Shown in pieces: positions 1-64,000 of a stretch of DNA of 64,000 bases. The position numbers and the translations under genes were made by a program. How positions within the stretch are numbered: the stretch's first letter is position 1; every line of letters starts with the position of its first letter. Below the pieces are notes generated by a model. The model saw nothing but the letters and a program-made list of their open reading frames with translations, was not told the DNA's origin and did not search any database. This DNA is from Nitrososphaerales archaeon (lineage in GTDB: Archaea; Thermoproteota; Nitrososphaeria; Nitrososphaerales; Gagatemarchaeaceae), in NCBI GenBank assembly GCA_032906765.1, contig JAJTZB010000001.1, positions 310,001 to 374,000 of the forward strand, read 5' to 3'.

Positions 1-249
1 GACGAGGTAGTAGGCCAGCCCTCCAACTCCAGCGATCATCAGGACCAGGAGGGAGGAAAGGCCCAGCCAAACGTACGATGGCATCGGAGACTTCACGCTG
101 CTGCCATAGTTGCTTCCCATCATTTGGCCCATCATGCCAGCCATCGATGCGTTCCCGCCCTCGTATCCGACTATGTACCAAGCCACGAGTGACGCAGAAA
201 CGACGACTGCTCCCACGAGTAGCAGGAGGAAGGAAATAACGCGTCTCAT
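1..249 (-). CDS. Met-rich small membrane protein, 3' end outside window
   Basis: Incomplete gene running off the left edge; 83 codons are visible from an ATG at 249. The product starts with a hydrophobic segment (residues 4-27, MRRVISFLLLLVGAVVV), then a short Met/Gly stretch (MAGMMGQMMGSNYG, about residues 36-49) and a second membrane segment entering the edge. This is the same plan as the two GMMGGY-type proteins at 18962 and 33217, so it probably belongs to the same loosely related group of metal-associated membrane proteins. Methionine clusters can bind Cu(I), but no function can be assigned. It was missed by simple long-frame searches because the start is close to the edge. Confidence 0.6.
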   Translation of the reverse strand, partial: MRRVISFLLLLVGAVVVSASLVAWYIVGYEGGNASMAGMMGQMMGSNYGSSVKSPMPSYVWLGLSSLLVLMIAGVGGLAYYLV

Positions 250-449
250 CTGCTTTGTCCCGCCTTTTCGACAGTCAACCGTCCCTCTCCATTCCGCTCG
301 TCCTATAATCCATTATGCGATTCTCACCTTCGGGAAAGCATGCTGACTGCCACAGACGCGCGGGAAAGAGTGGGCCAATGCCTTTCGAGGAAGAAGCGTC
401 GGGCTCTCGCCGTCGAAACCTTAAATGAACACGTGACGAAAAGCCAGGC

Positions 450-719
450 ATGAGTTCCGAAGGCAAGGAGTCCGACTCGGACCTGAAGAGAGTGATATGG
501 CAGGACGAAAACTGCCTGTCCTGCACGTGGTTTGTCCCTAACGACCCGATAAACGCAGACCTGCTGGAGCGGGGGAAGTGCGTCCAGCCAAAACTGAAGG
601 CGTTCGAACTGATCGTCTCGGGACGCGACTGGTGCAACGAGTACAAGGAGATCAGGCAGAGACAGATAGACATCCTACAAGAGAAGGCCATGAAGGCCGA
701 GTCCGGCGGAAGCAAGTAG
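450..719 (+). CDS. small four-cysteine protein
   Basis: 89-residue soluble protein with ATG at 450. Four cysteines are spaced C-x2-C (residues 23-26, CLSC), then Cys44 and Cys62, and the C-terminal third is charged and helical. The spacing suits a small zinc or iron-sulfur fold, but I do not recognise the family. A TATA-like TTAAAT lies about 28 bases upstream (near 420-425), giving a short leader. The gene converges with amt, only 30 bases from its stop. A long frame on the opposite strand covers the same DNA but lacks protein-like composition. Confidence 0.6.
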   Translation: MSSEGKESDSDLKRVIWQDENCLSCTWFVPNDPINADLLERGKCVQPKLKAFELIVSGRDWCNEYKEIRQRQIDILQEKAMKAESGGSK

Positions 720-749
720 CTTCAGGTTAGCACGTAGAGCTCGCATCTT

Positions 750-1973
750 TCACTGCGCGTAGGCCTCTTCGCCGTGCTGGCTCTCGTCCAGGCCTTCCTC
801 CTCTTCTTCGGCCGTCACCCTGACTGGAGTGATGAAATTGATCACCCTCAGGAGCAGGTATGACCCGACGAAGGAGAAGGCAGCCACGACGACGATGGCG
901 AAGGCCTCCAGCGCAAGCTGGTATGGGTTTCCGAAGATAGCGCCGTTGGGTCCCGAAGCGTTGATGGCAGCCGAAGCGAAAATGCCTGTTGCTAGGACTC
1001 CCCAAATGCTGCCTGCGCCGTGCGCCGCGAAGACGTCCAATGAATCATCCAGCGTCGTCCTCGCGCGCCAGCTGGCTACACCGTTCGACACGACTCCAAC
1101 GACAAGGCCGATGATGATGGCTGGGAGAGCTGCCACATAACCCGCGGCCGGTGTAATCGCCACCAGGCCGCACACAGCGCCGACCGCTATGCCGACCGCC
1201 GAGGGCTTGCCCTTGCGCGACCAGTCGACGAGCATCCAACTGACTGCGCCGGCGGCTGCGGCCAGATTCGTGTTGACAAGCGCCTGGACGGCAATCTCGT
1301 TCGCCGCCAAGGCACTTCCAGCGTTGAATCCAAACCATCCGAACCAGAGGATGGCAGCCCCCAGGATGACGAATGGGACGTTGTTTGGTCGCACCTCGTG
1401 CGCCTGATCGACGCCCTTCCGCCTCCCCACGACGAGCGCAGCAGCGACTGCCGAGCATGCTGCAGAAAGGTGAACAACGAGACCACCCGCGAAGTCGATT
1501 ACTCCGAGGTTCCTCAGCCACCCTCCGGAGCCCCAGACCCAGTGCGCGATGGGCGAGTAGATCAGAGTGACCCAGAGGACGATGAATAGAAGGAGGGCCT
1601 TGAAGCGGATTCGCTCAGCGAAGGCCCCGATGATGAGGGCCGGTGTAATGGCCGCGAACTTGAGCTGGAACGCGAAGTACAGGAGCTCTGGGATTGCCGT
1701 GGAGTAGGCGGCATTTGCCGCTGCACCCACGTTGTTCAGCCCCGCCTTGGAGAGGTCACCGATCACGCCGTTGAGAGAGGGGGCGAAGGCCTCGCTGTAC
1801 CCCCAGAGCGCCCAGACAAGACTGACTATCGCGAAGATAGTCATGCATTGGACGATCGTGGACACTAGGTTCTTTCTTCGCACCAAGCCGCCGTAGAAGA
1901 ACCCAAGAGCTGGAGTCATGAGCATGACGAGGCCCGTGGCCGCGAGGACCCAAGCGATATCTCCTGGGTCCAC
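750..1973 (-). CDS. amt: ammonium transporter (Amt/MEP/Rh family)
   Basis: 407-residue polytopic membrane protein, close to the usual 390-450 of Amt. It has the family signatures: N-terminal ALGFFYGGLVRRKN, the SPIAHWVWGSGGWL segment, DFAGGLVVHLSAACSA, and ILWFGWFGFNAGSAL, then the late DSLDVFAAHGAGSIWG segment that carries the second pore histidine. It moves ammonium/ammonia across the cytoplasmic membrane for nitrogen assimilation. No glnK/PII gene is visible next to it. An imperfect dyad with TATA-like bases lies about 110 bases upstream (2082-2108) and may be its control region. Confidence 0.95.
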   Translation of the reverse strand: MDPGDIAWVLAATGLVMLMTPALGFFYGGLVRRKNLVSTIVQCMTIFAIVSLVWALWGYSEAFAPSLNGVIGDLSKAGLNNVGAAANAAYSTAIPELLYFAFQLKFAAITPALIIGAFAERIRFKALLLFIVLWVTLIYSPIAHWVWGSGGWLRNLGVIDFAGGLVVHLSAACSAVAAALVVGRRKGVDQAHEVRPNNVPFVILGAAILWFGWFGFNAGSALAANEIAVQALVNTNLAAAAGAVSWMLVDWSRKGKPSAVGIAVGAVCGLVAITPAAGYVAALPAIIIGLVVGVVSNGVASWRARTTLDDSLDVFAAHGAGSIWGVLATGIFASAAINASGPNGAIFGNPYQLALEAFAIVVVAAFSFVGSYLLLRVINFITPVRVTAEEEEEGLDESQHGEEAYAQ

Positions 1974-2081
1974 TACGCACGGCCGCCCAGAGTTGAGACA
2001 TCTACCACGGCGTTTCCGATGCCGAGCAGAGCTTCTCCTGCACCAGCGCGAGAGCTCACGTCGCCCCGCTGAGCTGACGTA

Positions 2082-2108
2082 CTAATAACGCTAAGTGCTT
2101 ACGCGTTA
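2082..2108 (-). promoter_or_regulatory. imperfect dyad upstream of amt
   Basis: The bases CTAATAACGC TAAGTGCTTA CGCGTTAG form two nearly matching half-sites (AACGCTAAG and CTTACGCGTT, one bulged base), with TTATTAG on the minus strand as a weak TATA candidate. The rest of the 1974-2494 gap has no convincing gene, only an imperfect ACCCTTG/CAAGGGT hairpin near 2199-2221 that resembles the one at 5619-5646. Confidence 0.3.
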
Positions 2109-2494
2109 GGTCCCCAGCACGCGGGCGCCGCCGTCATGACGACGGCGATGCTCGCACTAACAAGTTGAATGTCATGCACACGCCGGTATCTTGGATCCAA
2201 ACCCTTGACGCTGACAAGGGTGGGAAAGCGTAGACTCGGACCCTTGGCCTGGGTTACGATTCACTTGCTGCATGAACTTCGCACCGCCAAGCGGTGACGA
2301 ATCATGAGCTCAAGCGCGGGGCGACCCTAGCGAAGCTGGATTGGGAAGCTTCAGGCTGACTGGCTTGAACCTCTTGCGCCACTCGACAGCGACTCCTTTG
2401 CGCTCTGACCCTGGCTGGTAGCTGGGAAAGGAGCCTTACACGTTGAGCCGAAATCCCACGAAGCCCGCCGAACCGGATGCACCGTGTTGCGAAT

Positions 2495-2776
2495 CTAGGA
2501 TGTTTTTAGCGGATATTTTTCCTCAAGCATCTTGTAGAATCCATCTCCGCAGAACCAGGGAAAATTCGGCAACCCGACGACCTTGATTCTTTCGTCGATG
2601 ACTATCGATGGCACAGCCGTGATGCCAAACTTCTTCACCAAACGGGAATTCCTCCTGTCGCCTACATCGATTACCTTCGCCTTGCAGTCTTTGCACTTTC
2701 CGAGTTCGACTGTGTCCACTGCGGCCTGGCATAAAGTGCAACCGCCCGAGAATATCTTAATCCTATGTCGCATCAA
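2495..2776 (-). CDS. thioredoxin/glutaredoxin-like small redox protein
   Basis: 93-residue protein with an N-terminal redox motif (FSGGCTLCQAAV, Cys13 and Cys16) and a cis-proline segment FGITAVPSIVID typical of the thioredoxin fold; two more cysteines sit in GKCKDCKAK. It is the size of small archaeal glutaredoxin-like thioredoxins. A TTTAAA TATA box lies about 40 bases upstream on the minus strand. It lies immediately downstream of merA on the same strand, separated by 72 bases, so it may supply reducing power during mercury or metal stress; that link is only positional. Either of the first two ATGs (2776 or 2773) could be used. Confidence 0.8.
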   Translation of the reverse strand: MMRHRIKIFSGGCTLCQAAVDTVELGKCKDCKAKVIDVGDRRNSRLVKKFGITAVPSIVIDERIKVVGLPNFPWFCGDGFYKMLEEKYPLKTS

Positions 2777-2848
2777 ACATCGCTTTGACCTGAGAGCGTT
2801 CGAACTGCCCTTTAAACCCCCGAGTTCAGGTCTTCCAATCAGTCCTTC

Positions 2849-4264
2849 CTACTCCGTGCAGCAACTCAGTTTCCCCACATCCTTGTAGAAGGACTGGGCG
2901 GCCAGTTTAATCGCTTCGGAGAGGGTTGGAAAGACATGAACGGTGTCAATGATGTCGACTATTGTCAGCTTGAACTTTACCGCCAGTACGCCTTCGTGGA
3001 TAAGGTCGGCAGCGTGTGGGGCCAGGATGTGCAATCCCACCACGCGCTTTGTCTTGCTGTCAGCTACGAGTTTTATCAGCCCCCTAGTGTCCCCGATAAT
3101 GTGCGCCTTCGGAACCAAATCCAAGGGGAGTACGCCGCAGGCGCACCTGATTCCCTTTCCGTTGGCTTCGGCGTCTGTCAGCCCCACGCTGGCCGCCTCG
3201 GGGGTCGTGAACACCGCACGAGGGCCCTCGTCAAAGTCTATTCTTTTCTTGCCGTTCCCGAAGGCATTGTTCACTGCGACCGCACCCTCCTTCGCCGCGA
3301 CTGTCTCGAGCATCGGTTCGCCGATGACGTCGCCCGCGGCCCACACATGAGCCGCAGAAGTCTGCATCTCTTCGTTCACCTTGACGAAGCCCTCTGCATC
3401 GAGCTCCACGCCGGCTTTCTGCGCATCGAGATAGTCGGTATTCGGAGCCCTGCCGGACGCGAACAGCAGCTGGTCGGCGCGGAATTCCTTCTCATGACCG
3501 TTGACCGTACAGCGGACGATTCGCGTTTCTCCTCTCTGGGCCACCTCTTTGAGGCTGACTCTAGTCTGTATGTCGATGCCCTCATCTTGCAGGTATCCCC
3601 TAAGCGCGCACGAGATCTCGGGCTCGTGCTCGGGCAATATTCGCTCGCTCCGCTGGAGGATCGTCACCTTCGTCCCGAAATGGGAGTACATCTGCGCGAA
3701 TTCGAGCCCCAGAGCCCTGCCACCCACCACGACCATCGACTCTGGGAGCTCCTTGAGGCTCAATGCCTCTTCGTTAGTCAGGTAGTCTACTCCCTCAGTG
3801 CCCTTCACTGGGACTACCTTGGCCTTCGCACCTGTGGCTATCAGGAACTTCTTCGCTCTGAGCGTCTTGTCACCTGCCTTCACCTCGTTTCCAGAGACAA
3901 AACACCCCCGCTCGGCCACGTATTCGACGTTATGTAGTCCCCTGAGGACGTCGGCGTACTTCTCCTTCCTGAACTTTCTAACGAGCGCATCCTTTTCCGC
4001 GATTGCTCTCTCGAAGTCCAGCTTGGTTCTGCCATACTCGATGGCGCGAAAGGAGGACCGAGCCTGTTCGTGGAAGGCGTTTCCGACTGTAATCAAGTTC
4101 TTGCTCGGTATGCAGCCGACGTTGACGCAAGTACCTCCGATCGTAGCCCCCCGGGTCGCACTTCCGCCTACCATCGCCGTTTGGACGCCGAGCTCATCTG
4201 CCTTTATCGCGGCTGCAAACGCGGCTGAGCCCTGCCCCAGGATTACGAGCTCGTAATTGTTCAT
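2849..4264 (-). CDS. merA: mercuric reductase (MerA-type flavoprotein)
   Basis: 471-residue pyridine nucleotide-disulfide oxidoreductase. It has an FAD site (LGQGSAAFAAA, residues 9-19), the redox pair GTCVNVGCIPSK (Cys46 and Cys51), an NAD(P)H-binding segment VVVGGRALGLEF, an FAD segment AAGDVIGEP, and a dimerisation domain ending in KLSCCTE. The C-terminal vicinal cysteines (468-469) are the substrate-binding pair that separates MerA from lipoamide dehydrogenase. The N-terminal HMA domain of many bacterial MerA proteins is absent, as in several archaeal forms. It reduces Hg(II) to Hg(0) in the cytoplasm. It starts 5 bases after the ArsR gene at 4270, forming an arsR-merA operon; no merT or merP is visible. 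Confidence 0.93.
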   Translation of the reverse strand: MNNYELVILGQGSAAFAAAIKADELGVQTAMVGGSATRGATIGGTCVNVGCIPSKNLITVGNAFHEQARSSFRAIEYGRTKLDFERAIAEKDALVRKFRKEKYADVLRGLHNVEYVAERGCFVSGNEVKAGDKTLRAKKFLIATGAKAKVVPVKGTEGVDYLTNEEALSLKELPESMVVVGGRALGLEFAQMYSHFGTKVTILQRSERILPEHEPEISCALRGYLQDEGIDIQTRVSLKEVAQRGETRIVRCTVNGHEKEFRADQLLFASGRAPNTDYLDAQKAGVELDAEGFVKVNEEMQTSAAHVWAAGDVIGEPMLETVAAKEGAVAVNNAFGNGKKRIDFDEGPRAVFTTPEAASVGLTDAEANGKGIRCACGVLPLDLVPKAHIIGDTRGLIKLVADSKTKRVVGLHILAPHAADLIHEGVLAVKFKLTIVDIIDTVHVFPTLSEAIKLAAQSFYKDVGKLSCCTE

Positions 4265-4269
4265 GAAGA

Positions 4270-4608
4270 CTACCTCTCCAGCGCATCGCAGGTGAGGAGG
4301 TTGCTTGCGTACTTCTTCAGATGCTCGTCAACGATTTCCAGCAGGGGAAGCATTGTTTGCTCGTTGATTGAGTATATTCTTGACTTGCCTTCTCGACTCG
4401 CGGTAACCAATCCGCAGAACTCGAGACATCTGAGGTTGTGCGAAACGTGCGTCTGTTCCAGACCGAGCTTGCTGCAGATCTGAGTGACGTTCATCCCGCC
4501 TCTTTCTCTCAGCAAATTCAGAATCCGCATTCTGCTGGGATTGGCCAGAGCTTGAAAGAACAGCGCGTGCGGCTTGGGAGTCAATGTTTCAAGTGTCACA
4601 TGCGTCAT
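4270..4608 (-). CDS. ArsR-family repressor of the merA operon
   Basis: 112-residue winged-helix protein of ArsR/SmtB size. The DNA-binding part is MNVTQICSKLGLEQTHVSHNLRCLEFCGLV, with the recognition helix near residues 50-62. Cysteines at the HTH (ICSKLG), in the helix after it (LRCLEFC) and near the C terminus (LLTCDALER) are candidate metal ligands. It is the first gene of the merA transcript and its start codon lies inside a dyad (4607-4626), so autoregulation is likely, with release by Hg(II) or a related thiophilic ion. Family membership is clear; the inducer is inferred from merA. Confidence 0.9.
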   Translation of the reverse strand: MTHVTLETLTPKPHALFFQALANPSRMRILNLLRERGGMNVTQICSKLGLEQTHVSHNLRCLEFCGLVTASREGKSRIYSINEQTMLPLLEIVDEHLKKYASNLLTCDALER

Positions 4609-4630
4609 ATGACATTCGAGTCATATAAAT
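4607..4630 (-). promoter_or_regulatory. TATA box and operator of the arsR-merA operon
   Basis: On the minus strand ATTTATAT (TATA) runs into a dyad ATATGAC-TCGAAT-GTCATAT whose second arm overlaps the arsR start codon. The TATA position predicts a leaderless transcript, so a bound repressor would cover the box, the start site and the start codon. Confidence 0.65.
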
Positions 4631-4833
4631 CTTGCCGATGGCATTGCTGCCAGAGACTCGACCAATTCAAGACCTTAACGATGCGAAGGCTTTCAGCGCT
4701 GAAATCCGAGAATGCCTACCGTAAAGGAACCCTCCCCGCCCAGATTCACCGACGGCCGAGTCTTTCATCTGCAGCTTGTCCACTTGAGTGAATGGAAGGT
4801 TCAGGCAACGGGCGAGGGAGGTCGTAATCTTCT

Positions 4834-5544
4834 TTGCAACTGCCACAGCCTTCGTTCAGCTCTGGGGTTATGTCCCTCCTCTTTCGAAGAGTTTCTCCGC
4901 TCCCCCCGCTTGTCCTGGGGCGGCATTGTGCAGGAAGTTGCACAGTTTTCGCGATATCCTATCTGGGCGGTCTGGTACCCACTGTGGAGGCTGGACTCCT
5001 GTTGGCGTTGTCCGATGGTCACTTGCGGCGTCAGTCGACCTTGGACAAGCTGTTTCTTTTCGGCGCCTTCGGTGTTTCTGCGGCCCTGAGCATCGACCAA
5101 CAGTGGGGAGGTCCCTTCCCGATCAGTCTTCCCGACGCGCTGACGATTCTGTTCCCGATATTCCTGTGGTTAGGGTTCGGGGGAACGTCAGGTCTCGGCC
5201 GCAAGGACGCACCAAGAATCCTGCTGGTCTTCTCAGTCGTCGAGTTTGCGATGCTCGCGGGCGACTTGGGCGATTGGGTTTCCGCATTCGTAATCCCCCC
5301 AGCTCAGCCCATTCTATTGGTGGGCGCGCGTGGAATCTACGACGGGTTGATCTTACTCCCCATCATTACCGTGGTATCCTACGCGATTTCAATCCTCTGT
5401 GTCGAGATTCTGCGTATTTTCTATTATGGCATGACGCGTCCGCATGCCCGGACCAAGGTGGTAGCGTGGGTCCTGTCCGTCCTCGCGGCATCTTCGAGCT
5501 GGAATCTCCTGTCTGGATCCACGACTGTGCCGAATAAATACTAA
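4834..5544 (+). CDS. multi-pass membrane protein of unknown function
   Basis: Up to 236 residues with five to six hydrophobic segments (for example FAISYLGGLVPTVEAGLLLAL, ALTILFPIFLWLGFG, GLILLPIITVVSYAIS, VVAWVLSVLAASS). A second frame over 4788-5537 is equally long but polar and proline/arginine-rich, so this frame is preferred. The start is uncertain: the ATG at 4870 (MSLLFRRVSP) is as good as the one at 4834. I do not recognise the family. It is divergent from arsR-merA with about 225 bases between, and stands alone before the palindrome-rich gap. Confidence 0.55.
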   Translation: MQLPQPSFSSGVMSLLFRRVSPLPPLVLGRHCAGSCTVFAISYLGGLVPTVEAGLLLALSDGHLRRQSTLDKLFLFGAFGVSAALSIDQQWGGPFPISLPDALTILFPIFLWLGFGGTSGLGRKDAPRILLVFSVVEFAMLAGDLGDWVSAFVIPPAQPILLVGARGIYDGLILLPIITVVSYAISILCVEILRIFYYGMTRPHARTKVVAWVLSVLAASSSWNLLSGSTTVPNKY

Positions 5545-5618
5545 CTAGCCGTTATTGATCAGGGTTGCCCAATCGACCAAATCCGGTGGAGGCCACGGGT
5601 TCGAATCTGGGCCGACTC

Positions 5619-5692
5619 AAACCCTTGTCACTGAGGCCAAGGGTTTGGGCCGGAAGTATCGGGATGTGCACAACATGGGTTCCTTCCGGCCC
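5619..5692. repeat. two consecutive inverted repeats in a gene-free stretch
   Basis: AAACCCTTG (5619-5627) pairs with CAAGGGTTT (5638-5646), directly followed by GGGCCGGAAG (5647-5656) pairing with CTTCCGGCCC (5683-5692). Both are perfect and would form adjacent hairpins. The whole gap 5545-5984 is rich in such dyads and in TTCGAA/GGTTCGAA words that look like tRNA T-arm fragments, but no complete tRNA folds here and no convincing gene is present. Confidence 0.7.
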
Positions 5693-5804
5693 AACCTTCG
5701 AATCCCATTGAATTCATATCCTTGGCGACGGCCCCAGAAGTTCGAATTGGACCCGGCACGAACCCAGAAGACGGAATCAAATTCAGCACCAAGAGCAGCT
5801 CGAC

Positions 5805-5834
5805 TCCCGTCGGGCCCGCACTCACCCGGGTTCG
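5805..5834 (-). repeat. dispersed repeat, copy 1 (partner at 62480-62509)
   Basis: On the minus strand this 30-base segment starts CGAACC and ends TGCGGGCCCGACGGGA. It matches 62480-62509 (plus strand) at 25 of 30 positions by eye, including an identical 16-mer; all five differences are transitions. Both copies lie in gene-free, TTCGAA-rich DNA. Confidence 0.5.
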
Positions 5835-5985
5835 GTACCCGGATTCGTCTTTGGTTCTGGGTTCCAATGTATCAATACTAGTCGTCAATGACTGTCAAAA
5901 ATACCACGGTTTGGTGTAAAGTGAAGGCCCCGGAACACTCTCGCCCACCCCATAGATGGAACAGAACCCAAGATGCCCTAGGAAC

Positions 5986-6018
5986 ATTTATTAATTCGAT
6001 ACTTCATCATATAATGAA
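5986..6018 (+). promoter_or_regulatory. promoter and operator of the Zn/Cd efflux operon
   Basis: A TATA box TTTATTAA (5987-5994) is followed by the dyad TTCAT-CATATA-ATGAA (6003-6018) just before the ATG at 6024. The predicted start site falls inside the dyad, which suits repression by the ArsR protein encoded immediately downstream. Confidence 0.6.
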
Positions 6019-6023
6019 CTGTC

Positions 6024-6350
6024 ATGCAGGTCGCTGTCGAACGTCTCAGGCTGAAGGCTAAGCTCTTCAGGGGTTTCGCTGACCCCACCAGGCTCGCGAT
6101 ACTCGAATGCCTCCGAGACGGCGAGGTCCAAGCGACTGAAATCGCCAAACGACTGAACCAGAGCGAGTCGAACATCTCCAATCACCTCTCTTGCCTCATG
6201 GACTGTGGTCTCGTCAAAAACAGGAGGAATGGAAGGAACGTCTACTACAGCATCAGAGTCGATAAAGTTCAAGATATGCTTGAGCGTGCTGACGAGACGC
6301 TCAAACAGGTATATGACGAGATAGCTACCTGCGTCAGATACGATCAATAG
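6024..6350 (+). CDS. ArsR/SmtB-family metal-responsive repressor
   Basis: 108-residue winged-helix protein: FRGFADPTRLAILECLRDGE, then the HTH ATEIAKRLNQSESNISNHLS and the wing segment NRRNGRNVYYSIR. Cysteines in ILECL, LSCLMDC and the C-terminal ATCVRYDQ are possible metal ligands. It is the first gene of a three-gene run (repressor, P1B-type ATPase, CDF exporter) spaced by about 14 bases, so it most likely senses Zn(II), Cd(II) or a similar ion and represses its own operon through the dyad at 6003-6018. It is paralogous to the repressor at 4270. Confidence 0.92.
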   Translation: MQVAVERLRLKAKLFRGFADPTRLAILECLRDGEVQATEIAKRLNQSESNISNHLSCLMDCGLVKNRRNGRNVYYSIRVDKVQDMLERADETLKQVYDEIATCVRYDQ

Positions 6351-6364
6351 GAAAAGGGACGGAA

Positions 6365-8254
6365 ATGGAGGAAGAGGAGGAGCATGAGCAGAGCAGGTTC
6401 AGAATACGGCTGGCTGTAATCTCTGGCATCCTGCTGGCCACGGGTCTCATTACCTTCCTCACGGATGTGCCGGCGGAGTTCAGGCAGGGGTCATTCGGCG
6501 TGTCCCTGGCCCTAGTCGCAGGACCTGTCCTCTACGACGCTCTGAAAAGGGTCAGGGAAAATCCATTCAACGAAGACCTACTCATGGGCACAGTGGGCAT
6601 CGGTGCAGCGGGAATCGGAGCATGGGGGGAGGGCGCTGCCGTCCTCTTACTCTACAACATCGCTGAGCGGGTCGAGGACTACACTGTGGACAGGGTCAGG
6701 AACATTGCCAAACGAGTGGCGGGTCTCCTGCCCAAGAGGGCCCTCATCAAGAGGAACGGGAGGACAGAGGAAATTCCGATTGAAGACCTCAGCATTGGAG
6801 ACATAATCGTTGTAAAGGCAGGTTGGAGAATCCCTGTCGATGGAAGGATAGTGGCTGGAAGATCTAACTTAGACCAGTCCATCATAACCGGAGAATCCAT
6901 ACCCGTCGAAAAGTCTCTGGGAGATAGGGTCCTCTCGGGTAGCCTTAGCGTCGACGGCTCACTTGAAGTTCTTGTTGAGAAGCCCTACAAGGAATCTACG
7001 GTCAATAGAATTGTCGAGATGGTTACCGAAGCCCACGAAAGAAAGGCCAAGATCGAGCGCTTCATCGACAGGTTCTCGCGATACTACATTCCTTCAATGA
7101 TTCTTTTGTCGGCGGGTATAGCCTTGATACCACCACTGGTCTTGCATCAGCCCTTCCAGACATGGCTCTATAGGGCCCTGATAGTGCTCGTGATAGCCTG
7201 CCCAAGCGCCCTCGTAATCTCTACTCCCGTCACCGTACTGATGGGGTTGACGAGGGCCATGTGGAGCGGCATCCTGATCAAAGGGGGAAGGTACCTTGAA
7301 GAGCTGTCAAGCGTCAAGACGATAATATTCGACAAGACCGGGACCCTAACGCAGGGAAAGCTGAGAGTCTCAAGAGTGGTTCCTCTGAACGGTTTCAGCG
7401 AAGAGGAGGTTCTCAGACTCGCGGCTATGGCTGAGTCGAGATCGAGCCACCCTATCGCCCACGCGATTCTAGAGAAGGCAAGTTATGGAGTGACCGAAGG
7501 CTCGAATGGAGTACAGATGGTCGATGTTGCGGGAAAGGGAATCAAGGCCATCCTCAGTGGCAGAGGAACACTATTAATCGGCAAAACCTCATTCCTCATG
7601 GAATCCGGGGTGGAGATCAGCGAAGTCACTCCCAAATTAATGCCCTCGAGCGGCACTACGATGGCTGTAGCGCTCGATGGGAGGATGATCGGCGCAATCT
7701 ACGTGGAGGATGAGATTCGTCCAGAGGCGAAGGATGTGGTGACGCAGCTTCACTCCATGGGCAAGAAAACTATTATGATGACCGGGGACAACGCAATAAC
7801 AGCCCAAGAAGCTTCAACCGCGCTCGGTATCGATGAGTACTACGCGGAGCTGCTTCCCGAGGACAAGGTCAGGTTGGCCGGCCAGCTCAAGAAGAATTAC
7901 GGAAACACGTTAATGGTAGGCGACGGCGTAAATGACGCCCCCGCCTTAGCGGCATCAAATGTGGGGATAGCGGTAGGCACTGCAGGGAACGACATAGCCA
8001 TCGAGGCGGCAGACGTTGCGCTGATGGGCTCCGACCTTAAGGCCGTCCCATACCTCCTCAAGCTAGGTAGAAAGGCATCCACTAGGATAAAGTTCAACAT
8101 CGCACTGGCACTCGCCGTCAAAGCGCTAATGATAGTCTTGGGCGCAGCGGGTCTGATACCCCTCTGGTTCGCGGTCATTGGCGATGACGGTCTGACGCTG
8201 CTGATCATAGCAAACGCTTTGCCTCTATTGAGGTTTCGCCCGAGACCTTCATAG
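6365..8254 (+). CDS. P1B-type heavy-metal ATPase with CPS motif (Zn/Cd/Co type)
   Basis: 629-residue cation pump. Visible motifs in order: TGES (residues 175-178, actuator), CPS in the transmembrane metal site (VIACPSALVIS, residues 279-281), DKTGTLT (Asp323 phosphorylated), SRSSHPIAH (nucleotide-domain HP motif) and GDGVNDAPA. It begins with an acidic EEEEE tail and lacks any N-terminal HMA domain. Exports of this class move divalent ions out of the cytoplasm using ATP. The CPS in place of the usual CPC (Zn/Cd/Cu) or SPC (Co) makes the exact ion uncertain. It is cotranscribed with an ArsR repressor and a CDF exporter, which points to Zn/Cd resistance. Confidence 0.92.
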   Translation: MEEEEEHEQSRFRIRLAVISGILLATGLITFLTDVPAEFRQGSFGVSLALVAGPVLYDALKRVRENPFNEDLLMGTVGIGAAGIGAWGEGAAVLLLYNIAERVEDYTVDRVRNIAKRVAGLLPKRALIKRNGRTEEIPIEDLSIGDIIVVKAGWRIPVDGRIVAGRSNLDQSIITGESIPVEKSLGDRVLSGSLSVDGSLEVLVEKPYKESTVNRIVEMVTEAHERKAKIERFIDRFSRYYIPSMILLSAGIALIPPLVLHQPFQTWLYRALIVLVIACPSALVISTPVTVLMGLTRAMWSGILIKGGRYLEELSSVKTIIFDKTGTLTQGKLRVSRVVPLNGFSEEEVLRLAAMAESRSSHPIAHAILEKASYGVTEGSNGVQMVDVAGKGIKAILSGRGTLLIGKTSFLMESGVEISEVTPKLMPSSGTTMAVALDGRMIGAIYVEDEIRPEAKDVVTQLHSMGKKTIMMTGDNAITAQEASTALGIDEYYAELLPEDKVRLAGQLKKNYGNTLMVGDGVNDAPALAASNVGIAVGTAGNDIAIEAADVALMGSDLKAVPYLLKLGRKASTRIKFNIALALAVKALMIVLGAAGLIPLWFAVIGDDGLTLLIIANALPLLRFRPRPS

Positions 8255-8266
8255 GGGAGTTGGTTC

Positions 8267-9229
8267 GTGCCCAGGATTTCCCAGAACTCCGACCGTCAGG
8301 GTCCACTTGGGGAGGGGGGAAACGGTCGTGTGAGTTCACAAGGGAGGCTTCTAGTTTCCCTATTGATCTCTGGAAGCATAATCCTCCTGTGGGTCTTCGG
8401 GGGGATTCTGAGCAACAGCCTCGCCCTCCTGGCGGATGCGGGGCATTTGGCGACCGATGCGCTTTCGCTTGCGCTCGCACTCTTCGCAATGAGACTCGCC
8501 AGGAGACCTCACACGGTGGAGTCAAGCTACGGATATCACAGAGCAGAGGCTCTCGCGGCACTCATCAACGGGGCAATGTTATTCCTGATTGCTGGGTATG
8601 TTTTCTATGAGGGATACGGACGATTCCTGCACCCCCCAGGGGTGAATGGCCAGATACTCCTCCCCGTGGCAGCGGTGGGTCTCGCGGGAAATTTTGTGAT
8701 GGTACTGCTTCTGAGGAAGGGTAGCGATGTCAGCATCAACATCAAAGCGGCTTTTCTGCATGTGCTGGGCGACACGTTCGCCACGATTGGCGTCATAGTG
8801 GGAGGAGTCGTGATGGTCTTGTACGGGCTCTCTGTAGTGGATGTCTTGGTGGCATCCCTGATTGGCATCTTGATTCTCCGTGGTGCGTACAAAATTGTGA
8901 GGGGCTCGCTGAGAATCATCATGGAGCAGACGCCTAAGGATGTCCGACTGACAGAGCTGACTTCTGAGATGATGAAGGTTGACGGAGTGAAATCGGTCCA
9001 TGAATTGCATGTGTGGAGCCTCACCTCAGGCATGAACATGATGAGTTGCCATGTCGATGTCGACGAGCACCACCGCGACCATGAAGTCCTCGAAGCCTTG
9101 AAAAATGTCGCCGAGAAGTCCAACATCACCCATACCACCATTCAGATAGAGCATCACGAGGACCACGAAGGCTTCGTGAACATCGGTGTGAGGAATGAAT
9201 CCAATGCTGACAGGCCAAGGCAAAAGTAG
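8267..9229 (+). CDS. cation diffusion facilitator (CDF) Zn/Cd exporter
   Basis: 320-residue CDF protein with six membrane segments. The metal-site motifs are DAGHLATD (TM2, H-x3-D) and HVLGDTFA (TM5, H-x3-D), followed by a cytoplasmic domain (from about residue 210) containing VHELHVWSLTSGMNMMSCHVD. This is a CzcD/ZitB-type proton antiporter that removes Zn(II) or Cd(II). The N-terminal 20 residues are variable and the start may be the GTG about 30 codons in rather than the ATG at 8267; the hydrophobic core begins at VSSQGRLLVSLL. It is the last gene of the arsR-ATPase-CDF operon, 12 bases after the ATPase. Confidence 0.93.
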   Translation: MPRISQNSDRQGPLGEGGNGRVSSQGRLLVSLLISGSIILLWVFGGILSNSLALLADAGHLATDALSLALALFAMRLARRPHTVESSYGYHRAEALAALINGAMLFLIAGYVFYEGYGRFLHPPGVNGQILLPVAAVGLAGNFVMVLLLRKGSDVSINIKAAFLHVLGDTFATIGVIVGGVVMVLYGLSVVDVLVASLIGILILRGAYKIVRGSLRIIMEQTPKDVRLTELTSEMMKVDGVKSVHELHVWSLTSGMNMMSCHVDVDEHHRDHEVLEALKNVAEKSNITHTTIQIEHHEDHEGFVNIGVRNESNADRPRQK

Positions 9230-9593
9230 CATCAGCCACTTTGCCAATTGGTTCGATAGCTCTTCTCACTGAGTTGTTGGTTGTCTACCCGGCGGGCCTG
9301 TGATGGTTCGCCAAACGCTGCGACTGCGGTGATACCCGCGTTGGTGGCGAAGGAAGCAATCAAATCTTCGAAAGAACGATCGAAGTGGGGGGTCCGGTGC
9401 GTATCAACGCAGGAGGGACGCGTGACGGGGTCAGTCTTCGGGACTAGTTCTGATCCGGATGCCTCCACCTGTGCAGGACTCTCCAACGTGCATCCCCCTA
9501 CAGTGGACGTCGCCAGAAGGTTTCCCATTGTGCATTTTCGGCCGCACATGTGCCAGTCATGTAGGCGTCCGAAGGCCCAGGAACTCAGCCACG

Positions 9594-10031
9594 TCAATCC
9601 AGACCTGATCGAAGCCATTCTTCGACCTCGTGTTGGAGTTGATGGTACAATTCGTGGGCTTCATGGCTTGCCGAACTGCTTGACCCGAGGTCCCTATTGA
9701 CGAGGGCAGCTTCGAGTTTCAGCAGGCTTGTCTTCAATTTTGTCGCCAGTTCCTTCAGGGCTGCAGGGAAAAACACAGGGTCGGCCATCTCAACTGACTT
9801 CTTGACTATCGGCACAAAACGCGGGTCCAACCTGCCCTCTGAAAGGTCTTCATCCAGATGATGGAAGTCAACGGTATCTAGGACCCTGACTGCGAACCTG
9901 GTGGTCACCCTTGTCACCGCGCTTTCAAGCTTCGCCAAAGCAGTTGCGCCTATTCCGTCGCAGGATTTGAGTTCGGCAATGAGCCTGAGGACACCCTCGA
10001 CCTCTCCGATGGTCTTACCTGATTCTGACAA
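9594..10031 (-). CDS. hypothetical helical protein
   Basis: 145 residues, start TTG at 10031 with a TTTTAAT TATA box about 30 bases upstream. It is almost entirely amphipathic helix, with an acidic/histidine patch HHLDEDLSEG and a C-terminal His-rich helix (HEAHELYHQLQHEVEEWL) that could bind metal. I do not recognise the family. The 364 bases between this gene and the CDF exporter (9230-9593) contain overlapping frames on both strands, none of them protein-like, and I see nothing definite there. Confidence 0.55.
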   Translation of the reverse strand: MSESGKTIGEVEGVLRLIAELKSCDGIGATALAKLESAVTRVTTRFAVRVLDTVDFHHLDEDLSEGRLDPRFVPIVKKSVEMADPVFFPAALKELATKLKTSLLKLEAALVNRDLGSSSSASHEAHELYHQLQHEVEEWLRSGLD

Positions 10032-10307
10032 GAGCCTCTGTAGCCGGGTTTCTTCTGGTCAGATTAAAACCTGCGTTACACACAGGCCGGAACAACCTGT
10101 TCACAATGAATCGACGAGTTGGCGAGACGGAGTTACGCTCAAAAGGCGCTGGGTCATTCTCTAGTCCACCCATGCGGCCATTTCATTGACCTCCCCTTGT
10201 CACTCTCTTTCGCACATGGGGCATTGAATCCTATCCGCTCTGTCGATTTGGATACCAAAGCTTTCCATTCCCGAGAACGACTCCTTGCCAACGAATCATT
10301 GAGCTAG

Positions 10308-10619
10308 ATGGAACCCCAGGACAGCACAACGAGCAACATCACATTTCATCACAAAACATACGCCCTCCCTAAGTACCTTGGGGGAAGCTCTTTTCGGCGT
10401 ATGGCCACAACTGAAACTGGAAACTGGGCAACTGGAGTATTCAACATAGACAATCTTGACCGTCAAGGGCGGGCTGCGGCAATAAAGAAGTCTCTCCGCA
10501 AGGTCGATGGAGTGCGAAGGGTAAGCATCAACTACGTCACGGACAATGTGCATGTTGACTTCGACCCGAGAAGAGTCTCTCCAGAAAAGATCCGGAAGAT
10601 GATAGAGACGACAGGATGA
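10308..10619 (+). CDS. HMA-like protein lacking the CxxC metal site
   Basis: Up to 103 residues. The last 65 follow the ferredoxin-like HMA pattern: first strand, helix DRQGRAAAIKKSLRKV, then DGVRRVSINYVTDNVHVDFDPRRVSPEKIRKMI. The loop that normally reads GMxCxxC is FNIDNLDRQG here, so both metal-binding cysteines are missing. The first 30 residues look unlike any domain, and the ATG at 10401 may be the true start. It may be a non-metallated binding partner or regulator. It converges with the HTH-ferritin regulator gene, 37 bases from it. Confidence 0.6.
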   Translation: MEPQDSTTSNITFHHKTYALPKYLGGSSFRRMATTETGNWATGVFNIDNLDRQGRAAAIKKSLRKVDGVRRVSINYVTDNVHVDFDPRRVSPEKIRKMIETTG

Positions 10620-10656
10620 TGGGCGGCAACAATCTGCACCTATCCACGCGGCCTGT

Positions 10657-11430
10657 TCAGTCTCTACCCGGCCGTCCACGCCTCTTGTTCAAGTTCAGCA
10701 ACTTGCTCACTATCTTCTCATGTTTGTATTCGTCAAAATCAATCCATTCGAGAAGAAGTCGAACGACCGGGTGGTCCACCTGAATGTTGTCCCTGAGGCT
10801 CGCCTCACCCGCCGAGTCCTCTATGGAAAGCATTGCCCTGAGCAACTTCTCATCGGGTAGTGCGCCTCCAGATTCACTTCCCGCTTCAAGCCAGGACAGG
10901 ATTTGTGAAACGACATCACCATGCCTTATGCTGTCCGACGCTATCATCCGGAGCAACAGCTTCGTGTGATCATCCGAGGTCTGGTTCGCCAGCTCAAGAT
11001 ACTTTTCCGCGGCGGTCAGCTCCAGCTCCAGCCTTCTTCTGAGAAGTTCTGGAACGACGCCTCTTCCTGATTTCTCGGGTCGACTCCGGACAACTTTCAA
11101 CCCGCCGCTCATGACCATCAACGCCCTAGCGGTATCGAGCAGCTCGGATGTCTCTACTCCTCCGAGACCGGAACGAATCCTCTTGACAAGTTTTTCCTCG
11201 AGTGGGTCCAGCAGAGCGTCGATTGATGTGATTCCCTGAACGGCGGCCCCCCTCCTATGCTTCAGGTATTGGGTGACGGCGGGCTGAGTGACTTTCAGCG
11301 CCCTCGCGATGTCTTTGACTTTGAAGCCTTCGCTGGCAAGCCTTTCTGCGACCTTTGCCCTGATTACGGGTATGAGTCGCTCTTCGCTCTTTACATCATG
11401 AATTGTGGACATGCGTGTCTCCGTGTCCAT
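10657..11430 (-). CDS. transcription regulator: HTH fused to ferritin-like domain
   Basis: 257 residues. An N-terminal helix-turn-helix (VKDIARALKVTQPAVTQYLK, about residues 38-57) precedes a linker and then a helical bundle (about 130-245) with ferritin-like spacing: LELELTAAEKYLELA, IASDSIRHGDVVSQIL and FDEYKHEKIVSKLL supply Glu/His pairs suitable for a di-metal site. A soluble DNA-binding protein that senses Fe/Mn/Zn through a four-helix bundle is the natural reading. It is divergent from a ZIP and an NRAMP transporter across a 71-base gap packed with dyads, so it probably controls them and itself. The ATG at 11412 (MSTIHD) is an alternative start. Confidence 0.8.
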   Translation of the reverse strand: MDTETRMSTIHDVKSEERLIPVIRAKVAERLASEGFKVKDIARALKVTQPAVTQYLKHRRGAAVQGITSIDALLDPLEEKLVKRIRSGLGGVETSELLDTARALMVMSGGLKVVRSRPEKSGRGVVPELLRRRLELELTAAEKYLELANQTSDDHTKLLLRMIASDSIRHGDVVSQILSWLEAGSESGGALPDEKLLRAMLSIEDSAGEASLRDNIQVDHPVVRLLLEWIDFDEYKHEKIVSKLLNLNKRRGRPGRD

Positions 11431-11472
11431 GTGCTGACTTTTTTGGTGTTAATAACAGTGTTATCCATATCA

Positions 11473-11509
11473 CATAACATCGTTACCGATAAATATTACA
11501 TATGTTATG
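11473..11509. promoter_or_regulatory. operator dyad between HTH-ferritin regulator and ZIP gene
   Basis: CATAACAT (11473-11480) and ATGTTATG (11502-11509) form a perfect 8-bp inverted repeat; the second arm contains the ZIP start codon. AT-rich TATA candidates for both directions lie between and beside the arms (ATAAATATT at 11490-11498, GTTAATAACA near 11446). A related ATAAC...GTTAT half-site set lies at about 11450-11464. Confidence 0.65.
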
Positions 11510-12407
11510 CCCTTCTCCCAAGAGGCGTGTCAGACTGATAGACTATCCGCAGCTTCTAATCTTGGGAGCCATCGCCGGCTTCACGATCTTCCTCGGCCTG
11601 CCTCTCGCAGTGCTTCAGAATGTAAGCTCTCGCAAGAAAGGCTTCCTCAATGCCATCGCAATCGGAATCCTTGTGTTCCTGATTATCGACGTCTTCAGCC
11701 ACGCGTGGGATACCGCGTCCGGTGCCGCCGCAGATGCCTATGTAGGGAAGGCAGCGCCCGGCAACGCAGTCCTTGACCTCATCGCCGTTTTCGGCGGTAT
11801 CGCGATCGGGCTTCTCGGACTGGTATTCTACGAGGCTAGGTACATGACGAAGACGACCGCCGTCGTGGCTCAGCAGCCACAGACGGCCGAGAGCAGTTCC
11901 AGAGGAGGCTCCCAAGCCCAATTGCAAACTTGGCTTCTGGAGGACGTGAGCGCCTACAGACTCGCGATGATGATAGCCATAGGAATCGGCGCCCACAACT
12001 TCAGCGAGGGTCTCGCCATCGGTCAATCATATGCCTCGGGCTCGATTGGACTCGCCCTGATTCTCATAATCGGATTCGGGGCCCACAATGCGACTGAAGG
12101 CTTCGGGATAGCGAGCCCTCTGACCAGCCTCGTGAAGAGGCCGAGCACCCGCTTCCTAGCGACGGCAGGTCTTGTCGGTGGCGGGCCCACCTTCCTCGGC
12201 ACTGTCACAGGGAGCCTGATCGGAGTATCCGACTTCACATACGTACTGTTCCTGAGCATCGCGGGTGGTGCCCTGGTCTACGTTTCGATGCTGATGTACA
12301 ACACCGGAAGGAGGCAGACAACGAATCGCACCCTGATGATTGGAATCTTCGTCGGGCTCTGTGCCGGGTTCCTAACGGACCTGATCGTCACGCTCGGCGG
12401 AGCGTGA
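11502..12407 (+). CDS. ZIP-family metal transporter
   Basis: 301 residues, eight predicted membrane segments. The metal-site signatures HNFSEGLAIG (TM4) and HNATEGFGIA (TM5) are diagnostic of ZIP/GufA proteins. A cytoplasmic loop near residues 118-145 is Gln/Ser-rich (AQQPQTAESSSRGG). It imports, or in some lineages balances, Zn(II), Fe(II) or Mn(II). It overlaps the following NRAMP gene by four bases (GTGA), so the two are translated together. The operator dyad covers the start codon, suggesting repression by the HTH-ferritin protein when metal is plentiful. Whether ATG at 11502 or an in-frame TTG 20 codons later is used is open. Confidence 0.9.
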   Translation: MLCPSPKRRVRLIDYPQLLILGAIAGFTIFLGLPLAVLQNVSSRKKGFLNAIAIGILVFLIIDVFSHAWDTASGAAADAYVGKAAPGNAVLDLIAVFGGIAIGLLGLVFYEARYMTKTTAVVAQQPQTAESSSRGGSQAQLQTWLLEDVSAYRLAMMIAIGIGAHNFSEGLAIGQSYASGSIGLALILIIGFGAHNATEGFGIASPLTSLVKRPSTRFLATAGLVGGGPTFLGTVTGSLIGVSDFTYVLFLSIAGGALVYVSMLMYNTGRRQTTNRTLMIGIFVGLCAGFLTDLIVTLGGA

Positions 12408-13654
12408 TTGGGGCTACAGTAACCCGATGTGCGATGTCAGGGAGTGCTGCCGCTCTTAGGTCGTTTCTTTCCGTAGTAGGTCCAGCATGGGTGGTCATGA
12501 TGGCCGATGTCGATGCCCCTAGCGTGATAACGGCTGGAGAGAGCGGGGCAGCCTTTGGTTATCACCTCGTGTTCGTCCTGCTGATCCTGATCGTGCCCCT
12601 CTTCTTCATTCAGGAGGCCTCAGGAAGACTGGGGGTAACCACCGGCAAGGGATTGGCGGAGGTCATCAAGGACAACTACTCACGGAGAATGGCCGTGCTT
12701 GCCTCTCTACCGATGTTCATCACCGACTTCTTGAGCTACACTGTGGAGTATGCGGGCATAGCCGTGGCGCTCGAGATCTTTGGGGTGCCTCCCCTCGTCT
12801 CTCTACCCGCGATTTTTCTAGTTCACGCCTCTCTCGTGTTCACCGGGAGCTACAGGAGGACAGAGAAGATCCTGCTCCTTGTCTCTGCTATCCTTCTCTC
12901 CTCATACATCCTGGATGCATTCCTGGTCAAGCCTGACGTCGGCCAACTAGTCGCCGTGGGACTGTCGCCATTCCAGCCATTCTCCCAACCATCATTCGGA
13001 TACCTGATAGCCGCCAACGTCGGGGCGGTGATAATGCCGTGGATGCTCTTCTACCAGGCAGGGGCAGTTGCCCAGAAGGGGTTGAACAGGAGCCATGCCT
13101 CCCATGAGAGGCTCGAGACGCTTCTCGGAGCGATAGCAAGCGAAGTTCTCATGGTAGCGATAGTCATCGTGTCCGCTTCCATCGGTTCGGTTGACTATCT
13201 TTCGCCTTCCTCGCTTGCAAAGGCGTTTGTCCCCCTGGCAGGAGAGTATGCCTACCTGATTTATGGCCTGGGGCTCGGCTCGGCGGCATTCCTCGGACTG
13301 GTCGTCGTCTCATTGGCAAGCACATGGGGCATCGCAGAAGCGCTTGGATGGAGGAGAAGGATAGGTGAGAAGTTCTCACTGGCCAGGAACTTCTACCTCG
13401 TTTACCTTTTGGAGACCCTGCCAGCGGTCTTCATACCGCTCATCTTCACGAATCTCGTGAATCTCATGCTGACCCTCATGGTCATCTTCGTCTTCGTAAC
13501 CATAGTTCCTGCCGTAATGCTGGGCGTCATATGCTCCAACAAAGTGGTGATGGGAGCCAACGTGATGGGACCAAAGTGGAGGCTGATGTACTGGTCCATG
13601 CTGGCATTGGTCGTACTCACGGGAATACTTACCATACCGGCTCTTCTGGGCTAA
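12404..13654 (+). CDS. NRAMP-family divalent metal transporter
   Basis: 416 residues, ten to eleven membrane segments. The unwound TM1 reads VVMMADVDAPSVITAG where classical NRAMP has DPGN, and TM6 reads IMPWMLFYQAGAVA where classical NRAMP has (A)MPH. So the Asp and the Met-Pro are kept but the Asn and His are not. This is the divergent archaeal/bacterial branch of NRAMP, whose ion preference (Mn, Fe or Mg) cannot be told from sequence. The start is GTG at 12404, overlapping the ZIP stop, or ATG at 12434. A close paralogue is at 35924 on the other strand. Confidence 0.88.
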   Translation: MIGATVTRCAMSGSAAALRSFLSVVGPAWVVMMADVDAPSVITAGESGAAFGYHLVFVLLILIVPLFFIQEASGRLGVTTGKGLAEVIKDNYSRRMAVLASLPMFITDFLSYTVEYAGIAVALEIFGVPPLVSLPAIFLVHASLVFTGSYRRTEKILLLVSAILLSSYILDAFLVKPDVGQLVAVGLSPFQPFSQPSFGYLIAANVGAVIMPWMLFYQAGAVAQKGLNRSHASHERLETLLGAIASEVLMVAIVIVSASIGSVDYLSPSSLAKAFVPLAGEYAYLIYGLGLGSAAFLGLVVVSLASTWGIAEALGWRRRIGEKFSLARNFYLVYLLETLPAVFIPLIFTNLVNLMLTLMVIFVFVTIVPAVMLGVICSNKVVMGANVMGPKWRLMYWSMLALVVLTGILTIPALLG

Positions 13655-13857
13655 CATGAGAATTACACCGGCATGTCTGTTATGGAAAAGCAGGCTGGTA
13701 AATCTGCGAAGACTTGTCGGTGTAGACGCTTCAGCCCTGGCGACTTTCTCGAAACCCTCCGGGTTTAAGTCTCTTCGGACCCGTTCCTGCACCTGGATTT
13801 ACCGCAGCATTCGAAACTAGTCGTGTTCAGATTGCCCCGGCTGAATGGTCGTTCCAC

Positions 13858-14505
13858 CTACCGGACACCCTTGTGGTCATCCCCAATTTTCACAGCTTTC
13901 ATCAAGAAGACGATTCCCGCGAATCCTACGACTTCAGACGCCACAAGGTAAACCAGAGAATCGCTTTGGGCACGCGCAATTGGCCGTTCCGTATCGAGCG
14001 TGATCTGCATGTTGACAGGGCCGTCTGTGAACGAGACAGGTGTGACGGTCCCGTTGGAGACAACAGACATTTCGACGTTGACGGCTATGTGGGCAGGATA
14101 GACCCTTCCCTGTTGAGCATTGGATGTGTAACTCTCATTTGAGAAGGCAAAGGTCAGGTCGAGCGGCTTCGCCAAGTCAACGCGAGAGTAACCAGGAAGG
14201 GCCGGTGCGGTTTGCGAGGTCGCGAGCACGAAGTCGCTCCCGTTGAGGTGGAGCACCGCGGACTCGTCAAGCATCGACACATTCATGTTGCCACCGCGGT
14301 TGACCCGACTTATCGTCACGTGAACCGCATTGTTTCTATCCCAACTCCAGCTGTTGGCATACACGGCCGTGATCTTCAGGGTCAGGCCATTGGCGTCAAT
14401 CGTTCTTGAGAAGACTCCGGATTCAGCTGCACCCGAGGCGAAACTAGATGGAACAATTGATAGCGCAATTAGAACAAAGCCAACTAAACCGACAACTCTC
14501 TTCAA
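13858..14505 (-). CDS. exported membrane-anchored protein of unknown function
   Basis: 215 residues. It has a signal peptide (residues 1-24, ending SSFASG), a beta-rich external domain with several N-glycosylation-type sites (NVSM, NESY, NGTV), and a C-terminal membrane segment (about 182-205, SLVYLVASEVVGFAGIVFLM) with a short charged tail. I do not recognise the fold. No cysteines are present. It stands between the metal-transporter pair and the first YHS gene, with about 200 bases on its downstream side and 134 on the upstream side. Confidence 0.7.
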   Translation of the reverse strand: MKRVVGLVGFVLIALSIVPSSFASGAAESGVFSRTIDANGLTLKITAVYANSWSWDRNNAVHVTISRVNRGGNMNVSMLDESAVLHLNGSDFVLATSQTAPALPGYSRVDLAKPLDLTFAFSNESYTSNAQQGRVYPAHIAVNVEMSVVSNGTVTPVSFTDGPVNMQITLDTERPIARAQSDSLVYLVASEVVGFAGIVFLMKAVKIGDDHKGVR

Positions 14506-14639
14506 ACCACTTTCTGCGGTTGGGTCGAGTCATGCCGTAGTTCACTATGCTGGCTTTCGAACGTCAAGTCTCCGTTCACAGTGATTGGAATTTGGAAAGC
14601 GATGCGTTCTTACAGCCAGATTCGGATACCGAAGGCGAA

Positions 14640-14807
14640 ATGGCAAAAGACCCTGTCTGCGGGATGCAGGTCAGCGAGTCCACCTCTTTCGAGTCAGTGC
14701 ACATGGGGCAAACTTATTTCTTCTGTTGTCAACAGGACAAGTCCAGTTTCGACAGCAACCCAATGAAGTACGTGGGCGGACGCCAGACGAGCATGGGTCA
14801 CCACTGA
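14640..14807 (+). CDS. small YHS-domain protein
   Basis: 55 residues. MAKDPVCGMQVSESTS, then HMGQTYFFCCQQDKSSF, gives the YHS/TRASH pattern with Cys7 and the CC pair. The frame is open further upstream (to 14547), but the homologous proteins in this window start at MAKD or MQKD, so ATG at 14640 is chosen. YHS domains bind heavy-metal ions (copper, silver, mercury) and occur alone, as here, or fused to ATPases. The C-terminal tail ends MGHH. It lies just upstream of an Lrp-type regulator carrying a related domain. Confidence 0.8.
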   Translation: MAKDPVCGMQVSESTSFESVHMGQTYFFCCQQDKSSFDSNPMKYVGGRQTSMGHH

Positions 14808-14880
14808 CCCATCCTCACATTTTTGCCAGCGTAGCAGGGTACAAAGGGTTAAAGACGTAAGAGATTCGCCTGGTTTTCGA

Positions 14881-15513
14881 TTGCCCCTCAAGCTAGACGA
14901 GACTGACACTTCAATATTGAAGGCCTTGATGAAGGACGGCAGACTCTCATTCAGACAGATAGCAGTTCAGGTTGGGGTCACAACCCCGACTGTGGAAAGC
15001 AGGGTGAAGAAGATGACCGAGTCCGGAATAATCAAGAAGATCGCCCCTATTCTCGACATTGACAAGGTGGAAAACGGGGTGGCAGCCCTGCTGATGCTGA
15101 AGGTGGAGCTCGCAGAGGTCAATTCCATCTTGGAGAAGCTGACACCCCTCGATGAGGTCCGAAGCGTCTTCCTCTCAACTGGCGTGGCCAACATGGTGGT
15201 GAGGGTGGCGACTAGCAGCAACGAAGCGTTCCAGGACTTCCTCAGTGAACGTGTGGCTTCACTCGGGGTAGACGTCGTTTCCAGCGAGGTGATCACCCGG
15301 ACCGTGAAGGACGAGCAGGGAGTGGCGCTCTACGGTGAAATGGCTGTGGCCCTGGTCTGCGACTATTGCGGCGGCGAGATAAGCGGAAAGCCTTTCACTC
15401 TCAACGTAGGAGAAGGGAAGCGGTTCTTCTGCTGCAAGACCTGCCTTTCCAGCTACAAGGAGAAGTACGAGGCGAAGTCAGGTGCCTCTTCAGGAGCAAT
15501 TTGGAACGGTTGA
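14881..15513 (+). CDS. Lrp/AsnC-family regulator with C-terminal TRASH domain
   Basis: 210 residues, TTG start. Residues 1-60 are an Lrp-type helix-turn-helix (LSFRQIAVQVGVTTPTVES), residues 65-150 an Lrp effector-like ferredoxin fold, and residues about 160-198 a TRASH domain (CDYCGGEISGKPF then RFFCCKTCLSSY). The same architecture is known in haloarchaeal copper regulator VNG1179C, and TRASH-HTH proteins control copper genes in Sulfolobales. It is the best candidate for the regulator that reads the dyad elements found at 15573, 17111, 18265 and 26013. A TTAAAG TATA-like box lies about 30 bases upstream, giving an almost leaderless transcript. Confidence 0.88.
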   Translation: MPLKLDETDTSILKALMKDGRLSFRQIAVQVGVTTPTVESRVKKMTESGIIKKIAPILDIDKVENGVAALLMLKVELAEVNSILEKLTPLDEVRSVFLSTGVANMVVRVATSSNEAFQDFLSERVASLGVDVVSSEVITRTVKDEQGVALYGEMAVALVCDYCGGEISGKPFTLNVGEGKRFFCCKTCLSSYKEKYEAKSGASSGAIWNG

Positions 15514-15572
15514 ATGCCCGTCAGCCCTGCTTGGGACGATTTGGAGTCTCGAAAGCCAACGCCAGCCAACCG

Positions 15573-15604
15573 TTCATTCTGTAAACAAGCAAGGTAATCT
15601 ATCT
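15573..15604 (+). promoter_or_regulatory. conserved dyad promoter element, site 1
   Basis: TTCATTCTGTAAACAAGCA followed by AGGTAATCTATCT. It matches sites 2-4 (17111, 18265, 26013) over about 32 bases. The CTGTAAACAAG core is a slightly degraded CCTGT-AA-ACAGG dyad. The TAATCTAT that follows sits about 35-40 bases before the TTG of the downstream YHS gene, as a TATA box would, placing the dyad upstream of the box where activators bind. Confidence 0.75.
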
Positions 15605-15637
15605 GGCGTCCGGTTTGCCCGCCGGCAGGTAACGAGG

Positions 15638-15847
15638 TTGACCGACCCCGGAAAGGAGCACTGCAAGACCTGTGGAATGGAGGTCGACCCTAAGAACGCA
15701 TGTCGCACTGAGATTGGCGGGAGGTTATTCTATTTCTGCAGGGCCCGGTGCAAGTCCGACTTCAAGAAAGCCTACTTCAGAAGAACTACTGTCGCTCCCA
15801 TCAATGCGCCGAAGGCACCCGAGAAACACGCAGGATGCCACGGGTAG
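15638..15847 (+). CDS. small TRASH/YHS-domain protein
   Basis: 69 residues from TTG at 15638. The domain reads HCKTCGMEVDPKNACRTE then GGRLFYFCRARCKSDFKKAY, with the four expected cysteines, and a tail ending KHAGCHG that adds one more Cys and two His. The frame is open to 15482, but the promoter element at 15573-15604 lies inside that extension, so the later TTG is preferred. It is probably a cytoplasmic copper-binding protein under control of that element. Confidence 0.72.
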   Translation: MTDPGKEHCKTCGMEVDPKNACRTEIGGRLFYFCRARCKSDFKKAYFRRTTVAPINAPKAPEKHAGCHG

Positions 15848-15927
15848 GCCGCAAGGACCGTGGAACGGCGTCGGTCACGCGTCGGGAGGCGAGGGGAACC
15901 TTGACTGGCACAGATTTTGAAAGGAAT

Positions 15928-16356
15928 CTAGGTCACAGTTACCTTCCCGACCATTGTCGGATGGTATTCGCAGTAATAGTTGTAAGTCCCTTGATTCGTG
16001 AAGACAACTAGAGCACTCGATTCTCCGTAGCCCAGCACGCCGGTGTGAAATGCGCCCCCTCGTTCGGCGACCTCATGGGGGACGCCATTGCCCACAGAGT
16101 CATTATTGTAGAAGACAATGGAATTGTTCACTCCAATTGTCAGCGTCACAGAGTCTGGCATGAATGAATGGTTCGCGCTTGCGGTGGCGTACGGGACGAT
16201 GGTTATTTGGATGGCTTTCACTCCACTTGGGAGACCGACGGTCTCGTGGGGAGGCGGGACCATGGGCTGATGAACGAATTGGTAGTAGCCCAGCAACGCA
16301 GCGAGAAGAATCACTGAACCTGCCACGAGAGCGAACAGTGGCTTGTTCGAGTTCAT
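15928..16356 (-). CDS. membrane-anchored cupredoxin (plastocyanin-like)
   Basis: 142 residues. An N-terminal membrane anchor (residues 6-27) is followed by one cupredoxin domain. Type 1 copper ligands are visible: His in GNGVPHEVAE and the Cys-x2-His-x2-Met cluster YYCEYHPTMVG near the C terminus. It would carry electrons on the outer face of the membrane, or bind extracytoplasmic copper. Its ATG overlaps the end of the small gene upstream (16353) by four bases, and that gene in turn overlaps the MscS gene, so the three are probably one transcript starting at the dyad element 17111-17146. Confidence 0.9.
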   Translation of the reverse strand: MNSNKPLFALVAGSVILLAALLGYYQFVHQPMVPPPHETVGLPSGVKAIQITIVPYATASANHSFMPDSVTLTIGVNNSIVFYNNDSVGNGVPHEVAERGGAFHTGVLGYGESSALVVFTNQGTYNYYCEYHPTMVGKVTVT

Positions 16357-16541
16357 GTGCTCGATGCCTCGCGAATTTCTTCAGAGACCAGGAAGTACTT
16401 CTTGCCCGCTTCGCGATTCAATTGGGGCACGGCGCTCCCATCTTTCGCCTCTTGCTGAGTTGTCTTCAGGGAGGAGGCGGCATTGCGCCTCATTTTCTTA
16501 GCTGAATTGCGGGACTGAATCGTGCTCCGGTCATCGAGCAT
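16353..16541 (-). CDS. possible small charged protein between MscS and cupredoxin genes
   Basis: 62 residues from ATG at 16541, overlapping the MscS stop and ending in an ATGA overlap with the cupredoxin start. The product is charged and without hydrophobic segments (SAKKMRRNAASS, EAGKKYFLVSEEIREA). No family is recognised; the tight stop-start overlaps at both ends are the only support. It may simply be a spacer frame. Confidence 0.35.
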   Translation of the reverse strand: MLDDRSTIQSRNSAKKMRRNAASSLKTTQQEAKDGSAVPQLNREAGKKYFLVSEEIREASST

Positions 16542-17052
16542 GGCCAAGCTCCAATCTCCTCGAAAGTCGCCCCAGCGCGGTGTAGTTGGTGAGAGGGCCG
16601 CCGGCAAGCAGACAGTTGCCTGTTACGGCGATATCGCCGTCATCCGCCTTCACCCAAGTGTTCCTGAGAGTCACTTTGACGATCTGTCCCTTCACTCCGC
16701 TGAACTGGATTGTATCGTTGAGGCTGAGGATGTTGCCATTCAGAAGGAACAGTCCTGAAACCACGTTGGACAAAGTGGTTTGAAGGGCGAGCGTTACGGC
16801 GATTCCCGCGATACCCGAGATTGCAAGTGTGGTGAACTCTTCCATGATGCCCGTTGTGTGGGCGATGCTCACCACCGCTATGGTGATCCAAATCGCGGTG
16901 ATCCCCTCTCGTACTGCGCGCAGAGTTGCGTTGGAAACACCGTTTCTTTTCCCTGCGGCCCTGATTATCCGCGTGAACGCTTCGCCCACTAGTAACGCAG
17001 CGACGGCCATGGCCGCAGATTCCAAGAGCAGACCGAGAGCCGTGTCGACCAT
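16531..17052 (-). CDS. small MscS-family mechanosensitive channel protein
   Basis: 173 residues, at the short end for MscS. Two or three membrane segments are followed by the family pore helix and beta domain: ITLALQTTLSNVVSGLFLL-like segment (VTLALQTTLSNVVSGLFLL), then LSLNDTIQF, GQIVKVTLRNTWVK and GNCLLAGGPLTNYT. It would open under membrane tension to release osmolytes. Its promoter region (17111-17146) holds one of the four near-identical dyad elements found before TRASH genes, so it seems to be part of the same regulon. The leader is longer (58 bases) than at the other sites. Confidence 0.85.
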   Translation of the reverse strand: MVDTALGLLLESAAMAVAALLVGEAFTRIIRAAGKRNGVSNATLRAVREGITAIWITIAVVSIAHTTGIMEEFTTLAISGIAGIAVTLALQTTLSNVVSGLFLLNGNILSLNDTIQFSGVKGQIVKVTLRNTWVKADDGDIAVTGNCLLAGGPLTNYTALGRLSRRLELGHAR

Positions 17053-17110
17053 CTTCCATCGCCAAGCCTACCGCGTAAGCAATCCTCCCAGCTAGGAGAA
17101 GCAGGAGAGG

Positions 17111-17146
17111 CTGCATAGATTACCGTGCCTGTTTACAGGACGAATC
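17111..17146 (-). promoter_or_regulatory. conserved dyad promoter element, site 2
   Basis: On the minus strand: ATTCGTCCTGTAAACAGGCA then CGGTAATCTATGCAG. The dyad CCTGT-AA-ACAGG is perfect. It lies 58 bases before the MscS gene start and reads in the same direction. Confidence 0.8.
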
Positions 17147-17305
17147 GACTGACGGTCCGGATTTTCAAAATGAGAGAAATCTGGCCAGGTCGCTTAACAG
17201 ATTCGAAGCCCGATCCATCGCAAAACCTCGCTGACGACGCGATCGGAGAGTTCGTGCCCGGTCCGATGTGAGTGCGGAACTCTGAAATACGCTCTCGAGG
17301 AGAGC

Positions 17306-17551
17306 TTGGCTGTGCCAAGGAAGATTCAGATTGAGAACGATTCGGAAGTGAAAATCGGTGGGCTACATCTACGCAATGCGACTGGGAATGCAATCCGCGT
17401 CACCTACGATGGGGAGAAAGCCGTGCTGGACGTTGTGGAATGCTGCATTGGGGAAACCGCGCAGACGCCACACGAATCCTTGCCTGCGTCTTCGGGGAAG
17501 ACATCCTCGCTTGGCAATAAGCAGCGCGACTCGAGCGATTTGATTCTGTAG
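17306..17551 (+). CDS. possible small hypothetical protein
   Basis: 81 residues from TTG at 17306 (GTG at 17312 also possible), with a purine-rich GAGGAG just upstream that could act as a ribosome site. The first 50 residues look protein-like (IQIENDSEVKIGGLHLRN, GNAIRVTYDGEKAVLDVVE) and include a CC pair. The rest is low-complexity and polar. A minus-strand frame overlaps it. No family recognised. Confidence 0.35.
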   Translation: MAVPRKIQIENDSEVKIGGLHLRNATGNAIRVTYDGEKAVLDVVECCIGETAQTPHESLPASSGKTSSLGNKQRDSSDLIL

Positions 17552-17645
17552 CCATTGCAGCACATCGTTTCACCGGCCACCTACCGAAGAGGAGGCTTCT
17601 GTTAAGCCATCCGGTATTCGGCCTGAAAGGCGCAGACTCTGATGG

Positions 17646-18176
17646 TCATGCCAAGTGTGCGTCGACCCTTATCACGTGGGTCATGCTGTATATCGCAGGG
17701 CATCGTTCCTCTGCTTTCTTCAGGAGTCCCTCAAGCCTATCCATATCCGCGTTTCTGCTGCTGGCTTCGATCACGATGTCTAGTCCTTCAGTTATCGGCT
17801 CGTCAGCCACGTCGAACGTCTTGGCGAAGTTGATGTAGCATTGGGCGTTCACTTTCAAGCTAGTCAATTCGACTCCGTCTATCGCGGCCACCGTGGCGAA
17901 GGTGCTAACGAAGCATGAGGTCATTCCAGCTATGCAGTAGGCCATAGGCCCAAGCCTGTTTCCATCGCCGCCGAGGTACGACGGAGAATCTATCTCTATC
18001 ACCTGGTTCCCCTTTTCGTACTGCATTTCGGTCCTGAACTGGTAGCCCTTCTCCTGGTCAAGGTTCCATTCTCCTTGCAAGGCCACCTTCTTCCTCAGGG
18101 CAGACGGTTCCCTCTTCCCTTCTTTGGCCGTCTGTGCTATCTTGTCCAGATCCACAGAATTGACGACTTTCGGCAT
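17646..18176 (-). CDS. OsmC/Ohr-family protein
   Basis: 176 residues. OsmC-fold features: LGGDGNRLGPMAYCIAGMTS with the first reactive Cys, a following FVSTFATVAAIDGVELTS helix, and AEERCPAIYSM carrying the second Cys. OsmC/Ohr enzymes reduce organic hydroperoxides through this cysteine pair. The N-terminal 45 residues form an extra helical part. It sits among metal and redox genes and may protect against copper-driven peroxides; that role is inferred from context. It is divergent from the TRASH gene at 18330. Confidence 0.88.
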   Translation of the reverse strand: MPKVVNSVDLDKIAQTAKEGKREPSALRKKVALQGEWNLDQEKGYQFRTEMQYEKGNQVIEIDSPSYLGGDGNRLGPMAYCIAGMTSCFVSTFATVAAIDGVELTSLKVNAQCYINFAKTFDVADEPITEGLDIVIEASSRNADMDRLEGLLKKAEERCPAIYSMTHVIRVDAHLA

Positions 18177-18264
18177 AACAGAACATCCCGCCGTCTCGAC
18201 TCTTAAGCCTTGGCCAACTCGCTAGGCAGCTTTCTTGCCGTTTCGAAAACCGGGGCCGGTAATT

Positions 18265-18300
18265 GGTTCATCCTGTAAACAGGCACGGTAATGTATGCAG
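18265..18300 (+). promoter_or_regulatory. conserved dyad promoter element, site 3
   Basis: GGTTCATCCTGTAAACAGGC then ACGGTAATGTATGCAG, with a perfect CCTGT-AA-ACAGG dyad. It ends 29 bases before the GTG start of the TRASH gene at 18330, the same geometry as sites 1 and 4. Confidence 0.85.
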
Positions 18301-18329
18301 CCCCCCTACGTACAGCGGTGATTGGAAGC

Positions 18330-18524
18330 GTGTTCGGAATCGGAAAGAAGTTCTGTTACACGTGTGGAATGGAAGTCAGTGGGAACCAATACCAGCGGTT
18401 CGGAAAGTACTTCTGTTCGGAGGAGCACGCGCAGCAGTACACTGAGCAGATGCAGAAGTCGAGGCAGGAGCAGCTGGCTACGGCTCAGCAAACGAAGAGC
18501 AGTGACCAGTGCGGCGGCTGCTAG
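18330..18524 (+). CDS. small TRASH-domain protein
   Basis: 64 residues from GTG at 18330 (VFGIGKKFCYTCGMEV). Cysteines: C-x2-C at KFCYTCG, a lone Cys in GKYFCSEEH, and a C-terminal QCGGC. It is a near-duplicate of the protein at 25793 on the other strand, which begins MFGLGKKYCYTCG, and this fixes the start. The helix SEEHAQQYTEQMQK is shared. Both copies are preceded by the same dyad element, so they are the same response gene present twice. It heads a tightly packed run of genes to 20669. Confidence 0.85.
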   Translation: MFGIGKKFCYTCGMEVSGNQYQRFGKYFCSEEHAQQYTEQMQKSRQEQLATAQQTKSSDQCGGC

Positions 18525-18526
18525 CC

Positions 18527-18955
18527 TTGAATTCGCGCTCGCCCGAACAAGACGGCGGGGACGCTGGGGCTGAGGGGAAGCTCATAGGTCAAACGCTGAG
18601 CCTTAGTATCCCCGCCGCAGCCCATATGAGAAACTACCTCCTTCGGGCTGGAAAGGCAGACTCCGCGATTCGAGTTTCCGTGGTCCGCACCCACTGCATG
18701 GGAGGCAAGGGTTACGGCTACAACATCGAAGAGGATTCGGTGAAAGCTGACGACACCGTTGTCGAGGGCGATGGGCTGAAGCTCCTGGTCGACCAGGAGT
18801 CACTGCGGTACCTGAGAGGAGCACACATCGACTATGAGGAATCAGTCCAGGGAGGCGGAGTAGTTGTGCGCAACCCCAACGCTGTGGGCCAATGCCACTG
18901 CGGGCGCCACGATATATTCGACCGTGAGGCACTGGCAGAGTCAGAGAAGTGCTGA
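18527..18955 (+). CDS. HesB/IscA-like iron-sulfur carrier protein
   Basis: 142 residues from TTG at 18527 (an in-frame GTG at 18509 overlaps the previous gene). The domain starts at LSLSIPAAAHMRNYL and has the A-type pattern: first Cys in VVRTHCMGGKGYGYN, then a C-x-C in VGQCHCGRHDIF, with the conserved GGGVVVRNPNA before it. A-type carriers deliver Fe-S clusters to apoproteins. Copper damages Fe-S clusters, so placement in a copper-linked operon makes sense as repair, though this is inference. The C-terminus adds a further Cys (ESEKC). Confidence 0.85.
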   Translation: MNSRSPEQDGGDAGAEGKLIGQTLSLSIPAAAHMRNYLLRAGKADSAIRVSVVRTHCMGGKGYGYNIEEDSVKADDTVVEGDGLKLLVDQESLRYLRGAHIDYEESVQGGGVVVRNPNAVGQCHCGRHDIFDREALAESEKC

Positions 18956-18961
18956 AGCAAA

Positions 18962-19375
18962 TTGAGCGGGCACGGTCCTCAAGGCGCATTCGCCCTGTCG
19001 CTGGGAGCTGGAATACTGATGCTCTTGGGGGGTGGGATCTCCTACCTGTTGTTCAGCGGAGGAGGATTCGGATACGGAACTTTGGGAGGAATGATGGCAG
19101 GATACGCCGGAATGATGGGTGGTTATGGGACTCCGCTGGGGTCGATGGGCAGTCTGGTGCTCATAGGTCTCGTAGCTGGTCTGATGGTAACCATCGGGGC
19201 GTTACTGCTGAACTCCCGCCCGGCTGAGCACGCTAAGTGGGGGGCATTAATTCTCGTATTCTCGCTGATAGGGTTCCTCGGCATGGACGCGCTCTTCATC
19301 GGCGCAATCCTGGGCGTGGTCGGCGGGGTAGTTGCGCTAAGCTGGAGACCCGCCCGCGAGGAACGCGCTACATGA
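18962..19375 (+). CDS. Met/Gly-rich four-helix membrane protein
   Basis: 137 residues from TTG at 18962. Hydrophobic segments at about 8-30, 57-80, 89-105 and 107-125 flank a Gly/Met/Tyr loop (GGMMAGYAGMMGGYG). The last part (LIGFLGMDALFIGAILGVVG, then ALSWRPA) matches the protein at 33217 closely, so the two are paralogues. The Met-rich loop could bind Cu(I) on the outer face. The gene ends in an ATGA overlap with the HMA chaperone gene, which supports a copper role. Its family is not known to me. Confidence 0.75.
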   Translation: MSGHGPQGAFALSLGAGILMLLGGGISYLLFSGGGFGYGTLGGMMAGYAGMMGGYGTPLGSMGSLVLIGLVAGLMVTIGALLLNSRPAEHAKWGALILVFSLIGFLGMDALFIGAILGVVGGVVALSWRPAREERAT

Positions 19376-19614
19376 TGGCGGAGAGGACGCAGAGGGCCAG
19401 ACTGACTGTGGTCGGGGTTCCCTGTGCCACCTGCATAATCCCGGTCAGGAAGGCGCTCCTGAAGGCCAGGGGTGTGAAGTCGGTGGGAGCCGCCTACATG
19501 CTCGACCTAATCTTGGTTGACTACGACCCCAACCTGACGAATGAAGAAGAAATCATCGGCCTGATCAAAAAGGCGGGGTACAAGGCTGTGCGAGAGCGAG
19601 GGATGTCAGGTTGA
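19372..19614 (+). CDS. HMA-domain metallochaperone (CopZ-like)
   Basis: 80 residues; ATG at 19372 overlaps the previous stop. The HMA signature is VVGVPCATCIIPVRKALLKA (Cys-Ala-Thr-Cys), followed by the expected strand DLILVDYDPNLTNEEE and KKAGYKA. It would bind Cu(I) and pass it to an ATPase such as the one at 26921. An isoleucine pair replaces the usual polar residues after CxxC. The open frame extends upstream, but the ATGA overlap and the domain boundary fix the start. The following gene overlaps its stop by four bases. Confidence 0.85.
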   Translation: MMAERTQRARLTVVGVPCATCIIPVRKALLKARGVKSVGAAYMLDLILVDYDPNLTNEEEIIGLIKKAGYKAVRERGMSG

Positions 19615-19835
19615 CGTCAAAGAGGTCGTTGCTTCGAATTGGGTTATTTGTTGGGTTCATCGGGGTAGCCCTCGCGTTGGGATACCTCGTAAACCAATCA
19701 TGGTATCTGTTCGCGTTCATTGGCCTGATGATGGTCATGCACCTGTTTGGCCACGGCGGGCACGGCGGGCACTCGCACGGCGGGTCGGAAGAGGACAGAT
19801 CGGAGGGGGATGAGGGTCACCACCATGGCAGCTGA
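19611..19835 (+). CDS. small His-rich membrane protein (DUF2933-type)
   Basis: 74 residues from TTG at 19611. Two hydrophobic segments (RIGLFVGFIGVALALGYLV and LFAFIGLMMVMHLF) are followed by a glycine/histidine tail (GHGGHGGHSHGGSE, then GHHHGS). DUF2933 proteins of this form occur in copper and silver resistance clusters; the His-rich tail is a likely metal ligand. It is embedded in the operon between the HMA chaperone and the methyltransferase, overlapping both. Confidence 0.8.
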   Translation: MTSKRSLLRIGLFVGFIGVALALGYLVNQSWYLFAFIGLMMVMHLFGHGGHGGHSHGGSEEDRSEGDEGHHHGS

Positions 19836-20487
19836 GGGATATGGCTATGGGGACTGGGGCCTGGCGATTATCAGCATTCTCCTGTTCTCCTTTGTCATCA
19901 CACGTCTTCCCTACAGGAGGACCAGACGGGGGAGCAGGGCATCCCAGGGGATGACCTTGGCATTCTTCACGGCCCTGTTCGCCGAGATGTATGGTTTCCC
20001 GCTGACCATATACATCCTCTCATGGGCAGTGGGCTACCAGAACCCGCTCACGCACGACGCGGGCCACCTCTTATTCCCAGAACTTGGAATGCTCTCCCCT
20101 CCGCACTTTCTTTCCATCGCCATGATTGCCGGTGGGGTGCTGCTCGTATTTGAAGGATGGTCAAAGATTTACAAGGCTGGTGACACGCTGGTGACAGACG
20201 GAGTGTACGCCCGGGTGAGGCATCCTCAGTATCTGGGCATATTTCTCCTGACCTCTGGGTTGATGCTGCAATGGATTACGATACCTACTGCCATCATGTT
20301 CCCCATCTTGATTTGGTTGTATTACAGGCTGGCGAAGAGGGAAGAGCGAGACATGGAAGCGGAGTTCGGAGCTGTCTACTCCGGCTACGAGGGCAGAGTT
20401 CCGATGTTCCTGCCAAGACTGCACCTGGGAATCATGAAGGATCATGATACAGATAAAATTCAGACGGCATGGCAACGCAGCAGATGA
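19825..20487 (+). CDS. isoprenylcysteine methyltransferase-like membrane protein
   Basis: 220 residues from ATG at 19825. Five to six membrane segments carry the ICMT/PEMT-family signature: VTDGVYARVRHPQYLGIFL and, later, KREERDMEAEFGAVYSGYEG, which bind S-adenosylmethionine and the membrane substrate. Such proteins are frequent in copper and other metal-resistance operons of prokaryotes, with unknown substrate. It overlaps both neighbours (DUF2933 by 11 bases, YHS by 19), which marks it as part of the same transcript. Confidence 0.85.
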   Translation: MAAEGYGYGDWGLAIISILLFSFVITRLPYRRTRRGSRASQGMTLAFFTALFAEMYGFPLTIYILSWAVGYQNPLTHDAGHLLFPELGMLSPPHFLSIAMIAGGVLLVFEGWSKIYKAGDTLVTDGVYARVRHPQYLGIFLLTSGLMLQWITIPTAIMFPILIWLYYRLAKREERDMEAEFGAVYSGYEGRVPMFLPRLHLGIMKDHDTDKIQTAWQRSR

Positions 20488-20669
20488 CCTTGCAGAAAGA
20501 CCTGGTCTGCGGGATGGATGTTAACGAGACGAAGGCGGGGTTCAAGTCAACCTATGCTGGTGTCTCCTACTATTTTTGCTCCTTGGAGTGCCAAGAAACG
20601 TTCAAGCGCCTAGCCAAAGTCTTCGCGAGGGACACAATCGAGTCCATGTCGCCTACGCGAGTCATGTAG
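20469..20669 (+). CDS. small YHS-domain protein
   Basis: 66 residues. QKDLVCGMDVNETKAGF then YAGVSYYFCSLECQETFKR gives the full YHS pattern (Cys14 and the C-x3-C pair). It closes the operon that starts at 18330: TRASH, IscA-like, Met-rich membrane, HMA, DUF2933, ICMT-like, YHS. The final 20 residues (FARDTIESMSPTRVM) are extra to the domain. Confidence 0.85.
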   Translation: MATQQMTLQKDLVCGMDVNETKAGFKSTYAGVSYYFCSLECQETFKRLAKVFARDTIESMSPTRVM

Positions 20670-20749
20670 CTTGACAGGGAAGCTTCTCCCGCCGATGGCT
20701 GTTTCGATGCTCAGGTGCGCCATCCGCCTCAATTGAGGATGGTACGCGG

Positions 20750-22894
20750 TTGAGTGTCGCTGTACCCTCTTATTACATCTGGATGGTCTTCCTGCTTCCA
20801 AATGCCGGCGCCCTAGTAACGCCGCTTCTTGCCAAACTGCCGAAGGTGAGAGATTATGTCTCTGTCTTGACCTCCCTCGTCTCTGCTCTCTTCGCCTTCC
20901 TTCTGATTCTCCCGGTATTGCAGGGTCAGAACGTCACCGTGTTCGATTCGTTCATACCAAGGAGCCTTCCTTGGATACCTTCGCTCGGAATAAACGCAGG
21001 TGTGCTCTCAGACCCCTATACAATAATCCTTTCGAATGTTGTCGCCTGGGTGAGCTTCCTCATCATGCTGTACAGCCTCGAGTACATGAAGCATGAACAG
21101 GGCCTCACCCGGTACTGGTTCTGGATGAACTTCTTTATCGGCAACATGCAGCTGATCGTCTTCTCCGACAATTTTCTGCAGCTGTACTTTGGCTGGGAGG
21201 GCGTGGGGATGTCAAGCATGATGCTCATCTCCTTCTGGCATTCGGATGAGAAGAAGTACTGGGTCGGAACTCCTGGCAGATACGCGCTGGGCGAAGAACA
21301 GGCGTATCCTCCGTCGCACGCGGGAATGAAGGCGTTCGTAATGACCAGGGTGGGTGACGTGGCCTTTCTCATAGGAATCCTTCTCGTATTCATCTACTCA
21401 GGTACTTTCAGCTTCACCCAACTCGCCAGCTCGACTGGGTGGGCAAGCAGGCTGTCGCAGTCGGGGCTGCTCGTTCCTGCAGCGCTCCTGATCTTCGGCG
21501 GGGCCGTCGGAAAGTCCGCACAGTTTCCTCTACACGAATGGCTCCCTGATGCGATGGCAGGTCCGGCGTCCGTGTCTGCCTTGATTCATGCAGCTACGAT
21601 GGTGAAGGCTGGCGTGGTTCTCGTCGCCAGGATTGGCCCCCTCTTTTACTTCGCAATGGTCGCCAACCCCACACTCATTCAACCGTTCTTTACCACGGTA
21701 GCCTGGATAGGAGCCTTCACGGCCTTTCTCGCAGCAACCCAGGCACTCGTAGGCTTCGAGATGAAGAAGATCATGGCGTACTCTACCATCTCTCAAATAG
21801 GATACATGATGATGGCGTTGGGACTGACTGGATTATCGACGAATTTTTCGCAGGGGCTGTCTGCGGGTCTCTATCAGCTTACGAGTCACGCGATCTTCAA
21901 GGCTTCAATGTTTCTCGCCGCGGGCGCTCTAATCCACGTGACGGAGTCTAAGTACATCAGCGACATGGGTGGTCTCAGGAACAGGCTAAAGATCACATTC
22001 GTGGCGCTTCTGATGGCAACGGCTTCTCTCTCGGGAATACCGCCGTTCAGCGGGTTCTGGAGCAAGGACGCGGTTCTTGCAACCGCATGGGACGCGGGTC
22101 AATTCTGGCTGTTCGGGCTCGGGGCTGTGACCGCTGGCCTGACCGCCTTCTATTCATTCAGAATGCTGGGCCTTGCCTTTTTCGGCAAGAAGAGCGATAA
22201 TTTGCGGGCTGTTGAGGAGGAACGCGGGGTCCATGAAGTCAGCCCCATCATGTGGTTGCCATATTTGGCGCTGGCTGTGGGAACGCTGGCCATCGGACTG
22301 CTCGCTCCTTTGGTGAACCTCGAGGGTGCGCTCGAATCCGCGTCAAACGCCTACCTCGCAAGCCTGTTTCCCGCGCTAACTCGCGCTGCTCCAGGTCCCA
22401 TCGGTTTCAGCTTTGCGGCTGCCCTCTGGACGGGAGCCTTCGTCATCGGGGGCATCGGCGCGGCTTCGGTTATTTACATAGCGAGAAGGATTGATTCCGC
22501 GAGACTTGTGGGAGAAAAGGGTCCCATGCGAAGTCTGTACACTTTCCTGGAGAATAGATGGTACATAAACGCGATATACTACAAGGTCTTCGTGAATGCA
22601 CCAATCGCTTTCGGAAGATGGATGCAGGCGAACGTAGAGATAGGCTTTCTGGACAGGATCAACGATGCGGGAGCGTCTCTCGCGATTTACCTCTCCAAAG
22701 CGGGCAATTGGTTCGATGTGAATGTCGTCGACGCCATGGCCGACGGAATCTCAAGTGCCGGACAGGCTATCTCGAGAGAGGCCAGGAGAATGCAGACGGG
22801 CGTGCTGGAGGATTACATTCTGGTCTTCGCGCTCGGTATCGTAATCTTGCTTGTCCTGCTCATTCTAGTTGGGGGGAGCCGTTCGCCACTGTAA
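20750..22894 (+). CDS. NuoL/MrpA-family proton-pumping subunit, standing alone
   Basis: 714 residues from TTG at 20750, with about 16 membrane segments. Typical NuoL features are NFLQLYFGWEGVGMSSMMLI, HAGMKAFVMTRVGD, FPLHEWLPDAMAGPASVSAL, IHAATMVKAG, and KKIMAYSTISQIGYMMM. The C terminus has the long lateral-helix region and the RRMQTGVLEDYIL tail seen in NuoL. It would normally be an antiporter-like subunit of complex I. No nuoM, nuoN or nuoK lies next to it, so it is a second copy or belongs to another complex. The 376-base gap after it (22895-23270) holds only unconvincing short frames. Confidence 0.9.
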   Translation: MSVAVPSYYIWMVFLLPNAGALVTPLLAKLPKVRDYVSVLTSLVSALFAFLLILPVLQGQNVTVFDSFIPRSLPWIPSLGINAGVLSDPYTIILSNVVAWVSFLIMLYSLEYMKHEQGLTRYWFWMNFFIGNMQLIVFSDNFLQLYFGWEGVGMSSMMLISFWHSDEKKYWVGTPGRYALGEEQAYPPSHAGMKAFVMTRVGDVAFLIGILLVFIYSGTFSFTQLASSTGWASRLSQSGLLVPAALLIFGGAVGKSAQFPLHEWLPDAMAGPASVSALIHAATMVKAGVVLVARIGPLFYFAMVANPTLIQPFFTTVAWIGAFTAFLAATQALVGFEMKKIMAYSTISQIGYMMMALGLTGLSTNFSQGLSAGLYQLTSHAIFKASMFLAAGALIHVTESKYISDMGGLRNRLKITFVALLMATASLSGIPPFSGFWSKDAVLATAWDAGQFWLFGLGAVTAGLTAFYSFRMLGLAFFGKKSDNLRAVEEERGVHEVSPIMWLPYLALAVGTLAIGLLAPLVNLEGALESASNAYLASLFPALTRAAPGPIGFSFAAALWTGAFVIGGIGAASVIYIARRIDSARLVGEKGPMRSLYTFLENRWYINAIYYKVFVNAPIAFGRWMQANVEIGFLDRINDAGASLAIYLSKAGNWFDVNVVDAMADGISSAGQAISREARRMQTGVLEDYILVFALGIVILLVLLILVGGSRSPL

Positions 22895-23270
22895 GGTGTC
22901 GATGGAGCCTCTATTGCTAGAAGGAAACAACCTTAGACCGTATAGCGTGTCTCTGAACTCCCTTGCTCTTGGCCTTGAATGCCAGATTCGTCTCATCCGC
23001 AACTAATCCCTCCAGTTACGATAGGCTGCCGCTCAACTTGCTCAAGTCTGTTGGCCTTTACCCAGAGTATTCCGTGTAACACTAGACACGTATTTGCGGC
23101 CAAAACAATGCTCCAACCTGCAAAGCCTGGCACCAATAGCAGCACTACCAGATTCAGCGGTCCAGCAGGGCATTACATCCAAGTCGTTCTTCTGAAGTTT
23201 CACCTTCCCGCCCTCCACTTCACCATATTGAACCGATTGTCTTGGTACAATCATGTCCGCCCCGGGTCAC

Positions 23271-23930
23271 TCACTCATACGGTCCCGCCTGGGGCGATAC
23301 GCAGTATCTGGCCAAGGCGTTGAGCCTGTGATCCTTGAACTGCTTCTCTTTTGCCATCCGAAGGGCGATATCGGTCGAGGTTATCAGACCAACAAGGGTC
23401 CCTCCCTTAACCACCGGAAGTCTTCTGATTGAATACTGAGACATGATCCTGGAAGCTTCTTCGACCGTGGCTTCGGGTTCAACAGCAATCAGTGGTGCTG
23501 TCATGATATCCGTTGCCCTGAGCTTTGAGGGAGATATGTCTTCGGCAAGCACCTTTCCAACGAGGTCCCGTTCTGTTATCATCCCGACCGCCTTGCCACC
23601 TTCCAAGACAAGCATGCAACCACGACCCTTACTAGACATCCGCTTTGCCACCTCAAGTGCCGAGCTGTCAGAGCCTATGACCTCCACCTCGGTGTTCATT
23701 ATCTGTTTGACCTTGATTGGCTCGAAGGCAATAGCATACTTTTCTGGGTTCTTTTCAAATTCTGTCTGACATGCGAAAGAGCAGAAGTGGAACTTCTTGG
23801 CTTTGTAGTCAGTAACGAATCTTTCATCCGCAGCGTCGAGCGCCATTCCGCAAACCGGATCTCTCGGTTCGCTAGCAGTACTTTGACCACGGGTCTCTTC
23901 ACGCCCTACACCTGATTCGGTATTAGACAT
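23271..23930 (-). CDS. YHS domain fused to a pair of CBS domains
   Basis: 219 residues from ATG at 23930 (MSNTESGVG). Residues about 22-66 form a YHS domain (DPVCGMALDAADERF then KFHFCSFACQTEF). Residues about 75-195 form two CBS motifs (VKQIMNTEVEVIG, MLVLEGGKAVGMITERDLVG, TDIMTAPLIAVEPEAT, SIRRLPVVKGGTLVGLITST). CBS pairs bind adenosine nucleotides, so the protein may couple metal load to energy state. The stop of the upstream membrane gene is five bases before this start, so the two are cotranscribed. I do not know a characterised protein of this architecture. Confidence 0.85.
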   Translation of the reverse strand: MSNTESGVGREETRGQSTASEPRDPVCGMALDAADERFVTDYKAKKFHFCSFACQTEFEKNPEKYAIAFEPIKVKQIMNTEVEVIGSDSSALEVAKRMSSKGRGCMLVLEGGKAVGMITERDLVGKVLAEDISPSKLRATDIMTAPLIAVEPEATVEEASRIMSQYSIRRLPVVKGGTLVGLITSTDIALRMAKEKQFKDHRLNALARYCVSPQAGPYE

Positions 23931-23935
23931 GTCGG

Positions 23936-24847
23936 TCAACCGGCTGTATTCCACGTGAATATTCTTTCAGCCCCGTACAAGTTCCCCAACACGAGCGTAA
24001 TGGAAGCGGGGCGGTCGGTTAATGGTGGGAACACGAGAATACCTTCCCTGTGGTGGCCCCCGGGCGGCGAACCGCTCCACTGGAGCGGAATGTACTTCGT
24101 TCCGTTGCCATCCTGCAGGTAAGCTGTCCTGGTCAGATCAAAGCTCAGGTCCCCGACATGAGTGTCCATCTTGATGTCGAAGCTTGTGTTCTTACCGATC
24201 GCCAAAGGTGCGGGAGTCACAGTTACACTCAGACCATTCGCGTCGCTACCCTTTTCCTGCAGCGAAACGACGTTGCTTTGAACGCTGCCGGGCGCTGTCG
24301 CACCAATCGCGGTGGCCCAACCCAATCCGAGAACGGCCACCATGGTAGCAGCGATTGCGAGATTTCTGACCTTTGCCATGTCGACGGTCATGATTCTTGC
24401 CAAGAGACCCTGGGGATTGTAAAGCCGGTGCTTCTGGATTATGGCTAGCATGACTGTTATCCCGACCATGTTGGACAGCAATCCGATGAATATGAAGAAA
24501 GTCTGATAGGCGGTCAGGAAGATCGCTGCGGCCGTAATTCCTGCGAAGGGAACCAGATCCGTGACGTGATGTGCACAGCATGCGATCATCGATGCCGTTG
24601 AGACCCCTCCACCCGCGGTCACCGAGGCTGAGCTCTGAATCGCCTTTGCGTAGTGCCTCGTGTAGGAGAAGAGTGAAACTTGAATACCAAAGCCGACGAC
24701 CAGTGGGACCATCAGGTGCGAAAGAGAGATGAATTCGGCGACGGCGTGGCCGAAGCCCTGCGCTAGAGTTACTATCGCGAAGTAGACACTAAGGAGTCCC
24801 AGGCCTCCTATCAGGCCATGGATTGATATCCTGACACCGTCCTTCAA
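23936..24847 (-). CDS. membrane protein with CCxHH segment and external beta domain
   Basis: 303 residues. The N-terminal half has five membrane segments. One contains STASMIACCAHHVTDLVPF, a Cys-Cys-Ala-His-His cluster suited to metal binding. A sixth segment (about 163-182) leads to an external domain of about 115 residues with beta-strand pattern (LSVTVTPAPLAIGKNTSFDI, GNGTKYIPLQWSG). I do not recognise the family with confidence. Location before the YHS-CBS gene and after HtpX suggests a copper-transport or copper-sensing role in the membrane. Confidence 0.75.
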   Translation of the reverse strand: MKDGVRISIHGLIGGLGLLSVYFAIVTLAQGFGHAVAEFISLSHLMVPLVVGFGIQVSLFSYTRHYAKAIQSSASVTAGGGVSTASMIACCAHHVTDLVPFAGITAAAIFLTAYQTFFIFIGLLSNMVGITVMLAIIQKHRLYNPQGLLARIMTVDMAKVRNLAIAATMVAVLGLGWATAIGATAPGSVQSNVVSLQEKGSDANGLSVTVTPAPLAIGKNTSFDIKMDTHVGDLSFDLTRTAYLQDGNGTKYIPLQWSGSPPGGHHREGILVFPPLTDRPASITLVLGNLYGAERIFTWNTAG

Positions 24848-24865
24848 CCAAGGCTCACTTCTCTG

Positions 24866-25774
24866 TTAGGGGACATAGAGGTTCATTTCGCGTGCCACCC
24901 TCTTCAGCCTCCACACCCGGTGCGGCATTGACGGATGAGTCGAGAAGAGTTCTACCAGTGTGCTGCCTCTGAACGGGTTCACAATCCAGAGCGAGGCAGT
25001 CGCGGGGGACGGAGTCTGACCCGACCTGCCTGAAATAGGCCTCGTCTGGGCCTTCGCTGTTATCTTCTCCAGGGCGTTGATCAGCCCTCCAGGGTTCCTT
25101 GTTAGCTTAGCGCCGTATTCGTCGGCGTTGTACTCGTCGTTCCTGCTTATCCCCAGTTGTATGAATGTGGCACCCAGCGGTACGAGTATCGCGGCTACCA
25201 GCAAGAGGATTGGCGAGCCTCCGTTCCTGTTTCTACTGTTTCCACCGCCGGACCAAAGAGACCACAGAGCTATGTTGCCGACAAAGGAGATGGCCCCTGC
25301 CATCGTTGCGGCCACACTGGACATCAGGACGTCCCGGTGCACAACATGCCCGATTTCATGGCCCACCACCGCCTCCAGCTCGTCCGGCGTGAGCGTCTGC
25401 AGGATGGTGGAAGTGGCAACCACGACGGCTTTCTTCGGCCCTCTCCCAGTCGCGAATGCGTTGGGCTGCGGGGAATCGACTATCCCAACCTTGGGCATCG
25501 GGATTCCCGCCTTCTGAGCAACATTCCGCACGACCCTGAAGAGTGCTGGGTTGTCGCTCTCCTGAATTACCTTGGCCCTACTCATCCTGATGACTATGGA
25601 GTCGCTGTAATAGTATGAAACGAAGTTGAAGACCGCGGCCAGTCCTAGCGCTAGGAGCATGACCGGAATGGGGTCGCCGAAAAAGTACAGTCCCACAACG
25701 TATCCTACGGCCATGAGCAGGACCGTCAGTACCGCGAAAAGCAGTGTTATCTTGAGGTAGATTGACGCGCCCAA
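24866..25774 (-). CDS. htpX: HtpX-family membrane zinc metalloprotease (M48)
   Basis: 302 residues. Two N-terminal membrane segments are followed by the M48 core: ALEAVVGHEIGHVVHRDVL-type motif (VVGHEIGHVVHRD, zinc-binding HExxH variant HEIGH) and the third ligand in SRNDEYNADEYGAKLTRNPG. It degrades misfolded membrane proteins, a common stress response to metals. The stop of the TRASH gene at 25793 lies 18 bases upstream of its start, so the pair is probably one transcript driven by the dyad element 26013-26050. Confidence 0.92.
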   Translation of the reverse strand: MGASIYLKITLLFAVLTVLLMAVGYVVGLYFFGDPIPVMLLALGLAAVFNFVSYYYSDSIVIRMSRAKVIQESDNPALFRVVRNVAQKAGIPMPKVGIVDSPQPNAFATGRGPKKAVVVATSTILQTLTPDELEAVVGHEIGHVVHRDVLMSSVAATMAGAISFVGNIALWSLWSGGGNSRNRNGGSPILLLVAAILVPLGATFIQLGISRNDEYNADEYGAKLTRNPGGLINALEKITAKAQTRPISGRSGQTPSPATASLWIVNPFRGSTLVELFSTHPSMPHRVWRLKRVAREMNLYVP

Positions 25775-25792
25775 CTCGCTTCGACTACCCTA

Positions 25793-25978
25793 TCAGCAAC
25801 CGCCACCGCGTCTTGACTGTGGCGCCTCTGCCAGCTGCTCCTGTCTTGCTTTCTGCATCTGCTCTGTGTATTGTTGTGCGTGCTCCTCCGAACAGAAGTA
25901 CTTGCCGAACCTCTGGTACTGGGTCCCGCCAACTTCCTTTCCGCACGTGTAACAGTACTTCTTTCCAAGCCCGAACAT
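25793..25978 (-). CDS. small TRASH-domain protein, duplicate of that at 18330
   Basis: 61 residues from ATG at 25978 (MFGLGKKYCYTCGKEV). The core GGTQYQRFGKYFCSEEHAQQ is the same as in the protein at 18330 apart from a few changes, and the tail ends RRGGGC. The start is fixed by this comparison, although the frame is open further upstream through the promoter element. It precedes htpX, linking TRASH-mediated metal response to membrane proteolysis. Confidence 0.87.
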   Translation of the reverse strand: MFGLGKKYCYTCGKEVGGTQYQRFGKYFCSEEHAQQYTEQMQKARQEQLAEAPQSRRGGGC

Positions 25979-26012
25979 TCTTTCTCTCCCCCCCCAGTAG
26001 GCATAGGAAAAG

Positions 26013-26050
26013 CTCGATAGATTACCCTGCCTATTTACAGGATGAATCTC
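26013..26050 (-). promoter_or_regulatory. conserved dyad promoter element, site 4
   Basis: On the minus strand: GAGATTCATCCTGTAAATAG then GCAGGGTAATCTATCGAG. The dyad has one mismatch (CCTGT-AA-ATAGG). It ends 34 bases before the TRASH gene start at 25978, matching the spacing at sites 1 and 3. Confidence 0.82.
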
Positions 26051-26282
26051 AGGCTGGTGCCGACTTTCGGGACGGCAAGGAAGCACCACCTGGAATCGAC
26101 AGTGTCGGTGTTGGTTCTGGCTGCTATCTCAATACAAATCGGAATCTACCCTGATTCTGTGTTCGAGTCTCTTTACACACACTTGCACGCTCTGCCAATC
26201 CCTGGAGGCCAATAGGGCTCGACCTCTTTCATGCCGCACGTTCATATAGAGGCTATTAGGTCACGATAGTTCGGAGAGTTGC

Positions 26283-26804
26283 GTGGCGGCTGTTCAGAAG
26301 ACTGGTCTCTTCAACGTTCTGGTCGGCAAGCTCGACGAGGTCATTCAGTACGCAATCGGCGACCCGCTGCGGTACGTGGTGAACTGGGGAAGACTGTATA
26401 GTCTGTGGCCCGTCCATCTCGAAACTGCGTGCTGTAGCGTAGAGGTTGGGGCCGCTGCAGGCTCAAGGTTCGACATGGAACGTATGGGGATGCTGGAGGC
26501 GTTCGGCTCGCTGAGGGCCTGCGACCTCCTCATCGTAATGGGGACTGTCACAAGGAAGCTCGCCCCACGCCTGAAGCTCGTTTACGATCAGATGGCCGAA
26601 CCAAAGTGGGTAATTGCGATGGGTGCTTGCAGTATCACAGGAGGCCTGTATTTCGATTCTTACAATGTGTTGAGGGGTATTGATGATATAATCCCGGTCG
26701 ACGTGTTCATCCCTGGCTGCCCCCCGAGGGCTGAGGCATTCATGCAGGGCTGCATGCTCCTGCAAGAGAAGATAAGGCGCTCTAATAGTATCCGCGGACG
26801 ATAA
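26283..26804 (+). CDS. nuoB: NuoB-type complex I subunit, standing alone
   Basis: 173 residues from GTG at 26283. The N2 cluster ligands are all visible: vicinal Cys in LETACCSVEVGAAAGSRFD, Cys in VIAMGACSITGG, and Cys in VDVFIPGCPPRAEA. NuoB holds the terminal 4Fe-4S cluster next to the quinone site. No nuoC or nuoD follows; it is an orphan about 3.4 kb from the orphan NuoL-like gene. It could serve a split complex I or a related membrane hydrogenase-like complex; the protein itself is intact. Confidence 0.93.
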   Translation: MAAVQKTGLFNVLVGKLDEVIQYAIGDPLRYVVNWGRLYSLWPVHLETACCSVEVGAAAGSRFDMERMGMLEAFGSLRACDLLIVMGTVTRKLAPRLKLVYDQMAEPKWVIAMGACSITGGLYFDSYNVLRGIDDIIPVDVFIPGCPPRAEAFMQGCMLLQEKIRRSNSIRGR

Positions 26805-26852
26805 GCCCACCAGTCCGGCTGCACTTTACACCCGTCAAGTCGGTGACAACCG

Positions 26853-26884
26853 ATTTTTGTAAAGTTAAACAAGGAGTCTAAAGT
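26853..26884 (+). promoter_or_regulatory. promoter with TTTTTGTAAAG element before the copper ATPase
   Basis: ATTTTTGTAAAGTTAAAC (26853-26870) matches the element at 32917-32940 in TTTTTGTAAAG followed by AAAC. A TATA-like TCTAAAGT (26877-26884) sits seven bases further on, giving a predicted start near 26907 and a short leader to the ACG at 26921. Confidence 0.5.
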
Positions 26885-26920
26885 AGACGCGTAAGAAACC
26901 TCGGACCGTAGGGTGGGAAC

Positions 26921-29038
26921 ACGGCGAAGGACATAATCTGTGGAATGTACGTCGACGAGAACAAGGCCCCGTATAAGGCCGAGCGCAGGGGCACGACGTA
27001 CTACTTCTGCAGTGAGAACTGCTACAAACAGTTCATCGCTCCCGAGAGGGAGTTCAGAAGCCTTAAGATAATCACCGCCTTCAGCCTGATCCTCGGCAGC
27101 ATCACGGCCGTGTTCGAGTACGGGGCGCCGGTGATACTGGGCGTCTCCCACAACTTCGTCTGGCTGGGTCTGCCCAACTACGTCTGGCTCTTCCTGTTTG
27201 CAACACCCGTTCAATTCATTGGCGGGTGGAGGTTCTACAAAGGAACTCTGGACGCCATAAGGGCAAGGCAGGCCAACATGGACAGTCTCATAGCGACAGG
27301 GACGAGCGCTGCCTGGGTATACAGCACTCTGTTCACGTTCTTCCCGTGGATCTTCCCCAAGACGGTCACTCTCGGCGGACCTGCGGTCTACTTCACCGAA
27401 GCCGGCCTGATCATTGGCTTCATCATGCTCGGCAAGACCATGGAGCACATTGTGAAAGGTAAGGCTTCCGACGCCATCAGAAAACTCCTGGACCTTCAGC
27501 CGAAGCTTGCCAAGGTGATCAAGAACGGAGTAGAAACGGAAGTTCCGGTCGAGCAGGTGCGGGTCGACGACGTAGTTGTGGTGAGGCCCGGAGAGAAGAT
27601 ACCTGTCGATGGCATTGTCGTAGAAGGTCATTCCTCTGTTGACCAATCCGTCGTCACCGGTGAGAGCATTCCGGCGGAAAAGGGGGTCGGGGACGAAGTC
27701 ATAGGCGCCACCATCAACAAGGCGGGCTTCCTCAAAGTCAGGGCGACCAAGGTGGGTTCCGACTCGGCCCTCTCACAGATAGTGAAGATGGTCGAGGAGG
27801 CGATCGTCTCACAGGCTCCGATACAGAGGATGGCCGACAGGATATCTTCGTTCTTCGTGCCGGTGGTGGTCACCATCGCTGTCGGTTCCTTCCTGTTCTG
27901 GTACCTAGGCTGGGGGCTGCCGTTCGCTGTTGCGTTCATTGTTCTCGTGTCTGTGCTGATAGTCGCCTGCCCGTGCGCTCTGGGCATCGCAACCCCGGCG
28001 GCGATTATGATAGGCGCCTCGAAGGGCGCACAGAATGGGATTCTGATTAAGAATGGAGAATATCTGGAGAAGGCCCACAAGCTGACGACAGTAGTCTTCG
28101 ACAAGACAGGGACCCTTACCAAGGGAGAGCCCTCACTGACCGACGTGGTCGGCTTCAACAGCGGAGAGGAAGAGGTTCTCCGGATGGCAGCCGCTGCGGA
28201 GGTGGGGTCGGAGCATCCCCTGGGAGAAGCAATAGTGCGAGGGGCAAGAGAAAGAGGGTTGTCGATCGATAACCCCGAGGGCTTTGAAGCCATCGCCGGG
28301 CAGGGGGTCAAGGCGACCGTCAGGGGAGCGATTGTCCTGTTGGGCAACAGGAAACTCATGGAAGTCAATGGGATACCGACCGAGGTCGCCGAGGAGAGGA
28401 TGAAGAGCCTGGAGGGGGACGGCAAGACGGCCATGCTCGTTGCAGTGGACGGCAGACTGAAGGGCATTGTAGCAGTCGCCGACACGATAAAGGAGAACGC
28501 TCCAGCGGCCGTCAAGCAATTGCAGTCGATGGGAATCGATGTCGTGATGCTCACGGGAGACAACAGAAGGACCGCAGACGCCATCGCGAGGAAGCTCGGG
28601 ATAACTAACGTCTTGGCAGAGGTGCTCCCGGGGGATAAGGCGAAGGTGGTCGGCGAGCTCAAGGGCGAGGGCAAGGTGGTCGCCATGGTGGGGGACGGCG
28701 TCAACGATGCCCCGGCGCTCGCGGCTTCCGACGTGGGAATCGCGATAGGAAGCGGGACCGACATAGCGAAGGAGACGGGTGGCGTCGTACTGATGAGGAG
28801 CGACGTATCCGATGTTGCCAAGGCGATCATACTCAGCAAGAGAGTTGTGCGCAAGATCAAGGAGAACCTCTTCTGGGCCTTCGCGTACAACATAGTGCTG
28901 ATTCCAGTTGCAGCGGGTGTGCTCTACCTTCCGTTCGGGTTGCTGTTGAACCCTATCTTCGCCGCGATAGCGATGGCATCCAGCTCAATCACGGTCACCC
29001 TGAACTCCATGCTGCTCGAGAGGTTCAAACTAAGGTGA
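26921..29038 (+). CDS. copA: copper-type P1B ATPase with N-terminal YHS domain
   Basis: About 705 residues. The YHS domain reads [19 protein letters not shown] then [14 protein letters not shown]. The pump motifs are TGES, CPC ([17 protein letters not shown]), [20 protein letters not shown] and [14 protein letters not shown], i.e. Cu(I)/Ag(I) exporter type. The first NTG in frame is the ATG at 26945, which would delete the first YHS cysteine. A TAG at 26909 bounds the frame, and the only plausible upstream start is ACG at 26921, giving MAKDIICGM, matching MAKDPVCGM at 14640. The gene overlaps the membrane-protease gene by four bases. It exports copper from the cytoplasm. Confidence 0.93.
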
Positions 29039-30663
29039 GATTGACGAACAAAGGCGAGTGCGAACACTGTGGCAAGAGTCGCGAGGAACCCATAGTCGTC
29101 GACCACGAAGGAGTCGCAAAGAGCTTCTGCTCAGCGGCGTGCGTCATGGAATCTGAGATGGGCGGCGCGGCTGGTCTTTGGCGGGCGCTTGGAGCAGAAA
29201 GAGACTTGACCAGGAGGGCGATTGAGGAAGAGCGAAATTCGAAGGTGATCACTCTCATTCACAGAATGGAACTCCACAACGGAACTGACCAGTACATCAA
29301 GATGGAGGACTCGGAGGAGATACTGGACGAGATACTGTCGGCCCCCGAGGGCAAACCGATCGATATCATCGTCCATTGCCCGGGAGGAGTAGTGCTTGCG
29401 GCAGAGCAGATCGCACTTGCGCTGAAGGAGCACAAAGGGAAGGTCTCTGCCATCGTCCCCTACTACGCCATGTCTGGCGCCACGCTGATCTGCCTGGCTG
29501 CCGACGAGATAGTAATGGAGCCGTTCAGTGTCCTAGGGCCACTCGACCCGCAGGTCTCCGGCTTTCCCTCACCTTCTCTGTTGAGGCTGCTTGTGTCGAA
29601 GGGCCCCCAGAACGTTAGCGATGAGATGGTCATGATGGCCGACATCGCAGAGAAATCACTTCGTCAGATGAAGTCCTTCATTCAGTACGTCCTGAAGGAT
29701 AAAATGGATAGCGCGAAGGCCAGAGACCTAGCCGAGTACTTGACGGGTGGTTACTTGACGCACGACTCGCCTCTCACAGCGGGTGAGCTGCAGTCATTCG
29801 GCTTGCGGATAGTGCTGGATGTGTCCGAGCACGTCCGCAGTTTCATGAGGCTCCAAAAGCTCATCTCAACCTCCTCAATCTACGCCCGAAACGACTACGG
29901 AATCAGCCGTGCCGAAAAGAAGTTCCGAATTCTGCACGCGCAGGAGGGTTTCAGCCTGGCTAATCTCATCAGGAAGTTGCAGAAGTCGAAACTAGTCAAG
30001 TATTTGCCACGAGTCGCTCTGGTCGCTCTCTTGGTCGTTCTCATCGCTTCGCCTACAATAGCATCTGCTAATGAGATGGGCGGTGAGTGGCTAACAAGTC
30101 AGCACGAATACCGCAGTCTGACACTATCGCCTGATTTCATGCTGCCGCAATGGACCGGTGCGCGAATGACAACAATAGAGCAGCAGAACGGCCCAAGCAT
30201 CAACCTCATGTCCGTCCACAACGATACTTACTTCGTGATTCTGGTGCAGGCCCGCTTGAATGCTTCGCTAGGTCGGGACGGGGTAGCCATCTCTTTCTCG
30301 CCGGGAGTCATCTGGGCGTGGGTCGCGGGGAAAGAAACACTGGTGAACGACACTGGAGTCCGGTCTGCCGCAAACCTGACGTCGGGCACGTTAGTCGTCA
30401 CCTTCGGCAAGACCATAAATGCGAACGGCACGGGTCTGTCTGTCAAAGACGATACGCCATATCCTGATTTCATACGCGTACTCGCGTGGAGCAACGGTTC
30501 CTCTATCAGCTCGATCCGTTTCAATGGCGCCTCTCCGCTGGGGTTTGAACTCCTTCACTTCTTCGACAACTACCCCAAGGCCGCGCTTGTCTACGCCGGG
30601 GTAATCGTCGCAGCTGGAATTGGGTTCATCGTAATGGAGGCAAGGTGGTACCGTCGAGCATGA
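29035..30663 (+). CDS. TRASH / SDH-family serine protease / external domain fusion
   Basis: 542 residues from GTG at 29035. Residues 9-36 are a TRASH domain (Cys9, Cys12, Cys32, Cys36). Residues about 70-270 are an SDH-family Clp-fold serine protease (DUF114): [19 protein letters not shown] and [19 protein letters not shown], Ser147 likely catalytic. A membrane segment (about 322-345) leads to an outside domain (about 350-505) resembling DOMON/cytochrome b558-566 haem domains ([30 protein letters not shown]), and a last membrane segment (514-535). It joins copA and the cytochrome b gene by ATGA-type overlaps. A metal-gated membrane protease is one reading. Confidence 0.8.
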
Positions 30664-31691
30664 GAGGATTGGGCGTTGCTTCATGGTTGAAGGACAGGCT
30701 CGGGCTTGGTTCCTTCTTCGACCATCTCATACCAGCACACGCCAACGGTCCGACATACGTCATCGGCGGGTCGGTGGTGGTCCTCGGGATACTCCAGGGC
30801 GTCACGGGGGTGCTCCTTCAACAATTCTATCACCCCATGCCCAATCAGAATGCTGCCTACGCCTCCGTGCAGTACATAGCCAGCGTTCCTCTGTGGAATT
30901 TCGTAAGAAACCTGCACTACTGGGGTGCACAACTGATTTTCGTCCTCGTGATACTTCACATGATGCGAGTCTACGTTTCGGGAGCATACAAGAAACCCCG
31001 GGAACTTCTTTGGGTATCCGGCGTTGCTCTGTTAGCACTGGCCTGGCTGCTACTGTTCACGGGAACGGTGCTAAGGTGGGACCAGGAGGCCGTCGAGGCC
31101 CTGGGGCACAACCTAGAGCTCGCGTCGTTTGCGGGTCCGCTGGCCTATTGGTTCAGCCCTTCATTCGCTCCCGACGTTCCTATACTCATAAGGCTAAACA
31201 GCGCGCACGTTACGATTCTCCCTGTAATCGCCCTTGCCTTCGTCGGCCTGCACGTTTACCTGATCAGGATTCAGGGCATCTCCAGTCCAGCGCGGAAGGA
31301 CGCGGCTCAAGAAAGACAGGTGCCCTTCTCCTCTCACGTCACCAAGATGATCCACTACGGTCTGCTAGCCGCAGCGCTGGTAGCCATTCTGTCTCTTGCG
31401 GTTCAGGCACCGCTCTCTTCCGTTGGGAACCCCGCGATCGAGGTATCCAAGCCGGATTGGTACATGCTGTGGGTTTACTCAATCGAGGGTTATCTCAGCC
31501 TCGCTGCCGTGCCGTACGTGCTCACGCCGTCGTTGATCCTGATGCTCATCGTGCCCGCGCTAGATAGGGGGCCTGAGACCGATCCAAGCAAGCGTAAGCT
31601 GATGATGGTCCTGCTTGCAATCGCCATGGTTGTGTTCGCTGCATTGACTGTAGGCGCTGCCCTTTCTCCTCCGAAGTCTCATCTCGGATGA
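30660..31691 (+). CDS. cytochrome b (bc1/b6f type)
   Basis: 343 residues from ATG at 30660, overlapping the previous stop (ATGA). The haem histidine pattern is visible: VRNLHYWGAQLIFVLVILHM (TM2) and LNSAHVTILPVIALAFVGLH (TM4). The quinone-site PEWY motif appears as KPDWYMLWVYSIEGY, so the b6 and subunit IV parts are in one chain as in full cytochrome b, but shorter. It would oxidise or reduce quinol in the membrane. No Rieske protein is next to it; the haem-like external domain of the preceding fusion protein may be its partner, as CbsA is for CbsB in Sulfolobales. Confidence 0.9.
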   Translation: MRGLGVASWLKDRLGLGSFFDHLIPAHANGPTYVIGGSVVVLGILQGVTGVLLQQFYHPMPNQNAAYASVQYIASVPLWNFVRNLHYWGAQLIFVLVILHMMRVYVSGAYKKPRELLWVSGVALLALAWLLLFTGTVLRWDQEAVEALGHNLELASFAGPLAYWFSPSFAPDVPILIRLNSAHVTILPVIALAFVGLHVYLIRIQGISSPARKDAAQERQVPFSSHVTKMIHYGLLAAALVAILSLAVQAPLSSVGNPAIEVSKPDWYMLWVYSIEGYLSLAAVPYVLTPSLILMLIVPALDRGPETDPSKRKLMMVLLAIAMVVFAALTVGAALSPPKSHLG

Positions 31692-31877
31692 AGGCAAAGG
31701 TTGCTCCGCCTGCGCACTCAGGATAGAAAGGCGAGGCAGAAGAATCAGTGGCAGGGAGACTATGCTCACTTCCAAAAGGACTAACCTCTCTTGCTTTCGA
31801 TTTTGGCAAAGGGGCCATGGGTCCACGTTACAATTGGAAAGAGGCAGGACGATATACCCAGCGATTTCAGTCCTGTC

Positions 31878-32428
31878 ATGAGTCAGTTGAAGCCTGGAGG
31901 CAACGAGATCTCCAATACTTGGTGGACACGCAACGCAAGCAGTTTGAGCGTTGTGCTCAGAGTCATCTTTGGCATCGTCTGGCTCACAGACGGGGCAATG
32001 AAGTTCATCTGGCTGGCGCCCGCTGATGTGGTCAACATCGTTCAAACTGCGGCCAGGGCCAGCCATCCTGGCTCGCTCCTTGGTTCAACTTCTGGGTGAA
32101 TTTCATATCTTCCAACGCTGCTTTCACGCTGTACGGCGTGGCGCTCTGGGAGCTGATCCTCGGCTTCACGCTGGTCTTCGGCCTGATGCGCAAGCTGTCG
32201 TACCTTTCGGGCATTCTACTCAGCCTTCTAATCTATAGCATAGACGAGGGATTTGGAGGGCCGTACGGCCTTGGCTCTACCGACATCGGGGCAGCAATCA
32301 TCTACGTCTTCGTGTACATGGCGCTGATTGCGCTGGAGTCGACCGCGGCCTCGAACAGACTGACTCTTGATTCGACGATTGAACGACGCAGCAAGGTTTG
32401 GAGAAGGATTTCCGAGTTCACGACGTGA
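31878..32428 (+). pseudogene. DoxX/DoxD-like membrane protein gene broken by a frameshift
   Basis: The first part (MSQLKPGGNEISNTWWTRN, LRVIFGIVWLTDGAMKFIW) stops at 32097-32099. The second part, in another frame, continues the same protein (WFNFWVNFISSNAAF, LGFTLVFGLMRKLSYL, GFGGPYGLGSTDIGAAIIY). One base lost near 32078-32081 (CTCGCTCCT-TGG) explains the break. The second frame has a GTG at 32096 overlapping the stop, so reinitiation could still make a C-terminal half. DoxD-like subunits belong to thiosulfate:quinone oxidoreductase. The stretch 31692-31877 before it is without a gene. Confidence 0.75.
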
Positions 32429-32440
32429 AGTGGCAGGAGT

Positions 32441-32690
32441 GTTGTCCGTCGGAAAGGTGTATCAGAAAAGAGCTGGCACTACGTCGCGACCAGCTTGCGT
32501 TACAATGCTTTAGGCCTCAGGGTGCAGCACAACAGGAAACTCGCTGTCGGAAAGATAAACCTTCATCGTGGGGACACTATGCTGGAGTTGGGATCCAGGA
32601 CAGGGGAGATTTTCCCGCTCCTTCTTTGCGCGTCCGGTACCGAAGGTAGAGTCATTAACGTCGACTCAAGACCTGCCTCCGTTCTCGTCG
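32441..32690 (+). pseudogene. remnant of a SAM-dependent methyltransferase gene
   Basis: Pieces in successive frames read GKVYQKRAG, then LRYNALGLRVQHNRKLAVGK and INLHRGDTMLELGSRTG, the N-terminal third of a class I methyltransferase with a glycine-rich SAM site (LELGSRTGEIFP, the usual GCGTG degraded to GSRTG). A shift is needed near 32485-32495 and the remaining two thirds are missing. It is decayed rather than short. Confidence 0.6.
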
Positions 32691-32801
32691 GACTTCGCCA
32701 CCTACCCGATCTCTTTCACGGTCAGCGGAGAAATATACAACGTCTGCCCCGTTCCTGGGCATACCAATCCAAGAATGTATCGCCTGGTCAAACGAAGCTG
32801 A
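32682..32801 (+). pseudogene. C-terminal remnant of a cupredoxin gene
   Basis: The frame ending in TGA at 32799 reads FATYPISFTVSGEIYNVCPV then PGHTNPRMYRLVKRS. C-x4-H-x4-M with VPGH is the copper-binding end of a sulfocyanin/plastocyanin-type cupredoxin. It is fused directly to the methyltransferase remnant by a deletion; no N-terminal cupredoxin half is present. Confidence 0.5.
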
Positions 32802-32916
32802 AAGGTGAAGCGCAATCCCGTCTAGCGTTAATATTTACGGTGCCCACAGAGATGCAAGGAGAAACGGGATCTGACTTCCTCAGCAACTTTCCACTTGGTT
32901 TGCCTTGCATCGAAAA

Positions 32917-32940
32917 GGTTTGTTTTTGTAAAGACAAACC
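32917..32940 (+). promoter_or_regulatory. dyad element before the YHS gene at 32981
   Basis: GGTTTGT (32917-32923) and ACAAACC (32934-32940) are a perfect 7-bp inverted repeat around TTTTGTAAAG. The core matches 26853-26870 before copA. A weak A/T-rich box (GAAATAG, 32943-32949) follows, 31 bases before the ATG. Confidence 0.65.
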
Positions 32941-32980
32941 ATGAAATAGGCAGCGCCTCGTGGATGCAGACGGTGGTAAG

Positions 32981-33130
32981 ATGCAGAAAGACCCCGTCTG
33001 TGGGATGAAGGTCGACGAAAAGAAGACGCATTACAAGTCAGAGCACGAAGGAAGGACTTCCTACTTCTGCTCGTCCAGCTGCAAGAGCACCTTCGATAAG
33101 GACCCCCACAAATACGGTCATCCGAGCTGA
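32981..33130 (+). CDS. small YHS-domain protein
   Basis: 49 residues, too short for many gene finders. MQKDPVCGMKVDEKKTHYK followed by GRTSYFCSSSCKSTFDKD gives a complete YHS domain (Cys7, then C-x3-C), and the protein is nothing but that domain. The dyad element at 32917-32940 lies upstream at promoter distance. It is likely a cytoplasmic copper-binding protein of the same regulon as copA. Confidence 0.85.
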   Translation: MQKDPVCGMKVDEKKTHYKSEHEGRTSYFCSSSCKSTFDKDPHKYGHPS

Positions 33131-33216
33131 AGAGTGGGCTGTCATGCTTTTCAGGGTTGATAATCGTATCCGAGGTTTAAGTTACGGCCGAAGAACTCAC
33201 GAGCGAGACGGATAGC

Positions 33217-33645
33217 ATGGCGGCCCAATCAACAAGTGAGGTACCGACGGCCTCGTTCATCCTCTCGCTAATCGGGGGGCTACTGATCATTGCCGGAGTC
33301 GGAATGATGATGACCTTCTCCTTCGGTACGCCATACTATGGAATGATGGGAGGCTACTACGGGATGATGGGCGGGTACTACGGAATGATGCAAGGCTACG
33401 GGTACGGCGGATGGTTTTACGGTGCAGCAGCGATAGGTCTCATCTCTGCTATCATCGTCCTGATTGGCGCCGTGATGATCTACGCACGGCCCAGCAAGGC
33501 CCCCACGTGGGGATTGCTCGTGCTCATTTTCTCCATCATCAGCTTCGTCGGAATGGGTGGTTTCTTCCTCGGCGCCATTCTCGGCATCGTCGGCGGAATA
33601 CTCGCCCTCACCTGGCGCCCGCAGGCGAAGCAAGCGAACGTGTGA
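33217..33645 (+). CDS. Met/Tyr/Gly-rich four-helix membrane protein
   Basis: 142 residues with ATG at 33217 and a GGTTTAAG TATA box about 45 bases upstream. Membrane segments at about 11-35, 66-90, 97-113 and 114-135. The loop between the first two is a perfect repeat of GMMGGYY (three copies: YYGMMGGYYGMMGGYYGMMQ). The C-terminal part (FVGMGGFFLGAILGIVGGI, ALTWRP) matches the protein at 18962. Repeated Met pairs suggest Cu(I) binding; the function is unknown. The purine-rich repeat DNA is at 33338-33405. Confidence 0.75.
   Translation: MAAQSTSEVPTASFILSLIGGLLIIAGVGMMMTFSFGTPYYGMMGGYYGMMGGYYGMMQGYGYGGWFYGAAAIGLISAIIVLIGAVMIYARPSKAPTWGLLVLIFSIISFVGMGGFFLGAILGIVGGILALTWRPQAKQANV
33338..33405 (+). 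repeat. 24-bp tandem repeat encoding GMMGGYY
   Basis: Three imperfect units of about 24 bases (TACTATGGAATGATGGGAGG and variants) encode the repeated Gly-Met-Met-Gly-Gly-Tyr-Tyr motif. Unit number may vary between strains. Confidence 0.7.
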
Positions 33646-33770
33646 GGTTGGGGGATCGATCTGACTCTTGGTCAGACGTTCTCGCCGTTTGCAAGTCATG
33701 GCGAAGGCAGCGATAGGTTCGCGCGGAACGGACCTGAAGCACAGCCGAACCTGGAATCGAGTGGCGGCGT

Positions 33771-34376
33771 ATGAGGAAACAAAGATCATTGAGAAGGCGG
33801 AGCCACGGGACGAGGAACGCGCTTATTGTCATAGCCTTCCTCGTGGTCGCAATCGCAGCAATTGCCTATGTGGCGACGCGGGCAAACGAGAGTAGCTCTG
33901 CGATGCTGATGGCCGGGGACAAGGCCCCGGAATTCGTGCTGACATCTGTGAATGGCACTTCATTCAATCTCAACAACTATCTGGCCGAGTCCGATGTTCT
34001 TCTATTCTTTAACGAAGGGTTGACATGCAGCCCATGCTTGCAGCAGATGGTTGACATCGACAGGAACTATTCTGCCTTTAGTGGGATTGGCGTAACCGTA
34101 GTATCAATAACGACCAACTCGATGTCAGACATGAAGGCGTGGGCGCAGAACAATGGAATCACAAATATGATGGTTCTCTCGGACCAGTCGCTGCAAGTCG
34201 ACCAAGAGTACACCACGCTCTATGCAGGTTCGATGCACGCCGGAAGCGCCCCCGGCCACACATTCATCCTCGTCGGCAAGGACGGAAACGTGTTGTGGAG
34301 GAAGGACTATGGCTCCTACACGATGTACGTCCCGATGAACGAGCTGATTGCAAGCGTCAAGTCGGCACTCGGGTGA
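33771..34376 (+). CDS. membrane-anchored thioredoxin/peroxiredoxin-like protein
   Basis: 201 residues. A basic N terminus (MRKQRSLRRRSHGTR) and membrane anchor (16-35) precede an AhpC/TlpA-like domain: GDKAPEFVLTSVNGTSFNL, the redox motif NEGLTCSPCLQQMVD (C-x2-C), and SAPGHTFILVGKDGNVLWRK. It works outside the membrane, reducing disulfides or peroxide. It is followed within eight bases by a glutaredoxin-like gene and then by ccdA, forming a three-gene redox set that brings electrons across the membrane. Confidence 0.9.
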   Translation: MRKQRSLRRRSHGTRNALIVIAFLVVAIAAIAYVATRANESSSAMLMAGDKAPEFVLTSVNGTSFNLNNYLAESDVLLFFNEGLTCSPCLQQMVDIDRNYSAFSGIGVTVVSITTNSMSDMKAWAQNNGITNMMVLSDQSLQVDQEYTTLYAGSMHAGSAPGHTFILVGKDGNVLWRKDYGSYTMYVPMNELIASVKSALG

Positions 34377-34383
34377 ACCTGGG

Positions 34384-34656
34384 ATGAACCCACCCGTGGA
34401 AGTCATTATGATTACAAAAGAGGGGTGTCTCCCCTGCCTCCGCATAAAGCGCATCTTGGGGGAGCTGAAGGCAGAGCTGCCCGATATCGACGTGTCGGAA
34501 GTCGATTTCACGTCTGAAGAGGGAATTACGCTCGCCGTCAGGAATAGTATCCTGTACCCGCCCGCAGTCTTCATCAACAAGTCCCTCTTCGCAAAAGGAA
34601 AAATCATGGAAGAGCCGCTGAAAGCAGCTGTGCGTAGGGCAGCAAGAGGCGGGTGA
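34384..34656 (+). CDS. glutaredoxin-like small thioredoxin
   Basis: 90 residues from ATG at 34384. Redox site MITKEGCLPCLRIKRILGEL (C-x2-C); a proline in ILYPPAVFINKSLFAKG fits the cis-Pro loop. Cytoplasmic thioredoxin fold. It lies between the anchored thioredoxin and ccdA, with only one base between its stop and the ccdA ATG. It may be the inside electron donor to CcdA. Confidence 0.85.
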   Translation: MNPPVEVIMITKEGCLPCLRIKRILGELKAELPDIDVSEVDFTSEEGITLAVRNSILYPPAVFINKSLFAKGKIMEEPLKAAVRRAARGG

Positions 34657-34657
34657 A

Positions 34658-35506
34658 ATGGCCGGAGAGGAATTCCTTCTGGCCTCAGTGATCGTTTCGT
34701 TCTTGGCCGGAATCGTGGCGCTCGCCATGCCTTGCTGCTTCAGCGTACTCCTGCCATCCTACTTCGCTTCGTGCTTCAAGAGGCGGACCGCGATCTTCAG
34801 AATGACACTGGTCTTTGCGCTGGGAGTGGCCGCAGTTCTTCTCCCGATAGCGCTGGGAGTCACGGCCATTTCCATCTACATCGGTTTGAACCATTCGCTT
34901 CTCTTTGTGATAGGCGGTTTCTTCATGCTCTTTCTCGGGATTGCGTCTCTCCTAGGGATTCAGCTGATACCGATGATGAACCCCAACGTGGACCTGCAGA
35001 AGACCGGTGTGCCTAACGTCTTTGCCCTCGGGGCCTTCTCAGGCATTGCGAGCTCCTGTTGCGCGCCTGTCTTGGCGGGTATCCTCGTCCTCACCGCCCT
35101 CACAACTTCGCTCATAGGATCGGCCCTGGTGGGGATGGCGTACGTCACTGGGATGGTATTTCCGCTCCTAGTGGTAGCCATGTTCATGGACAAGAGCAAT
35201 TCTGCCCAAAGAATCATTCAAGGCAGGATGATAAACACAGGGTTTGGAACAATGCACTCCTCGAGACTCCTCGCTGCCGCGATCTTCCTCTCAATGGGCA
35301 TCGTAACTGTGTTCCTCGGCGTCACAAACAACATGCTGGCTACACCAGGCTCCGAATTCTTCAACATCTACGAGGCGGTAATCCAGAAGGCAGTCGAAGG
35401 CTTCATTTCTTCCCCGCTCTCATTGGCGGTCGTTCTGGGTGCGGTTCTGCTTGGCGCCGGGCTCTACCTGAGAAGGCGTTTCGCCACGGCGCGCCTGCCT
35501 CGCTGA
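34658..35506 (+). CDS. CcdA/DsbD-family transmembrane electron carrier
   Basis: 282 residues, about eight membrane segments. Two reactive cysteine clusters lie in membrane segments: IVALAMPCCFSVLLPSY (TM1, the family's PCxLP site with an extra Cys) and GIASSCCAPVLAGILVL (TM4). CcdA transfers reducing equivalents from cytoplasmic thioredoxin to extracytoplasmic partners, here presumably the anchored protein at 33771, for thiol repair or cytochrome/cupredoxin maturation. A third position, CFKRR after TM1, is the cytoplasmic border. The 417-base gap that follows (35507-35923) contains only one weak 53-codon frame at 35533-35694. Confidence 0.88.
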   Translation: MAGEEFLLASVIVSFLAGIVALAMPCCFSVLLPSYFASCFKRRTAIFRMTLVFALGVAAVLLPIALGVTAISIYIGLNHSLLFVIGGFFMLFLGIASLLGIQLIPMMNPNVDLQKTGVPNVFALGAFSGIASSCCAPVLAGILVLTALTTSLIGSALVGMAYVTGMVFPLLVVAMFMDKSNSAQRIIQGRMINTGFGTMHSSRLLAAAIFLSMGIVTVFLGVTNNMLATPGSEFFNIYEAVIQKAVEGFISSPLSLAVVLGAVLLGAGLYLRRRFATARLPR

Positions 35507-35923
35507 CCAGTGAAGACTGAGTCAGGCTCCATATGGAATCTCCGTTGGCCCGCTACATTGTGAACAATGCGGTGGCGGAGCAGACAGACGACGTAGAACC
35601 GAGCTATCAATGCAAAGAATCCTCGCCCGTTACGACGTGCACTCCGCAGACCGGGTTCTTCAACATCTCGCCACTTTCAACTAGGATTCTCTAGGCCAAC
35701 CCCAACCGAGTTACCTTACGAACGGAAACTAGGTTCTGGTCCATGACTGGCGGAAACGCTCTGTGCTTGTCAATGGTGTCCGGCCAGAAACGACTTCCTG
35801 CATGACCTGCTGCAAGAGCAGTTGTAATTCGACCCTACCCTGATGTTGTAAGGTCTGTCAGAAAATAGTCTCCTGTTGCAGTAATCACATCGAAGCCTCA
35901 GCGTCGCTCCCTCTCATGATTAC

Positions 35924-37066
35924 TTACACAGCCGCGAGCACCGCGGCGACACCGAAGCTCAATATGGCCGCTAGACTGAGCCAGTACGCGACCTTCCAGG
36001 GTCCTTTTGAAACATAGTTGCCCATGATGCGTCTGTTCGATGCCAAAAGCCCCATCAGGATTCCGGGTCCGACGAGCACGAAAACGAAGACAACCATCAA
36101 GTTCAGGACAAGTGCCAGCTGGTTTGAAACGAAGATGGGTACGACGACGGCCGGAATCGACTCTAGCAAGTATATCCAGAAGAAGTTGCTCTTCCGCCAG
36201 CCCAGCGCTTCCACCACAGCCCAGGAGCTGGCAAGAGAGATCACCACAAGCGCGAGGAATGCCGCCGCCACCAGGCCCACGGCGAACAGGTAGGGTGCAT
36301 AGACACCTGCGATTGATGTAAGCGCCTGAGAGAGTGTCCTTGGATCCGCGAAATTAAGAGATGAACCGAGTCCGGAGCTAGCCATTATGATGACCACCAT
36401 GCCAATTTCACTGGCGACAGCCCCAACGAGAGTCTCCAGTCGCATCGCCCACAGACGCACCGTCCCTTTCTCGGCGGTAGCCGAAGCCTGGTAGAAGAGC
36501 ATGAACGGCATCACAACCGCGCCGGCACTCGCTGCCAATAGAAACAGGAACTGTGGGCTCGTGCTGAAATAAATGATGCCAGAGGGAGTGACTCCTCTCA
36601 CAAAAAGGGAGCCAGCGTAGGAGAGAATTAGCACCGTGGCAACAGCAAACAACGCTTTCTCTATTGTCACAAACCTCCTTCTGAGTATGATTGCGATGTG
36701 GGCCGCGTAGGCCACAGGCATAGAAATGATGGGCGGAATGCCCATAAGCCCCATCCCAACCGCAATCCCCGTGTACTCCGCAATGTAACTCACGACATCC
36801 ACTGTGGCCATAGGAAAGGTCGCCAGCACCGCGACCTTCCTCGAGTAATTCTCCCGTATCAGTTCACCCAGACCCCTTCCAGTCGCGACGCCTACCCTCC
36901 CGCTAGCCTCCTGGATCAAGAACAGAGGAATGATGAGCAGAAGGAAGAACCATATCAGACCATAGCCATAGGTGGCTCCGGCTACGGCGCCTGTCAGCAC
37001 GCTGGGGGCGTCGACGTCTGCTATCATCACTATCCACGCGGGCCCAAACGACTCGAGGAATTCCGT
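35924..37066 (-). CDS. NRAMP-family divalent metal transporter, second copy
   Basis: About 380 residues, clearly paralogous to the protein at 12404: TM1 reads IVMIADVDAPSVLTGAVAGA and TM6 VVMPFMLFYQASATAEKG. The Asp of TM1 and Met-Pro of TM6 are kept. The frame is open to 37273 through the neighbouring divergent gene, but there is no NTG codon between that overlap and the middle of TM1 (GTG at 37030). ACG at 37066 gives MEFLESFGPAWIVMIADVD, which aligns with RSFLSVVGPAWVVMMADVD of the paralogue. So the start is probably non-canonical. Substrate likely Mn, Fe or Mg. Confidence 0.88.
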   Translation of the reverse strand, partial: TEFLESFGPAWIVMIADVDAPSVLTGAVAGATYGYGLIWFFLLLIIPLFLIQEASGRVGVATGRGLGELIRENYSRKVAVLATFPMATVDVVSYIAEYTGIAVGMGLMGIPPIISMPVAYAAHIAIILRRRFVTIEKALFAVATVLILSYAGSLFVRGVTPSGIIYFSTSPQFLFLLAASAGAVVMPFMLFYQASATAEKGTVRLWAMRLETLVGAVASEIGMVVIIMASSGLGSSLNFADPRTLSQALTSIAGVYAPYLFAVGLVAAAFLALVVISLASSWAVVEALGWRKSNFFWIYLLESIPAVVVPIFVSNQLALVLNLMVVFVFVLVGPGILMGLLASNRRIMGNYVSKGPWKVAYWLSLAAILSFGVAAVLAAV

Positions 37067-37130
37067 TAGCCTGTTAGTGAATATCTCAACCTCATGGAGA
37101 CGATTTTCAAACCTGAGAATTGTATCTCGG

Positions 37131-37140
37131 CCTTTTAAGG
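37131..37140. promoter_or_regulatory. palindromic TATA box shared by divergent genes
   Basis: CCTTTTAAGG reads as a TATA box on both strands. Rightward it predicts initiation near 37162, before the ATG at 37183; leftward near 37110, before the ACG at 37066. Confidence 0.5.
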
Positions 37141-37182
37141 CCGTCTCTGAGTTCCATGTCCTGGTATCGGTTGGACAGGTAC

Positions 37183-37803
37183 ATGCGTGGGACCGCGGCG
37201 TTGGTGGTCGGCACTGTAGTGCTCGCTGCCGCTCTGGGCTACTACTTTGCCACTGTGACCGTGACGCCCGCAACGACCGCCAAGCCGACTGGCGGTCCTT
37301 ACCAGCTCATGCTGATTGAACCGATGAACACCGCTTGGAACTCCACGACTTCCCAACCCAAGTTCTACCTCGTGGGGCCGAATGGACTCGAGTCCTCAGC
37401 GAACATTAGTCTCCCAGTCAAGACACTGGTTGAGGTCACAATCGTGTCCTATGACACACCGACTCCGGGCAGCCAACAGCAGGACGGGTTGGTCAACGGG
37501 ACCGTGGGCGGCATGGTCTACATGATTAACGGCACGACGGCCTCGATGGCAAGCACCCCCATGCCGTGGGGCCAGAACGTGACATCGGTGCCCGCCAGCT
37601 TGCTCGCGCACACATTCACCATTCAGCAGTTGGGAATTAACATCCCAGTTGTGGGCGGTAACACAGAGATTGCGTACCTCTACTTCGCTCACGCCGGGAT
37701 TTACCAGTGGATCTGTTTGACGCCCTGCGGGTTCGGCCCGAACGGGTCGGAAGGAGCAATGTCTTCAGCTGGCTGGATGGAAGGGACGATTACTGTGGCC
37801 TAG
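37183..37803 (+). CDS. membrane-anchored CX3C cupredoxin-like protein
   Basis: 206 residues from ATG at 37183 (an ATG at 37156 lies before the predicted transcript start). Anchor segment (AALVVGTVVLAAALGYYFA), then a cupredoxin-like beta domain. Likely copper ligands: His in LLAHTFTIQQLGIN, and Cys-x3-Cys in YQWICLTPCGFG followed eleven residues on by Met (EGAMSS). The CX3CG resembles the CuA site, but the CuA histidine four residues after the second Cys is missing and the loop is longer. A paralogue with the same pattern is at 39112. Role: probably extracytoplasmic electron transfer or copper binding. Confidence 0.8.
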   Translation: MRGTAALVVGTVVLAAALGYYFATVTVTPATTAKPTGGPYQLMLIEPMNTAWNSTTSQPKFYLVGPNGLESSANISLPVKTLVEVTIVSYDTPTPGSQQQDGLVNGTVGGMVYMINGTTASMASTPMPWGQNVTSVPASLLAHTFTIQQLGINIPVVGGNTEIAYLYFAHAGIYQWICLTPCGFGPNGSEGAMSSAGWMEGTITVA

Positions 37804-38052
37804 AAGATTGCAATGCCTTGACAAGGTCTCCGTACTCTCATCACCCATCGTGAAGATGAAGTTCTCATATCAGCCGACGAATGGTCAGGTACCCGTTGAT
37901 AACGAGCCCGGTCAGACTTGACCCATCACACGGGGCTGTGGTCTCGGCGACCGCACTGACCGCCATTCTGTCAGAGATCTAGTCGTGAATTTTGCGCTTG
38001 GTCTGCTCATGAGGAAGAGCAGGCCGAACACCTTCACGACCGTTCGCACCGA

Positions 38053-38712
38053 TTGACTCGATGGAATCCAGCCTTCCTCAGGTTGATTCTCAGCATTGAA
38101 AATCGTCTCATCTATACATTAGTGCTTGCGGTTACCGTGGATCGATTGGCATCGAGAGCTTCAAGGGCATTCATAGACTTCGGTGTCATAGGAACAATCC
38201 TCGCCTTCTACCACGCGTGGTTAGAACATGCATTCTCCACTAACCCTTTTCAGGTCAGCTACTCCCCATACGCGTCCTTCTTTGGAGTTCCATACTGGTT
38301 CTTTGGCGTTGTTTGGTTCCCGGTCGTGCTCGCTGTCGGTCTCTGGTCGACAAGGCTGGGCAAAATTGACCTAGAGAAGAAACTGCTTGTTCTGCTCACG
38401 GTAGGAAACCTCTTCACAGCGTATCTTTGGTACCTGGACATCCTAGTTATCAGGGCGTTCACTCCCGTCTATGTCGGTTTGTATGCGACCAATTATGTTC
38501 TCACTGGCCTGGCCGTGTTACAGAACCGGAGGAACGATAAGATTCAGGGGTTCGTCTACGGCACGGTCGTTGGTGCGGCCGTGGGGCTGATCTTTGGACC
38601 TTTCGGGGTGGCAGCCTGCGGAATCGTTGGGGGGATTTTTGGTGCTGTGAGGAACATTGTGCTTCCCCAAAAGGCATCCTCCGGCGAATCTTCGCAGAAT
38701 CTGCGGCCTTAA
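38053..38712 (+). CDS. VKOR-like membrane protein without active-site cysteines
   Basis: 219 residues from TTG at 38053. The central part (YSPYASFFGVPYWFFGVVWF, then VGNLFTAYLWYLDILVI) has the order and spacing of vitamin K epoxide reductase family membrane proteins. The C-x2-C and the loop cysteines of VKOR are absent; the only Cys is in VAACGIVGG. The C-terminal end is a glycine-zipper segment (GAAVGLIFGPFGVAACGIVG) and a short tail. It may be a non-catalytic relative. Confidence in a coding gene is good; the family link is tentative. Gaps on both sides (37804-38052, 38713-38960) show nothing. Confidence 0.6.
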   Translation: MTRWNPAFLRLILSIENRLIYTLVLAVTVDRLASRASRAFIDFGVIGTILAFYHAWLEHAFSTNPFQVSYSPYASFFGVPYWFFGVVWFPVVLAVGLWSTRLGKIDLEKKLLVLLTVGNLFTAYLWYLDILVIRAFTPVYVGLYATNYVLTGLAVLQNRRNDKIQGFVYGTVVGAAVGLIFGPFGVAACGIVGGIFGAVRNIVLPQKASSGESSQNLRP

Positions 38713-38960
38713 CCCCTTTCCTTCTCATTAGCTGTAACTCCAAGTGGTTTTCGATTCACTGCCGTTCGAGTTGGCTGCTGGGTTGTTGAGAAGAAGCCGC
38801 ATGGTGCCTTGATGAAAGGGTAAGCAAGAGAATTGTCTATAGTTTGAGGTTCAGCATTTGGTTCTCCGCAGTCAGACTTGCGAAGTTCATCTTGCGTTTG
38901 GTGGTGTCCGAGTCCAAACGCGCTAAACTCAGAAGCAGTATGTATACAAAATGCAGATGA

Positions 38961-39052
38961 TGGGGCCGGCCGGATTTGAACCGGCGATCGCCAGCGTTCT
39001 GGACAAAGCGTTCCCCAGGCTGGTATCCTAGACCAAACTGGACGACGGCCCC
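38961..39052 (-). tRNA. tRNA-Pro (GGG anticodon) with a 16-base intron
   Basis: On the minus strand the acceptor stem GGGGCCG/CGGCCCC, D arm GTCC/GGAT, anticodon stem CCAGC/GCTGG and T arm GCCGG-TTCAAAT-CCGGC all pair. The anticodon loop starts CTGGGGA (anticodon GGG) but is 23 bases long. The extra 16 bases fit an archaeal intron at the canonical 37/38 region. CTGG in the loop can pair with CCAG inside the intron, as in a bulge-helix-bulge. The discriminator is A; CCA is not encoded. Confidence 0.9.
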
Positions 39053-39111
39053 TTGCTGCCCGAGGCAGCGATAAACCGCTAATAGCCTTTTGTCGGTTCG
39101 GAGCGATGTGC

Positions 39112-39798
39112 CTAGCCGACTGTGACAGAGCCGGTCATCCATCCAGGTGTGACCATGGCCCCACCAAGCTCGTCAGCCCCACTGCCGCAAGCGGTCATGC
39201 AGAACCACGTGAAAGTGCCGCTCTTGTCCAGCGTGAAGGTTGCCACAACGGCAGATGAAACCGGCACTGGCACGTTAATCCCTAGTGAAGGAATCGTGAA
39301 TGTGTGGGCTATTTGGTCCACTGGGACGCCGTAGACAGTCTGGGCACCCACTATCGAGATTCCAGAAGTAGTCTGGGTGGAGTTGATGATGTCGTTGTTG
39401 GCGAATGTGATTGTTCCTCCCGTCGTTCCGTTGACCTTTGCGTAAGAGGGGTCAACAAGGGACGCGTTCCCGTCGTCGTAGTTGAATATCACGAGCTTGA
39501 TGAGCCTGTGAGCTGGCAAGGAGATGGATGTCGCAGGCTGGAGCCCGTTCTGCCCCAGCACGTAGAAGGCAGGCTGGTCACCCACCGTTGAGTTGTAGAT
39601 GTTGCCTGTGCTGATCACCAATGTCAGTGTGTAGGGCTCGCTCGCGTTCTGAGTGGCAGAAGTCTGCGTCACCGTCGTAGTCTGGGTGGTGGTTGTAGTC
39701 ACAGTGCCAACGCCAACCACTGCAGCGCCGGCATATCCTATGCCGAGGCTGGCCAGAGCAAATATCATGACCAGCGCTACCAGGACCTTATCTCTCAT
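39112..39798 (-). CDS. exported CX3C cupredoxin-like protein, paralogue of 37183
   Basis: 228 residues. Signal or anchor segment (residues 4-30), a Thr-rich linker (TTTTTQTTTVTQTS), then a cupredoxin-like domain. Ligand pattern: His in QIAHTFTIPSLGIN and Cys-x3-Cys in FTWFCMTACGSG, then Met in GGAMVTPGW. This is the same arrangement as in the protein at 37183 (about 40 percent alike by eye in the last 60 residues). It has no other cysteines. It is probably surface-exposed. The gene lies 59 bases from tRNA-Pro. Confidence 0.82.
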   Translation of the reverse strand: MRDKVLVALVMIFALASLGIGYAGAAVVGVGTVTTTTTQTTTVTQTSATQNASEPYTLTLVISTGNIYNSTVGDQPAFYVLGQNGLQPATSISLPAHRLIKLVIFNYDDGNASLVDPSYAKVNGTTGGTITFANNDIINSTQTTSGISIVGAQTVYGVPVDQIAHTFTIPSLGINVPVPVSSAVVATFTLDKSGTFTWFCMTACGSGADELGGAMVTPGWMTGSVTVG

Positions 39799-39918
39799 TC
39801 ACTTGACGGAATGACGGCCTCGACGTCCCCATATTAAGCTAGGGCATGATTTTCAATACTGGGAATGCCCCGCCCGATTCGACGGCGGGCCGCAATCCCG
39901 AGAAGACTCTGAAGTCAG

Positions 39919-40302
39919 CTATGCGCTGGCAGGTTGGAAGAGGCCCATCAGGTTGCCTTCGGTGTCCTTGAAGTAGGCACTGAACCCGAATTGTCCAATC
40001 GGCGTCTTCTTCACCACCGCCTTGCCTCCGCGCTTCTTGACATCCTCAAGAGTGGCGTCGATGTCGTCGACCTGGATGGTGATTATCGGGCCTGCGAATC
40101 TCTTGGTCCTCTTCATCATTCCACCGTTGATGGATCCTGGCTCCGTGGGCATGCCGTTCTTGTCGGCCGGACCTGTCGTTACCATGGTGTAGTCCATCTC
40201 TGGCACGTCACTCATCTGCCAGCCGAAGACGTCCTTGTAGAAAGATTGGGCGCGCTTCAGCTTGCTTGCGGGAACTTCAAAGTGTACTACCTTGCCGTTC
40301 AT
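39919..40302 (-). CDS. VOC-superfamily (glyoxalase-like) protein
   Basis: 127 residues. VVHFEVPASKLKRAQSFYKD opens the first beta-alpha-beta-beta-beta module, and IITIQVDDIDATLEDVKKRG with YFKDTEGNLMGLFQP closes the second. His7 and Glu9 (HFE) and the Glu of DTEGN are the usual metal ligands of the fold. It is of the group often annotated as glyoxalase/bleomycin-resistance-like; the substrate is unknown. It stands alone. Confidence 0.9.
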   Translation of the reverse strand: MNGKVVHFEVPASKLKRAQSFYKDVFGWQMSDVPEMDYTMVTTGPADKNGMPTEPGSINGGMMKRTKRFAGPIITIQVDDIDATLEDVKKRGGKAVVKKTPIGQFGFSAYFKDTEGNLMGLFQPASA

Positions 40303-40485
40303 GTCTGTCGATTTGCGCGAGGTTCAGGCGCTTTAAAGGATTCCCGACATATTCACTTTGGTTGCGAGGGGAGCCTGAAAGTATGGTGTCCAACTGAGGG
40401 CTGGTTGGACTAGTCACGAGACTTACAGACGGTTGAGGAGGAAGGCTGAGGGTTGTCTCACGGGAGAGTGAGTTCTAGATCCCGA

Positions 40486-41223
40486 TCAGGGTGAAACGAT
40501 GTGAAGTTCCTCAAGTAGGCGAGCGTAGCGGAAGTCGGAGAGGTCACCTTTGTACTCGGCGAGTAAACGTAGCACCCGCCCCTTGTCCTTTAGTCCAATC
40601 AGCCTCCTCACAAGAGGGGACACCTTCCCACCGATTAGAAGGTACTGAGCGGCCGAGGTGACGTTCCTCGGTCTCCTGCCGGTGCTTGCCGACTCGAAGT
40701 CGAGGATCCAAGGAACGCCCTCCGCGACGACTACGTGCTTCCGCAGGTCGCTCAGCTCGCCATGGTCGAGCCCCAGTATGTCGAGCTTCCTGCATTGGTT
40801 GAGGACTGCGTGAAGCATCTCTCTGGCTCGCATTCGCGATCCCTCTCCTTTGAGGCCCCTGAACCAGTCAGAGAGTTCGACGTGGTCGAGGTGCTTCATC
40901 AGGAGGAAGTCCTTTGTGTGTCCGTAGACTGGCGCGCCTATGCCGAGTCGATTGGCGAGAGTTGTCAACCTGAACTCATCGTCCAGGCTGGCCCTGTTGG
41001 CGTCTGTCCTCCTTATCTTCAGGGCGCAGACCCGACCTCCAGCCGTACACTTCACGACCAGCCCCACAGTGCCTAACCCCAGTATGCCCAACCGGCCAAT
41101 CTTCGACTTGCCCTGGAAGATGAGGGACTCGACGCCTAGACGAGACAACTGTTTGATTCTTGCGTTCGCGGTGCGCAACGAGATCTTGGGGTAAGTCAGA
41201 ATCTGGATGTACGGCGTTCGCGT
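40486..41223 (-). CDS. RIO-like serine/threonine protein kinase
   Basis: About 245 residues. An N-terminal winged-helix-like part (PYIQILTYPKISLRTANARI) leads to a compact kinase domain. Visible features: glycine loop LGLGTVGLVVK, ATP-binding lysine in CALKIRRTDANR, catalytic-loop equivalent LDILGLDHGELSDLRKHVVV, and metal-binding WILDFESAS. It follows the CCA gene. The start is unclear: homologous sequence begins near TPYIQIL, no ATG/GTG is at hand, an in-frame TTG at 41265 would overlap the CCA gene by 35 bases, and ACG at 41223 lies just after its stop. RIO-like kinases act in ribosome maturation. Confidence 0.82.
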   Translation of the reverse strand, partial: TRTPYIQILTYPKISLRTANARIKQLSRLGVESLIFQGKSKIGRLGILGLGTVGLVVKCTAGGRVCALKIRRTDANRASLDDEFRLTTLANRLGIGAPVYGHTKDFLLMKHLDHVELSDWFRGLKGEGSRMRAREMLHAVLNQCRKLDILGLDHGELSDLRKHVVVAEGVPWILDFESASTGRRPRNVTSAAQYLLIGGKVSPLVRRLIGLKDKGRVLRLLAEYKGDLSDFRYARLLEELHIVSP

Positions 41224-41230
41224 CAGCTGC

Positions 41231-42559
41231 TCAGGAGGCGCCTGTTCCGGCTGTGTCGCTTGCAATCTCGTCCATCCCGTCGCGCAGCCATCGGGCTGAC
41301 GTCGCCATACGCCTGAGAGAGCGGCCGGAGAGCACACGTCCCGTCCTCGCCATCCCTCTCCCTACCTCGTCGGATGCGCCAGTCTTCCTGGCTCCAGCCT
41401 TTGCAATCCAGGCGAGGAAGGATGAGAAATCCGTCCACTCCCTCTCTTGAAGGATTCTGACCCTGGCATCGTCGTCAACCCAAATCAGTTTCGCCCTGCG
41501 CCTGTTCACTTTGACGAACGTCTCAGTCTCCTTTTTCCTGTCGACTGTCGGTCCCAGCCGCTGCTCCAGGCGCGGGAGCGCGTGGAACTCGGGCACGAAA
41601 ATGAAGGCGCTCGAATTGGAGTTGTTCGACGCTGGGAGAGCCCTGGCGATTTTGAAACCCTTCTCCTCAAGGTGCCTCCGAACGTGCCTAATCGTCCGCC
41701 TCAGCTCCCCCCAGAGGGTGTCCTCGCTGAGCTTCGAATGGGCGAAGACAACCGCGACGACGTTCTCCTTCATCGCCGGCCGAATCCTTCCGCGCATCCT
41801 GCCGAAGCATGCTATGGAAGGGTTACTTAGGAACTCCCTGGACGCTAGGACCATCCTTGCGAGCTTCTCGTCCGACATGGCCCGTGCGAGGTCCCTTTCG
41901 GGGTCGACAGGATCCGGAAGACGCAGGAGCTTCCCGTCTGCCTGCCGCTTAATCTCTGCGAATGACTTCAGAGCGCCGAGCAGATCATGGTGCTGGATGA
42001 TGAGGACCTCGGCCGCGTAGCCGCTGAATCCTTGTATCTCGATCTCAGCGCCGTACGTGCCGACGCCCCTCATGAACTGCTTGAGGAGCCTGACCTGGTC
42101 CTTCTGATCCTGCGACATCTTCTTGACGAGTTCGACGTGGAACGGCGACCTGTCGGCTGCGCTCTTCCACTCCTTCGGCTTCACATCGTAGCAAGGAACG
42201 ATGTTCACCTTCACTCCGTCGACGTTTGCCTCGGTGTAGGGGTGCTGAGCGTACTTCTTCCCTCGCGGGTGGCCCTTCGTCGCCTCGGCGCCCACCTTCA
42301 ATCCTATCTCCTCGAACTTGTCGTCGGGAGTGTTCACGTCGAGCTTCAGGAAAATGTCGAGGTCGGCATGACTTGGAAGCCAGGTTCCCTTGGCGAAGGA
42401 GCCCCCCAGCGTCACTTCTTTGACCTCGGCGAACGCTAATGCCGCTCTCCTCGTTTTCTCAACTATGAACTCCGCCGTCCGTTGGAGGATTCTCTCCTCG
42501 TCCGGCGTAGGTCGGACCAGCGTCAGGGCTCTGCGGAGGATTGGCTCTATCGATCTCAT
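41231..42559 (-). CDS. cca: CCA-adding enzyme (archaeal class I tRNA nucleotidyltransferase)
   Basis: 442 residues, the usual size. The nucleotidyltransferase motif is VTLGGSFAKGTWLPSHADLD followed by IFLKL, which carries the catalytic carboxylates (DLD), with the third in VDGVKVNIVPCYD. HPYTEANVDG and VKKMSQDQKDQVRLLKQFMR follow. The C-terminal 70 residues are basic and variable. It adds CCA to tRNA 3' ends, needed here since neither tRNA gene in the window encodes CCA. It overlaps the RNA-ligase gene upstream by four bases. Confidence 0.95.
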   Translation of the reverse strand: MRSIEPILRRALTLVRPTPDEERILQRTAEFIVEKTRRAALAFAEVKEVTLGGSFAKGTWLPSHADLDIFLKLDVNTPDDKFEEIGLKVGAEATKGHPRGKKYAQHPYTEANVDGVKVNIVPCYDVKPKEWKSAADRSPFHVELVKKMSQDQKDQVRLLKQFMRGVGTYGAEIEIQGFSGYAAEVLIIQHHDLLGALKSFAEIKRQADGKLLRLPDPVDPERDLARAMSDEKLARMVLASREFLSNPSIACFGRMRGRIRPAMKENVVAVVFAHSKLSEDTLWGELRRTIRHVRRHLEEKGFKIARALPASNNSNSSAFIFVPEFHALPRLEQRLGPTVDRKKETETFVKVNRRRAKLIWVDDDARVRILQEREWTDFSSFLAWIAKAGARKTGASDEVGRGMARTGRVLSGRSLRRMATSARWLRDGMDEIASDTAGTGAS

Positions 42560-43110
42560 TCTAGAGGATACACCTCCAGGTCGGTGTAGACAGGCCCCTT
42601 CGGCGTGAGGAGGCTGGAGACGAGGTTGAGCGAGGCCAGCTTCACGCCACCGAAATCCCTTTCCGAGTTTGTCATGAGAAACGACTCGAGCGCCTCCTTG
42701 TTTCTCCCTGACCTCACCCTGGCAATTGTGATGTGGGCCTGGTAGGGCCTGTCGTCGCTCTCTCCAATCCCTTCGAGCGCCTTTACGACAGAGGTCGCGA
42801 GCGGATTGACCCTAGCTTCGTCGTCATGTGCCACACCGACCCAGATGACGCTTGGCCGGCTTGGGCGAGGGAAGGCACCGACTCCCTTCACGGTTGCCTC
42901 GATACCAGTCAGCTTCAACGCCCGGAGCCTCGTCGCAGCCTCCTTGGCCTGAGCCTCTGAGATTTCGCCGAGGAACTTTACCGTGAAGTGGAGATTCTGC
43001 CTCTCTACCAGTTTCAGGTCGGCCCCAGTGGCAGAGAGTTCCCCCTGGAAGGCTACCATCCTATCTATCACGCGAGCATCAGGTATGTTCAGGGCCACGA
43101 AGACGCGCAA
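42556..43110 (-). CDS. thpR: RNA 2',3'-cyclic phosphodiesterase / 2'-5' RNA ligase
   Basis: 184 residues from TTG at 43110 (LRVFVALNIPD). The two HxTx motifs of the 2H family are NLHFTVKFLGE and YQAHITIARV, spaced as usual. It acts on 2',3'-cyclic phosphate RNA ends, including tRNA halves. The frame is open to 43329, but that would overlap the divergent gene at 43178. Its stop overlaps the cca start (ATGA-type), so the two are cotranscribed. Confidence 0.93.
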   Translation of the reverse strand: MRVFVALNIPDARVIDRMVAFQGELSATGADLKLVERQNLHFTVKFLGEISEAQAKEAATRLRALKLTGIEATVKGVGAFPRPSRPSVIWVGVAHDDEARVNPLATSVVKALEGIGESDDRPYQAHITIARVRSGRNKEALESFLMTNSERDFGGVKLASLNLVSSLLTPKGPVYTDLEVYPLE

Positions 43111-43177
43111 GAGTTCTCTTCCAGCCCACGACGAGCTGAATTCGCTTATAAAATCAGGTAATACGGCAGGGACGGAG

Positions 43178-43732
43178 TTGAAGCTGGTAGCCATCACCGG
43201 GATGCCAGGGGCTGGCAAGTCGACCGCCGCCCAAGCCCTTGTAGGCAGAGGGTGGAAGAGGGTGGTGATGGGCGATATCATACGGGAAGAGACCAAGAGG
43301 AGGGGGCTCGTGGCAGACGAGAAGAACACGGGCGAAGTGATGAAGGACCTGAGGAGGAAGCGTGGTGAGGCAGCCGTAGCAGAACTATGTTTGGAGTTAG
43401 TTGAAAGGTCGAAGGCGGACAGAGTGGTCGTCGATGGAATAAGGTCGATGGCAGAGGTGGAGGTCTTCCGCAGGTCGACCGAGGTCCTCCTGCTCGCAGT
43501 CCATGCTTCCAGGAAGAGGAGGTTCGCACTCTTGAAGGAGAGGAGGAGGAGCGACGACCCGCAACTCTACGAGTCTTTCCTGAAGAGAGACGAGAGGGAG
43601 CTCGAGGTTGGCATAAGCAAGGCCATCGCCCTAGCCGACGAGATGATTTCCAACGAGCACACGACGCCTGACAAGCTGTCACAGACCGTTGTGGAGTTGG
43701 TCGAACGATGGGTCGAGAAGGGTGGACCCTGA
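43178..43732 (+). CDS. UPF0200-family nucleotide kinase
   Basis: 184 residues from TTG at 43178. The P-loop is VAITGMPGAGKSTAAQALVG and the following VVMGDIIREETKRRGL is diagnostic of UPF0200, archaeal proteins related to dephospho-CoA kinase/adenylate kinase. The substrate is not firmly known. A CTTATAAAAT box at 43145-43154 predicts a start within a few bases of the codon. Divergent from the RNA-ligase gene. The next gene starts inside its 3' end. Confidence 0.93.
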   Translation: MKLVAITGMPGAGKSTAAQALVGRGWKRVVMGDIIREETKRRGLVADEKNTGEVMKDLRRKRGEAAVAELCLELVERSKADRVVVDGIRSMAEVEVFRRSTEVLLLAVHASRKRRFALLKERRRSDDPQLYESFLKRDERELEVGISKAIALADEMISNEHTTPDKLSQTVVELVERWVEKGGP

Positions 43733-44129
43733 ATTCAGGCTTCGCCTGACTCTGGACTCGACTCTCTCGTCTTCAGAGGATTCTCAGAAAGTCTTGGGGG
43801 CAATGATGAACGTCGTCGGCGATTCCAGACACTCGGTGGAAGAAGGGAAGTGGTTGCTCAGGATAACTTCGGACGACCCAAGGAGCGTCGAGAGGCTCCA
43901 TGACCAGCTGAGGGACAGGCATGTGAGGGCAGCCGCGAGGAGGCTTCTCCTTGCTGGGAAACAGGGCGACAGGACGACGGTGATGGTCAACAGGCAGGCG
44001 GCGGCGGCAGGGGTCGTCGCCCTCTGCAGCACCGAAGAGGAGTCGGCCCTGGGGCCGATGTATCTGACATTGGAGTCGAAGCAGCTCGATTCCCTGATTC
44101 GGTGGCTCACTGCCTATGAAAGCGGGTAG
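43722..44129 (+). CDS. UPF0201-family RNA-binding domain protein
   Basis: 135 residues from GTG at 43722, overlapping the UPF0200 gene by 11 bases. It has the family layout: an N-terminal strand-helix unit (EFRLRLTLDSTLSSSEDSQK), LHDQLRDRHVRAAARRLLLA, and the end PMYLTLESKQLDSLIRWLTA. UPF0201 proteins are archaeal, have an RRM-like fold and are often linked to UPF0200 in an operon, as here. It converges with rnz, overlapping it by 16 bases. Confidence 0.9.
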   Translation: MDPEFRLRLTLDSTLSSSEDSQKVLGAMMNVVGDSRHSVEEGKWLLRITSDDPRSVERLHDQLRDRHVRAAARRLLLAGKQGDRTTVMVNRQAAAAGVVALCSTEEESALGPMYLTLESKQLDSLIRWLTAYESG

Positions 44130-45034
44130 TCCACCTCAATCTTCAAGCCGTCGCGGGCGGCTATGGTTTCTGGGAAGACTGTCCGCGCCTCCCTCACCAA
44201 GCTCGACACTGAAGTGTATCTCGCGCTGAAGTGTGTGAGCACGAGCCTCCCGACCCGGGCTTCCTTTGCCACTGTCGCCGCTTCAAGCGAGGTGCTGTGC
44301 TTTCGCTCCACTGCCTTGTCGCTGTCGCTGCCCCGGAAGGTCGAGTCGAAGATCAGAAGGTCGCAACCCCTGAAGAATCTGACAAGCTTCTTTGTGGGCC
44401 TCGTGTCCCCAGAGTACCCCACCTTCCTGCCTGGCCTGGGTCTGCCTACCACGTCCCAGTGGCTGATGATTCTTCCCTTCACTTTGACCTTCCCTCCCTT
44501 CTGGAGCCTCGACCAAAGCTTTCCCTCGGGCACACCGAGCTTCTTTGCTTTCTCAGGGAAGAAGACTCCTGGCCTCTCCCTTTCTTCCACGAGGTAGGAG
44601 TAGCACTCGATGGAGTGGTCCGCCCTCACGGACCTCACGTTGAACTCCTTCATCCTCAGGACAGTGCCGCTCCTTGCTGGCACGAACCGAATCGGGAAGG
44701 TCAGCCCGATGTGGAGGAGCTCCGAGGTGACCTCGAGCCACTTTGACAGGTTGGTCGGCCCGACGATCGTGAGGGGTCTGGTCCTCTGTGCCATGCTCAT
44801 AGTCTGGAGCAGTCCCAGCAGACCTGTGACGTGGTCGCCGTGTAGATGGGTGATCAGGATCGTGGTGTCCCTGTTCAGGCCCAAGCCCATTGCCATCACC
44901 TGTCGCTGGATTCCCTCGCCGCAGTCCATCAGTATCAGGTCGCCCTCTCGTTGGACTGCTATGGCTGGGAGGCCGCGGGTCTTCGTCGGTGCGGCCGAGC
45001 TGGTGCCTAGGAACGTGACCGACAGCCTGACCAA
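44114..45034 (-). CDS. rnz: ribonuclease Z
   Basis: 306 residues. Beta-lactamase fold with ligands ILITHLHGDHVTGLLGLLQ (HxHxDH), ERKHSTSLEAATVAKEA-type segment (Asp/His region KVGYSGDTRPTK) and VLTHFSARYTS (last His). It trims tRNA 3' trailers, providing the end for CCA addition by the enzyme at 41231. It lies two bases from the methyltransferase gene upstream, within a minus-strand group prs, trm-G10, rnz. Confidence 0.95.
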   Translation of the reverse strand: MVRLSVTFLGTSSAAPTKTRGLPAIAVQREGDLILMDCGEGIQRQVMAMGLGLNRDTTILITHLHGDHVTGLLGLLQTMSMAQRTRPLTIVGPTNLSKWLEVTSELLHIGLTFPIRFVPARSGTVLRMKEFNVRSVRADHSIECYSYLVEERERPGVFFPEKAKKLGVPEGKLWSRLQKGGKVKVKGRIISHWDVVGRPRPGRKVGYSGDTRPTKKLVRFFRGCDLLIFDSTFRGSDSDKAVERKHSTSLEAATVAKEARVGRLVLTHFSARYTSVSSLVREARTVFPETIAARDGLKIEVDYPLS

Positions 45035-45036
45035 GG

Positions 45037-45993
45037 TTAACTCCTCCTCAGGATTGTGATTGCTCTCGTGAGGCGTTTATGAACGTAGAGGTAGTGTTCG
45101 TCTTCTACGGTGAGTCCGCTCAGAGGCTCGACCGGCATGAGTTTCGGATGCATCAGCACCATTAACGAGCCTGCCCCCAGGACTGAAACCGCGAGCCCCA
45201 TAGTGAGCTGGATCACGTCCCTCGCTTTTCTCCCCCGGGTGCTGGCTGCCCTGCCGTAGGGGACGTCTGTCGCAATCCCGTCGACTCGCGTGATTGGAGG
45301 GCGGAAAGCGTCTGCCCGTACGACCCCGGCCCAAGATTGCTCGAACAACCTCATGTTTGCGAGAGAGCCACGTGCCATCACCGCTGCCTGGTCGAAGGCG
45401 ACGACGTTGAGGCCGATGTCCCATGCCTCAATCGGAATGCTGCCTGTGCCTGAAAAGGGGTCGAGGAGCAACTTGCCCTCCCTGCACCTCGTGAGGTTGA
45501 CCAGCGCCCGAGAGAGCTTCGGGAAGATTGCAGAGGGGTGGAAGTAGGCGCGCCTCCTTGGTCGGCGGTGCGACCATCCCTGCCTCATCAGTCTCGGGGC
45601 AGTTAGTGCGATGTAACGCCGTGCTCCTTGGACGACCGTGAACTCAAACTCTGGGTTTTCCAAGTCCACCCTCACGTCGAGGCCGTCGAGTAGACCGTAG
45701 GGCTCTGGCCCGGGCTTCTGCTTCTCCAGAGAGAAGGTTCTGATCCTGACCCTCCTCCCCCGGACTGTCTGCGAAACCTCGGATGGGTCATCAATGAGCA
45801 CACCCACCCTGCGGGCGAATGCAATCCTGCGCGCGACCGTCGCTGGGTCAGCCTTCGACTCTGCAATCAGGACCCGCCTCTCGGGGGACTGGAAGCTGGA
45901 GGAAGGGTCGTAGGTGAGGAAGAGCGCCTTCGCCTCCGCAGCTGGGATTGTCGTTCCCTCGCCGGAGAGCAGGACAAGAGACCTATTCTTCAA
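45037..45993 (-). CDS. tRNA guanosine N2-methyltransferase (Trm-G10/Trm11 type)
   Basis: 318 residues. The first 150 form a THUMP-like RNA-binding part (FTVVQGARRYIALTAPRLMR at its end). The methyltransferase domain has KLLLDPFSGTGSIPIEAWDI (SAM site) and ATDVPYGRAAST, a DPPY-type catalytic motif (DVPY here). This enzyme methylates G10 in archaeal tRNA. It overlaps prs by 11 bases and precedes rnz, giving a tRNA maturation group. Confidence 0.92.
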   Translation of the reverse strand: MKNRSLVLLSGEGTTIPAAEAKALFLTYDPSSSFQSPERRVLIAESKADPATVARRIAFARRVGVLIDDPSEVSQTVRGRRVRIRTFSLEKQKPGPEPYGLLDGLDVRVDLENPEFEFTVVQGARRYIALTAPRLMRQGWSHRRPRRRAYFHPSAIFPKLSRALVNLTRCREGKLLLDPFSGTGSIPIEAWDIGLNVVAFDQAAVMARGSLANMRLFEQSWAGVVRADAFRPPITRVDGIATDVPYGRAASTRGRKARDVIQLTMGLAVSVLGAGSLMVLMHPKLMPVEPLSGLTVEDEHYLYVHKRLTRAITILRRS

Positions 45994-46879
45994 GAGTCTT
46001 GAGGTGGGAAGCGATTGAGTCTGATACGTCGACGATGCCGTACTTCCCTGGCACAGTGTTTGTGCCCACTATCGTTTTCACGCCTGCGCCTTCAAGCTTC
46101 TCCGCTGCGTCCCCGACGAGAAGGCCATGGACGCAGACTGCAACCACCTTCGAGGCTCCCTGACCCAGCACAGCCTCTGCAGCCGCCCTGACCGTGCCTC
46201 CGGTGCTGATTATGTCGTCGACAATCAGGACGTCCTTTCCTTTGACGTCGAGCGCCGCATCACCTACCTTCACTTCTCCCGTCGTCCTGTCCCTGCTCTT
46301 CGAGAGCTGGAGGTACTTCGCTCCGTATAGCGAGGCGAACGCCTCGGTCCGCTTCGACGCACCGAAGTCTGGGGCTATCACCACTGGGTCGTTGAGGGCC
46401 AGGCTGCCCTTCACGTGGCCCACGAGTGAGGGGATGGCGGAGACGCTGTAGATTGGGAACGAGAAGAGGGCCAGACCTTCGGTAGAGTGAATGTCGACGG
46501 TGACCACGCGCCTTATCCCCGCCGACCTCATGAGACGCGCGACTGCCCCGAGTGTGACTCCCTCCCCTGGCAGGAACTCTTTGTCCTGCCGAGCGTATGC
46601 GAGGTAGGGAACGACAGCCGTGACCTTTGCACCGTCCTGGCTCAGCTGATGGGCGGCGAGGAGCAGCTGCATGAGGTGCTGGTCGACCGGCGGATAGGTC
46701 GACTGGATGACAAGGACACTCTTGTGGGCGACCTTCTCGTGGACAGTGAACTTCGACTCCCCGTCCGGGAAGACCTTGAACTCAGACCTCAGGACTTCGA
46801 CGCCCAGCTTCGCAGCCACAGACCTGCCAAGCTCCTCGGAGGCGGGCCCCGCGAGCACCAGCTTGTCGGCCACACTCAA
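45983..46879 (-). CDS. prs: ribose-phosphate pyrophosphokinase (PRPP synthetase)
   Basis: 298 residues. KFTVHEKVAHKSVLVIQST, VVPYLAYARQDKEFLPGEG (ATP/flexible loop), VTVDIHSTEGL, and the PRPP loop KDVLIVDDIISTGGTVRAA are all in place. It makes PRPP from ribose 5-phosphate and ATP for nucleotide, histidine and tryptophan synthesis. The length is that of the short archaeal class. It heads the transcript with Trm-G10 and rnz. A TATTTAACG box on the minus strand lies about 25-30 bases upstream. Confidence 0.96.
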   Translation of the reverse strand: MSVADKLVLAGPASEELGRSVAAKLGVEVLRSEFKVFPDGESKFTVHEKVAHKSVLVIQSTYPPVDQHLMQLLLAAHQLSQDGAKVTAVVPYLAYARQDKEFLPGEGVTLGAVARLMRSAGIRRVVTVDIHSTEGLALFSFPIYSVSAIPSLVGHVKGSLALNDPVVIAPDFGASKRTEAFASLYGAKYLQLSKSRDRTTGEVKVGDAALDVKGKDVLIVDDIISTGGTVRAAAEAVLGQGASKVVAVCVHGLLVGDAAEKLEGAGVKTIVGTNTVPGKYGIVDVSDSIASHLKTLEE

Positions 46880-46992
46880 CAGTTCCCGCTCAAGCCCATA
46901 CCATATTTAACGGATTTTCGGGGTTGTTTGCCAGAACAGCCAATCCACAGCAAAAGTTAAGGGGCTGTGCCATCGGGCAAGTCAAGAGGTCA

Positions 46993-47208
46993 ATGGATCA
47001 GCAATGCCCCGAATGCAGCGGTATAATGCTGTATGACACTCCCACCAAGAGGTTTGGATGCAAGAAGTGCGGCCTCTTCCTCACAAGGGACCAACTCTCG
47101 GACATCAGGTACAAGCAGAAGACGCCATCGGAAGACGAGAGGAGAAAGAAATCGAGGCAGCAGTCGGACTACCTCGAATGGTGGCTGAGTGGCAACAAGG
47201 AGAAGTAG
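46993..47208 (+). CDS. small zinc-ribbon protein
   Basis: 71 residues from ATG at 46993. Two C-x2-C knuckles, CPECSGIMLYDT and FGCKKCGLFLTR, form a zinc ribbon; the rest is a basic helix ending DYLEWWLSGNKEK. Proteins of this form occur widely in archaea without known function, perhaps RNA- or protein-binding. The frame is open to 46924, but that part overlaps the prs promoter region. It is divergent from prs. Confidence 0.82.
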   Translation: MDQQCPECSGIMLYDTPTKRFGCKKCGLFLTRDQLSDIRYKQKTPSEDERRKKSRQQSDYLEWWLSGNKEK

Positions 47209-47258
47209 GGCGCGGGCGAAGACGCGCACCCTACCATCCCAGCGTAGAGCATGAAGGC

Positions 47259-47684
47259 TCAGTCTAAGTTCATCAGTGCGAACTTCCTTGCACAGCGCTT
47301 GACGTCCCTGTAGGCCTTCAGCCGCTGTACCTCATCGGGCGTGAACCACCCGAAATCCGATGACTCATGGTTAAGCTTCACCCTCCCTCTCTGAGGCTTG
47401 CCCAGATAATCTACGACTACAAGCTGGTCCCTAGCCTTGGGCCTCCTGGCCGACGGGAAGTAAGTGACGACATCGAATAGACGCTCAACCTTGACGGTCA
47501 ACCCAACCTCCTCTCTGACCTCCCTCACTGCTGCCTCCTCCGTACTCTCGCCCAACTCCACCATCCCCCCGGGGAAGGACCACATGCCCCTGTCCGGCTC
47601 CTCGTCGCGCTTCACAAGCAGGAGCTTCCTCCGCCTGTGGAGCAGCATCCCAGCCCCGACCACCATGCGCGGAGCCAAGCCCAT
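47259..47684 (-). CDS. NUDIX hydrolase
   Basis: 141 residues from ATG at 47684. The NUDIX box is GGMVELGESTEEAAVREVRE followed by EVG, complete with the catalytic glutamates. MWSFPGG precedes it. It hydrolyses a nucleoside diphosphate linked to another group; the substrate is unknown. Upstream frame extension overlaps the divergent CinA-like gene and is discarded. Confidence 0.92.
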   Translation of the reverse strand: MGLAPRMVVGAGMLLHRRRKLLLVKRDEEPDRGMWSFPGGMVELGESTEEAAVREVREEVGLTVKVERLFDVVTYFPSARRPKARDQLVVVDYLGKPQRGRVKLNHESSDFGWFTPDEVQRLKAYRDVKRCARKFALMNLD

Positions 47685-47733
47685 GGTTGCTGTCGGGTTT
47701 CGGATTCGTTTTAAGGTTGGCATCATACGAGCG

Positions 47734-48561
47734 ATGGCCTTGGTCAGAATCGAGCTGCTCGCAGTGGGGAGGGAGCTGCTGATCGGAAGGACGGTCAACA
47801 CCAACGCCCACTGGATGGGGAGGAGGCTAGCCCTGATGGGGAGCATGATTAAGGAGATTACCACCGTTGACGACGAACTTGGCGAGATATCTGCGGGACT
47901 GAGAGCGTGCCTCTCTAGGCACACCGACTTCCTGGTGGTGATGGGAGGGCTCGGCCCTACTCCAGACGATATGACGCTGCGCGGAGTCGCGCTCGGGCTG
48001 GGGAGAAGGATGACGGTCAACGCAAGGGCGCTGGAGTTGGTAAGGAAGCATTATGCCAAGCGAAGGATGGCGAACATCGAAATCACGCCGGCGAGGAAAA
48101 AGATGGCCACCCTCCCTGCGGGCGCGGAACCGCTGCTGAACGAGGTGGGCACGGCCCCGGGTGTCAGAGTTGAGGTCGGCCGTTCTGTCATCTTCTGCCT
48201 GCCCGGAGTGCCGTCGGAAATGAGGGGTATATTCGGGCGGTCCGTCGAGCCCGAGGTCGCGAAGAGGCTTGGAAAGCTCTACAGGAGTGCAATCAACCTG
48301 AAAGTCGAAGGGATCTACGAGTCAGCCATCGCCCCGTTTATAGAAAGGGAACTGAAACGGCATCCTGGGACGTACATCAAGTCCCACCCCAGAGGCGCCA
48401 GGGAAGGAATCTCAAGGATCGAGCTCGACATCGTCTCCGTAAAGGAGAACAGAGCGGAGGCGGACAGGGTGGCCGAGAGCGTGGCGCTTGAGATGACCAG
48501 GGCAATCCGCGCTGCCGGTGCGACAGTCAGGTCGTCCGTCTCGCCAAAGGGAGGCGCCTGA
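47734..48561 (+). CDS. CinA N-terminal / molybdopterin-binding-fold protein
   Basis: 275 residues from ATG at 47734, with a TTTTAAGG TATA box near 47708-47716. Signature: LLAVGRELLIGRTVNTNAHW, then VMGGLGPTPDDMTLRGVALG and SVIFCLPGVPSEMRGIF. This is the COG1058 domain of CinA, an ADP-ribose/NAD-linked pyrophosphatase in bacteria, without the C-terminal deamidase domain. Its stop precedes the ATG of the GPN gene by one base, so the two are coupled. Confidence 0.9.
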   Translation: MALVRIELLAVGRELLIGRTVNTNAHWMGRRLALMGSMIKEITTVDDELGEISAGLRACLSRHTDFLVVMGGLGPTPDDMTLRGVALGLGRRMTVNARALELVRKHYAKRRMANIEITPARKKMATLPAGAEPLLNEVGTAPGVRVEVGRSVIFCLPGVPSEMRGIFGRSVEPEVAKRLGKLYRSAINLKVEGIYESAIAPFIERELKRHPGTYIKSHPRGAREGISRIELDIVSVKENRAEADRVAESVALEMTRAIRAAGATVRSSVSPKGGA

Positions 48562-48562
48562 A

Positions 48563-49321
48563 ATGGACGTGACGTTCATCACTGGAACAGCAGGGTCGGG
48601 GAAGTCGATGCTCACCAAAGCCCTGAAGGACTGGTACATCAACAGGGGTGAGGACGCGATAGCTGTCAACCTGGACCCGGGAGTCGTGTCTTTGCCGTAC
48701 GAGCCCGACGTCGACATAAGGCTGAGTGTGAACCTTGATGACCTGATGGAGCGGTACGGTCTCGGGCCGAACGGCGCGCTGATTCTGGCGGCGGACATGG
48801 TGGCCACGCAGCTGGGCAGGCTACAGGAGGAGATAGACTCGAACCGGCCAGAGTACGTCATAGTGGACACGCCCGGGCAGACAGAGCTGTTCGCTTTCAG
48901 GGAGAGCGGCGAGTACATTGTGAAGGAGATGAGGGCGGACTCGAAGATTCTTCTTTTCCTGCTCGACCCTCTCCTGGCCAACACCCCAGTCAACTTCCTG
49001 TCGCTGGCGCTCCTCTCGGCCTCTGTCGGGCTGCGGATGAACGTGCCCAGACTGTCTGTCCTCACGAAGAGGGACATTGCGAGGGATGGGGTCAAGCGAA
49101 TCGTCGAGTGGAGCAAGAATACGGCTGTCTTCGAGGACGCCCTGTCGGGCACGAGAGACAGCGACCAGTACTCCCTCTACTCGGACCTCTTCAGGAGCAT
49201 ACGCAGGCTTTCGTTCGGCGCTGACCTGTACCCTGTCTCCTCTGCGACGCAGGAGGGATTGGTCGCACTCGTGGGAGAGATCACGAGGCTGGCGAGGGGC
49301 GGGGAAGAGTTCACCGACTGA
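48563..49321 (+). CDS. GPN-loop GTPase (XAB1 family)
   Basis: 252 residues from ATG at 48563. P-loop FITGTAGSGKSMLTKAL, switch segment VNLDPGVVSLPYEPDVDI, the GPN insert RYGLGPNGALILAADMV, YVIVDTPGQTELFAF and the base-recognition LTKRD. GPN GTPases help RNA polymerase assembly in eukaryotes; the archaeal role is likely similar. It converges with the hydrolase gene and overlaps it by 11 bases. Confidence 0.94.
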   Translation: MDVTFITGTAGSGKSMLTKALKDWYINRGEDAIAVNLDPGVVSLPYEPDVDIRLSVNLDDLMERYGLGPNGALILAADMVATQLGRLQEEIDSNRPEYVIVDTPGQTELFAFRESGEYIVKEMRADSKILLFLLDPLLANTPVNFLSLALLSASVGLRMNVPRLSVLTKRDIARDGVKRIVEWSKNTAVFEDALSGTRDSDQYSLYSDLFRSIRRLSFGADLYPVSSATQEGLVALVGEITRLARGGEEFTD

Positions 49322-50042
49322 GCGCTGCAAGGAACGTCTGGATGAGCCAGCCGCAGGGTCCTGGCTTCTCGAGTGGCACCATGTGGCCTGCCTCGCGGAT
49401 GAAGAAGGCGGTGGACGACAGGATGTTGGCGCTGAGGTAGTGACTCCACTTCGGGGGTGTCATTCTGTCGCTCTCACCGCAGACAACCATTGTGCGGACG
49501 GAAATCTCCGGAAGTCTGCTCCTGACGTCGAAACGACTGCACGCAAGGTAGTCGTTGAGGAAGGCCGATGGGTTGGATAAGGAAAGGGCGGTCCTCGCCT
49601 CCCTCGCGACCTCCAAATTGACCTCGAAGAAACTCATTGGCGTTATCGTCCTCTCGATAAGGTTGAGGGGCTTGTCCCTGAGGCCTTCGACTATCTCGGG
49701 TAGGACCCCGAGCTTTGCACCGGTCCCGACGAGCACGAGGGCCCCGACGCCCTCGGGATGTTCTAGCGCAAGCGTGAGGGCTATGGCCCCTCCCATGGAG
49801 TGGCCGCAGACGGCCGGCTTGCGGAGGCCGCTCTCTCTGATGAATGCGTGGACCGCGTCGGCATACTGAGTGACTGTGGTGCACGTCAACTCGCCGGTGG
49901 GATGGCCCGGGAGGTTCACCGCCGAGGCCTTCCCAGGCCCAGACAGCTGCTGGAGCGTTCCCTTCCACAACATGTTGGTCTCACCTGCCCCGTGGACGAA
50001 TACGCAGTCGGATGGCGCAGCGTGCTCCAGAGCCTCGAGCAT
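49311..50042 (-). CDS. alpha/beta hydrolase
   Basis: 243 residues. The oxyanion region is CVFVHGAGETNMLWKG, the nucleophile elbow KPAVCGHSMGGAIALTLALE (Ser in GHSMGG), the acid in VVCGESDRMTPPK, and the histidine in REAGHMVPLEKP, a complete triad. The substrate is unknown; esterase or thioesterase-like. It is divergent from the acyl-CoA mutase gene by about 100 bases. Confidence 0.92.
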   Translation of the reverse strand: MLEALEHAAPSDCVFVHGAGETNMLWKGTLQQLSGPGKASAVNLPGHPTGELTCTTVTQYADAVHAFIRESGLRKPAVCGHSMGGAIALTLALEHPEGVGALVLVGTGAKLGVLPEIVEGLRDKPLNLIERTITPMSFFEVNLEVAREARTALSLSNPSAFLNDYLACSRFDVRSRLPEISVRTMVVCGESDRMTPPKWSHYLSANILSSTAFFIREAGHMVPLEKPGPCGWLIQTFLAALSR

Positions 50043-50146
50043 TGCGGCTGCGCCTTCTAGGCTCGATTTAACGCTGTTGAGGCGGAAGTGTACAGAGCAG
50101 GGGGCCCGGGTCCTTCTCTCGCATCAGATTCTTTATCTCCCACCAA

Positions 50147-51922
50147 GTGGGACGAGCGCTAGGCTTGCTGCGAGGCGGAGACGACCCCTACTGGAAGAGG
50201 AAAGCGAAGGCGGTGGTCGAGAGGAGGGCGGGAGAAGCTTCACTCTACGACTCAAAGGCCTTGGAAAGCATCCGGAAGGGCGTCAAGCAGTGGCAGGAGA
50301 CCGTCCTCGGCCCGTGGACGGAGGCGTCGCGTGAGACCAAGGACGACTTCCAGACGGCCTCGGGGATACCGCTCAAGCCGCTCTACACTCCCGCGGATCT
50401 CACAGCCTCCGACTACGCGGACCAGGGCTACCCCGGAGTCTACCCCTACGCGAGGGGCGTCTATCCGACAATGTACAGAGGGAAACGATGGACAATGAGG
50501 ATGTTCTCCGGGTTCGGGACGCCCGAGGACACAAACAGGAGACTGAAGCTTCTGCTCAAGCACGGCGAGACAGGCCTCAGCATTGCGTTTGACATGCCTA
50601 CGCTCTACGGCTACGACTGCGACCACGAACGCGCTCGAGGCGAGGTGGGAAGGTGCGGGGTCAACGTTTCGTCGCTGAAGGACATGGAGGTTCTCTTCGG
50701 CGGGATTCCGCTCGGCAAGGTGAGCACCTCGATGACGATCAACGCTCCGGCCGCTGTGCTGACCTGCATGTATGCCGGGGTGGCAAGGAAGCAGGGCGTC
50801 CCCATAAGCAGGCTGAGGGGAACTGTCCAGGCAGACATGCTGAAGGAGTACATAGCACAGAAGGAGTGGGTCTACCCTCCGGAGGCGCACCTCAGGATTG
50901 TGAGGGACCTGATGGTCTACTGCACGAAGAACATGCCTCTATGGAACTACATCAGCATCAGCGGTTACCACATCAGGGAGGCGGGCTCCAGCGCGATCCA
51001 GGAGCTGGCCTTCACACTTGCCGACGGCTTCGGCTACATAGAGCTCGGCAAGGAAGCAGGGCTCAAGGTCGACCAGTTCGCCCCGAGGCTCAGCTTCTTC
51101 TTCAACTCCACGATGGACTTCTTCGAGGAGATAGCGAAGTTCAGGGCTGCGAGAAAGATCTGGGCTACAGTGATGAGAGAGAAGTATGGCGCGAAGGACC
51201 CGAGGAGCTTGCTGCTGAGGTTCCACACCCAGACCTCCGGTGCGTCGCTGACATGGCAGCAGCCCCTGAATAACATAATCAGGACGACGATTGAGGCTTT
51301 GGCTGGAGTGCTCGGAGGGACGCAGTCCCTGCACACAAACTCGTTCGACGAGGCGTGGGCCCTGCCCACAGAGAAGGCAGTCGAGGTGGCGCTGAGGACG
51401 CAGCAGGTCATAGCGGAGGAGTCTGGGGTACCCAACGTGATCGACCCACTCGGAGGGTCGTACTACGTGGAGTGGCTCACTCAGCAGATGGAGGAGGAGA
51501 CATACAAGTACTTCGACAGGATCGAGTCCGCAGGCGGGATACTCAAGGCGATAAAGTCGGGCTACCTGCAGCGGGAGATAGCAGAGAACTCGTACAGGCT
51601 GTCTAGGAGGGTGGAAGATGATAAGGACGGGGTCGTGGGTGTCAACAGGTACGCGGTCGAGGAGAAGAAGCCGATAGAAACTCTGAAGATCAACTCCAAG
51701 GCGCAGAAGAGCCAAGCGAAGAGGCTGGAGGGAGTGAGAAGGCAGAGAGACAAGGCGAAGGTCGAGGCAGCCCTCCACAGAATCGAGCGAGCCTTTGAAA
51801 ACGAGAACGCAAACTCGATCACTCCAATGCTCGAAGCGGTCATGGAGTACGCGACGCTCGGCGAGATAGTGGACGTCGGACGGCGGGTCTGGGGCATCTA
51901 CAAAGAACCCCAAATTCTATGA
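50147..51922 (+). CDS. acyl-CoA mutase large subunit (methylmalonyl/isobutyryl-CoA mutase family)
   Basis: 591 residues from GTG at 50147 (TTG at 50165 fits a TATA at about 50131 better). Typical TIM-barrel features: YPYARGVYPTMYRG, SIAFDMPTLYGYDCDHERAR, VSTSMTINAPAAVL, VQADMLKEYIAQKEWVYPPE, FHTQTSGASLTWQQPLNN and LHTNSFDEAWALPTEKA. It catalyses a cobalamin-dependent carbon-skeleton rearrangement. The position after KEYIA is Gln, where methylmalonyl-CoA mutases usually have Arg. Gln there is described for isobutyryl-type mutases, so specificity is uncertain. The B12-binding small subunit is not in the window. Confidence 0.92.
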   Translation: MGRALGLLRGGDDPYWKRKAKAVVERRAGEASLYDSKALESIRKGVKQWQETVLGPWTEASRETKDDFQTASGIPLKPLYTPADLTASDYADQGYPGVYPYARGVYPTMYRGKRWTMRMFSGFGTPEDTNRRLKLLLKHGETGLSIAFDMPTLYGYDCDHERARGEVGRCGVNVSSLKDMEVLFGGIPLGKVSTSMTINAPAAVLTCMYAGVARKQGVPISRLRGTVQADMLKEYIAQKEWVYPPEAHLRIVRDLMVYCTKNMPLWNYISISGYHIREAGSSAIQELAFTLADGFGYIELGKEAGLKVDQFAPRLSFFFNSTMDFFEEIAKFRAARKIWATVMREKYGAKDPRSLLLRFHTQTSGASLTWQQPLNNIIRTTIEALAGVLGGTQSLHTNSFDEAWALPTEKAVEVALRTQQVIAEESGVPNVIDPLGGSYYVEWLTQQMEEETYKYFDRIESAGGILKAIKSGYLQREIAENSYRLSRRVEDDKDGVVGVNRYAVEEKKPIETLKINSKAQKSQAKRLEGVRRQRDKAKVEAALHRIERAFENENANSITPMLEAVMEYATLGEIVDVGRRVWGIYKEPQIL

Positions 51923-52107
51923 AAACTGGGATAGCATGACCTGTTTCCACCAACGCGGGCTGTAGTCAGTTCCTATTGCATGAATAACCAGACTCCCCCA
52001 TTTAGTCATAGGATTCTCGACCACCGAACCCCGAGACCCTGCGTCCACGCGAGGGGAGCGTGGAAAATCTAAGAGGGAGAGCTTAGAAGGGCCGTTGGAG
52101 GGAACGA

Positions 52108-53334
52108 GTGGCGATGCTAGAACAGGACGAATTCGCGTGCCTATCCAAGATGGACTTCGACATCTCGGACGAGCAGGGGATGATCCTTGAGCAGGTGGAC
52201 AGGGCCTGCAAGCAGATTAGGCCGATTGAGGACAAGTGTTACCTGGAAAGGAGGCTTAACGACCAGGTCGGCCCGGTCTTCGGCAGGGCTCACCTGCTGG
52301 GACTGCCTATCTCGAGAAAGTACGGGGACGGTCAGGGTGCAGACATTGTCACATACGCGCTCGCGATTGAGAGAATCGGCAGGGAGGGCACAGGCGTCAG
52401 GACATTCTTCTCGGTCCACATAGCCCTCTGCCAGCTCACAATCCAGATGTGGGGCAACGATGAGCAGAAAGAGAGGTTCCTGACCCCTGCCACTAGGGGA
52501 GAGAAGCTCCTCGCGTTCGGACTGACGGAGCCGGGAGCGGGGAGTGACCCAGCCTCGCTGACGACGTCGTTCGAAGAGAGGGGCGGAAGGTTCGTGCTCA
52601 GCGGACAGAAGATGTGGATTTCCAACGGTTCAATTGCAGACAGCGTCCTGATCTACGCATACCCGAAGGGGAGACGGGAAGAGATGTGCGCCTTCATCGT
52701 GGATGCAGGCGCCCCCGGATTCACGGCGAAACCAATCGAACACAAGTTAGGGCTCCCGACGGCAGACACGGCGACGATCTACCTTGACAAGGTCGAGGTG
52801 CCTAAGGAGAACCTGCTGGGCCCGCGTGGTAGGGGGCTCTCGGTCGCCTACTCTGGTCTGATGAGCGGGAGGCTGAGCGTCGCAGCCGGCTGCGTCGGCG
52901 TAATCCAAGACTGCCTCGACGAGGCTGTCAGATACTCTGGCGTGAGGGTGCAGCACGGCAAGAAGATAGGGAGGCACCAGCTCGTACAGAGGCATATCGG
53001 CATCATCTCAACGAACCTGGACGCGGCGAAATGGTTGCTGCTGAGGGCGGCATTCCTGAAGCAGAAGTATGAGGAGAAGCCCGAGGACATGGGACTCAGG
53101 GACCAGACCGACCTGGCAATCACAAAAGCGAAGTACTTCGCTGCCAACGCCTCCTTCGACGCTGCGAATAGGGCTGTGCAGGTCTTCGGGGCCAACGGCT
53201 ACTCGCTTGAGAACAGGCCTGCCAGACACCTTGCTGACACCAGGGTAACCTCAATCTACGAGGGGACTAACGAGATACTCGAGCAGAAGATAGCCCTGGG
53301 CTCGCTCGGCAAGGACTTCCAGGCCTACTCTTGA
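52108..53334 (+). CDS. acyl-CoA dehydrogenase
   Basis: 408 residues from GTG at 52108; the ATG at 52150 (MDFDISDEQG) is the usual start point of the family. FAD/substrate signatures are AFGLTEPGAGSDPASLTTSF and GQKMWISNGSIADS, and the C-terminal GRHQLVQRHIGIISTNLDA and TRVTSIYEGTNEILEQKIAL with the catalytic Glu in YEGTNE. It oxidises acyl-CoA to enoyl-CoA. Together with the mutase upstream it suggests branched-chain amino acid or fatty acid use. Gap 51923-52107 shows nothing but a weak promoter (AAAATCTAAGA). Confidence 0.94.
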   Translation: MAMLEQDEFACLSKMDFDISDEQGMILEQVDRACKQIRPIEDKCYLERRLNDQVGPVFGRAHLLGLPISRKYGDGQGADIVTYALAIERIGREGTGVRTFFSVHIALCQLTIQMWGNDEQKERFLTPATRGEKLLAFGLTEPGAGSDPASLTTSFEERGGRFVLSGQKMWISNGSIADSVLIYAYPKGRREEMCAFIVDAGAPGFTAKPIEHKLGLPTADTATIYLDKVEVPKENLLGPRGRGLSVAYSGLMSGRLSVAAGCVGVIQDCLDEAVRYSGVRVQHGKKIGRHQLVQRHIGIISTNLDAAKWLLLRAAFLKQKYEEKPEDMGLRDQTDLAITKAKYFAANASFDAANRAVQVFGANGYSLENRPARHLADTRVTSIYEGTNEILEQKIALGSLGKDFQAYS

Positions 53335-53365
53335 CTGCCTGCCGGAGGTGTGAAGTGGCATCAAC

Positions 53366-54820
53366 ACGAAGATTGCAGCTCTGGCTCTCGCTGTCCTAGC
53401 AGTGGTCGTTGTCGCAGGCATTGCCGTGTACGGCCTCCGTCCCACAGGGCCAGGAAACTGCCTGCTGCTGGGCGGGAGCGGTGCCCTGAGGAGCAACCTA
53501 AAGGCGTCAAGCTTCGGAGCAGTGACAGAGTACCAGCTTCCCACACCATCGAGGTGGTCAAACGCGATTGCTGCTGCGCCCGACGGTTCAGTTTGGTTCG
53601 GCGAGCAGTCCGTCCCGGGGGCTGGGCACCTCTACGCCAACGGGACGCTTGTGGAGTACCCCTGGCCGTCAGCGAGCAGGGGGACGAGCACCTGCGGCTA
53701 CAGGACGGGAATCTGGGGCGTGGCTCTCTGGAACGGGATGGTGTGGGGTACTGACTTCGACGGGAGTGCCCTGGTCGGGCTGAATCCTGCGACCGGCTCG
53801 ACGACTGTCATCAACGTATCAGAGAGGGCACCGTTTCCGTACACCCTCGCGACCGCCCCCGATGGCTCGCTGTGGTTCACCTCGCTCTCAAGCGCGCCTG
53901 TGCTTGGCAGAGTTTCGCAGAACCTCTCGGTCGCAACCTTCGGTGTCGCACTTCCCAAGGGGGAGGTGCCGGCCCAAGCGCAGTTCGTCAGCGCGACGCA
54001 AGCCTACTTCGTTGCAATCGACCCGGCTGCCAACTCCGGGGGTGTCTACACTTTCGACCCGCAGAACATTGCAGGGACAATCAACCCCGCGCGGGTGGGC
54101 AGCGGATTCGAGCTCTTCTCGCCCAACAGCGTTTCGGTCTCTGGGGGAAAAGTCTGGGTCGTTCAGCACTACCCTTCCAGCGTTGCATCCTACGACCTAG
54201 ACTCCGCGGTTTGGACGCTCTACCCAACCTCCATAGAGAACTACACGACGACAACCCTGCCGTACTTCATACAAGCGAACGGGAGCAAAGTCTGGTTCAA
54301 CGAGCATTACGGCAACAAGATCGCGATGATCGACACGCTCAGCCAAACGATGACAGAGTACAGCGAAGCGAATCCTCCGATAAGCAACGGGAGCGACATC
54401 CAGAACGACCTGACGGTCGCTCTCGCGAAGGGAGGGCTCTGGTTCACATCCACCACGGGGAACTATGTCGGGTTTGTCAATGCCACGTTCCATCCTTCTT
54501 TTGCCGTAGATGCGGACGGAGGCAATAGTAGCGCAACAGTCCTTCCCGGCCACGAGGCAAGGTTTGCCCTGACAGTGAGCGGCAGTTGGACGACCGCCCT
54601 GAAGGTGCAAGTCTCTGACTCGGAAGGCGCCACCGGTGTGCCAAAACTCATCACCGTCACGACGGGCGAGTCTACTCTCGCACCGGGGACCGGTCCTGTC
54701 AGTCTGCAGGTCGCACTGGAGACGGGTGCAGCTCTGAAGCAGGGCCGATACACCGTGGCCGTGACAGTGACGAACGGGCTCGTCTATCAGACAGCCTACC
54801 TGTTCCTGACGGTACCGTGA
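53366..54820 (+). CDS. exported beta-propeller protein (virginiamycin B lyase/SMP-30-like)
   Basis: About 484 residues. The signal segment KIAALALAVLAVVVVAGIAV is preceded by no NTG; the first is GTG at 53402, inside it. ACG at 53366 (or ATC at 53360, nine bases from a GGAGGTG) would give a full signal peptide. The rest is made of repeated Vgb-like propeller blades: NAIAAAPDGSVWFGEQ, TLATAPDGSLWFTSLSS, and so on, to about residue 370, then an Ig-like module (TVLPGHEARFALTVSGSWT). The function is unknown; probably surface-bound. It starts 31 bases after the dehydrogenase stop. Confidence 0.8.
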   Translation, partial: TKIAALALAVLAVVVVAGIAVYGLRPTGPGNCLLLGGSGALRSNLKASSFGAVTEYQLPTPSRWSNAIAAAPDGSVWFGEQSVPGAGHLYANGTLVEYPWPSASRGTSTCGYRTGIWGVALWNGMVWGTDFDGSALVGLNPATGSTTVINVSERAPFPYTLATAPDGSLWFTSLSSAPVLGRVSQNLSVATFGVALPKGEVPAQAQFVSATQAYFVAIDPAANSGGVYTFDPQNIAGTINPARVGSGFELFSPNSVSVSGGKVWVVQHYPSSVASYDLDSAVWTLYPTSIENYTTTTLPYFIQANGSKVWFNEHYGNKIAMIDTLSQTMTEYSEANPPISNGSDIQNDLTVALAKGGLWFTSTTGNYVGFVNATFHPSFAVDADGGNSSATVLPGHEARFALTVSGSWTTALKVQVSDSEGATGVPKLITVTTGESTLAPGTGPVSLQVALETGAALKQGRYTVAVTVTNGLVYQTAYLFLTVP

Positions 54821-54867
54821 CCAGAACAGAGTGTTCTGCGAACTAGAAATAATATCCGTGCCCGCCG

Positions 54868-55512
54868 ATGGTTAGGCGAGAACTGTTGAGATCGTCTCGC
54901 CTCTTCGCGGCCATGGTGATTCTGGCTGTCTGCACGGTCGCTGTCGTAAACGGTCCACTCTTCGCAGGAGGCAGCGCTGGGCAGCGGCATAGCGCCTCAA
55001 GCACTTTCGTCGAATCTGTCCAAGGGCTGAGGCTGTACCTCTCGGTCAACACCACAACTCCTGCTCTGGGGCGCGCGGTTCAGGTCAGAGTGGAAGAGTT
55101 CAACACGCTATCCGCCCCGAACAACGTTTCGAGAGGACAATCGTGGACAATCGAAGGGCTCGGGATGACAGCGTGCTACTCTTCGGTCTATCCCTTCGGC
55201 GTCGCCCTCTTCGAGGGGACCTACACCGCAGCGAACGTCACCCAAGCGAAGCCGCTCGAGATGTTCCCGATCGTTCCATGCCCGCTGCTCATCAGGCTGA
55301 TAACGGGATACTCCTTTGAGGCGCAAAGCTCGGCCGCAGTGGTCCTACCCGGGAACGGGCCGGCCCTCCCGATGGTGGCCAACGCCACGCTCGCAGGGAC
55401 GTATTCAGCAGACTCGGCCACAACGCCACTGTCGCTTCCGCCAGGTGCGTACACAATAGTGGCGGGGGACGAATGGGGATCTCTCGCGTTTCTCTACTTC
55501 AACGTCGAGTAA
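54868..55512 (+). CDS. exported protein of unknown function
   Basis: 214 residues from ATG at 54868. Basic N terminus (MVRRELLRSSR), signal segment (LFAAMVILAVCTVAVVNGPL), then an external beta-rich domain with several N-glycosylation-type sites (NVSR, NVTQ, NATL) and two cysteines (MTACYSS, VPCPLL). An Ig/fibronectin-like order of strands is likely; no family recognised. It follows the propeller gene by 47 bases on the same strand. Confidence 0.7.
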   Translation: MVRRELLRSSRLFAAMVILAVCTVAVVNGPLFAGGSAGQRHSASSTFVESVQGLRLYLSVNTTTPALGRAVQVRVEEFNTLSAPNNVSRGQSWTIEGLGMTACYSSVYPFGVALFEGTYTAANVTQAKPLEMFPIVPCPLLIRLITGYSFEAQSSAAVVLPGNGPALPMVANATLAGTYSADSATTPLSLPPGAYTIVAGDEWGSLAFLYFNVE

Positions 55513-55538
55513 CATCTTGACCGCTTACGGGTGCTGGT

Positions 55539-56252
55539 TCACCCGAAGACCTTGAGCAGGACCATTGCGAGAGCGATGGCAAGGACACTCCCCACGACGC
55601 CCTCGAGTATCTTCTCGAAGCGTCCCGCCTGCTCCGTTATTTGACTCTCGGCTCCGCTCTTGAGCATCTTGTAGGGGCGAGAGGCATTTGCCTCAAGGTA
55701 GGCCGTTGCGAGACCGAAGAGGCCTCCAGCGAGGGCAGGGATACTCAGGCCGTTGGTCTGCATGACATACCCCGCGACCACAGGTAGAAAGCCCCAGCTG
55801 AACGCGAACCACCCTTCGGAGTGGAAGCGAGAATGGAACAGTTCTAGGTTGTAGGCGAAAAGGAAGAACAGCTCAGCTGCGCCCACGACGAAGAGCCACG
55901 GGGCGTAGAGGACAGAGTAGGCAGCGCCCAAGGCAAGGGCTGGAATCAGAGACGAGAGTGCGAGGACGGCGAGCTGACGATTGGAAAGCAACGTACCCCA
56001 CGGCCTGTTTGGGCCCATCGCGTCGAGTGCGTGGGCCGATATCCCTACCGCCAGGACGTACACGCCAACCAGAACGGCCACCCTGTCCCAGTGGACGCTG
56101 GAGGGCAGCGTTGAGCCGATCACGACGTAGCTTGCGTTCATCAGGGTGTACGGGAGGAAGCTCATTCCCACCAGAAGCCTGAATCGTCTCGGACCGAAAC
56201 GAGGGACGTACCATTCGTTCTCCCGGCTCCTTCCCACTTCGGGCTGCGTCAA
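55539..56252 (-). CDS. UbiA-like multi-pass membrane protein
   Basis: About 237 residues from TTG at 56252 (GTG at 56237 is also possible), with six to seven membrane segments. ISAHALDAMGPNRPWGTLLS has the Asp-rich spacing of the first UbiA prenyl-diphosphate motif in weakened form. FAYNLELFHSRFHSEGWFAF and TAYLEANASRPYKML follow. I regard it as a distant UbiA prenyltransferase relative, possibly for quinone synthesis. Support comes from the divergent UbiE-like gene that shares its promoter. Confidence 0.55.
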   Translation of the reverse strand: MTQPEVGRSRENEWYVPRFGPRRFRLLVGMSFLPYTLMNASYVVIGSTLPSSVHWDRVAVLVGVYVLAVGISAHALDAMGPNRPWGTLLSNRQLAVLALSSLIPALALGAAYSVLYAPWLFVVGAAELFFLFAYNLELFHSRFHSEGWFAFSWGFLPVVAGYVMQTNGLSIPALAGGLFGLATAYLEANASRPYKMLKSGAESQITEQAGRFEKILEGVVGSVLAIALAMVLLKVFG

Positions 56253-56349
56253 TGCTGGCTTCTCCGAGCTTCGGGTTCCTTGGTCTGTCTCGTCTCCCGT
56301 TCTTGAGCCCCTTTGGATATAAGCTTCCACCAAGGTGGGTTCAGCCGAA

Positions 56350-57078
56350 GTGCAGCACCTCGAGGTGGACGAAGCGGAGGGACTGAAAGCCGTGTCGAGC
56401 AGGCTCTTCCACGGGCTGGCGGACTCGTACGACAGGATCCTGGACGGGGCCACCTTGCTGCAGGACAGGTACTGGAAGAGATGGGCTGTAGAGAGATCAG
56501 TCCTAGGGAGGTCGGAGGCAGTTCTCGACGTTGGATGCGGGACATGCGTGATGGAAGAGCGGCTCGAGGGTGCCGGCTGCCAGGTCGTCGGGCTCGACCT
56601 CTCGGACTGGATGCTCCGAATCGGCCTGAGGAAGAGGTTGGGTTGCTCCGGCGCCCTCCTGAACGCGGACGCTGAGGCGCTGCCCTTCCCCGAGGCCTCC
56701 TTCGATGTCGTCGTTTCATGCTACGCAGTGAAGTATTGCGACCTGGAGAGGTTCTCGTCAGAGGTGTCACGCGTCCTGAAGCCGGGAGGACGCGCAGTAA
56801 TCTACGACTTCGTCAGGCCGAAGGGACCCATGTCTCCAATCCTCTCTGTCTACATCTACGGTTTCTTGAAGGTCGCAGAAGGTCTGCTCAGGCGAGTGGA
56901 CTCTGGCGTCTCTTACACGTTCGAAGCGCTACCGGAGATCATACGAAGGACAACGTGGAACGACGAACTTACAACGATTCTCCGGGGACACAACCTTGTC
57001 GTGGTCGAACGGGCCGTCCTCTCTGGCGGTGCGGTGGAAGGCTTCGTCGCCCAGAGGCAACTGCAGGCCCAAGTGTGA
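56350..57078 (+). CDS. UbiE-like SAM-dependent methyltransferase
   Basis: 242 residues from GTG at 56350 (GTG at 56335 is in frame but lies before the predicted transcript start). FHGLADSYDRILDGATLL and the SAM site AVLDVGCGTCVMEERLEG, then DAEALPFPEASFDVVVSCYA and ISRVLKPGGRAVIYD-type segment (VLKPGGRAVIYDFVRP) match the ubiquinone/menaquinone methyltransferase group. It may act on a quinone ring. Shared TATA region (GGATATAAGC, 56313-56322) with the divergent UbiA-like gene. Confidence 0.88.
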   Translation: MQHLEVDEAEGLKAVSSRLFHGLADSYDRILDGATLLQDRYWKRWAVERSVLGRSEAVLDVGCGTCVMEERLEGAGCQVVGLDLSDWMLRIGLRKRLGCSGALLNADAEALPFPEASFDVVVSCYAVKYCDLERFSSEVSRVLKPGGRAVIYDFVRPKGPMSPILSVYIYGFLKVAEGLLRRVDSGVSYTFEALPEIIRRTTWNDELTTILRGHNLVVVERAVLSGGAVEGFVAQRQLQAQV

Positions 57079-57149
57079 AGTCGCTCTCGCTTCCACGGAC
57101 GGCTAGCGTTTAGATATGAAGCCGGGGAGAGCAGGCTCGGCCGCTGCCA

Positions 57150-57614
57150 ATGAAATGGGTCACACGGGAGAAGGCTAAGGTTGACAGAATCGCGTGCCCC
57201 TGGCTGATCAAGAGGTTCGTCGACCCAACAGCGGAGTTCCACTTCGTGCCCGCCGAGAAGGTCCTCGAGGTGTCTCGAAGGGAGGGAGCGACCGCGTTCG
57301 ACGCCCAGGGCGCAGAGTTGACCCACTACAAGGAAGGCGGGAAGGAGTACGTCAGCTTCGACGCCATCATCAGGAAGTTCGGCCTGAAGGACCCAGCCCT
57401 GCTAGAACTAGCCAGAATTGTCAGGGGGGCTGACGCCAAAATCCCAGACGCTCCGCCGGAATCTGCTGGTCTGGAAGCAGCGGCGATTGGATTCAGGACG
57501 CGCGCGAAGGACGACTTTGAGAACATGCGACTCCAATTCCCCTTGTACGATGCGCTGTATGAATACTGCAGTTCGAAAGAGAGGGGTGCGGCAAGGCTAG
57601 AGCACGCTGTCTAG
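57150..57614 (+). CDS. ChrB-type chromate resistance domain protein
   Basis: 154 residues, start ATG at 57150. MKWVTREKAKVDRIACPWLI followed by KRFVDPTAEFHFVP is the signature of the ChrB C-terminal family. GATAFDAQGAELTHYKEGG and DPALLELARIVRGADA follow. In bacteria this domain is found with chromate transporters. Here an MFS transporter follows by 25 bases and may be its partner. The cysteine in ACPW is conserved in the family. Confidence 0.88.
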   Translation: MKWVTREKAKVDRIACPWLIKRFVDPTAEFHFVPAEKVLEVSRREGATAFDAQGAELTHYKEGGKEYVSFDAIIRKFGLKDPALLELARIVRGADAKIPDAPPESAGLEAAAIGFRTRAKDDFENMRLQFPLYDALYEYCSSKERGAARLEHAV

Positions 57615-57639
57615 CAGGTGCGCAACCTCGGGTGCTTCT

Positions 57640-58818
57640 ATGCAATCCAGGATACTGCCGCTGTACGTCGTCAAGGCGACAAGGGTCTACGTCTCCGGAT
57701 TGCTCAGCATCCTTGTGCCCTCCTACCTGACGGTCGAGGGATACTCTGCCCTCTTCGTCGGACTGGTCCTCGTTGCCATCTTAGCTGGAAACGCGTTCTC
57801 GAACATAGTGCTGGCCTCGCTTGAGGCCCAGATTGGGAGGAGGCGCGCCCTCATCTTCTTCAGCGTCTTGATGATTATCTCGGGACTCACCCTTGCCCTC
57901 ACTCCTGCGCCCTTCCTGATACTCGCAGCTTGCTTCATCGGGAACATCAGCCCGACGGGGACTGAAGCGGGTCCTTTCCAGTCGGTGGAGGCAGGAATCC
58001 TGCCAGACTTGGCAGGAGCCTCTGGCACAACCAAGGCGTTCGGCGTGTACAACTTGGTGGGCTATCTTGCCGCCTCGATCGGCTCGTTCACCGCCGGCGC
58101 GCCAGACTACTTGGGCGGGGGCCTGCTTGTCTACAAGGGACTGTTCGTAATCTTCGCGCTGGTAGGTGTACTCCTGGCGGTCGTCTACTCCAGACTCCGC
58201 GGAATCGAACCTGTCGGACCCGAGGGTCAGAAAGCGGGCCTAGCAAACCTCGACCCGCAGACCAGGCGCGAGGTCATCACACTCTCAGCGCTCTTCTCTG
58301 CTGATGCCTTCGGTGGCAGCTTCGTTTCGGTATACGTTCTGTCCTACTGGTTCCAGCAGAGCTACCACGCCCATGTTTCACTGCTCGGGACAGTCTTCCT
58401 TGTCACGAACCTCATCGCAGCGGTCTCCATTTACGGGGCGGCCCTCATTGCCACCAGGTTCGGAAACCTCAGGACTATGTTCACAACTCATCTAGTCTCC
58501 AACGTCTTTCTGCTCCTCATTCCATTCGCAGGTACGCTCCTGGGTGCGCTCGCGCTGCTTTTCGTCCGGCAGAGCATGTCCCAGATGGATGTCCCGACGC
58601 GACAGTCTTTCATGACGGAGCTGTTCGGTCAGAAGGACAGGGTAACGGCGAACGCTGTGACAAATACGTCGAGGAGCATCAGCGCCTTCGCGGGGGGGCC
58701 CTTTAGCGCAGCCATGTTCGCCTATGGTCTGCTCTCTGCGCCGCTCCTCTTGGGTGGGGTCTCGAAGGTCGTGTATGACCTGCTCATCTTCGGGATGTAC
58801 AGAAGAAGATACAGGTGA
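57640..58818 (+). CDS. MFS transporter
   Basis: 392 residues, twelve membrane segments. It has the MFS A-type loop in LASLEAQIGRRRALIFFSVL (between TM2 and TM3), and a second in YGAALIATRFGNLRTMFTTH. Substrate is not predictable. It is placed directly after the ChrB-domain gene, so oxyanion or drug efflux is possible. It ends in a basic tail (GMYRRRYR). Confidence 0.88.
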   Translation: MQSRILPLYVVKATRVYVSGLLSILVPSYLTVEGYSALFVGLVLVAILAGNAFSNIVLASLEAQIGRRRALIFFSVLMIISGLTLALTPAPFLILAACFIGNISPTGTEAGPFQSVEAGILPDLAGASGTTKAFGVYNLVGYLAASIGSFTAGAPDYLGGGLLVYKGLFVIFALVGVLLAVVYSRLRGIEPVGPEGQKAGLANLDPQTRREVITLSALFSADAFGGSFVSVYVLSYWFQQSYHAHVSLLGTVFLVTNLIAAVSIYGAALIATRFGNLRTMFTTHLVSNVFLLLIPFAGTLLGALALLFVRQSMSQMDVPTRQSFMTELFGQKDRVTANAVTNTSRSISAFAGGPFSAAMFAYGLLSAPLLLGGVSKVVYDLLIFGMYRRRYR

Positions 58819-58857
58819 GGAAGCAGCGCGTCGAACCCGTGAGGTTCACATCCTAAC

Positions 58858-60057
58858 CTACCGTTGGCGGACTGATGCCAGAGCTCGGTCGAGGTCCGCA
58901 ATCAGGTCTTCGACGTCCTCTATCCCTGTAGAGTAGCGGACCAGAGCCTCTGGTATGCCCATCGCCGCGCGGTCGCGCGCGCTTACCTCGACGTGGCTGG
59001 TGGTGGCGGGCGACCCGACAGTGGTCTCGACCGCGCCCAGGTTCGCCGCGCGATGCGCCAGCCTGAGTTTCGGGAGGAAAGTCTTCAGAGCGCGGTGGCC
59101 GCCCTTCAGAGTGAAGCTCAGGACGCCCCCGAATCCTCCTCGCATCTGCCGCCTCGCGACCTCGTGCTGGGGATGGGACTTGAGCCCGGGATAGTAGACC
59201 TCCCTCACCGCGTCGTGACCCTCTAGGTGCTCGGCGATCTTCATGGCGTTCGCGTTCTGTCTCTCCACCCTAATCTGCAGTGTCTTGAGGCCTCGGAGCA
59301 GAAGGTAGGCGGCGAAGGGATCCAGAGCCGCCCCGTTTATCTCCCTGAAGTGGAACACCTTCTTCACATGGGCTTTCTGGCCGCAGAAGATTCCGCCGAG
59401 CGCGTCCGCGTGTCCGCCTAGGAACTTCGACGCGCTGTGAATAACGGCGTCGGATCCGAGTTTCAGGGGTAGCTGGTTCACAGGTGTGGCAAACGTGTTG
59501 TCTGTCAAGACCGTGGTCCCGCCTGCGTGTGCGGCCTCGGCCACACGAGCGATATCCACGACCTTGAGGGTCGGGTTGGTGGGAGTCTCAAGGTAGACGA
59601 CCTTGCATCCCTTCGCGACCTCCTTCTCAATCTGCTCAATGTCGGTTGTATCGCAGAAGGTTACCTTGACTCCAATCTCCGGAAGGAATTCACGGAAGAG
59701 CTGATTCGTGCCGCCGTATGTGTCCTTTATTGTGACGACGCGGTCCCCAGGTCTCAAAATCGTGTAAAGGGCGTTGCTTATCGCAGCCATCCCAGAGGCA
59801 AAGCTGACGGCAGCTTCCGCGCCCTCGAGGGCCCTGACCTTCTCCTCAAGCGCCGAGACCGTGGGGTTGGTGTTCCTGCTGTAGATGTGGCCGCGCCTGC
59901 GTCCTAGGGCGACGTTATGCCACTCCTCAAAGTCCTTGTAGCTGAAAGCCACACTTTGGACGATTGGAACCTGCGTTGGTCCACCGACAGAGGACCCCTC
60001 TTCGCCGGCCCATAGCGCTCGCGTCCCGATTCCCGATTCTCGGAGAATATCCTTCAT
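58858..60057 (-). CDS. cystathionine gamma-synthase / gamma-lyase-type PLP enzyme
   Basis: 399 residues from ATG at 60057; the open frame runs to 60195 but would enter the tRNA gene. Signatures of the Cys/Met metabolism PLP family: VSFASGMAAISNALYTIL, KVVYLETPTNPTLKVVDIA, the PLP-lysine segment VIHSASKFLGGHADALGG, and the late AVETTVGSPATTSH and VRYSTGIEDVEDLI. It interconverts cysteine/homocysteine precursors. An ATTAATAT box at about 60085-60092 fits a short leader. The exact reaction cannot be told from sequence. Confidence 0.93.
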   Translation of the reverse strand: MKDILRESGIGTRALWAGEEGSSVGGPTQVPIVQSVAFSYKDFEEWHNVALGRRRGHIYSRNTNPTVSALEEKVRALEGAEAAVSFASGMAAISNALYTILRPGDRVVTIKDTYGGTNQLFREFLPEIGVKVTFCDTTDIEQIEKEVAKGCKVVYLETPTNPTLKVVDIARVAEAAHAGGTTVLTDNTFATPVNQLPLKLGSDAVIHSASKFLGGHADALGGIFCGQKAHVKKVFHFREINGAALDPFAAYLLLRGLKTLQIRVERQNANAMKIAEHLEGHDAVREVYYPGLKSHPQHEVARRQMRGGFGGVLSFTLKGGHRALKTFLPKLRLAHRAANLGAVETTVGSPATTSHVEVSARDRAAMGIPEALVRYSTGIEDVEDLIADLDRALASVRQR

Positions 60058-60130
60058 CGCAATTCTTTGCGCTGTCGGTTGGATATTAATGGGTTCCCAA
60101 GTAGAAGCAAAGTGCGAAAAGTCTGAGAGG

Positions 60131-60235
60131 CGCCCAGGCCGGGATTTTCGTCGCGCGGATTTCGAACCCGGGTCACTGGCGTGACAGGCCAGCATACTGG
60201 ACCATTGTACGGATGACCCTCTATACGACCTGGGC
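60131..60235 (-). tRNA. tRNA-Asp (GTC anticodon) interrupted by two 16-base introns
   Basis: On the minus strand the acceptor GCCCAGG/CCTGGGC, anticodon stem CTGGC/GCCAG around CTGTCAC (anticodon GTC), and T stem CCGGG/CCCGG pair fully; the discriminator is G, as expected for Asp. The D loop has 25 bases instead of about 9, and the T loop 23 instead of 7, so each holds about 16 extra bases. The total is 105 instead of 73. CCA is not encoded. Non-canonical introns of this kind are known in Thermoproteota and Thaumarchaeota tRNAs. Confidence 0.88.
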
Positions 60236-60501
60236 GTCGATGGTTCTGACCCCGCGAGGGTGTTTTAAGTTTACATTCGCACCTTCTACTTTTCAGACCA
60301 GAACCGTTGCTTGGGAGACAATACGCATGGCTGGACCACACACCTAGCCCAGGACAAGTGAAGGTCGTGAGGAAACAAGCCCTGCCACAGATTCCTGGCT
60401 AGGGATAATGCGAAGTCACGTGGTCATCGCAAACATCGATCTGAAGCTACGTCTCATGGTATTCGAGGCGTCGCGTCAGCTTTCATGATTCTGTTCGTGG
60501 C

Positions 60502-62145
60502 TCAACCTTGGCCGGGACGGGCCCATCCCAGCCGCCGGGGAACAAGAAGCAGGACTGAGCCAACCATGCAGCCCAGTAGGACTGCGACTAGAATTGCACT
60601 CGAGGGACTAGCCGCATTGGCAACTGTGATAGTTTGGACACCGGTGATTGTTGCAAGGCGGGTAATCGCTGTGGTCGTGGTTGTTGTTGTCGTGACAGGA
60701 TCCGTATTGGCAATGGTGATAGTTTGGACGGCGGTGCTTGTTGTAACTCGTGTGATGGCTGTGGTCGTGGTTGTTGTGGTTGTCGTGGCTGGATTGGATT
60801 GCGATGCGGACGTTGCTCCTCCGAAAAGAGTGCCGTTCGGGAAGGTCAGGGGGTAATGGTCGGAGACGAATGGCCCCGGTAGCTGCAGCGGAGGTCCCGG
60901 AGACTGCGAGAAGTCGAAGGCTTCCATCAGGTTGTTGGCGGAGGCGTCCCTGCTCGCAAGCGGTGGCAGGGAATAGACTGTCTCGACGAACTTCAAGATG
61001 GATGTGAAGTCGCCCTGCGTGTGGTCGATGTAGCCCTGTTTCACGTAGGGAGATATTATCAGGCAGGGAACCCTGAACCCGTAGCCGAACTGGTCCACCT
61101 GAGGAGGTGGAACATGGTCGTACCATCCTCCCCAGTCGTCCCACGTCAAGAAGATGGCCGTCGAGTTCCAATAAGGACTGGCCATCACGGAGTTGATAAT
61201 CGACACCACGTCTTGTTCCCCACTGGAAATATCGTAGGGTGGGTGCTCACTCTCCTCGTCAGTTGCTGGCATTATCCAGGAAACACCTGGAAGCTTGTGG
61301 TCCGCTACATCTGTGGCGAATTGTCCGGGGGGAGCGAGATTCCGCATCCTTGCTTGATTGCTCTTGAATGATGCGAAACCGGGCAGCGGGTTCCAGTTGT
61401 TCAGATAGTAATAGCCCCCAGCGTAGTACTTCCAAGTGATGTGACTGGCGTCGAGCTCATCCACTATCGACTTGAAGTAGAACGTGTTGTCGTGTACATT
61501 GCTTGAGGTGAAGTTGATGAAACCAGCGTTAGCACTACCAACCAAACCGCCCGACTGTCCAGCGATCAGATAGAGGTGATTGGGGAGGCTCGCCGTCATG
61601 ACCGGGGTGTAGAAGTTGTCGAGCAGGACGAACTGAGACGCGTAATCCCAGTAGTAGGGAATGAGCGAGGGGTTGAAGTGACCCATGGTCAGATTCGAGT
61701 TGGACGCAGTCACAAAGCCGTCCATGCTCCCGTTGTCGTAGGCTTGATGGGCGCACGTCCAGTCGTGGCAGAGGTCGTGGGCAATAGTCGTGGTATTGAT
61801 CATGAACGGCTTGACGAGCTTCGCGGTCGTGGAGTTATTCGTCGATGGTTGAGGCGTCGCGCCTGCGATTCCGTTCGCCCCTGGGTATGTACCGAAGTAG
61901 TTGTCGAAGGTGTGGTTCTCCTCGACTATGATGACTACGTGCTGAATTGGAGGCTTGCCGGGCACCCCGCCAACTGAGAGCGGAAACGACGAGATGATCA
62001 AGAGGAACGACAAAGTGACTACGAGCATGCCCTGAACGATGGGGCTCCCAGGGGCTGACTTGCGCAAAGGAACGTCGGAACGATCTGGGCTTCCTGCTCG
62101 AAATGCATTGCGGAGCGCGAATACAGATTTCAGGACTAGATTCAA
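60502..62145 (-). CDS. surface-anchored phosphoesterase (phospholipase C/acid phosphatase family)
   Basis: 547 residues. A signal segment (about 38-60), then the alkaline-phosphatase-like phosphoesterase domain: HVVIIVEENHTFDNYFGTYP, MTASLPNHLYLIAGQSGG, LPGVSWIMPATDEESEHPP, and FLTWDDWGGWYDHVPPP with RVPCLIISPYV. It hydrolyses phosphate esters outside the cell. Two 30-residue Thr-rich repeats (about 455-515) and a C-terminal membrane segment (AILVAVLLGCMVGSVLLLV) with basic tail anchor it. Its start overlaps the small gene upstream by four bases. Confidence 0.92.
   Translation of the reverse strand: MNLVLKSVFALRNAFRAGSPDRSDVPLRKSAPGSPIVQGMLVVTLSFLLIISSFPLSVGGVPGKPPIQHVVIIVEENHTFDNYFGTYPGANGIAGATPQPSTNNSTTAKLVKPFMINTTTIAHDLCHDWTCAHQAYDNGSMDGFVTASNSNLTMGHFNPSLIPYYWDYASQFVLLDNFYTPVMTASLPNHLYLIAGQSGGLVGSANAGFINFTSSNVHDNTFYFKSIVDELDASHITWKYYAGGYYYLNNWNPLPGFASFKSNQARMRNLAPPGQFATDVADHKLPGVSWIMPATDEESEHPPYDISSGEQDVVSIINSVMASPYWNSTAIFLTWDDWGGWYDHVPPPQVDQFGYGFRVPCLIISPYVKQGYIDHTQGDFTSILKFVETVYSLPPLASRDASANNLMEAFDFSQSPGPPLQLPGPFVSDHYPLTFPNGTLFGGATSASQSNPATTTTTTTTTAITRVTTSTAVQTITIANTDPVTTTTTTTTAITRLATITGVQTITVANAASPSSAILVAVLLGCMVGSVLLLVPRRLGWARPGQG
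60617..60796 (-). repeat. 90-bp tandem repeat encoding the Thr-rich stalk
   Basis: Two units spaced exactly 90 bases (60617 and 60707) begin TTGGCAA and share GTGATAGTTTGGAC and GGTCGTGGTTGTTGT on the plus strand. They encode TTTTTTTTAITR...VQTIT units of 30 residues. The stalk may vary in length between strains. Confidence 0.7.
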
Positions 62146-62366
62146 AACGCATCAGGTCGTGCGAAGCCAGGAGCCATGACTGGGGCGGGGACCACACCAG
62201 GAACGAAAACTCCGACAGCTACTATCATGTACAAAGCGGCTACCACGAACAGGAAATCGTACCCCCGCCTTCGTCCTCCTAGGTAGAGGTGTCCGAGGTC
62301 GAATGTGCCGAGCAGACGGGGAATCGCAGTCGGGAAAAACGCCAAACCATTGCTCTTTCCTTGCAT
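62142..62366 (-). CDS. small two-helix membrane protein
   Basis: 74 residues from ATG at 62366 (MQGKSNGLAFFPTAIPRLLG). TFDLGHLYLGGRRRGYDFLF resembles the turn of TM2-domain proteins, and FLFVVAALYMIVAVGVFVPG is a membrane segment. Its stop overlaps the phosphoesterase start (ATGA), so they are cotranslated and this may help anchor or export it. The frame is open further (to 62519) through the repeat region, but the extension looks non-coding. Confidence 0.55.
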   Translation of the reverse strand: MQGKSNGLAFFPTAIPRLLGTFDLGHLYLGGRRRGYDFLFVVAALYMIVAVGVFVPGVVPAPVMAPGFARPDAF

Positions 62367-62479
62367 TTCATGTTCAGACTTGAGTAGGCGAATTAGGGTA
62401 TTAACGAAGATGCCGATTCTCACAGACGGAATGGTATAAACGAGCAGACGGGGTCGAATCCGAAGGGGGACAGGGGAAT

Positions 62480-62509
62480 CGAACCTGAATGGATGCGGGC
62501 CCGACGGGA
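62480..62509 (+). repeat. dispersed repeat, copy 2 (partner at 5805-5834)
   Basis: CGAACC...TGCGGGCCCGACGGGA matches the minus strand of 5805-5834 at 25 of 30 bases by eye. Around it (62367-62751) are a GCTTCA/TGAAGC hairpin (62512-62527), a GGGTTCGA/TCGAACCC pair (about 62535 and 62569) and two GGGCCCGA words near 62625-62645; I see no gene in this stretch. Confidence 0.5.
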
Positions 62510-62751
62510 CACGCTTCAAAAATGAAGCTAGAAATGGGTTCGAATGACAGGTTCATGCCTCAATGGACTCGAACCCCCTGCGCTAATCCGAGAACTCACA
62601 TCGAATATCTGACGAAGCGTTAGCACGGGCCCGATGGGGCCCGACCTTGCACTCGGTCGAAAAGAGGATATTGAACCGTGGCACGTCGAGAGCTTGTTCA
62701 GATGCTCGGATCTGCGTTGGCTCCTGTTCACCAGGCAGGTTTTCTTTCGCT

Positions 62752-63927
62752 TTACTTGGCTCGTAGGAGCAACGCAAAGATCAAAGAGGCGAGTGTAAGA
62801 GCGGAGGACAGGAAGAAGAGGGGCTCCCAGCCGGACGATATGGATACAACTTCGTAGGCCAGAATCAGGACGAGCCCCCCCATTTGCGAGAACTCCCATA
62901 CGACTGCATTCGCCACTCCCACAGCCCGCCCCTCCAAAGAGCGTGCGGATAGCTCCAGCCCCAGGGGCAGCGCCGAGACGAAGAAGAATCCGAGGACGAG
63001 GAGTACCACCGCGATTAGAATGGTCTCGGTGAGGACACCCAGAAGGTACCACAGCACACTGGAGGCGGCGAGGCAGACAAGCAGAGGACGTTTCAATGTG
63101 TGGTACCTATCGGCAAGAGCAGGAATCACGACCGACCCGATGACTCCTCCGATGATCAGTAGGCTGCCTAGTGGACCCGCCAGGTCCGCGCCGATGCTCT
63201 TCGTGGCGAGCATGGGTTGAATCCATGTGGCGACGGCGTTGAAAATCCCAAGACCGATGAAGAACAGGATTGACAGGACGACGATATTCTTGTTCCGCAA
63301 TACGTCGAGGATTCGGGTGACAGTGACACGTTCTTCCACCTCGACGCCCTTCTTTCTCTCTTTGCCGAGTACGTAGAAGGCTAGCAGGGCTAAGAGAGAC
63401 AGGCCGCCGTAGGCGAGGAGAGCTGGGACGAACCCCAACATCTCGACCAAGGATGGTGTCAGTCCGAGGCCTATGAGGATGCCAATGAACAAAGAAAGGG
63501 TCCCGATGCCCGTTGCCAGAGCAGCTTCGCTTTCTGGGAACCAGGCCCTGACAAGCTTGGAGATGCTGTTGAGGATGAATGGTTGCCCGAGGCCGCCGAC
63601 GGCCTGTAACGCCAACACCATCGGGAAGCTGGACGAAAGGGAGCGTGTCACGCCGGAGAAGGCCAGCAATGCCGCCCCCAAGAGTACCGCGCGGCGGAAG
63701 CCAAAGGCGTCGATGACGTAACCCGCAGGTATTGACATGATGACATACACGAGGAGGTAGACGGCCGAGAGGAGACCAACGTCGCCTACGGACACCCCGA
63801 ATACATTCGACGCCTGAGAATCTATAGGTGAGAATGTGATCCACAGAACTTGAGACACGATTCCCGTGAGCATGTAGGCAGCCAGGACACCCCATCGGGA
63901 CGAGGCCGGTGCGGCTTCCACTGTCAC
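62752..63927 (-). CDS. MFS transporter
   Basis: 391 residues from GTG at 63927, twelve membrane segments. MFS motif between TM2 and TM3: IPAGYVIDAFGFRRAVLLGA. A charged central loop (GKERKKGVEVEERVTVTRI) divides the halves. VVIPALADRYHTLKRPLLVC is the second-half equivalent. Substrate unknown. Its GTG overlaps the stop of the upstream gene (GTGA), so the two are in one transcript. Confidence 0.9.
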   Translation of the reverse strand: MTVEAAPASSRWGVLAAYMLTGIVSQVLWITFSPIDSQASNVFGVSVGDVGLLSAVYLLVYVIMSIPAGYVIDAFGFRRAVLLGAALLAFSGVTRSLSSSFPMVLALQAVGGLGQPFILNSISKLVRAWFPESEAALATGIGTLSLFIGILIGLGLTPSLVEMLGFVPALLAYGGLSLLALLAFYVLGKERKKGVEVEERVTVTRILDVLRNKNIVVLSILFFIGLGIFNAVATWIQPMLATKSIGADLAGPLGSLLIIGGVIGSVVIPALADRYHTLKRPLLVCLAASSVLWYLLGVLTETILIAVVLLVLGFFFVSALPLGLELSARSLEGRAVGVANAVVWEFSQMGGLVLILAYEVVSISSGWEPLFFLSSALTLASLIFALLLRAK

Positions 63928-64000
63928 ATCAACTCCTTGATAGCATCGAGGATGCGGTCCGCGCTCGGCAGAACGGCCTGCTCCAAAGGCTCAGAGAAAG
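63924..64000 (-). CDS. C-terminal end of a gene continuing past the right edge
   Basis: Reading in from the edge on the minus strand: FSEPLEQAVLPSADRILDAI, then KELM and stop at 63924-63926. The composition is protein-like and the stop overlaps the MFS start by GTGA, which supports a real gene. Too short to identify. Confidence 0.6.
   Translation of the reverse strand, partial: FSEPLEQAVLPSADRILDAIKELM

Follow-up and report, generated by a model that had tools for sequence, protein, structure and literature searches.

Four near-identical promoter elements in an uncultured Nitrososphaerales archaeon probably each combine an operator with a core promoter and belong to a metal-responsive regulon of the CopR (Lrp-TRASH) type; their reader would be the protein encoded at 14881. 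They lie in the window, by which we mean the whole 64,000-nucleotide stretch analysed. The sequences themselves show that the elements are conserved, also at orthologous genes, and placed exclusively, and they give the spacing and the domain content; binding, activation and the direction of regulation, the identity of the metal, co-transcription and the operon extents are inferred. The four elements were first noticed in a preliminary description of the window; on re-reading the sequence, they are real, stand at the places and promoter positions given there, and form the following 30-bp units.

15573–15602, forward strand: W1 element, TTCATTCTGTAAACAAGCAAGGTAATCTAT, with its TATA-like part at 15595–15602
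17115–17144, reverse strand: W2 element, upstream of the MscS–cupredoxin genes
18267–18296, forward strand: W3 element, upstream of the TRASH–IscA–DUF6114–HMA–(small)–ICMT–YHS run
26017–26046, reverse strand: W4 element, upstream of the TRASH–HtpX–(one protein)–YHS/CBS run

The pairwise identity of W1–W4 is 87–93% over 30 bp, and their flanks are unrelated, with 32–53% identity in the 60 bp upstream and 22–38% downstream. The string previously quoted as shared is valid as a consensus but not as an exact repeat, as TTCATCCTGTAAACAGGCA is exact solely at 18267 and CGGTAATCTATGCAG solely at 17144. Similarly, the CCTGTAAACAGG dyad is perfect in two of the four elements but is not the conserved feature; relatives keep the right half, TGTAAA, and the TATA spacing, and the left half drifts. 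A genome-wide search (1.77 Mb in 13 contigs; 30-mer with up to three mismatches) returned W1–W4 only, and the reversed control pattern in the same search returned 0 matches. A looser element pattern again found only W1–W4 within this genome. The preliminary description held that placement before metal genes is selective and would fail if the element were scattered or found inside genes; all four genome-wide matches are upstream of metal-type genes, and there are no further copies. A matrix built from W1–W4 gives 49–50 bits to its own sites, 11.6 to the next position in the window and 19.2 to the best of 20 shuffled windows; since it scores the sites on which it was trained, only the gap to the next score is informative.

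The proposed reader and the genes behind the elements are as follows.

14881–15513, forward strand: CopR-type regulator, the proposed reader (Pfam HTH_AsnC 1.6e-14, AsnC_trans_reg 3.3e-08, Arc_trans_TRASH 1.9e-12)
15638–15847, forward strand: small TRASH/YHS-like protein of 69 aa (weak Pfam TRASH_HVO_1752_C 1.2e-4, YHS 0.0011)
15928–16356, reverse strand: cupredoxin (Pfam Cupredoxin_1 3.3e-08)
16531–17052, reverse strand: MscS-type channel, beta domain (Pfam MS_channel_2nd 4.1e-11)
18330–18524, forward strand: small TRASH-like protein of 64 aa (CYTCG...FCSEEH), no Pfam match; its G029 orthologue is 82% identical
18509–18955, forward strand: IscA-like Fe-S biosynthesis protein (Pfam Fe-S_biosyn 1.9e-10)
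19372–19614, forward strand: HMA-domain metallochaperone-like protein (Pfam HMA 4e-09)
23271–23954, reverse strand: YHS and CBS domain protein (Pfam CBS 1.3e-27, YHS 7.6e-12)
24866–25774, reverse strand: HtpX-like M48 membrane protease (Pfam Peptidase_M48 3.2e-38)
25793–25978, reverse strand: small TRASH-like protein, a paralogue of that at 18330 (77%)

By its Pfam domains, the 14881 protein has an N-terminal Lrp/AsnC winged HTH, a ligand domain and a C-terminal TRASH domain, which is the architecture of CopR. The genomic association of CopR with a P1B ATPase and a small TRASH/HMA chaperone is also present, with the ATPase (26945) and the HMA protein (19372) in the same region, and relatives of the regulator adjoin YHS, P-ATPase and HMA genes. 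Among titled matches to the regulator, the nearest stands at the end of a contig of 'archaeon isolate YP1.bin45' (96% over 28 residues), and the next are at about 50% in Nitrososphaeria/Thaumarchaeota MAGs. No element precedes copR, whose own promoter has a canonical TTAAAG box.

The geometry of the elements fits that of promoters. The starts of the three small TRASH genes (TTG 15638, GTG 18330, ATG 25978) are 29–34 bases from the element ends as first delimited, in line with the distances given earlier, and TAATCTAT is 34–46 bp before these starts, so the leaders should be short. The MscS start (17052) lies farther off, about 58 bases from W2 and about 62 bp after TAATCTAT. The distance from TATA to start codon, measured on the sequence, is 31–38 bp at six sites, and the canonical TATA of this genome peaks at −40 to −26 relative to start codons placed by a dicodon gene caller. 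This geometry bears out the earlier proposal that the TATA-like part sits where a TATA box is expected. All of the window elements read GTAAA[C/T]-N10-ATCTAT (ATGTAT in one), that is, a C-containing, non-canonical TATA at fixed spacing. The right half TGTAAA is present in four of four, and the left half retains just CA (three) or CG (one), compared with the full semi-palindrome TTNNCA-N2/3-TGNNAA seen in JARVJX and in the cop promoters of relatives. The predicted activator-like position, just upstream of the TATA-like part, is likewise supported.

A second conserved box, YGAAAR, was missed by the first reading. Its GAAA core is exactly 22 bp upstream of each of the four elements.

15551–15554, forward strand: GAAA box of W1, the core of YGAAAR, 22 bp before the element
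17163–17166, reverse strand: GAAA box of W2
18245–18248, forward strand: GAAA box of W3, preceded by CTTGCC
26065–26068, reverse strand: GAAA box of W4, preceded by CTTGCC

The chance of such a GAAA run in the four window sites is about 2e-5 (about 2 per 100,000 trials), a post hoc value. GAAA also stands at −22 in G024:C129 and in the first G029 copy; the second G029 copy has it at −23. The distance from GAAA to TGTAAA is 31 bp, or three helical turns, which would fit wrapping Lrp-type assemblies.

Searching relatives for the sites, a check proposed in the preliminary description, placed the element at orthologous genes in G029 and G024, which belong to other genera, and in JARVJX (G229), which belongs to another family of the order; the comparison genomes are metagenome-assembled, as far as titles show. 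Within the family, the element is present in three of 46 genomes (our own, G000, together with G029 and G024). In relatives it nearly always precedes small TRASH/YHS or IscA-like genes. The copy at G029:C56:5542 is the counterpart of W3, preceding the 82%-identical mini-TRASH gene and then the same IscA-like and DUF6114 genes, and the second, weaker G029 copy (2469) directly precedes an IscA-like gene. In G024:C129 an 82%-identical Lrp-TRASH gene is directly followed by the element, the same position that W1 takes in the window; no clear metal gene comes after this element. The short reading frame that follows (L049:856–1020) is interrupted by an in-frame TAG; judged from this sequence, the target gene may have decayed. 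A weaker element in G024:C27 precedes a YHS gene; a second Lrp-TRASH gene (80%) and a P-type ATPase gene are nearby. The JARVJX element lies between an Lrp-TRASH gene (50%) and a YHS gene, just downstream of CopR. In a scan of 400 genomes across the class, the other matches checked outside the family, apart from G229, lay inside or ran across genes or were not followed at promoter distance by any plausible gene. Reversed-pattern controls gave matches just as often, so these other matches were rejected.

To relate the elements to canonical CopR operators, we compared them with the promoters of relatives. Family members and outgroups with a 33–51%-identical Lrp-TRASH protein usually have YHS, copR, P-type ATPase and HMA genes together. 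In these relatives, dyads of CTTTAC-N4-GTAAAG (0–2 mismatches) cluster at the copR, YHS and ATPase starts; the background of our genome has 2 in 240 kb. The relatives' YHS promoters have GTAAAG, exactly 10 bp, and then an AWATAG-like TATA, and W1–W4 and the JARVJX site (GTAAA[CTG]-N10-AT[CG]TAT) keep the same register as this GTAAAG-N10-AWATAG. A matrix trained on seven relatives' promoters, with all of the elements left out, has its top score in the respective locus at the JARVJX element (26.8 bits), the G024:C27 element (25.1) and the G029 copy at 2469 (16.3). It scores W1–W4 weakly, at 0.5–6.1 bits (ranks 22, 108, 178 and 179 of 628,000). The bridging sites near copR and YHS genes and the 10-bp register support the earlier suggestion that the Lrp-TRASH protein at 14881 is the likely reader. 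Two further sites of the canonical kind, both missed at first, are found in the window.

26824–26839, forward strand: CopR-like site upstream of the P-type ATPase gene (26945–29038), CTTTACACCCGTCAAG, which departs from the relatives' dyad at one base
32918–32951, forward strand: canonical-type CopR site and TATA, GTTTGTTTTTGTAAAGACAAACCATGAAATAGGC, before a YHS gene (32981–33130)

The 32918 site has the best score of the relatives' matrix in 314 kb of this genome, and an orthologous promoter is present in G024:C27. Genome-wide, the pattern of canonical half-site plus TATA is exact only at 32918, and the remainder is at control level. At 26920–26945, the YHS domain of the P-type ATPase seems to start before the gene's first in-frame ATG (AKDIICGMY...), and back to the upstream stop there is no standard start codon.

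Some other positions resemble the CopR matrix. Back-to-back promoter-like sites at 14535–14568 (reverse strand) and 14584–14617 (forward strand) lie between a secreted-type protein gene (13858–14505) and a YHS gene (14547–14807), and a similar site precedes the orthologous gene in G024:C129 (L049 2068–2101). The second-best score of the relatives' matrix, 18.7 bits, is at 31826–31859 (forward strand), 18 bp before a small ORF (31878) with membrane-like sequence. The window matches at 31826, 26218, 14584 and 14568 are not claimed as operators.

We take W1–W4 to be a CopR operator in derived form; alternatively, they are read by some other factor. Such a factor would be a regulator other than Lrp-TRASH, also responsive to metal or redox stress, and the likeness to CopR operators would be partly coincidence. 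The low scores in the relatives' CopR matrix and the restriction of YGAAAR to this element class would fit this alternative, as would G029. CopR co-occurs with the element in G000, G024 and G229, and in G029 (97% complete, two elements) we found no Lrp-TRASH protein at E<1e-20 and no PF08394 at E<0.01; the best Lrp matches there are about 25% identical. However, the bridging sites fit both motif models and adjoin copR or YHS genes, and the 10-bp register to TATA is common to the elements and the CopR sites. The other cluster regulator tested as reader, an HTH/weakly rubrerythrin-like protein (10657–11430, reverse strand), is found in G229 and is absent from G024 and G029. Taken together, we regard a different regulator as unlikely. 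A related and rather doubtful possibility is a two-box operator class (YGAAAR ... TGTAAAC-N10-ATCTAT) in which CopR acts with, or is replaced by, a second factor; a sequestration and repair sub-regulon (TRASH, IscA, HtpX, MscS–cupredoxin) would then stand apart from the canonical CopR export promoters of the same genome.

In all sites, the sequence at the TATA position is TATA-like but unusual, which could also suggest core promoters for a specialized TFB/TBP pair rather than operator sites. This reading is very improbable: conservation extends well beyond the BRE, up to the boxes TGTAAA and GAAA, the genome has just four sites, and relatives' YHS promoters carry an ordinary TATA behind the same half-site. 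Lastly, the spread of one promoter by recent duplication or a mobile repeat, with similarity that does not come from selection, is scarcely credible and was rejected, since the flanks are unrelated around a near-identical 30 bp, counterparts occupy orthologous places in other genera and no other genomic copies exist, even if two of the genes behind the elements are paralogous (77% identity).

Under the CopR reading, the 14881 protein would bind just before the BRE, at the semi-palindrome around TGTAAA, and would probably contact the YGAAAR box as well, three helical turns farther upstream. Its TRASH domain would bind a metal, probably Cu or Ag, and the metal-bound regulator would help TBP/TFB to use an otherwise poor TATA (ATCTAT). 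The genes turned on would be those of the small TRASH/YHS metal-binding proteins, the HMA chaperone, the IscA-like protein (Fe-S repair), HtpX and MscS–cupredoxin.

Among the closest known systems is CopR of P. furiosus (PF0739), an octameric Lrp-TRASH regulator whose motif, TTNNCAWWWTGNNAA, is directly upstream of the BRE (PMC7830388). It activates promoters with C-enriched TATA boxes, and the copper response includes Fe-S assembly genes, with the 14 most induced genes within 28 kb (PMC7830388). The window system shares the Lrp HTH and TRASH regulator, the right half of the semi-palindrome upstream of the BRE and the C-containing TATA; the P. furiosus targets likewise include a metal exporter, a chaperone and Fe-S assembly genes, most induced within one region of about 28 kb. 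Unlike in P. furiosus, the left half-site has diverged (TTCAT), there is an extra YGAAAR box, no His-rich tail is seen in the 14881 regulator, the predicted targets are small TRASH/YHS, HtpX and MscS–cupredoxin genes, and copR and the ATPase gene are 12 kb apart. Archaeal cop clusters of the form copR–copT/copM–copA with a TRASH chaperone are known in Saccharolobus solfataricus and others (PMC7830388). Here too, genes for CopR, a small TRASH metallochaperone-like protein and a P-type ATPase share one neighbourhood; in contrast, they spread over about 20 kb, where there are several small TRASH/YHS paralogues, three with an element each. Since the P. furiosus regulon and the archaeal cop cluster are already known, the window system is most likely a lineage-specific variant of a known copper-stress control system. 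The metal-stress regulon claimed earlier is not a new kind, Lrp-TRASH CopR regulons being on record in P. furiosus (PMC7830388), and its 'copper' is a reading of the gene families only. New here are the derived operator form, the YGAAAR box, the additional canonical sites of the window and the unusual predicted regulon members (MscS–cupredoxin, IscA-like, HtpX).

In the related archaeon Nitrososphaera viennensis, promoter motifs were reported under Cu limitation, TTCSGSMTTTGWACYANT and RATTTAAABATAGATTTAAATAATAAS (PMC7785015). Like the window elements, these are shared promoter motifs, and they stand at Cu-related genes; they differ from W1–W4 in sequence and targets. Regulation of the cop genes in N. 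viennensis was called an open question (PMC7785015), and the present elements give a concrete candidate CopR operator for archaea of the class Nitrososphaeria. On the evidence of promoters, they link MscS, cupredoxin, IscA-like, HtpX and very small TRASH proteins, an unusual set, with metal stress. In addition, they show that an archaeal activator site can diverge yet keep one half-site and the exact distance to TATA.

Follow-up and report, generated by a model that had tools for sequence, protein, structure and literature searches.

A putative functional tRNA-Asp(GTC) gene with bulge-helix-bulge introns in both the D loop and the T loop in a Gagatemarchaeaceae genome

The window, i.e. the whole stretch of 64,000 nucleotides that was analysed, belongs to a Nitrososphaerales genome of 1.77 Mb in 13 contigs that is 95.6 % complete. 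On its minus strand lies a tRNA-Asp(GTC) gene interrupted by 16 nt in the D loop and by 16 nt in the T loop. The gene was dissected with a resolver written for this analysis, which strips candidate introns and then scores the product, and both junctions were searched for the bulge-helix-bulge (BHB) motif. The features are as follows.

60131..60235, minus strand: tRNA-Asp(GTC) gene, unspliced, 105 nt; mature form 73 nt, no encoded CCA
60221..60235, minus strand: exon 1, positions 1-15 (coordinates derived from resolver output)
60205..60220, minus strand: D-loop intron, 16 nt, site 15/16; strict BHB with central helix GUAU/GUAC
60161..60204, minus strand: exon 2, positions 16-59; anticodon GTC at 60184-60186, anticodon loop unbroken
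60145..60160, minus strand: T-loop intron, 16 nt, site 59/60; strict BHB with central helix UUCG/CGAA
60131..60144, minus strand: exon 3, positions 60-73 (from the resolver)
60263..60268, minus strand: TATA-like TTAAAA, -33..-28 from the mature 5' end of the tRNA

The D-loop intron, AGGGTCATCCGTACAA, is located between positions 15 and 16 and the T-loop intron, ATCCGCGCGACGAAAA, between positions 59 and 60. Both have a 4-bp central helix with a 3-nt bulge on each of the opposite strands. BHB motif search and resolver gave AGA and AAU as the bulges of the D-loop intron and AAA and AAU as those of the T-loop intron, the outer helix of which is the T stem. In the spliced 73-nt molecule, the resolver found all pairs of the acceptor (7/7), D (4/4), anticodon (5/5), and T stems (5/5), 15 of the 15 conserved-position points and exons without defect. 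ARAGORN identified this spliced sequence as tRNA-Asp(gtc), which shows that excision restores a canonical tRNA, while no call was made on the unspliced sequence. Across the window, the locus was called neither by ARAGORN nor by Rfam cmscan at the gathering score. These results bear out the original prediction that the gene folds as tRNA-Asp(GTC) only upon removal of about 16 nt each from the D and T loops and that the anticodon loop is free of insertions; the BHB motifs for which it proposed to look are present at both sites, in the strict form. Its coordinates, 60131-60235, were exact, and the strand, which it did not give, is minus.

The only tRNA called in the window by ARAGORN and Rfam is a tRNA-Pro(GGG) at 39052-38961. 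This gene (38961-39052 of the window, minus strand) carries a canonical BHB intron of 16 nt at 37/38. The TTAAAA sequence in front of the tRNA-Asp gene coincides with the A+T peak (-32..-28) seen upstream of 29 tRNA genes of the same genome. The adjoining upstream gene, at 60502-62145 on the minus strand, encodes a protein of 547 aa with a signal-like start and a Thr-rich linker near its C-terminus; presumably, it resembles a secreted phosphoesterase.

Among 10 own-genome matches to the tRNA-Asp model R1, the window gene scored best (82.7 bits), ahead of tRNA-Glu(CTC) and the remaining hits. The other intact tRNA-Asp(GTC) gene that the original prediction had put forward as a sign of decay at this locus was not found in the genome: no second tRNA-Asp was present among the 10 model hits or the 36 Rfam tRNA hits (a few isotypes of which were assigned by eye), nor was one found by a pattern search. 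The gene probably specifies the cell's only aspartate tRNA. A second pattern match, with two mismatches (C13:16468, L229), was rejected as a tRNA; judged by eye, it is located inside an IS200/IS605-like transposase frame.

The presence of two non-canonical introns in one tRNA, originally regarded as unusual, is not odd for this host, in which at least 12 of the 37 tRNA loci examined require a non-canonical intron. This number is a lower bound since about 9 of the 37 loci were poorly or not resolved; the resolver also set the wrong anticodon register for three tRNA-Ala loci. The survey, which covered the 37 loci plus C8:22586-22715 and C6:118239-118388, placed non-canonical introns at 22/23 and 27/28 in tRNA-Thr, at 28/29 in tRNA-Val, and, next to a 37/38 intron, at 29/30 in tRNA-Pro(CGG). 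Variable-region introns were observed in tRNAs for Ala and Arg. The best fit for tRNA-Gly(GCC) contains three introns, one of them relaxed, and another tRNA, with the triplet CAT, also has an intron at 59/60.

The genome specifies two dissimilar PF01974 proteins, one of 183 aa (contig C10) and one of 185 aa (contig C3), and contains one RtcB gene. The catalytic residues of the splicing endonuclease are Tyr, His, and Lys. These are all aligned in the match of the 183-aa protein with 3p1z_B (E 6e-43), which we take to be EndA of A. pernix. The 185-aa protein matches 1a79 (E 2e-25), presumably EndA of M. jannaschii, and carries Ala in place of the His residue. The two paralogues, of which only one has the Tyr/His/Lys triad, correspond to an (alpha-beta)2 enzyme and differ in the way in which a catalytic subunit would be expected to differ from a structural one. 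The heterotetrameric endonuclease to which the original prediction had looked for support would thus have both of its dissimilar subunit genes in this genome. Lys44 of the A. pernix chain, which may be its loop lysine, also has a Lys as its counterpart in the alignment. According to PMC6379350, the Crenarchaea-specific loop and its Lys are tied to broad specificity, and a review lists Thaumarchaeota among the alpha2-beta2 endonuclease types (PMC4090602).

The genome was compared with the others of its family (46 genomes in the set), which, judging from names and sequences, is most likely the Gagatemarchaeaceae (Thaumarchaeota Group I.1c). The tRNA-Asp sequences of family genomes G209 and G204 are those on contigs named SubAcS15-15 and AcS1-27, and these names are listed under Subgagatemarchaeum and Gagatemarchaeum in PMC10640624. 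Using two sequence patterns and a covariance model, 33 tRNA-Asp genes were gathered from 31 of the 46 genomes. No tRNA-Asp was found in the other 15, of which 8 are less than 75 % complete. Two copies each are present in G169 (L204, L205) and G233 (L212, L213), all four with anticodon-loop and T-loop introns; G169 is rated 100 % complete, and contamination or duplication is a possible source of the second copy.

The T-loop intron at 59/60 is present in all 33 genes, a D-loop intron in 9, and an anticodon-loop intron in 26. The combination of D and T introns, as in the window gene, occurs in 7 genes, that of D, anticodon, and T introns in 2 (G210 and G227), and that of anticodon and T introns in 24. 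A T intron on its own was found in none of the 33 genes, as each of them also has a D intron, an anticodon intron, or both. D inserts similar to that of the window gene are present in G202, G204, G206, G209, G210, G227, G235, and G236. In homologues that have no D intron (e.g., G203 and G207), the D loop is exactly the spliced sequence. The T introns of the family range from 15 to 34 nt and the D introns from 15 to 19 nt (3 of the 9 measured by eye). As these lengths vary, the equal length of the two introns of the window gene, which the original prediction considered worthy of note, is incidental; the median length of archaeal tRNA introns is 15 nt (Chan 2011, PMC3218864). The central helix of the D intron is GTAT/GTAC in most of the family genes. 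A G-G mismatch in this helix in G235 and G236 and a U-U mismatch in the T helix of G209 mean that a relaxed BHB is needed in some relatives. In tRNA-Glu(TTC) of the family members L225, L226, L228, L230, L234, and L235, a D-loop insert was seen by eye directly after GTATAG, as in tRNA-Asp. The introns of these sister tRNAs may be related.

When named genome contigs were scanned for tRNA-Asp genes bearing an insert in the T loop, 63 stretches were obtained, two of which were counted as misses: L113, which is bacterial and not a tRNA-Asp, and L069, in which the BHB is one base off (58/59). The predicted intron segment can form 4/4 pairs with the exon sequence TTCR in 42 of the 63 stretches, 3/4 pairs in 19, and 1 pair in 2. 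With shuffled introns, 4/4 pairing was obtained in 1.5 stretches on average, with a maximum of 6, and at other offsets in 0 to 4. Covariation was seen between base 57 (A or G) and the intron base with which it pairs (T or C): A-T was found 28 times, G-C 15 times, G-T 4 times, and A-C 0 times (Fisher p 5e-9 for the 47 of 63 rows in which these bases occur, kinship ignored). The T-loop intron of tRNA-Asp was also observed on contigs of Lokiarchaeota, Helarchaeota, Woesearchaeota, Nanohaloarchaea, Micrarchaeota, and Aenigmarchaeota. The originally claimed restriction to some Thermoproteota and relatives therefore does not hold for the T-loop intron, which Asgard and DPANN archaea share; the pair of introns at 15/16 and 59/60 was seen only in Nitrososphaeria/Thaumarchaeota contigs. 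Outside the family, this pair is present on the Thaumarchaeota contigs L093, L107, and L120, in which the D stem is GTGT and a segment of the intron matches as GCAC. In a phylum sample, 4 of 21 matched tRNA-Asp-like genes contain the T insert and 17 lack it, so the T intron can be lost or absent. Since the phylum pattern matched only 21 of 299 genomes and a class-wide pattern requiring CCTGTCAC only 10 of 200, neither of them gives a prevalence.

Taken together, the data argue, at a probability of roughly 0.93, that this mesophilic soil thaumarchaeon has a functional tRNA-Asp(GTC) gene in a single copy, the precursor of which carries two short BHB introns and is spliced to 73 nt. We infer from sequence that the gene is transcribed, that the endonuclease subunits assemble, and that the precursor is cleaved and ligated. 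The heterotetrameric (alpha-beta)2 splicing endonuclease would cleave within both 3-nt bulges of each BHB, RtcB would join the exons to the 73-nt tRNA, and CCA would be added to the spliced molecule.

A rather unlikely addition to this explanation is that at least one of the introns is selectively retained, for example because integrases that target the 3' ends of tRNA genes are blocked by a broken T arm, or because the elbow of the precursor cannot fold prior to splicing. Selection would then keep the tRNA-Asp of Gagatemarchaeaceae from ever having fewer than two introns, e.g., as a lock on the D-loop/T-loop elbow or on the 3'-half integration site until splicing. A shield against integration has already been proposed by Randau and Soell (cited in PMC4033280), and the T intron in 33/33 family genes, each with a D and/or anticodon intron besides, is in line with retention by selection. 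However, the family genomes are related and the counts ignore kinship, and the T insert is missing from 17 of the 21 tRNA-Asp-like genes in the phylum sample.

That the locus is a decayed copy, with another intact gene doing the work, is highly improbable. Although the standard tRNA finders miss the gene, the 95.6 % complete assembly yielded no other tRNA-Asp, the exons are intact, and relatives carry the same inserts. An even smaller chance is given to a tRNA that keeps its inserts and functions with enlarged D and T loops. The inserts break the region in which the D and T loops make contact, the T insert is free in length (15-34 nt) whereas the exons and the exon pairing are constant, and homologues without a D intron show the spliced form; these observations outweigh the indirect nature of the case for splicing of this tRNA-Asp, on which the enlarged-loop explanation leans.

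Random 16-mers were placed at the two sites, with a strict BHB, an inner helix of 2 bp or more, and G-U pairs allowed. Both BHBs arose in 5e-6 of 200,000 trials, i.e., in about one trial; the single-site rates were 0.4 % (D) and 0.5 % (T), with a product of 2e-5. Chance insertions of 16 nt or sequencing errors that happen to permit the drawing of a BHB are a negligible explanation, which the homologues refute. When G-U pairs count, a strict 4-bp helix taken singly is a weak motif, as these rates show, but both together come to about 1e-5 and the inserts are conserved in other family genomes. As sequence evidence, the homologues are stronger than the random-insert test. Single-sequence energy folding of the precursor did not recover the BHB cloverleaf. 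The minimum-energy fold of the naked precursor has -44.8 kcal/mol versus -29.3 for the BHB cloverleaf, a gap of about 15 kcal/mol that disfavours the latter. In this fold, GGGUCA of the D intron pairs with UGACCC, which is part of the variable/T-stem region. A regulatory switch operating through this alternative pairing was considered and dropped because the pairing is not kept in family genome G202.

The tRNA-Asp gene is an example of a gene that is missed by general-purpose tRNA finders. The family series, in which a D intron, an anticodon intron, or both come on top of a fixed T intron, is suited for tests of the neutrality of tRNA introns. The lead of more weight is that every tRNA-Asp found in the family has at least two introns. 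The word "intron" does not occur in the main text of PMC10640624. No discussion of tRNA introns in Gagatemarchaeaceae was found in the literature searched, which is weak evidence as most subscription journals were outside its scope.

The Thermoproteales with multiple-intron tRNAs are hyperthermophiles, and the gene described here adds a mesophilic soil lineage to the Thermoproteales-like interruption of tRNAs. Growth optima of 36-41 C are predicted for Gagatemarchaeaceae in a portion of the table in PMC10640624. Like the window gene, genes of Thermoproteales carry several short non-canonical BHB introns, e.g., at 25/26, 37/38, and 56/57 in tRNA-Pro(UGG) of Pyrobaculum islandicum (PMC4090602), although isotype and sites differ from those of the tRNA-Asp. 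PMC4090602 also describes the site 59/60 as well as genes in which two non-canonical introns accompany the canonical one. Up to three introns per tRNA gene are known, and Pyrobaculum calidifontis has 71 introns in 46 genes (PMC8450103). The same source reports multiple non-canonical tRNA introns in Crenarchaeota and Thaumarchaeota; the Thaumarchaeota, the wider lineage of the window, account for 107 non-canonical introns in its tRNAscan-SE 2.0 set. In Caldiarchaeum, tRNA introns are present in the D, V, and T arms (PMC3293823). In the Asgard archaea Atabeyarchaeia and Freyarchaeia, most tRNA genes have introns and over half of them have several, which are often non-canonical; these belong to another phylum, however, and a larger share of their tRNA genes, 92-95 %, contains introns (PMC11291895). 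Multiple non-canonical tRNA introns are thus already well documented, also in Thaumarchaeota, and the tRNA-Asp gene is a good new example of them rather than a new phenomenon.
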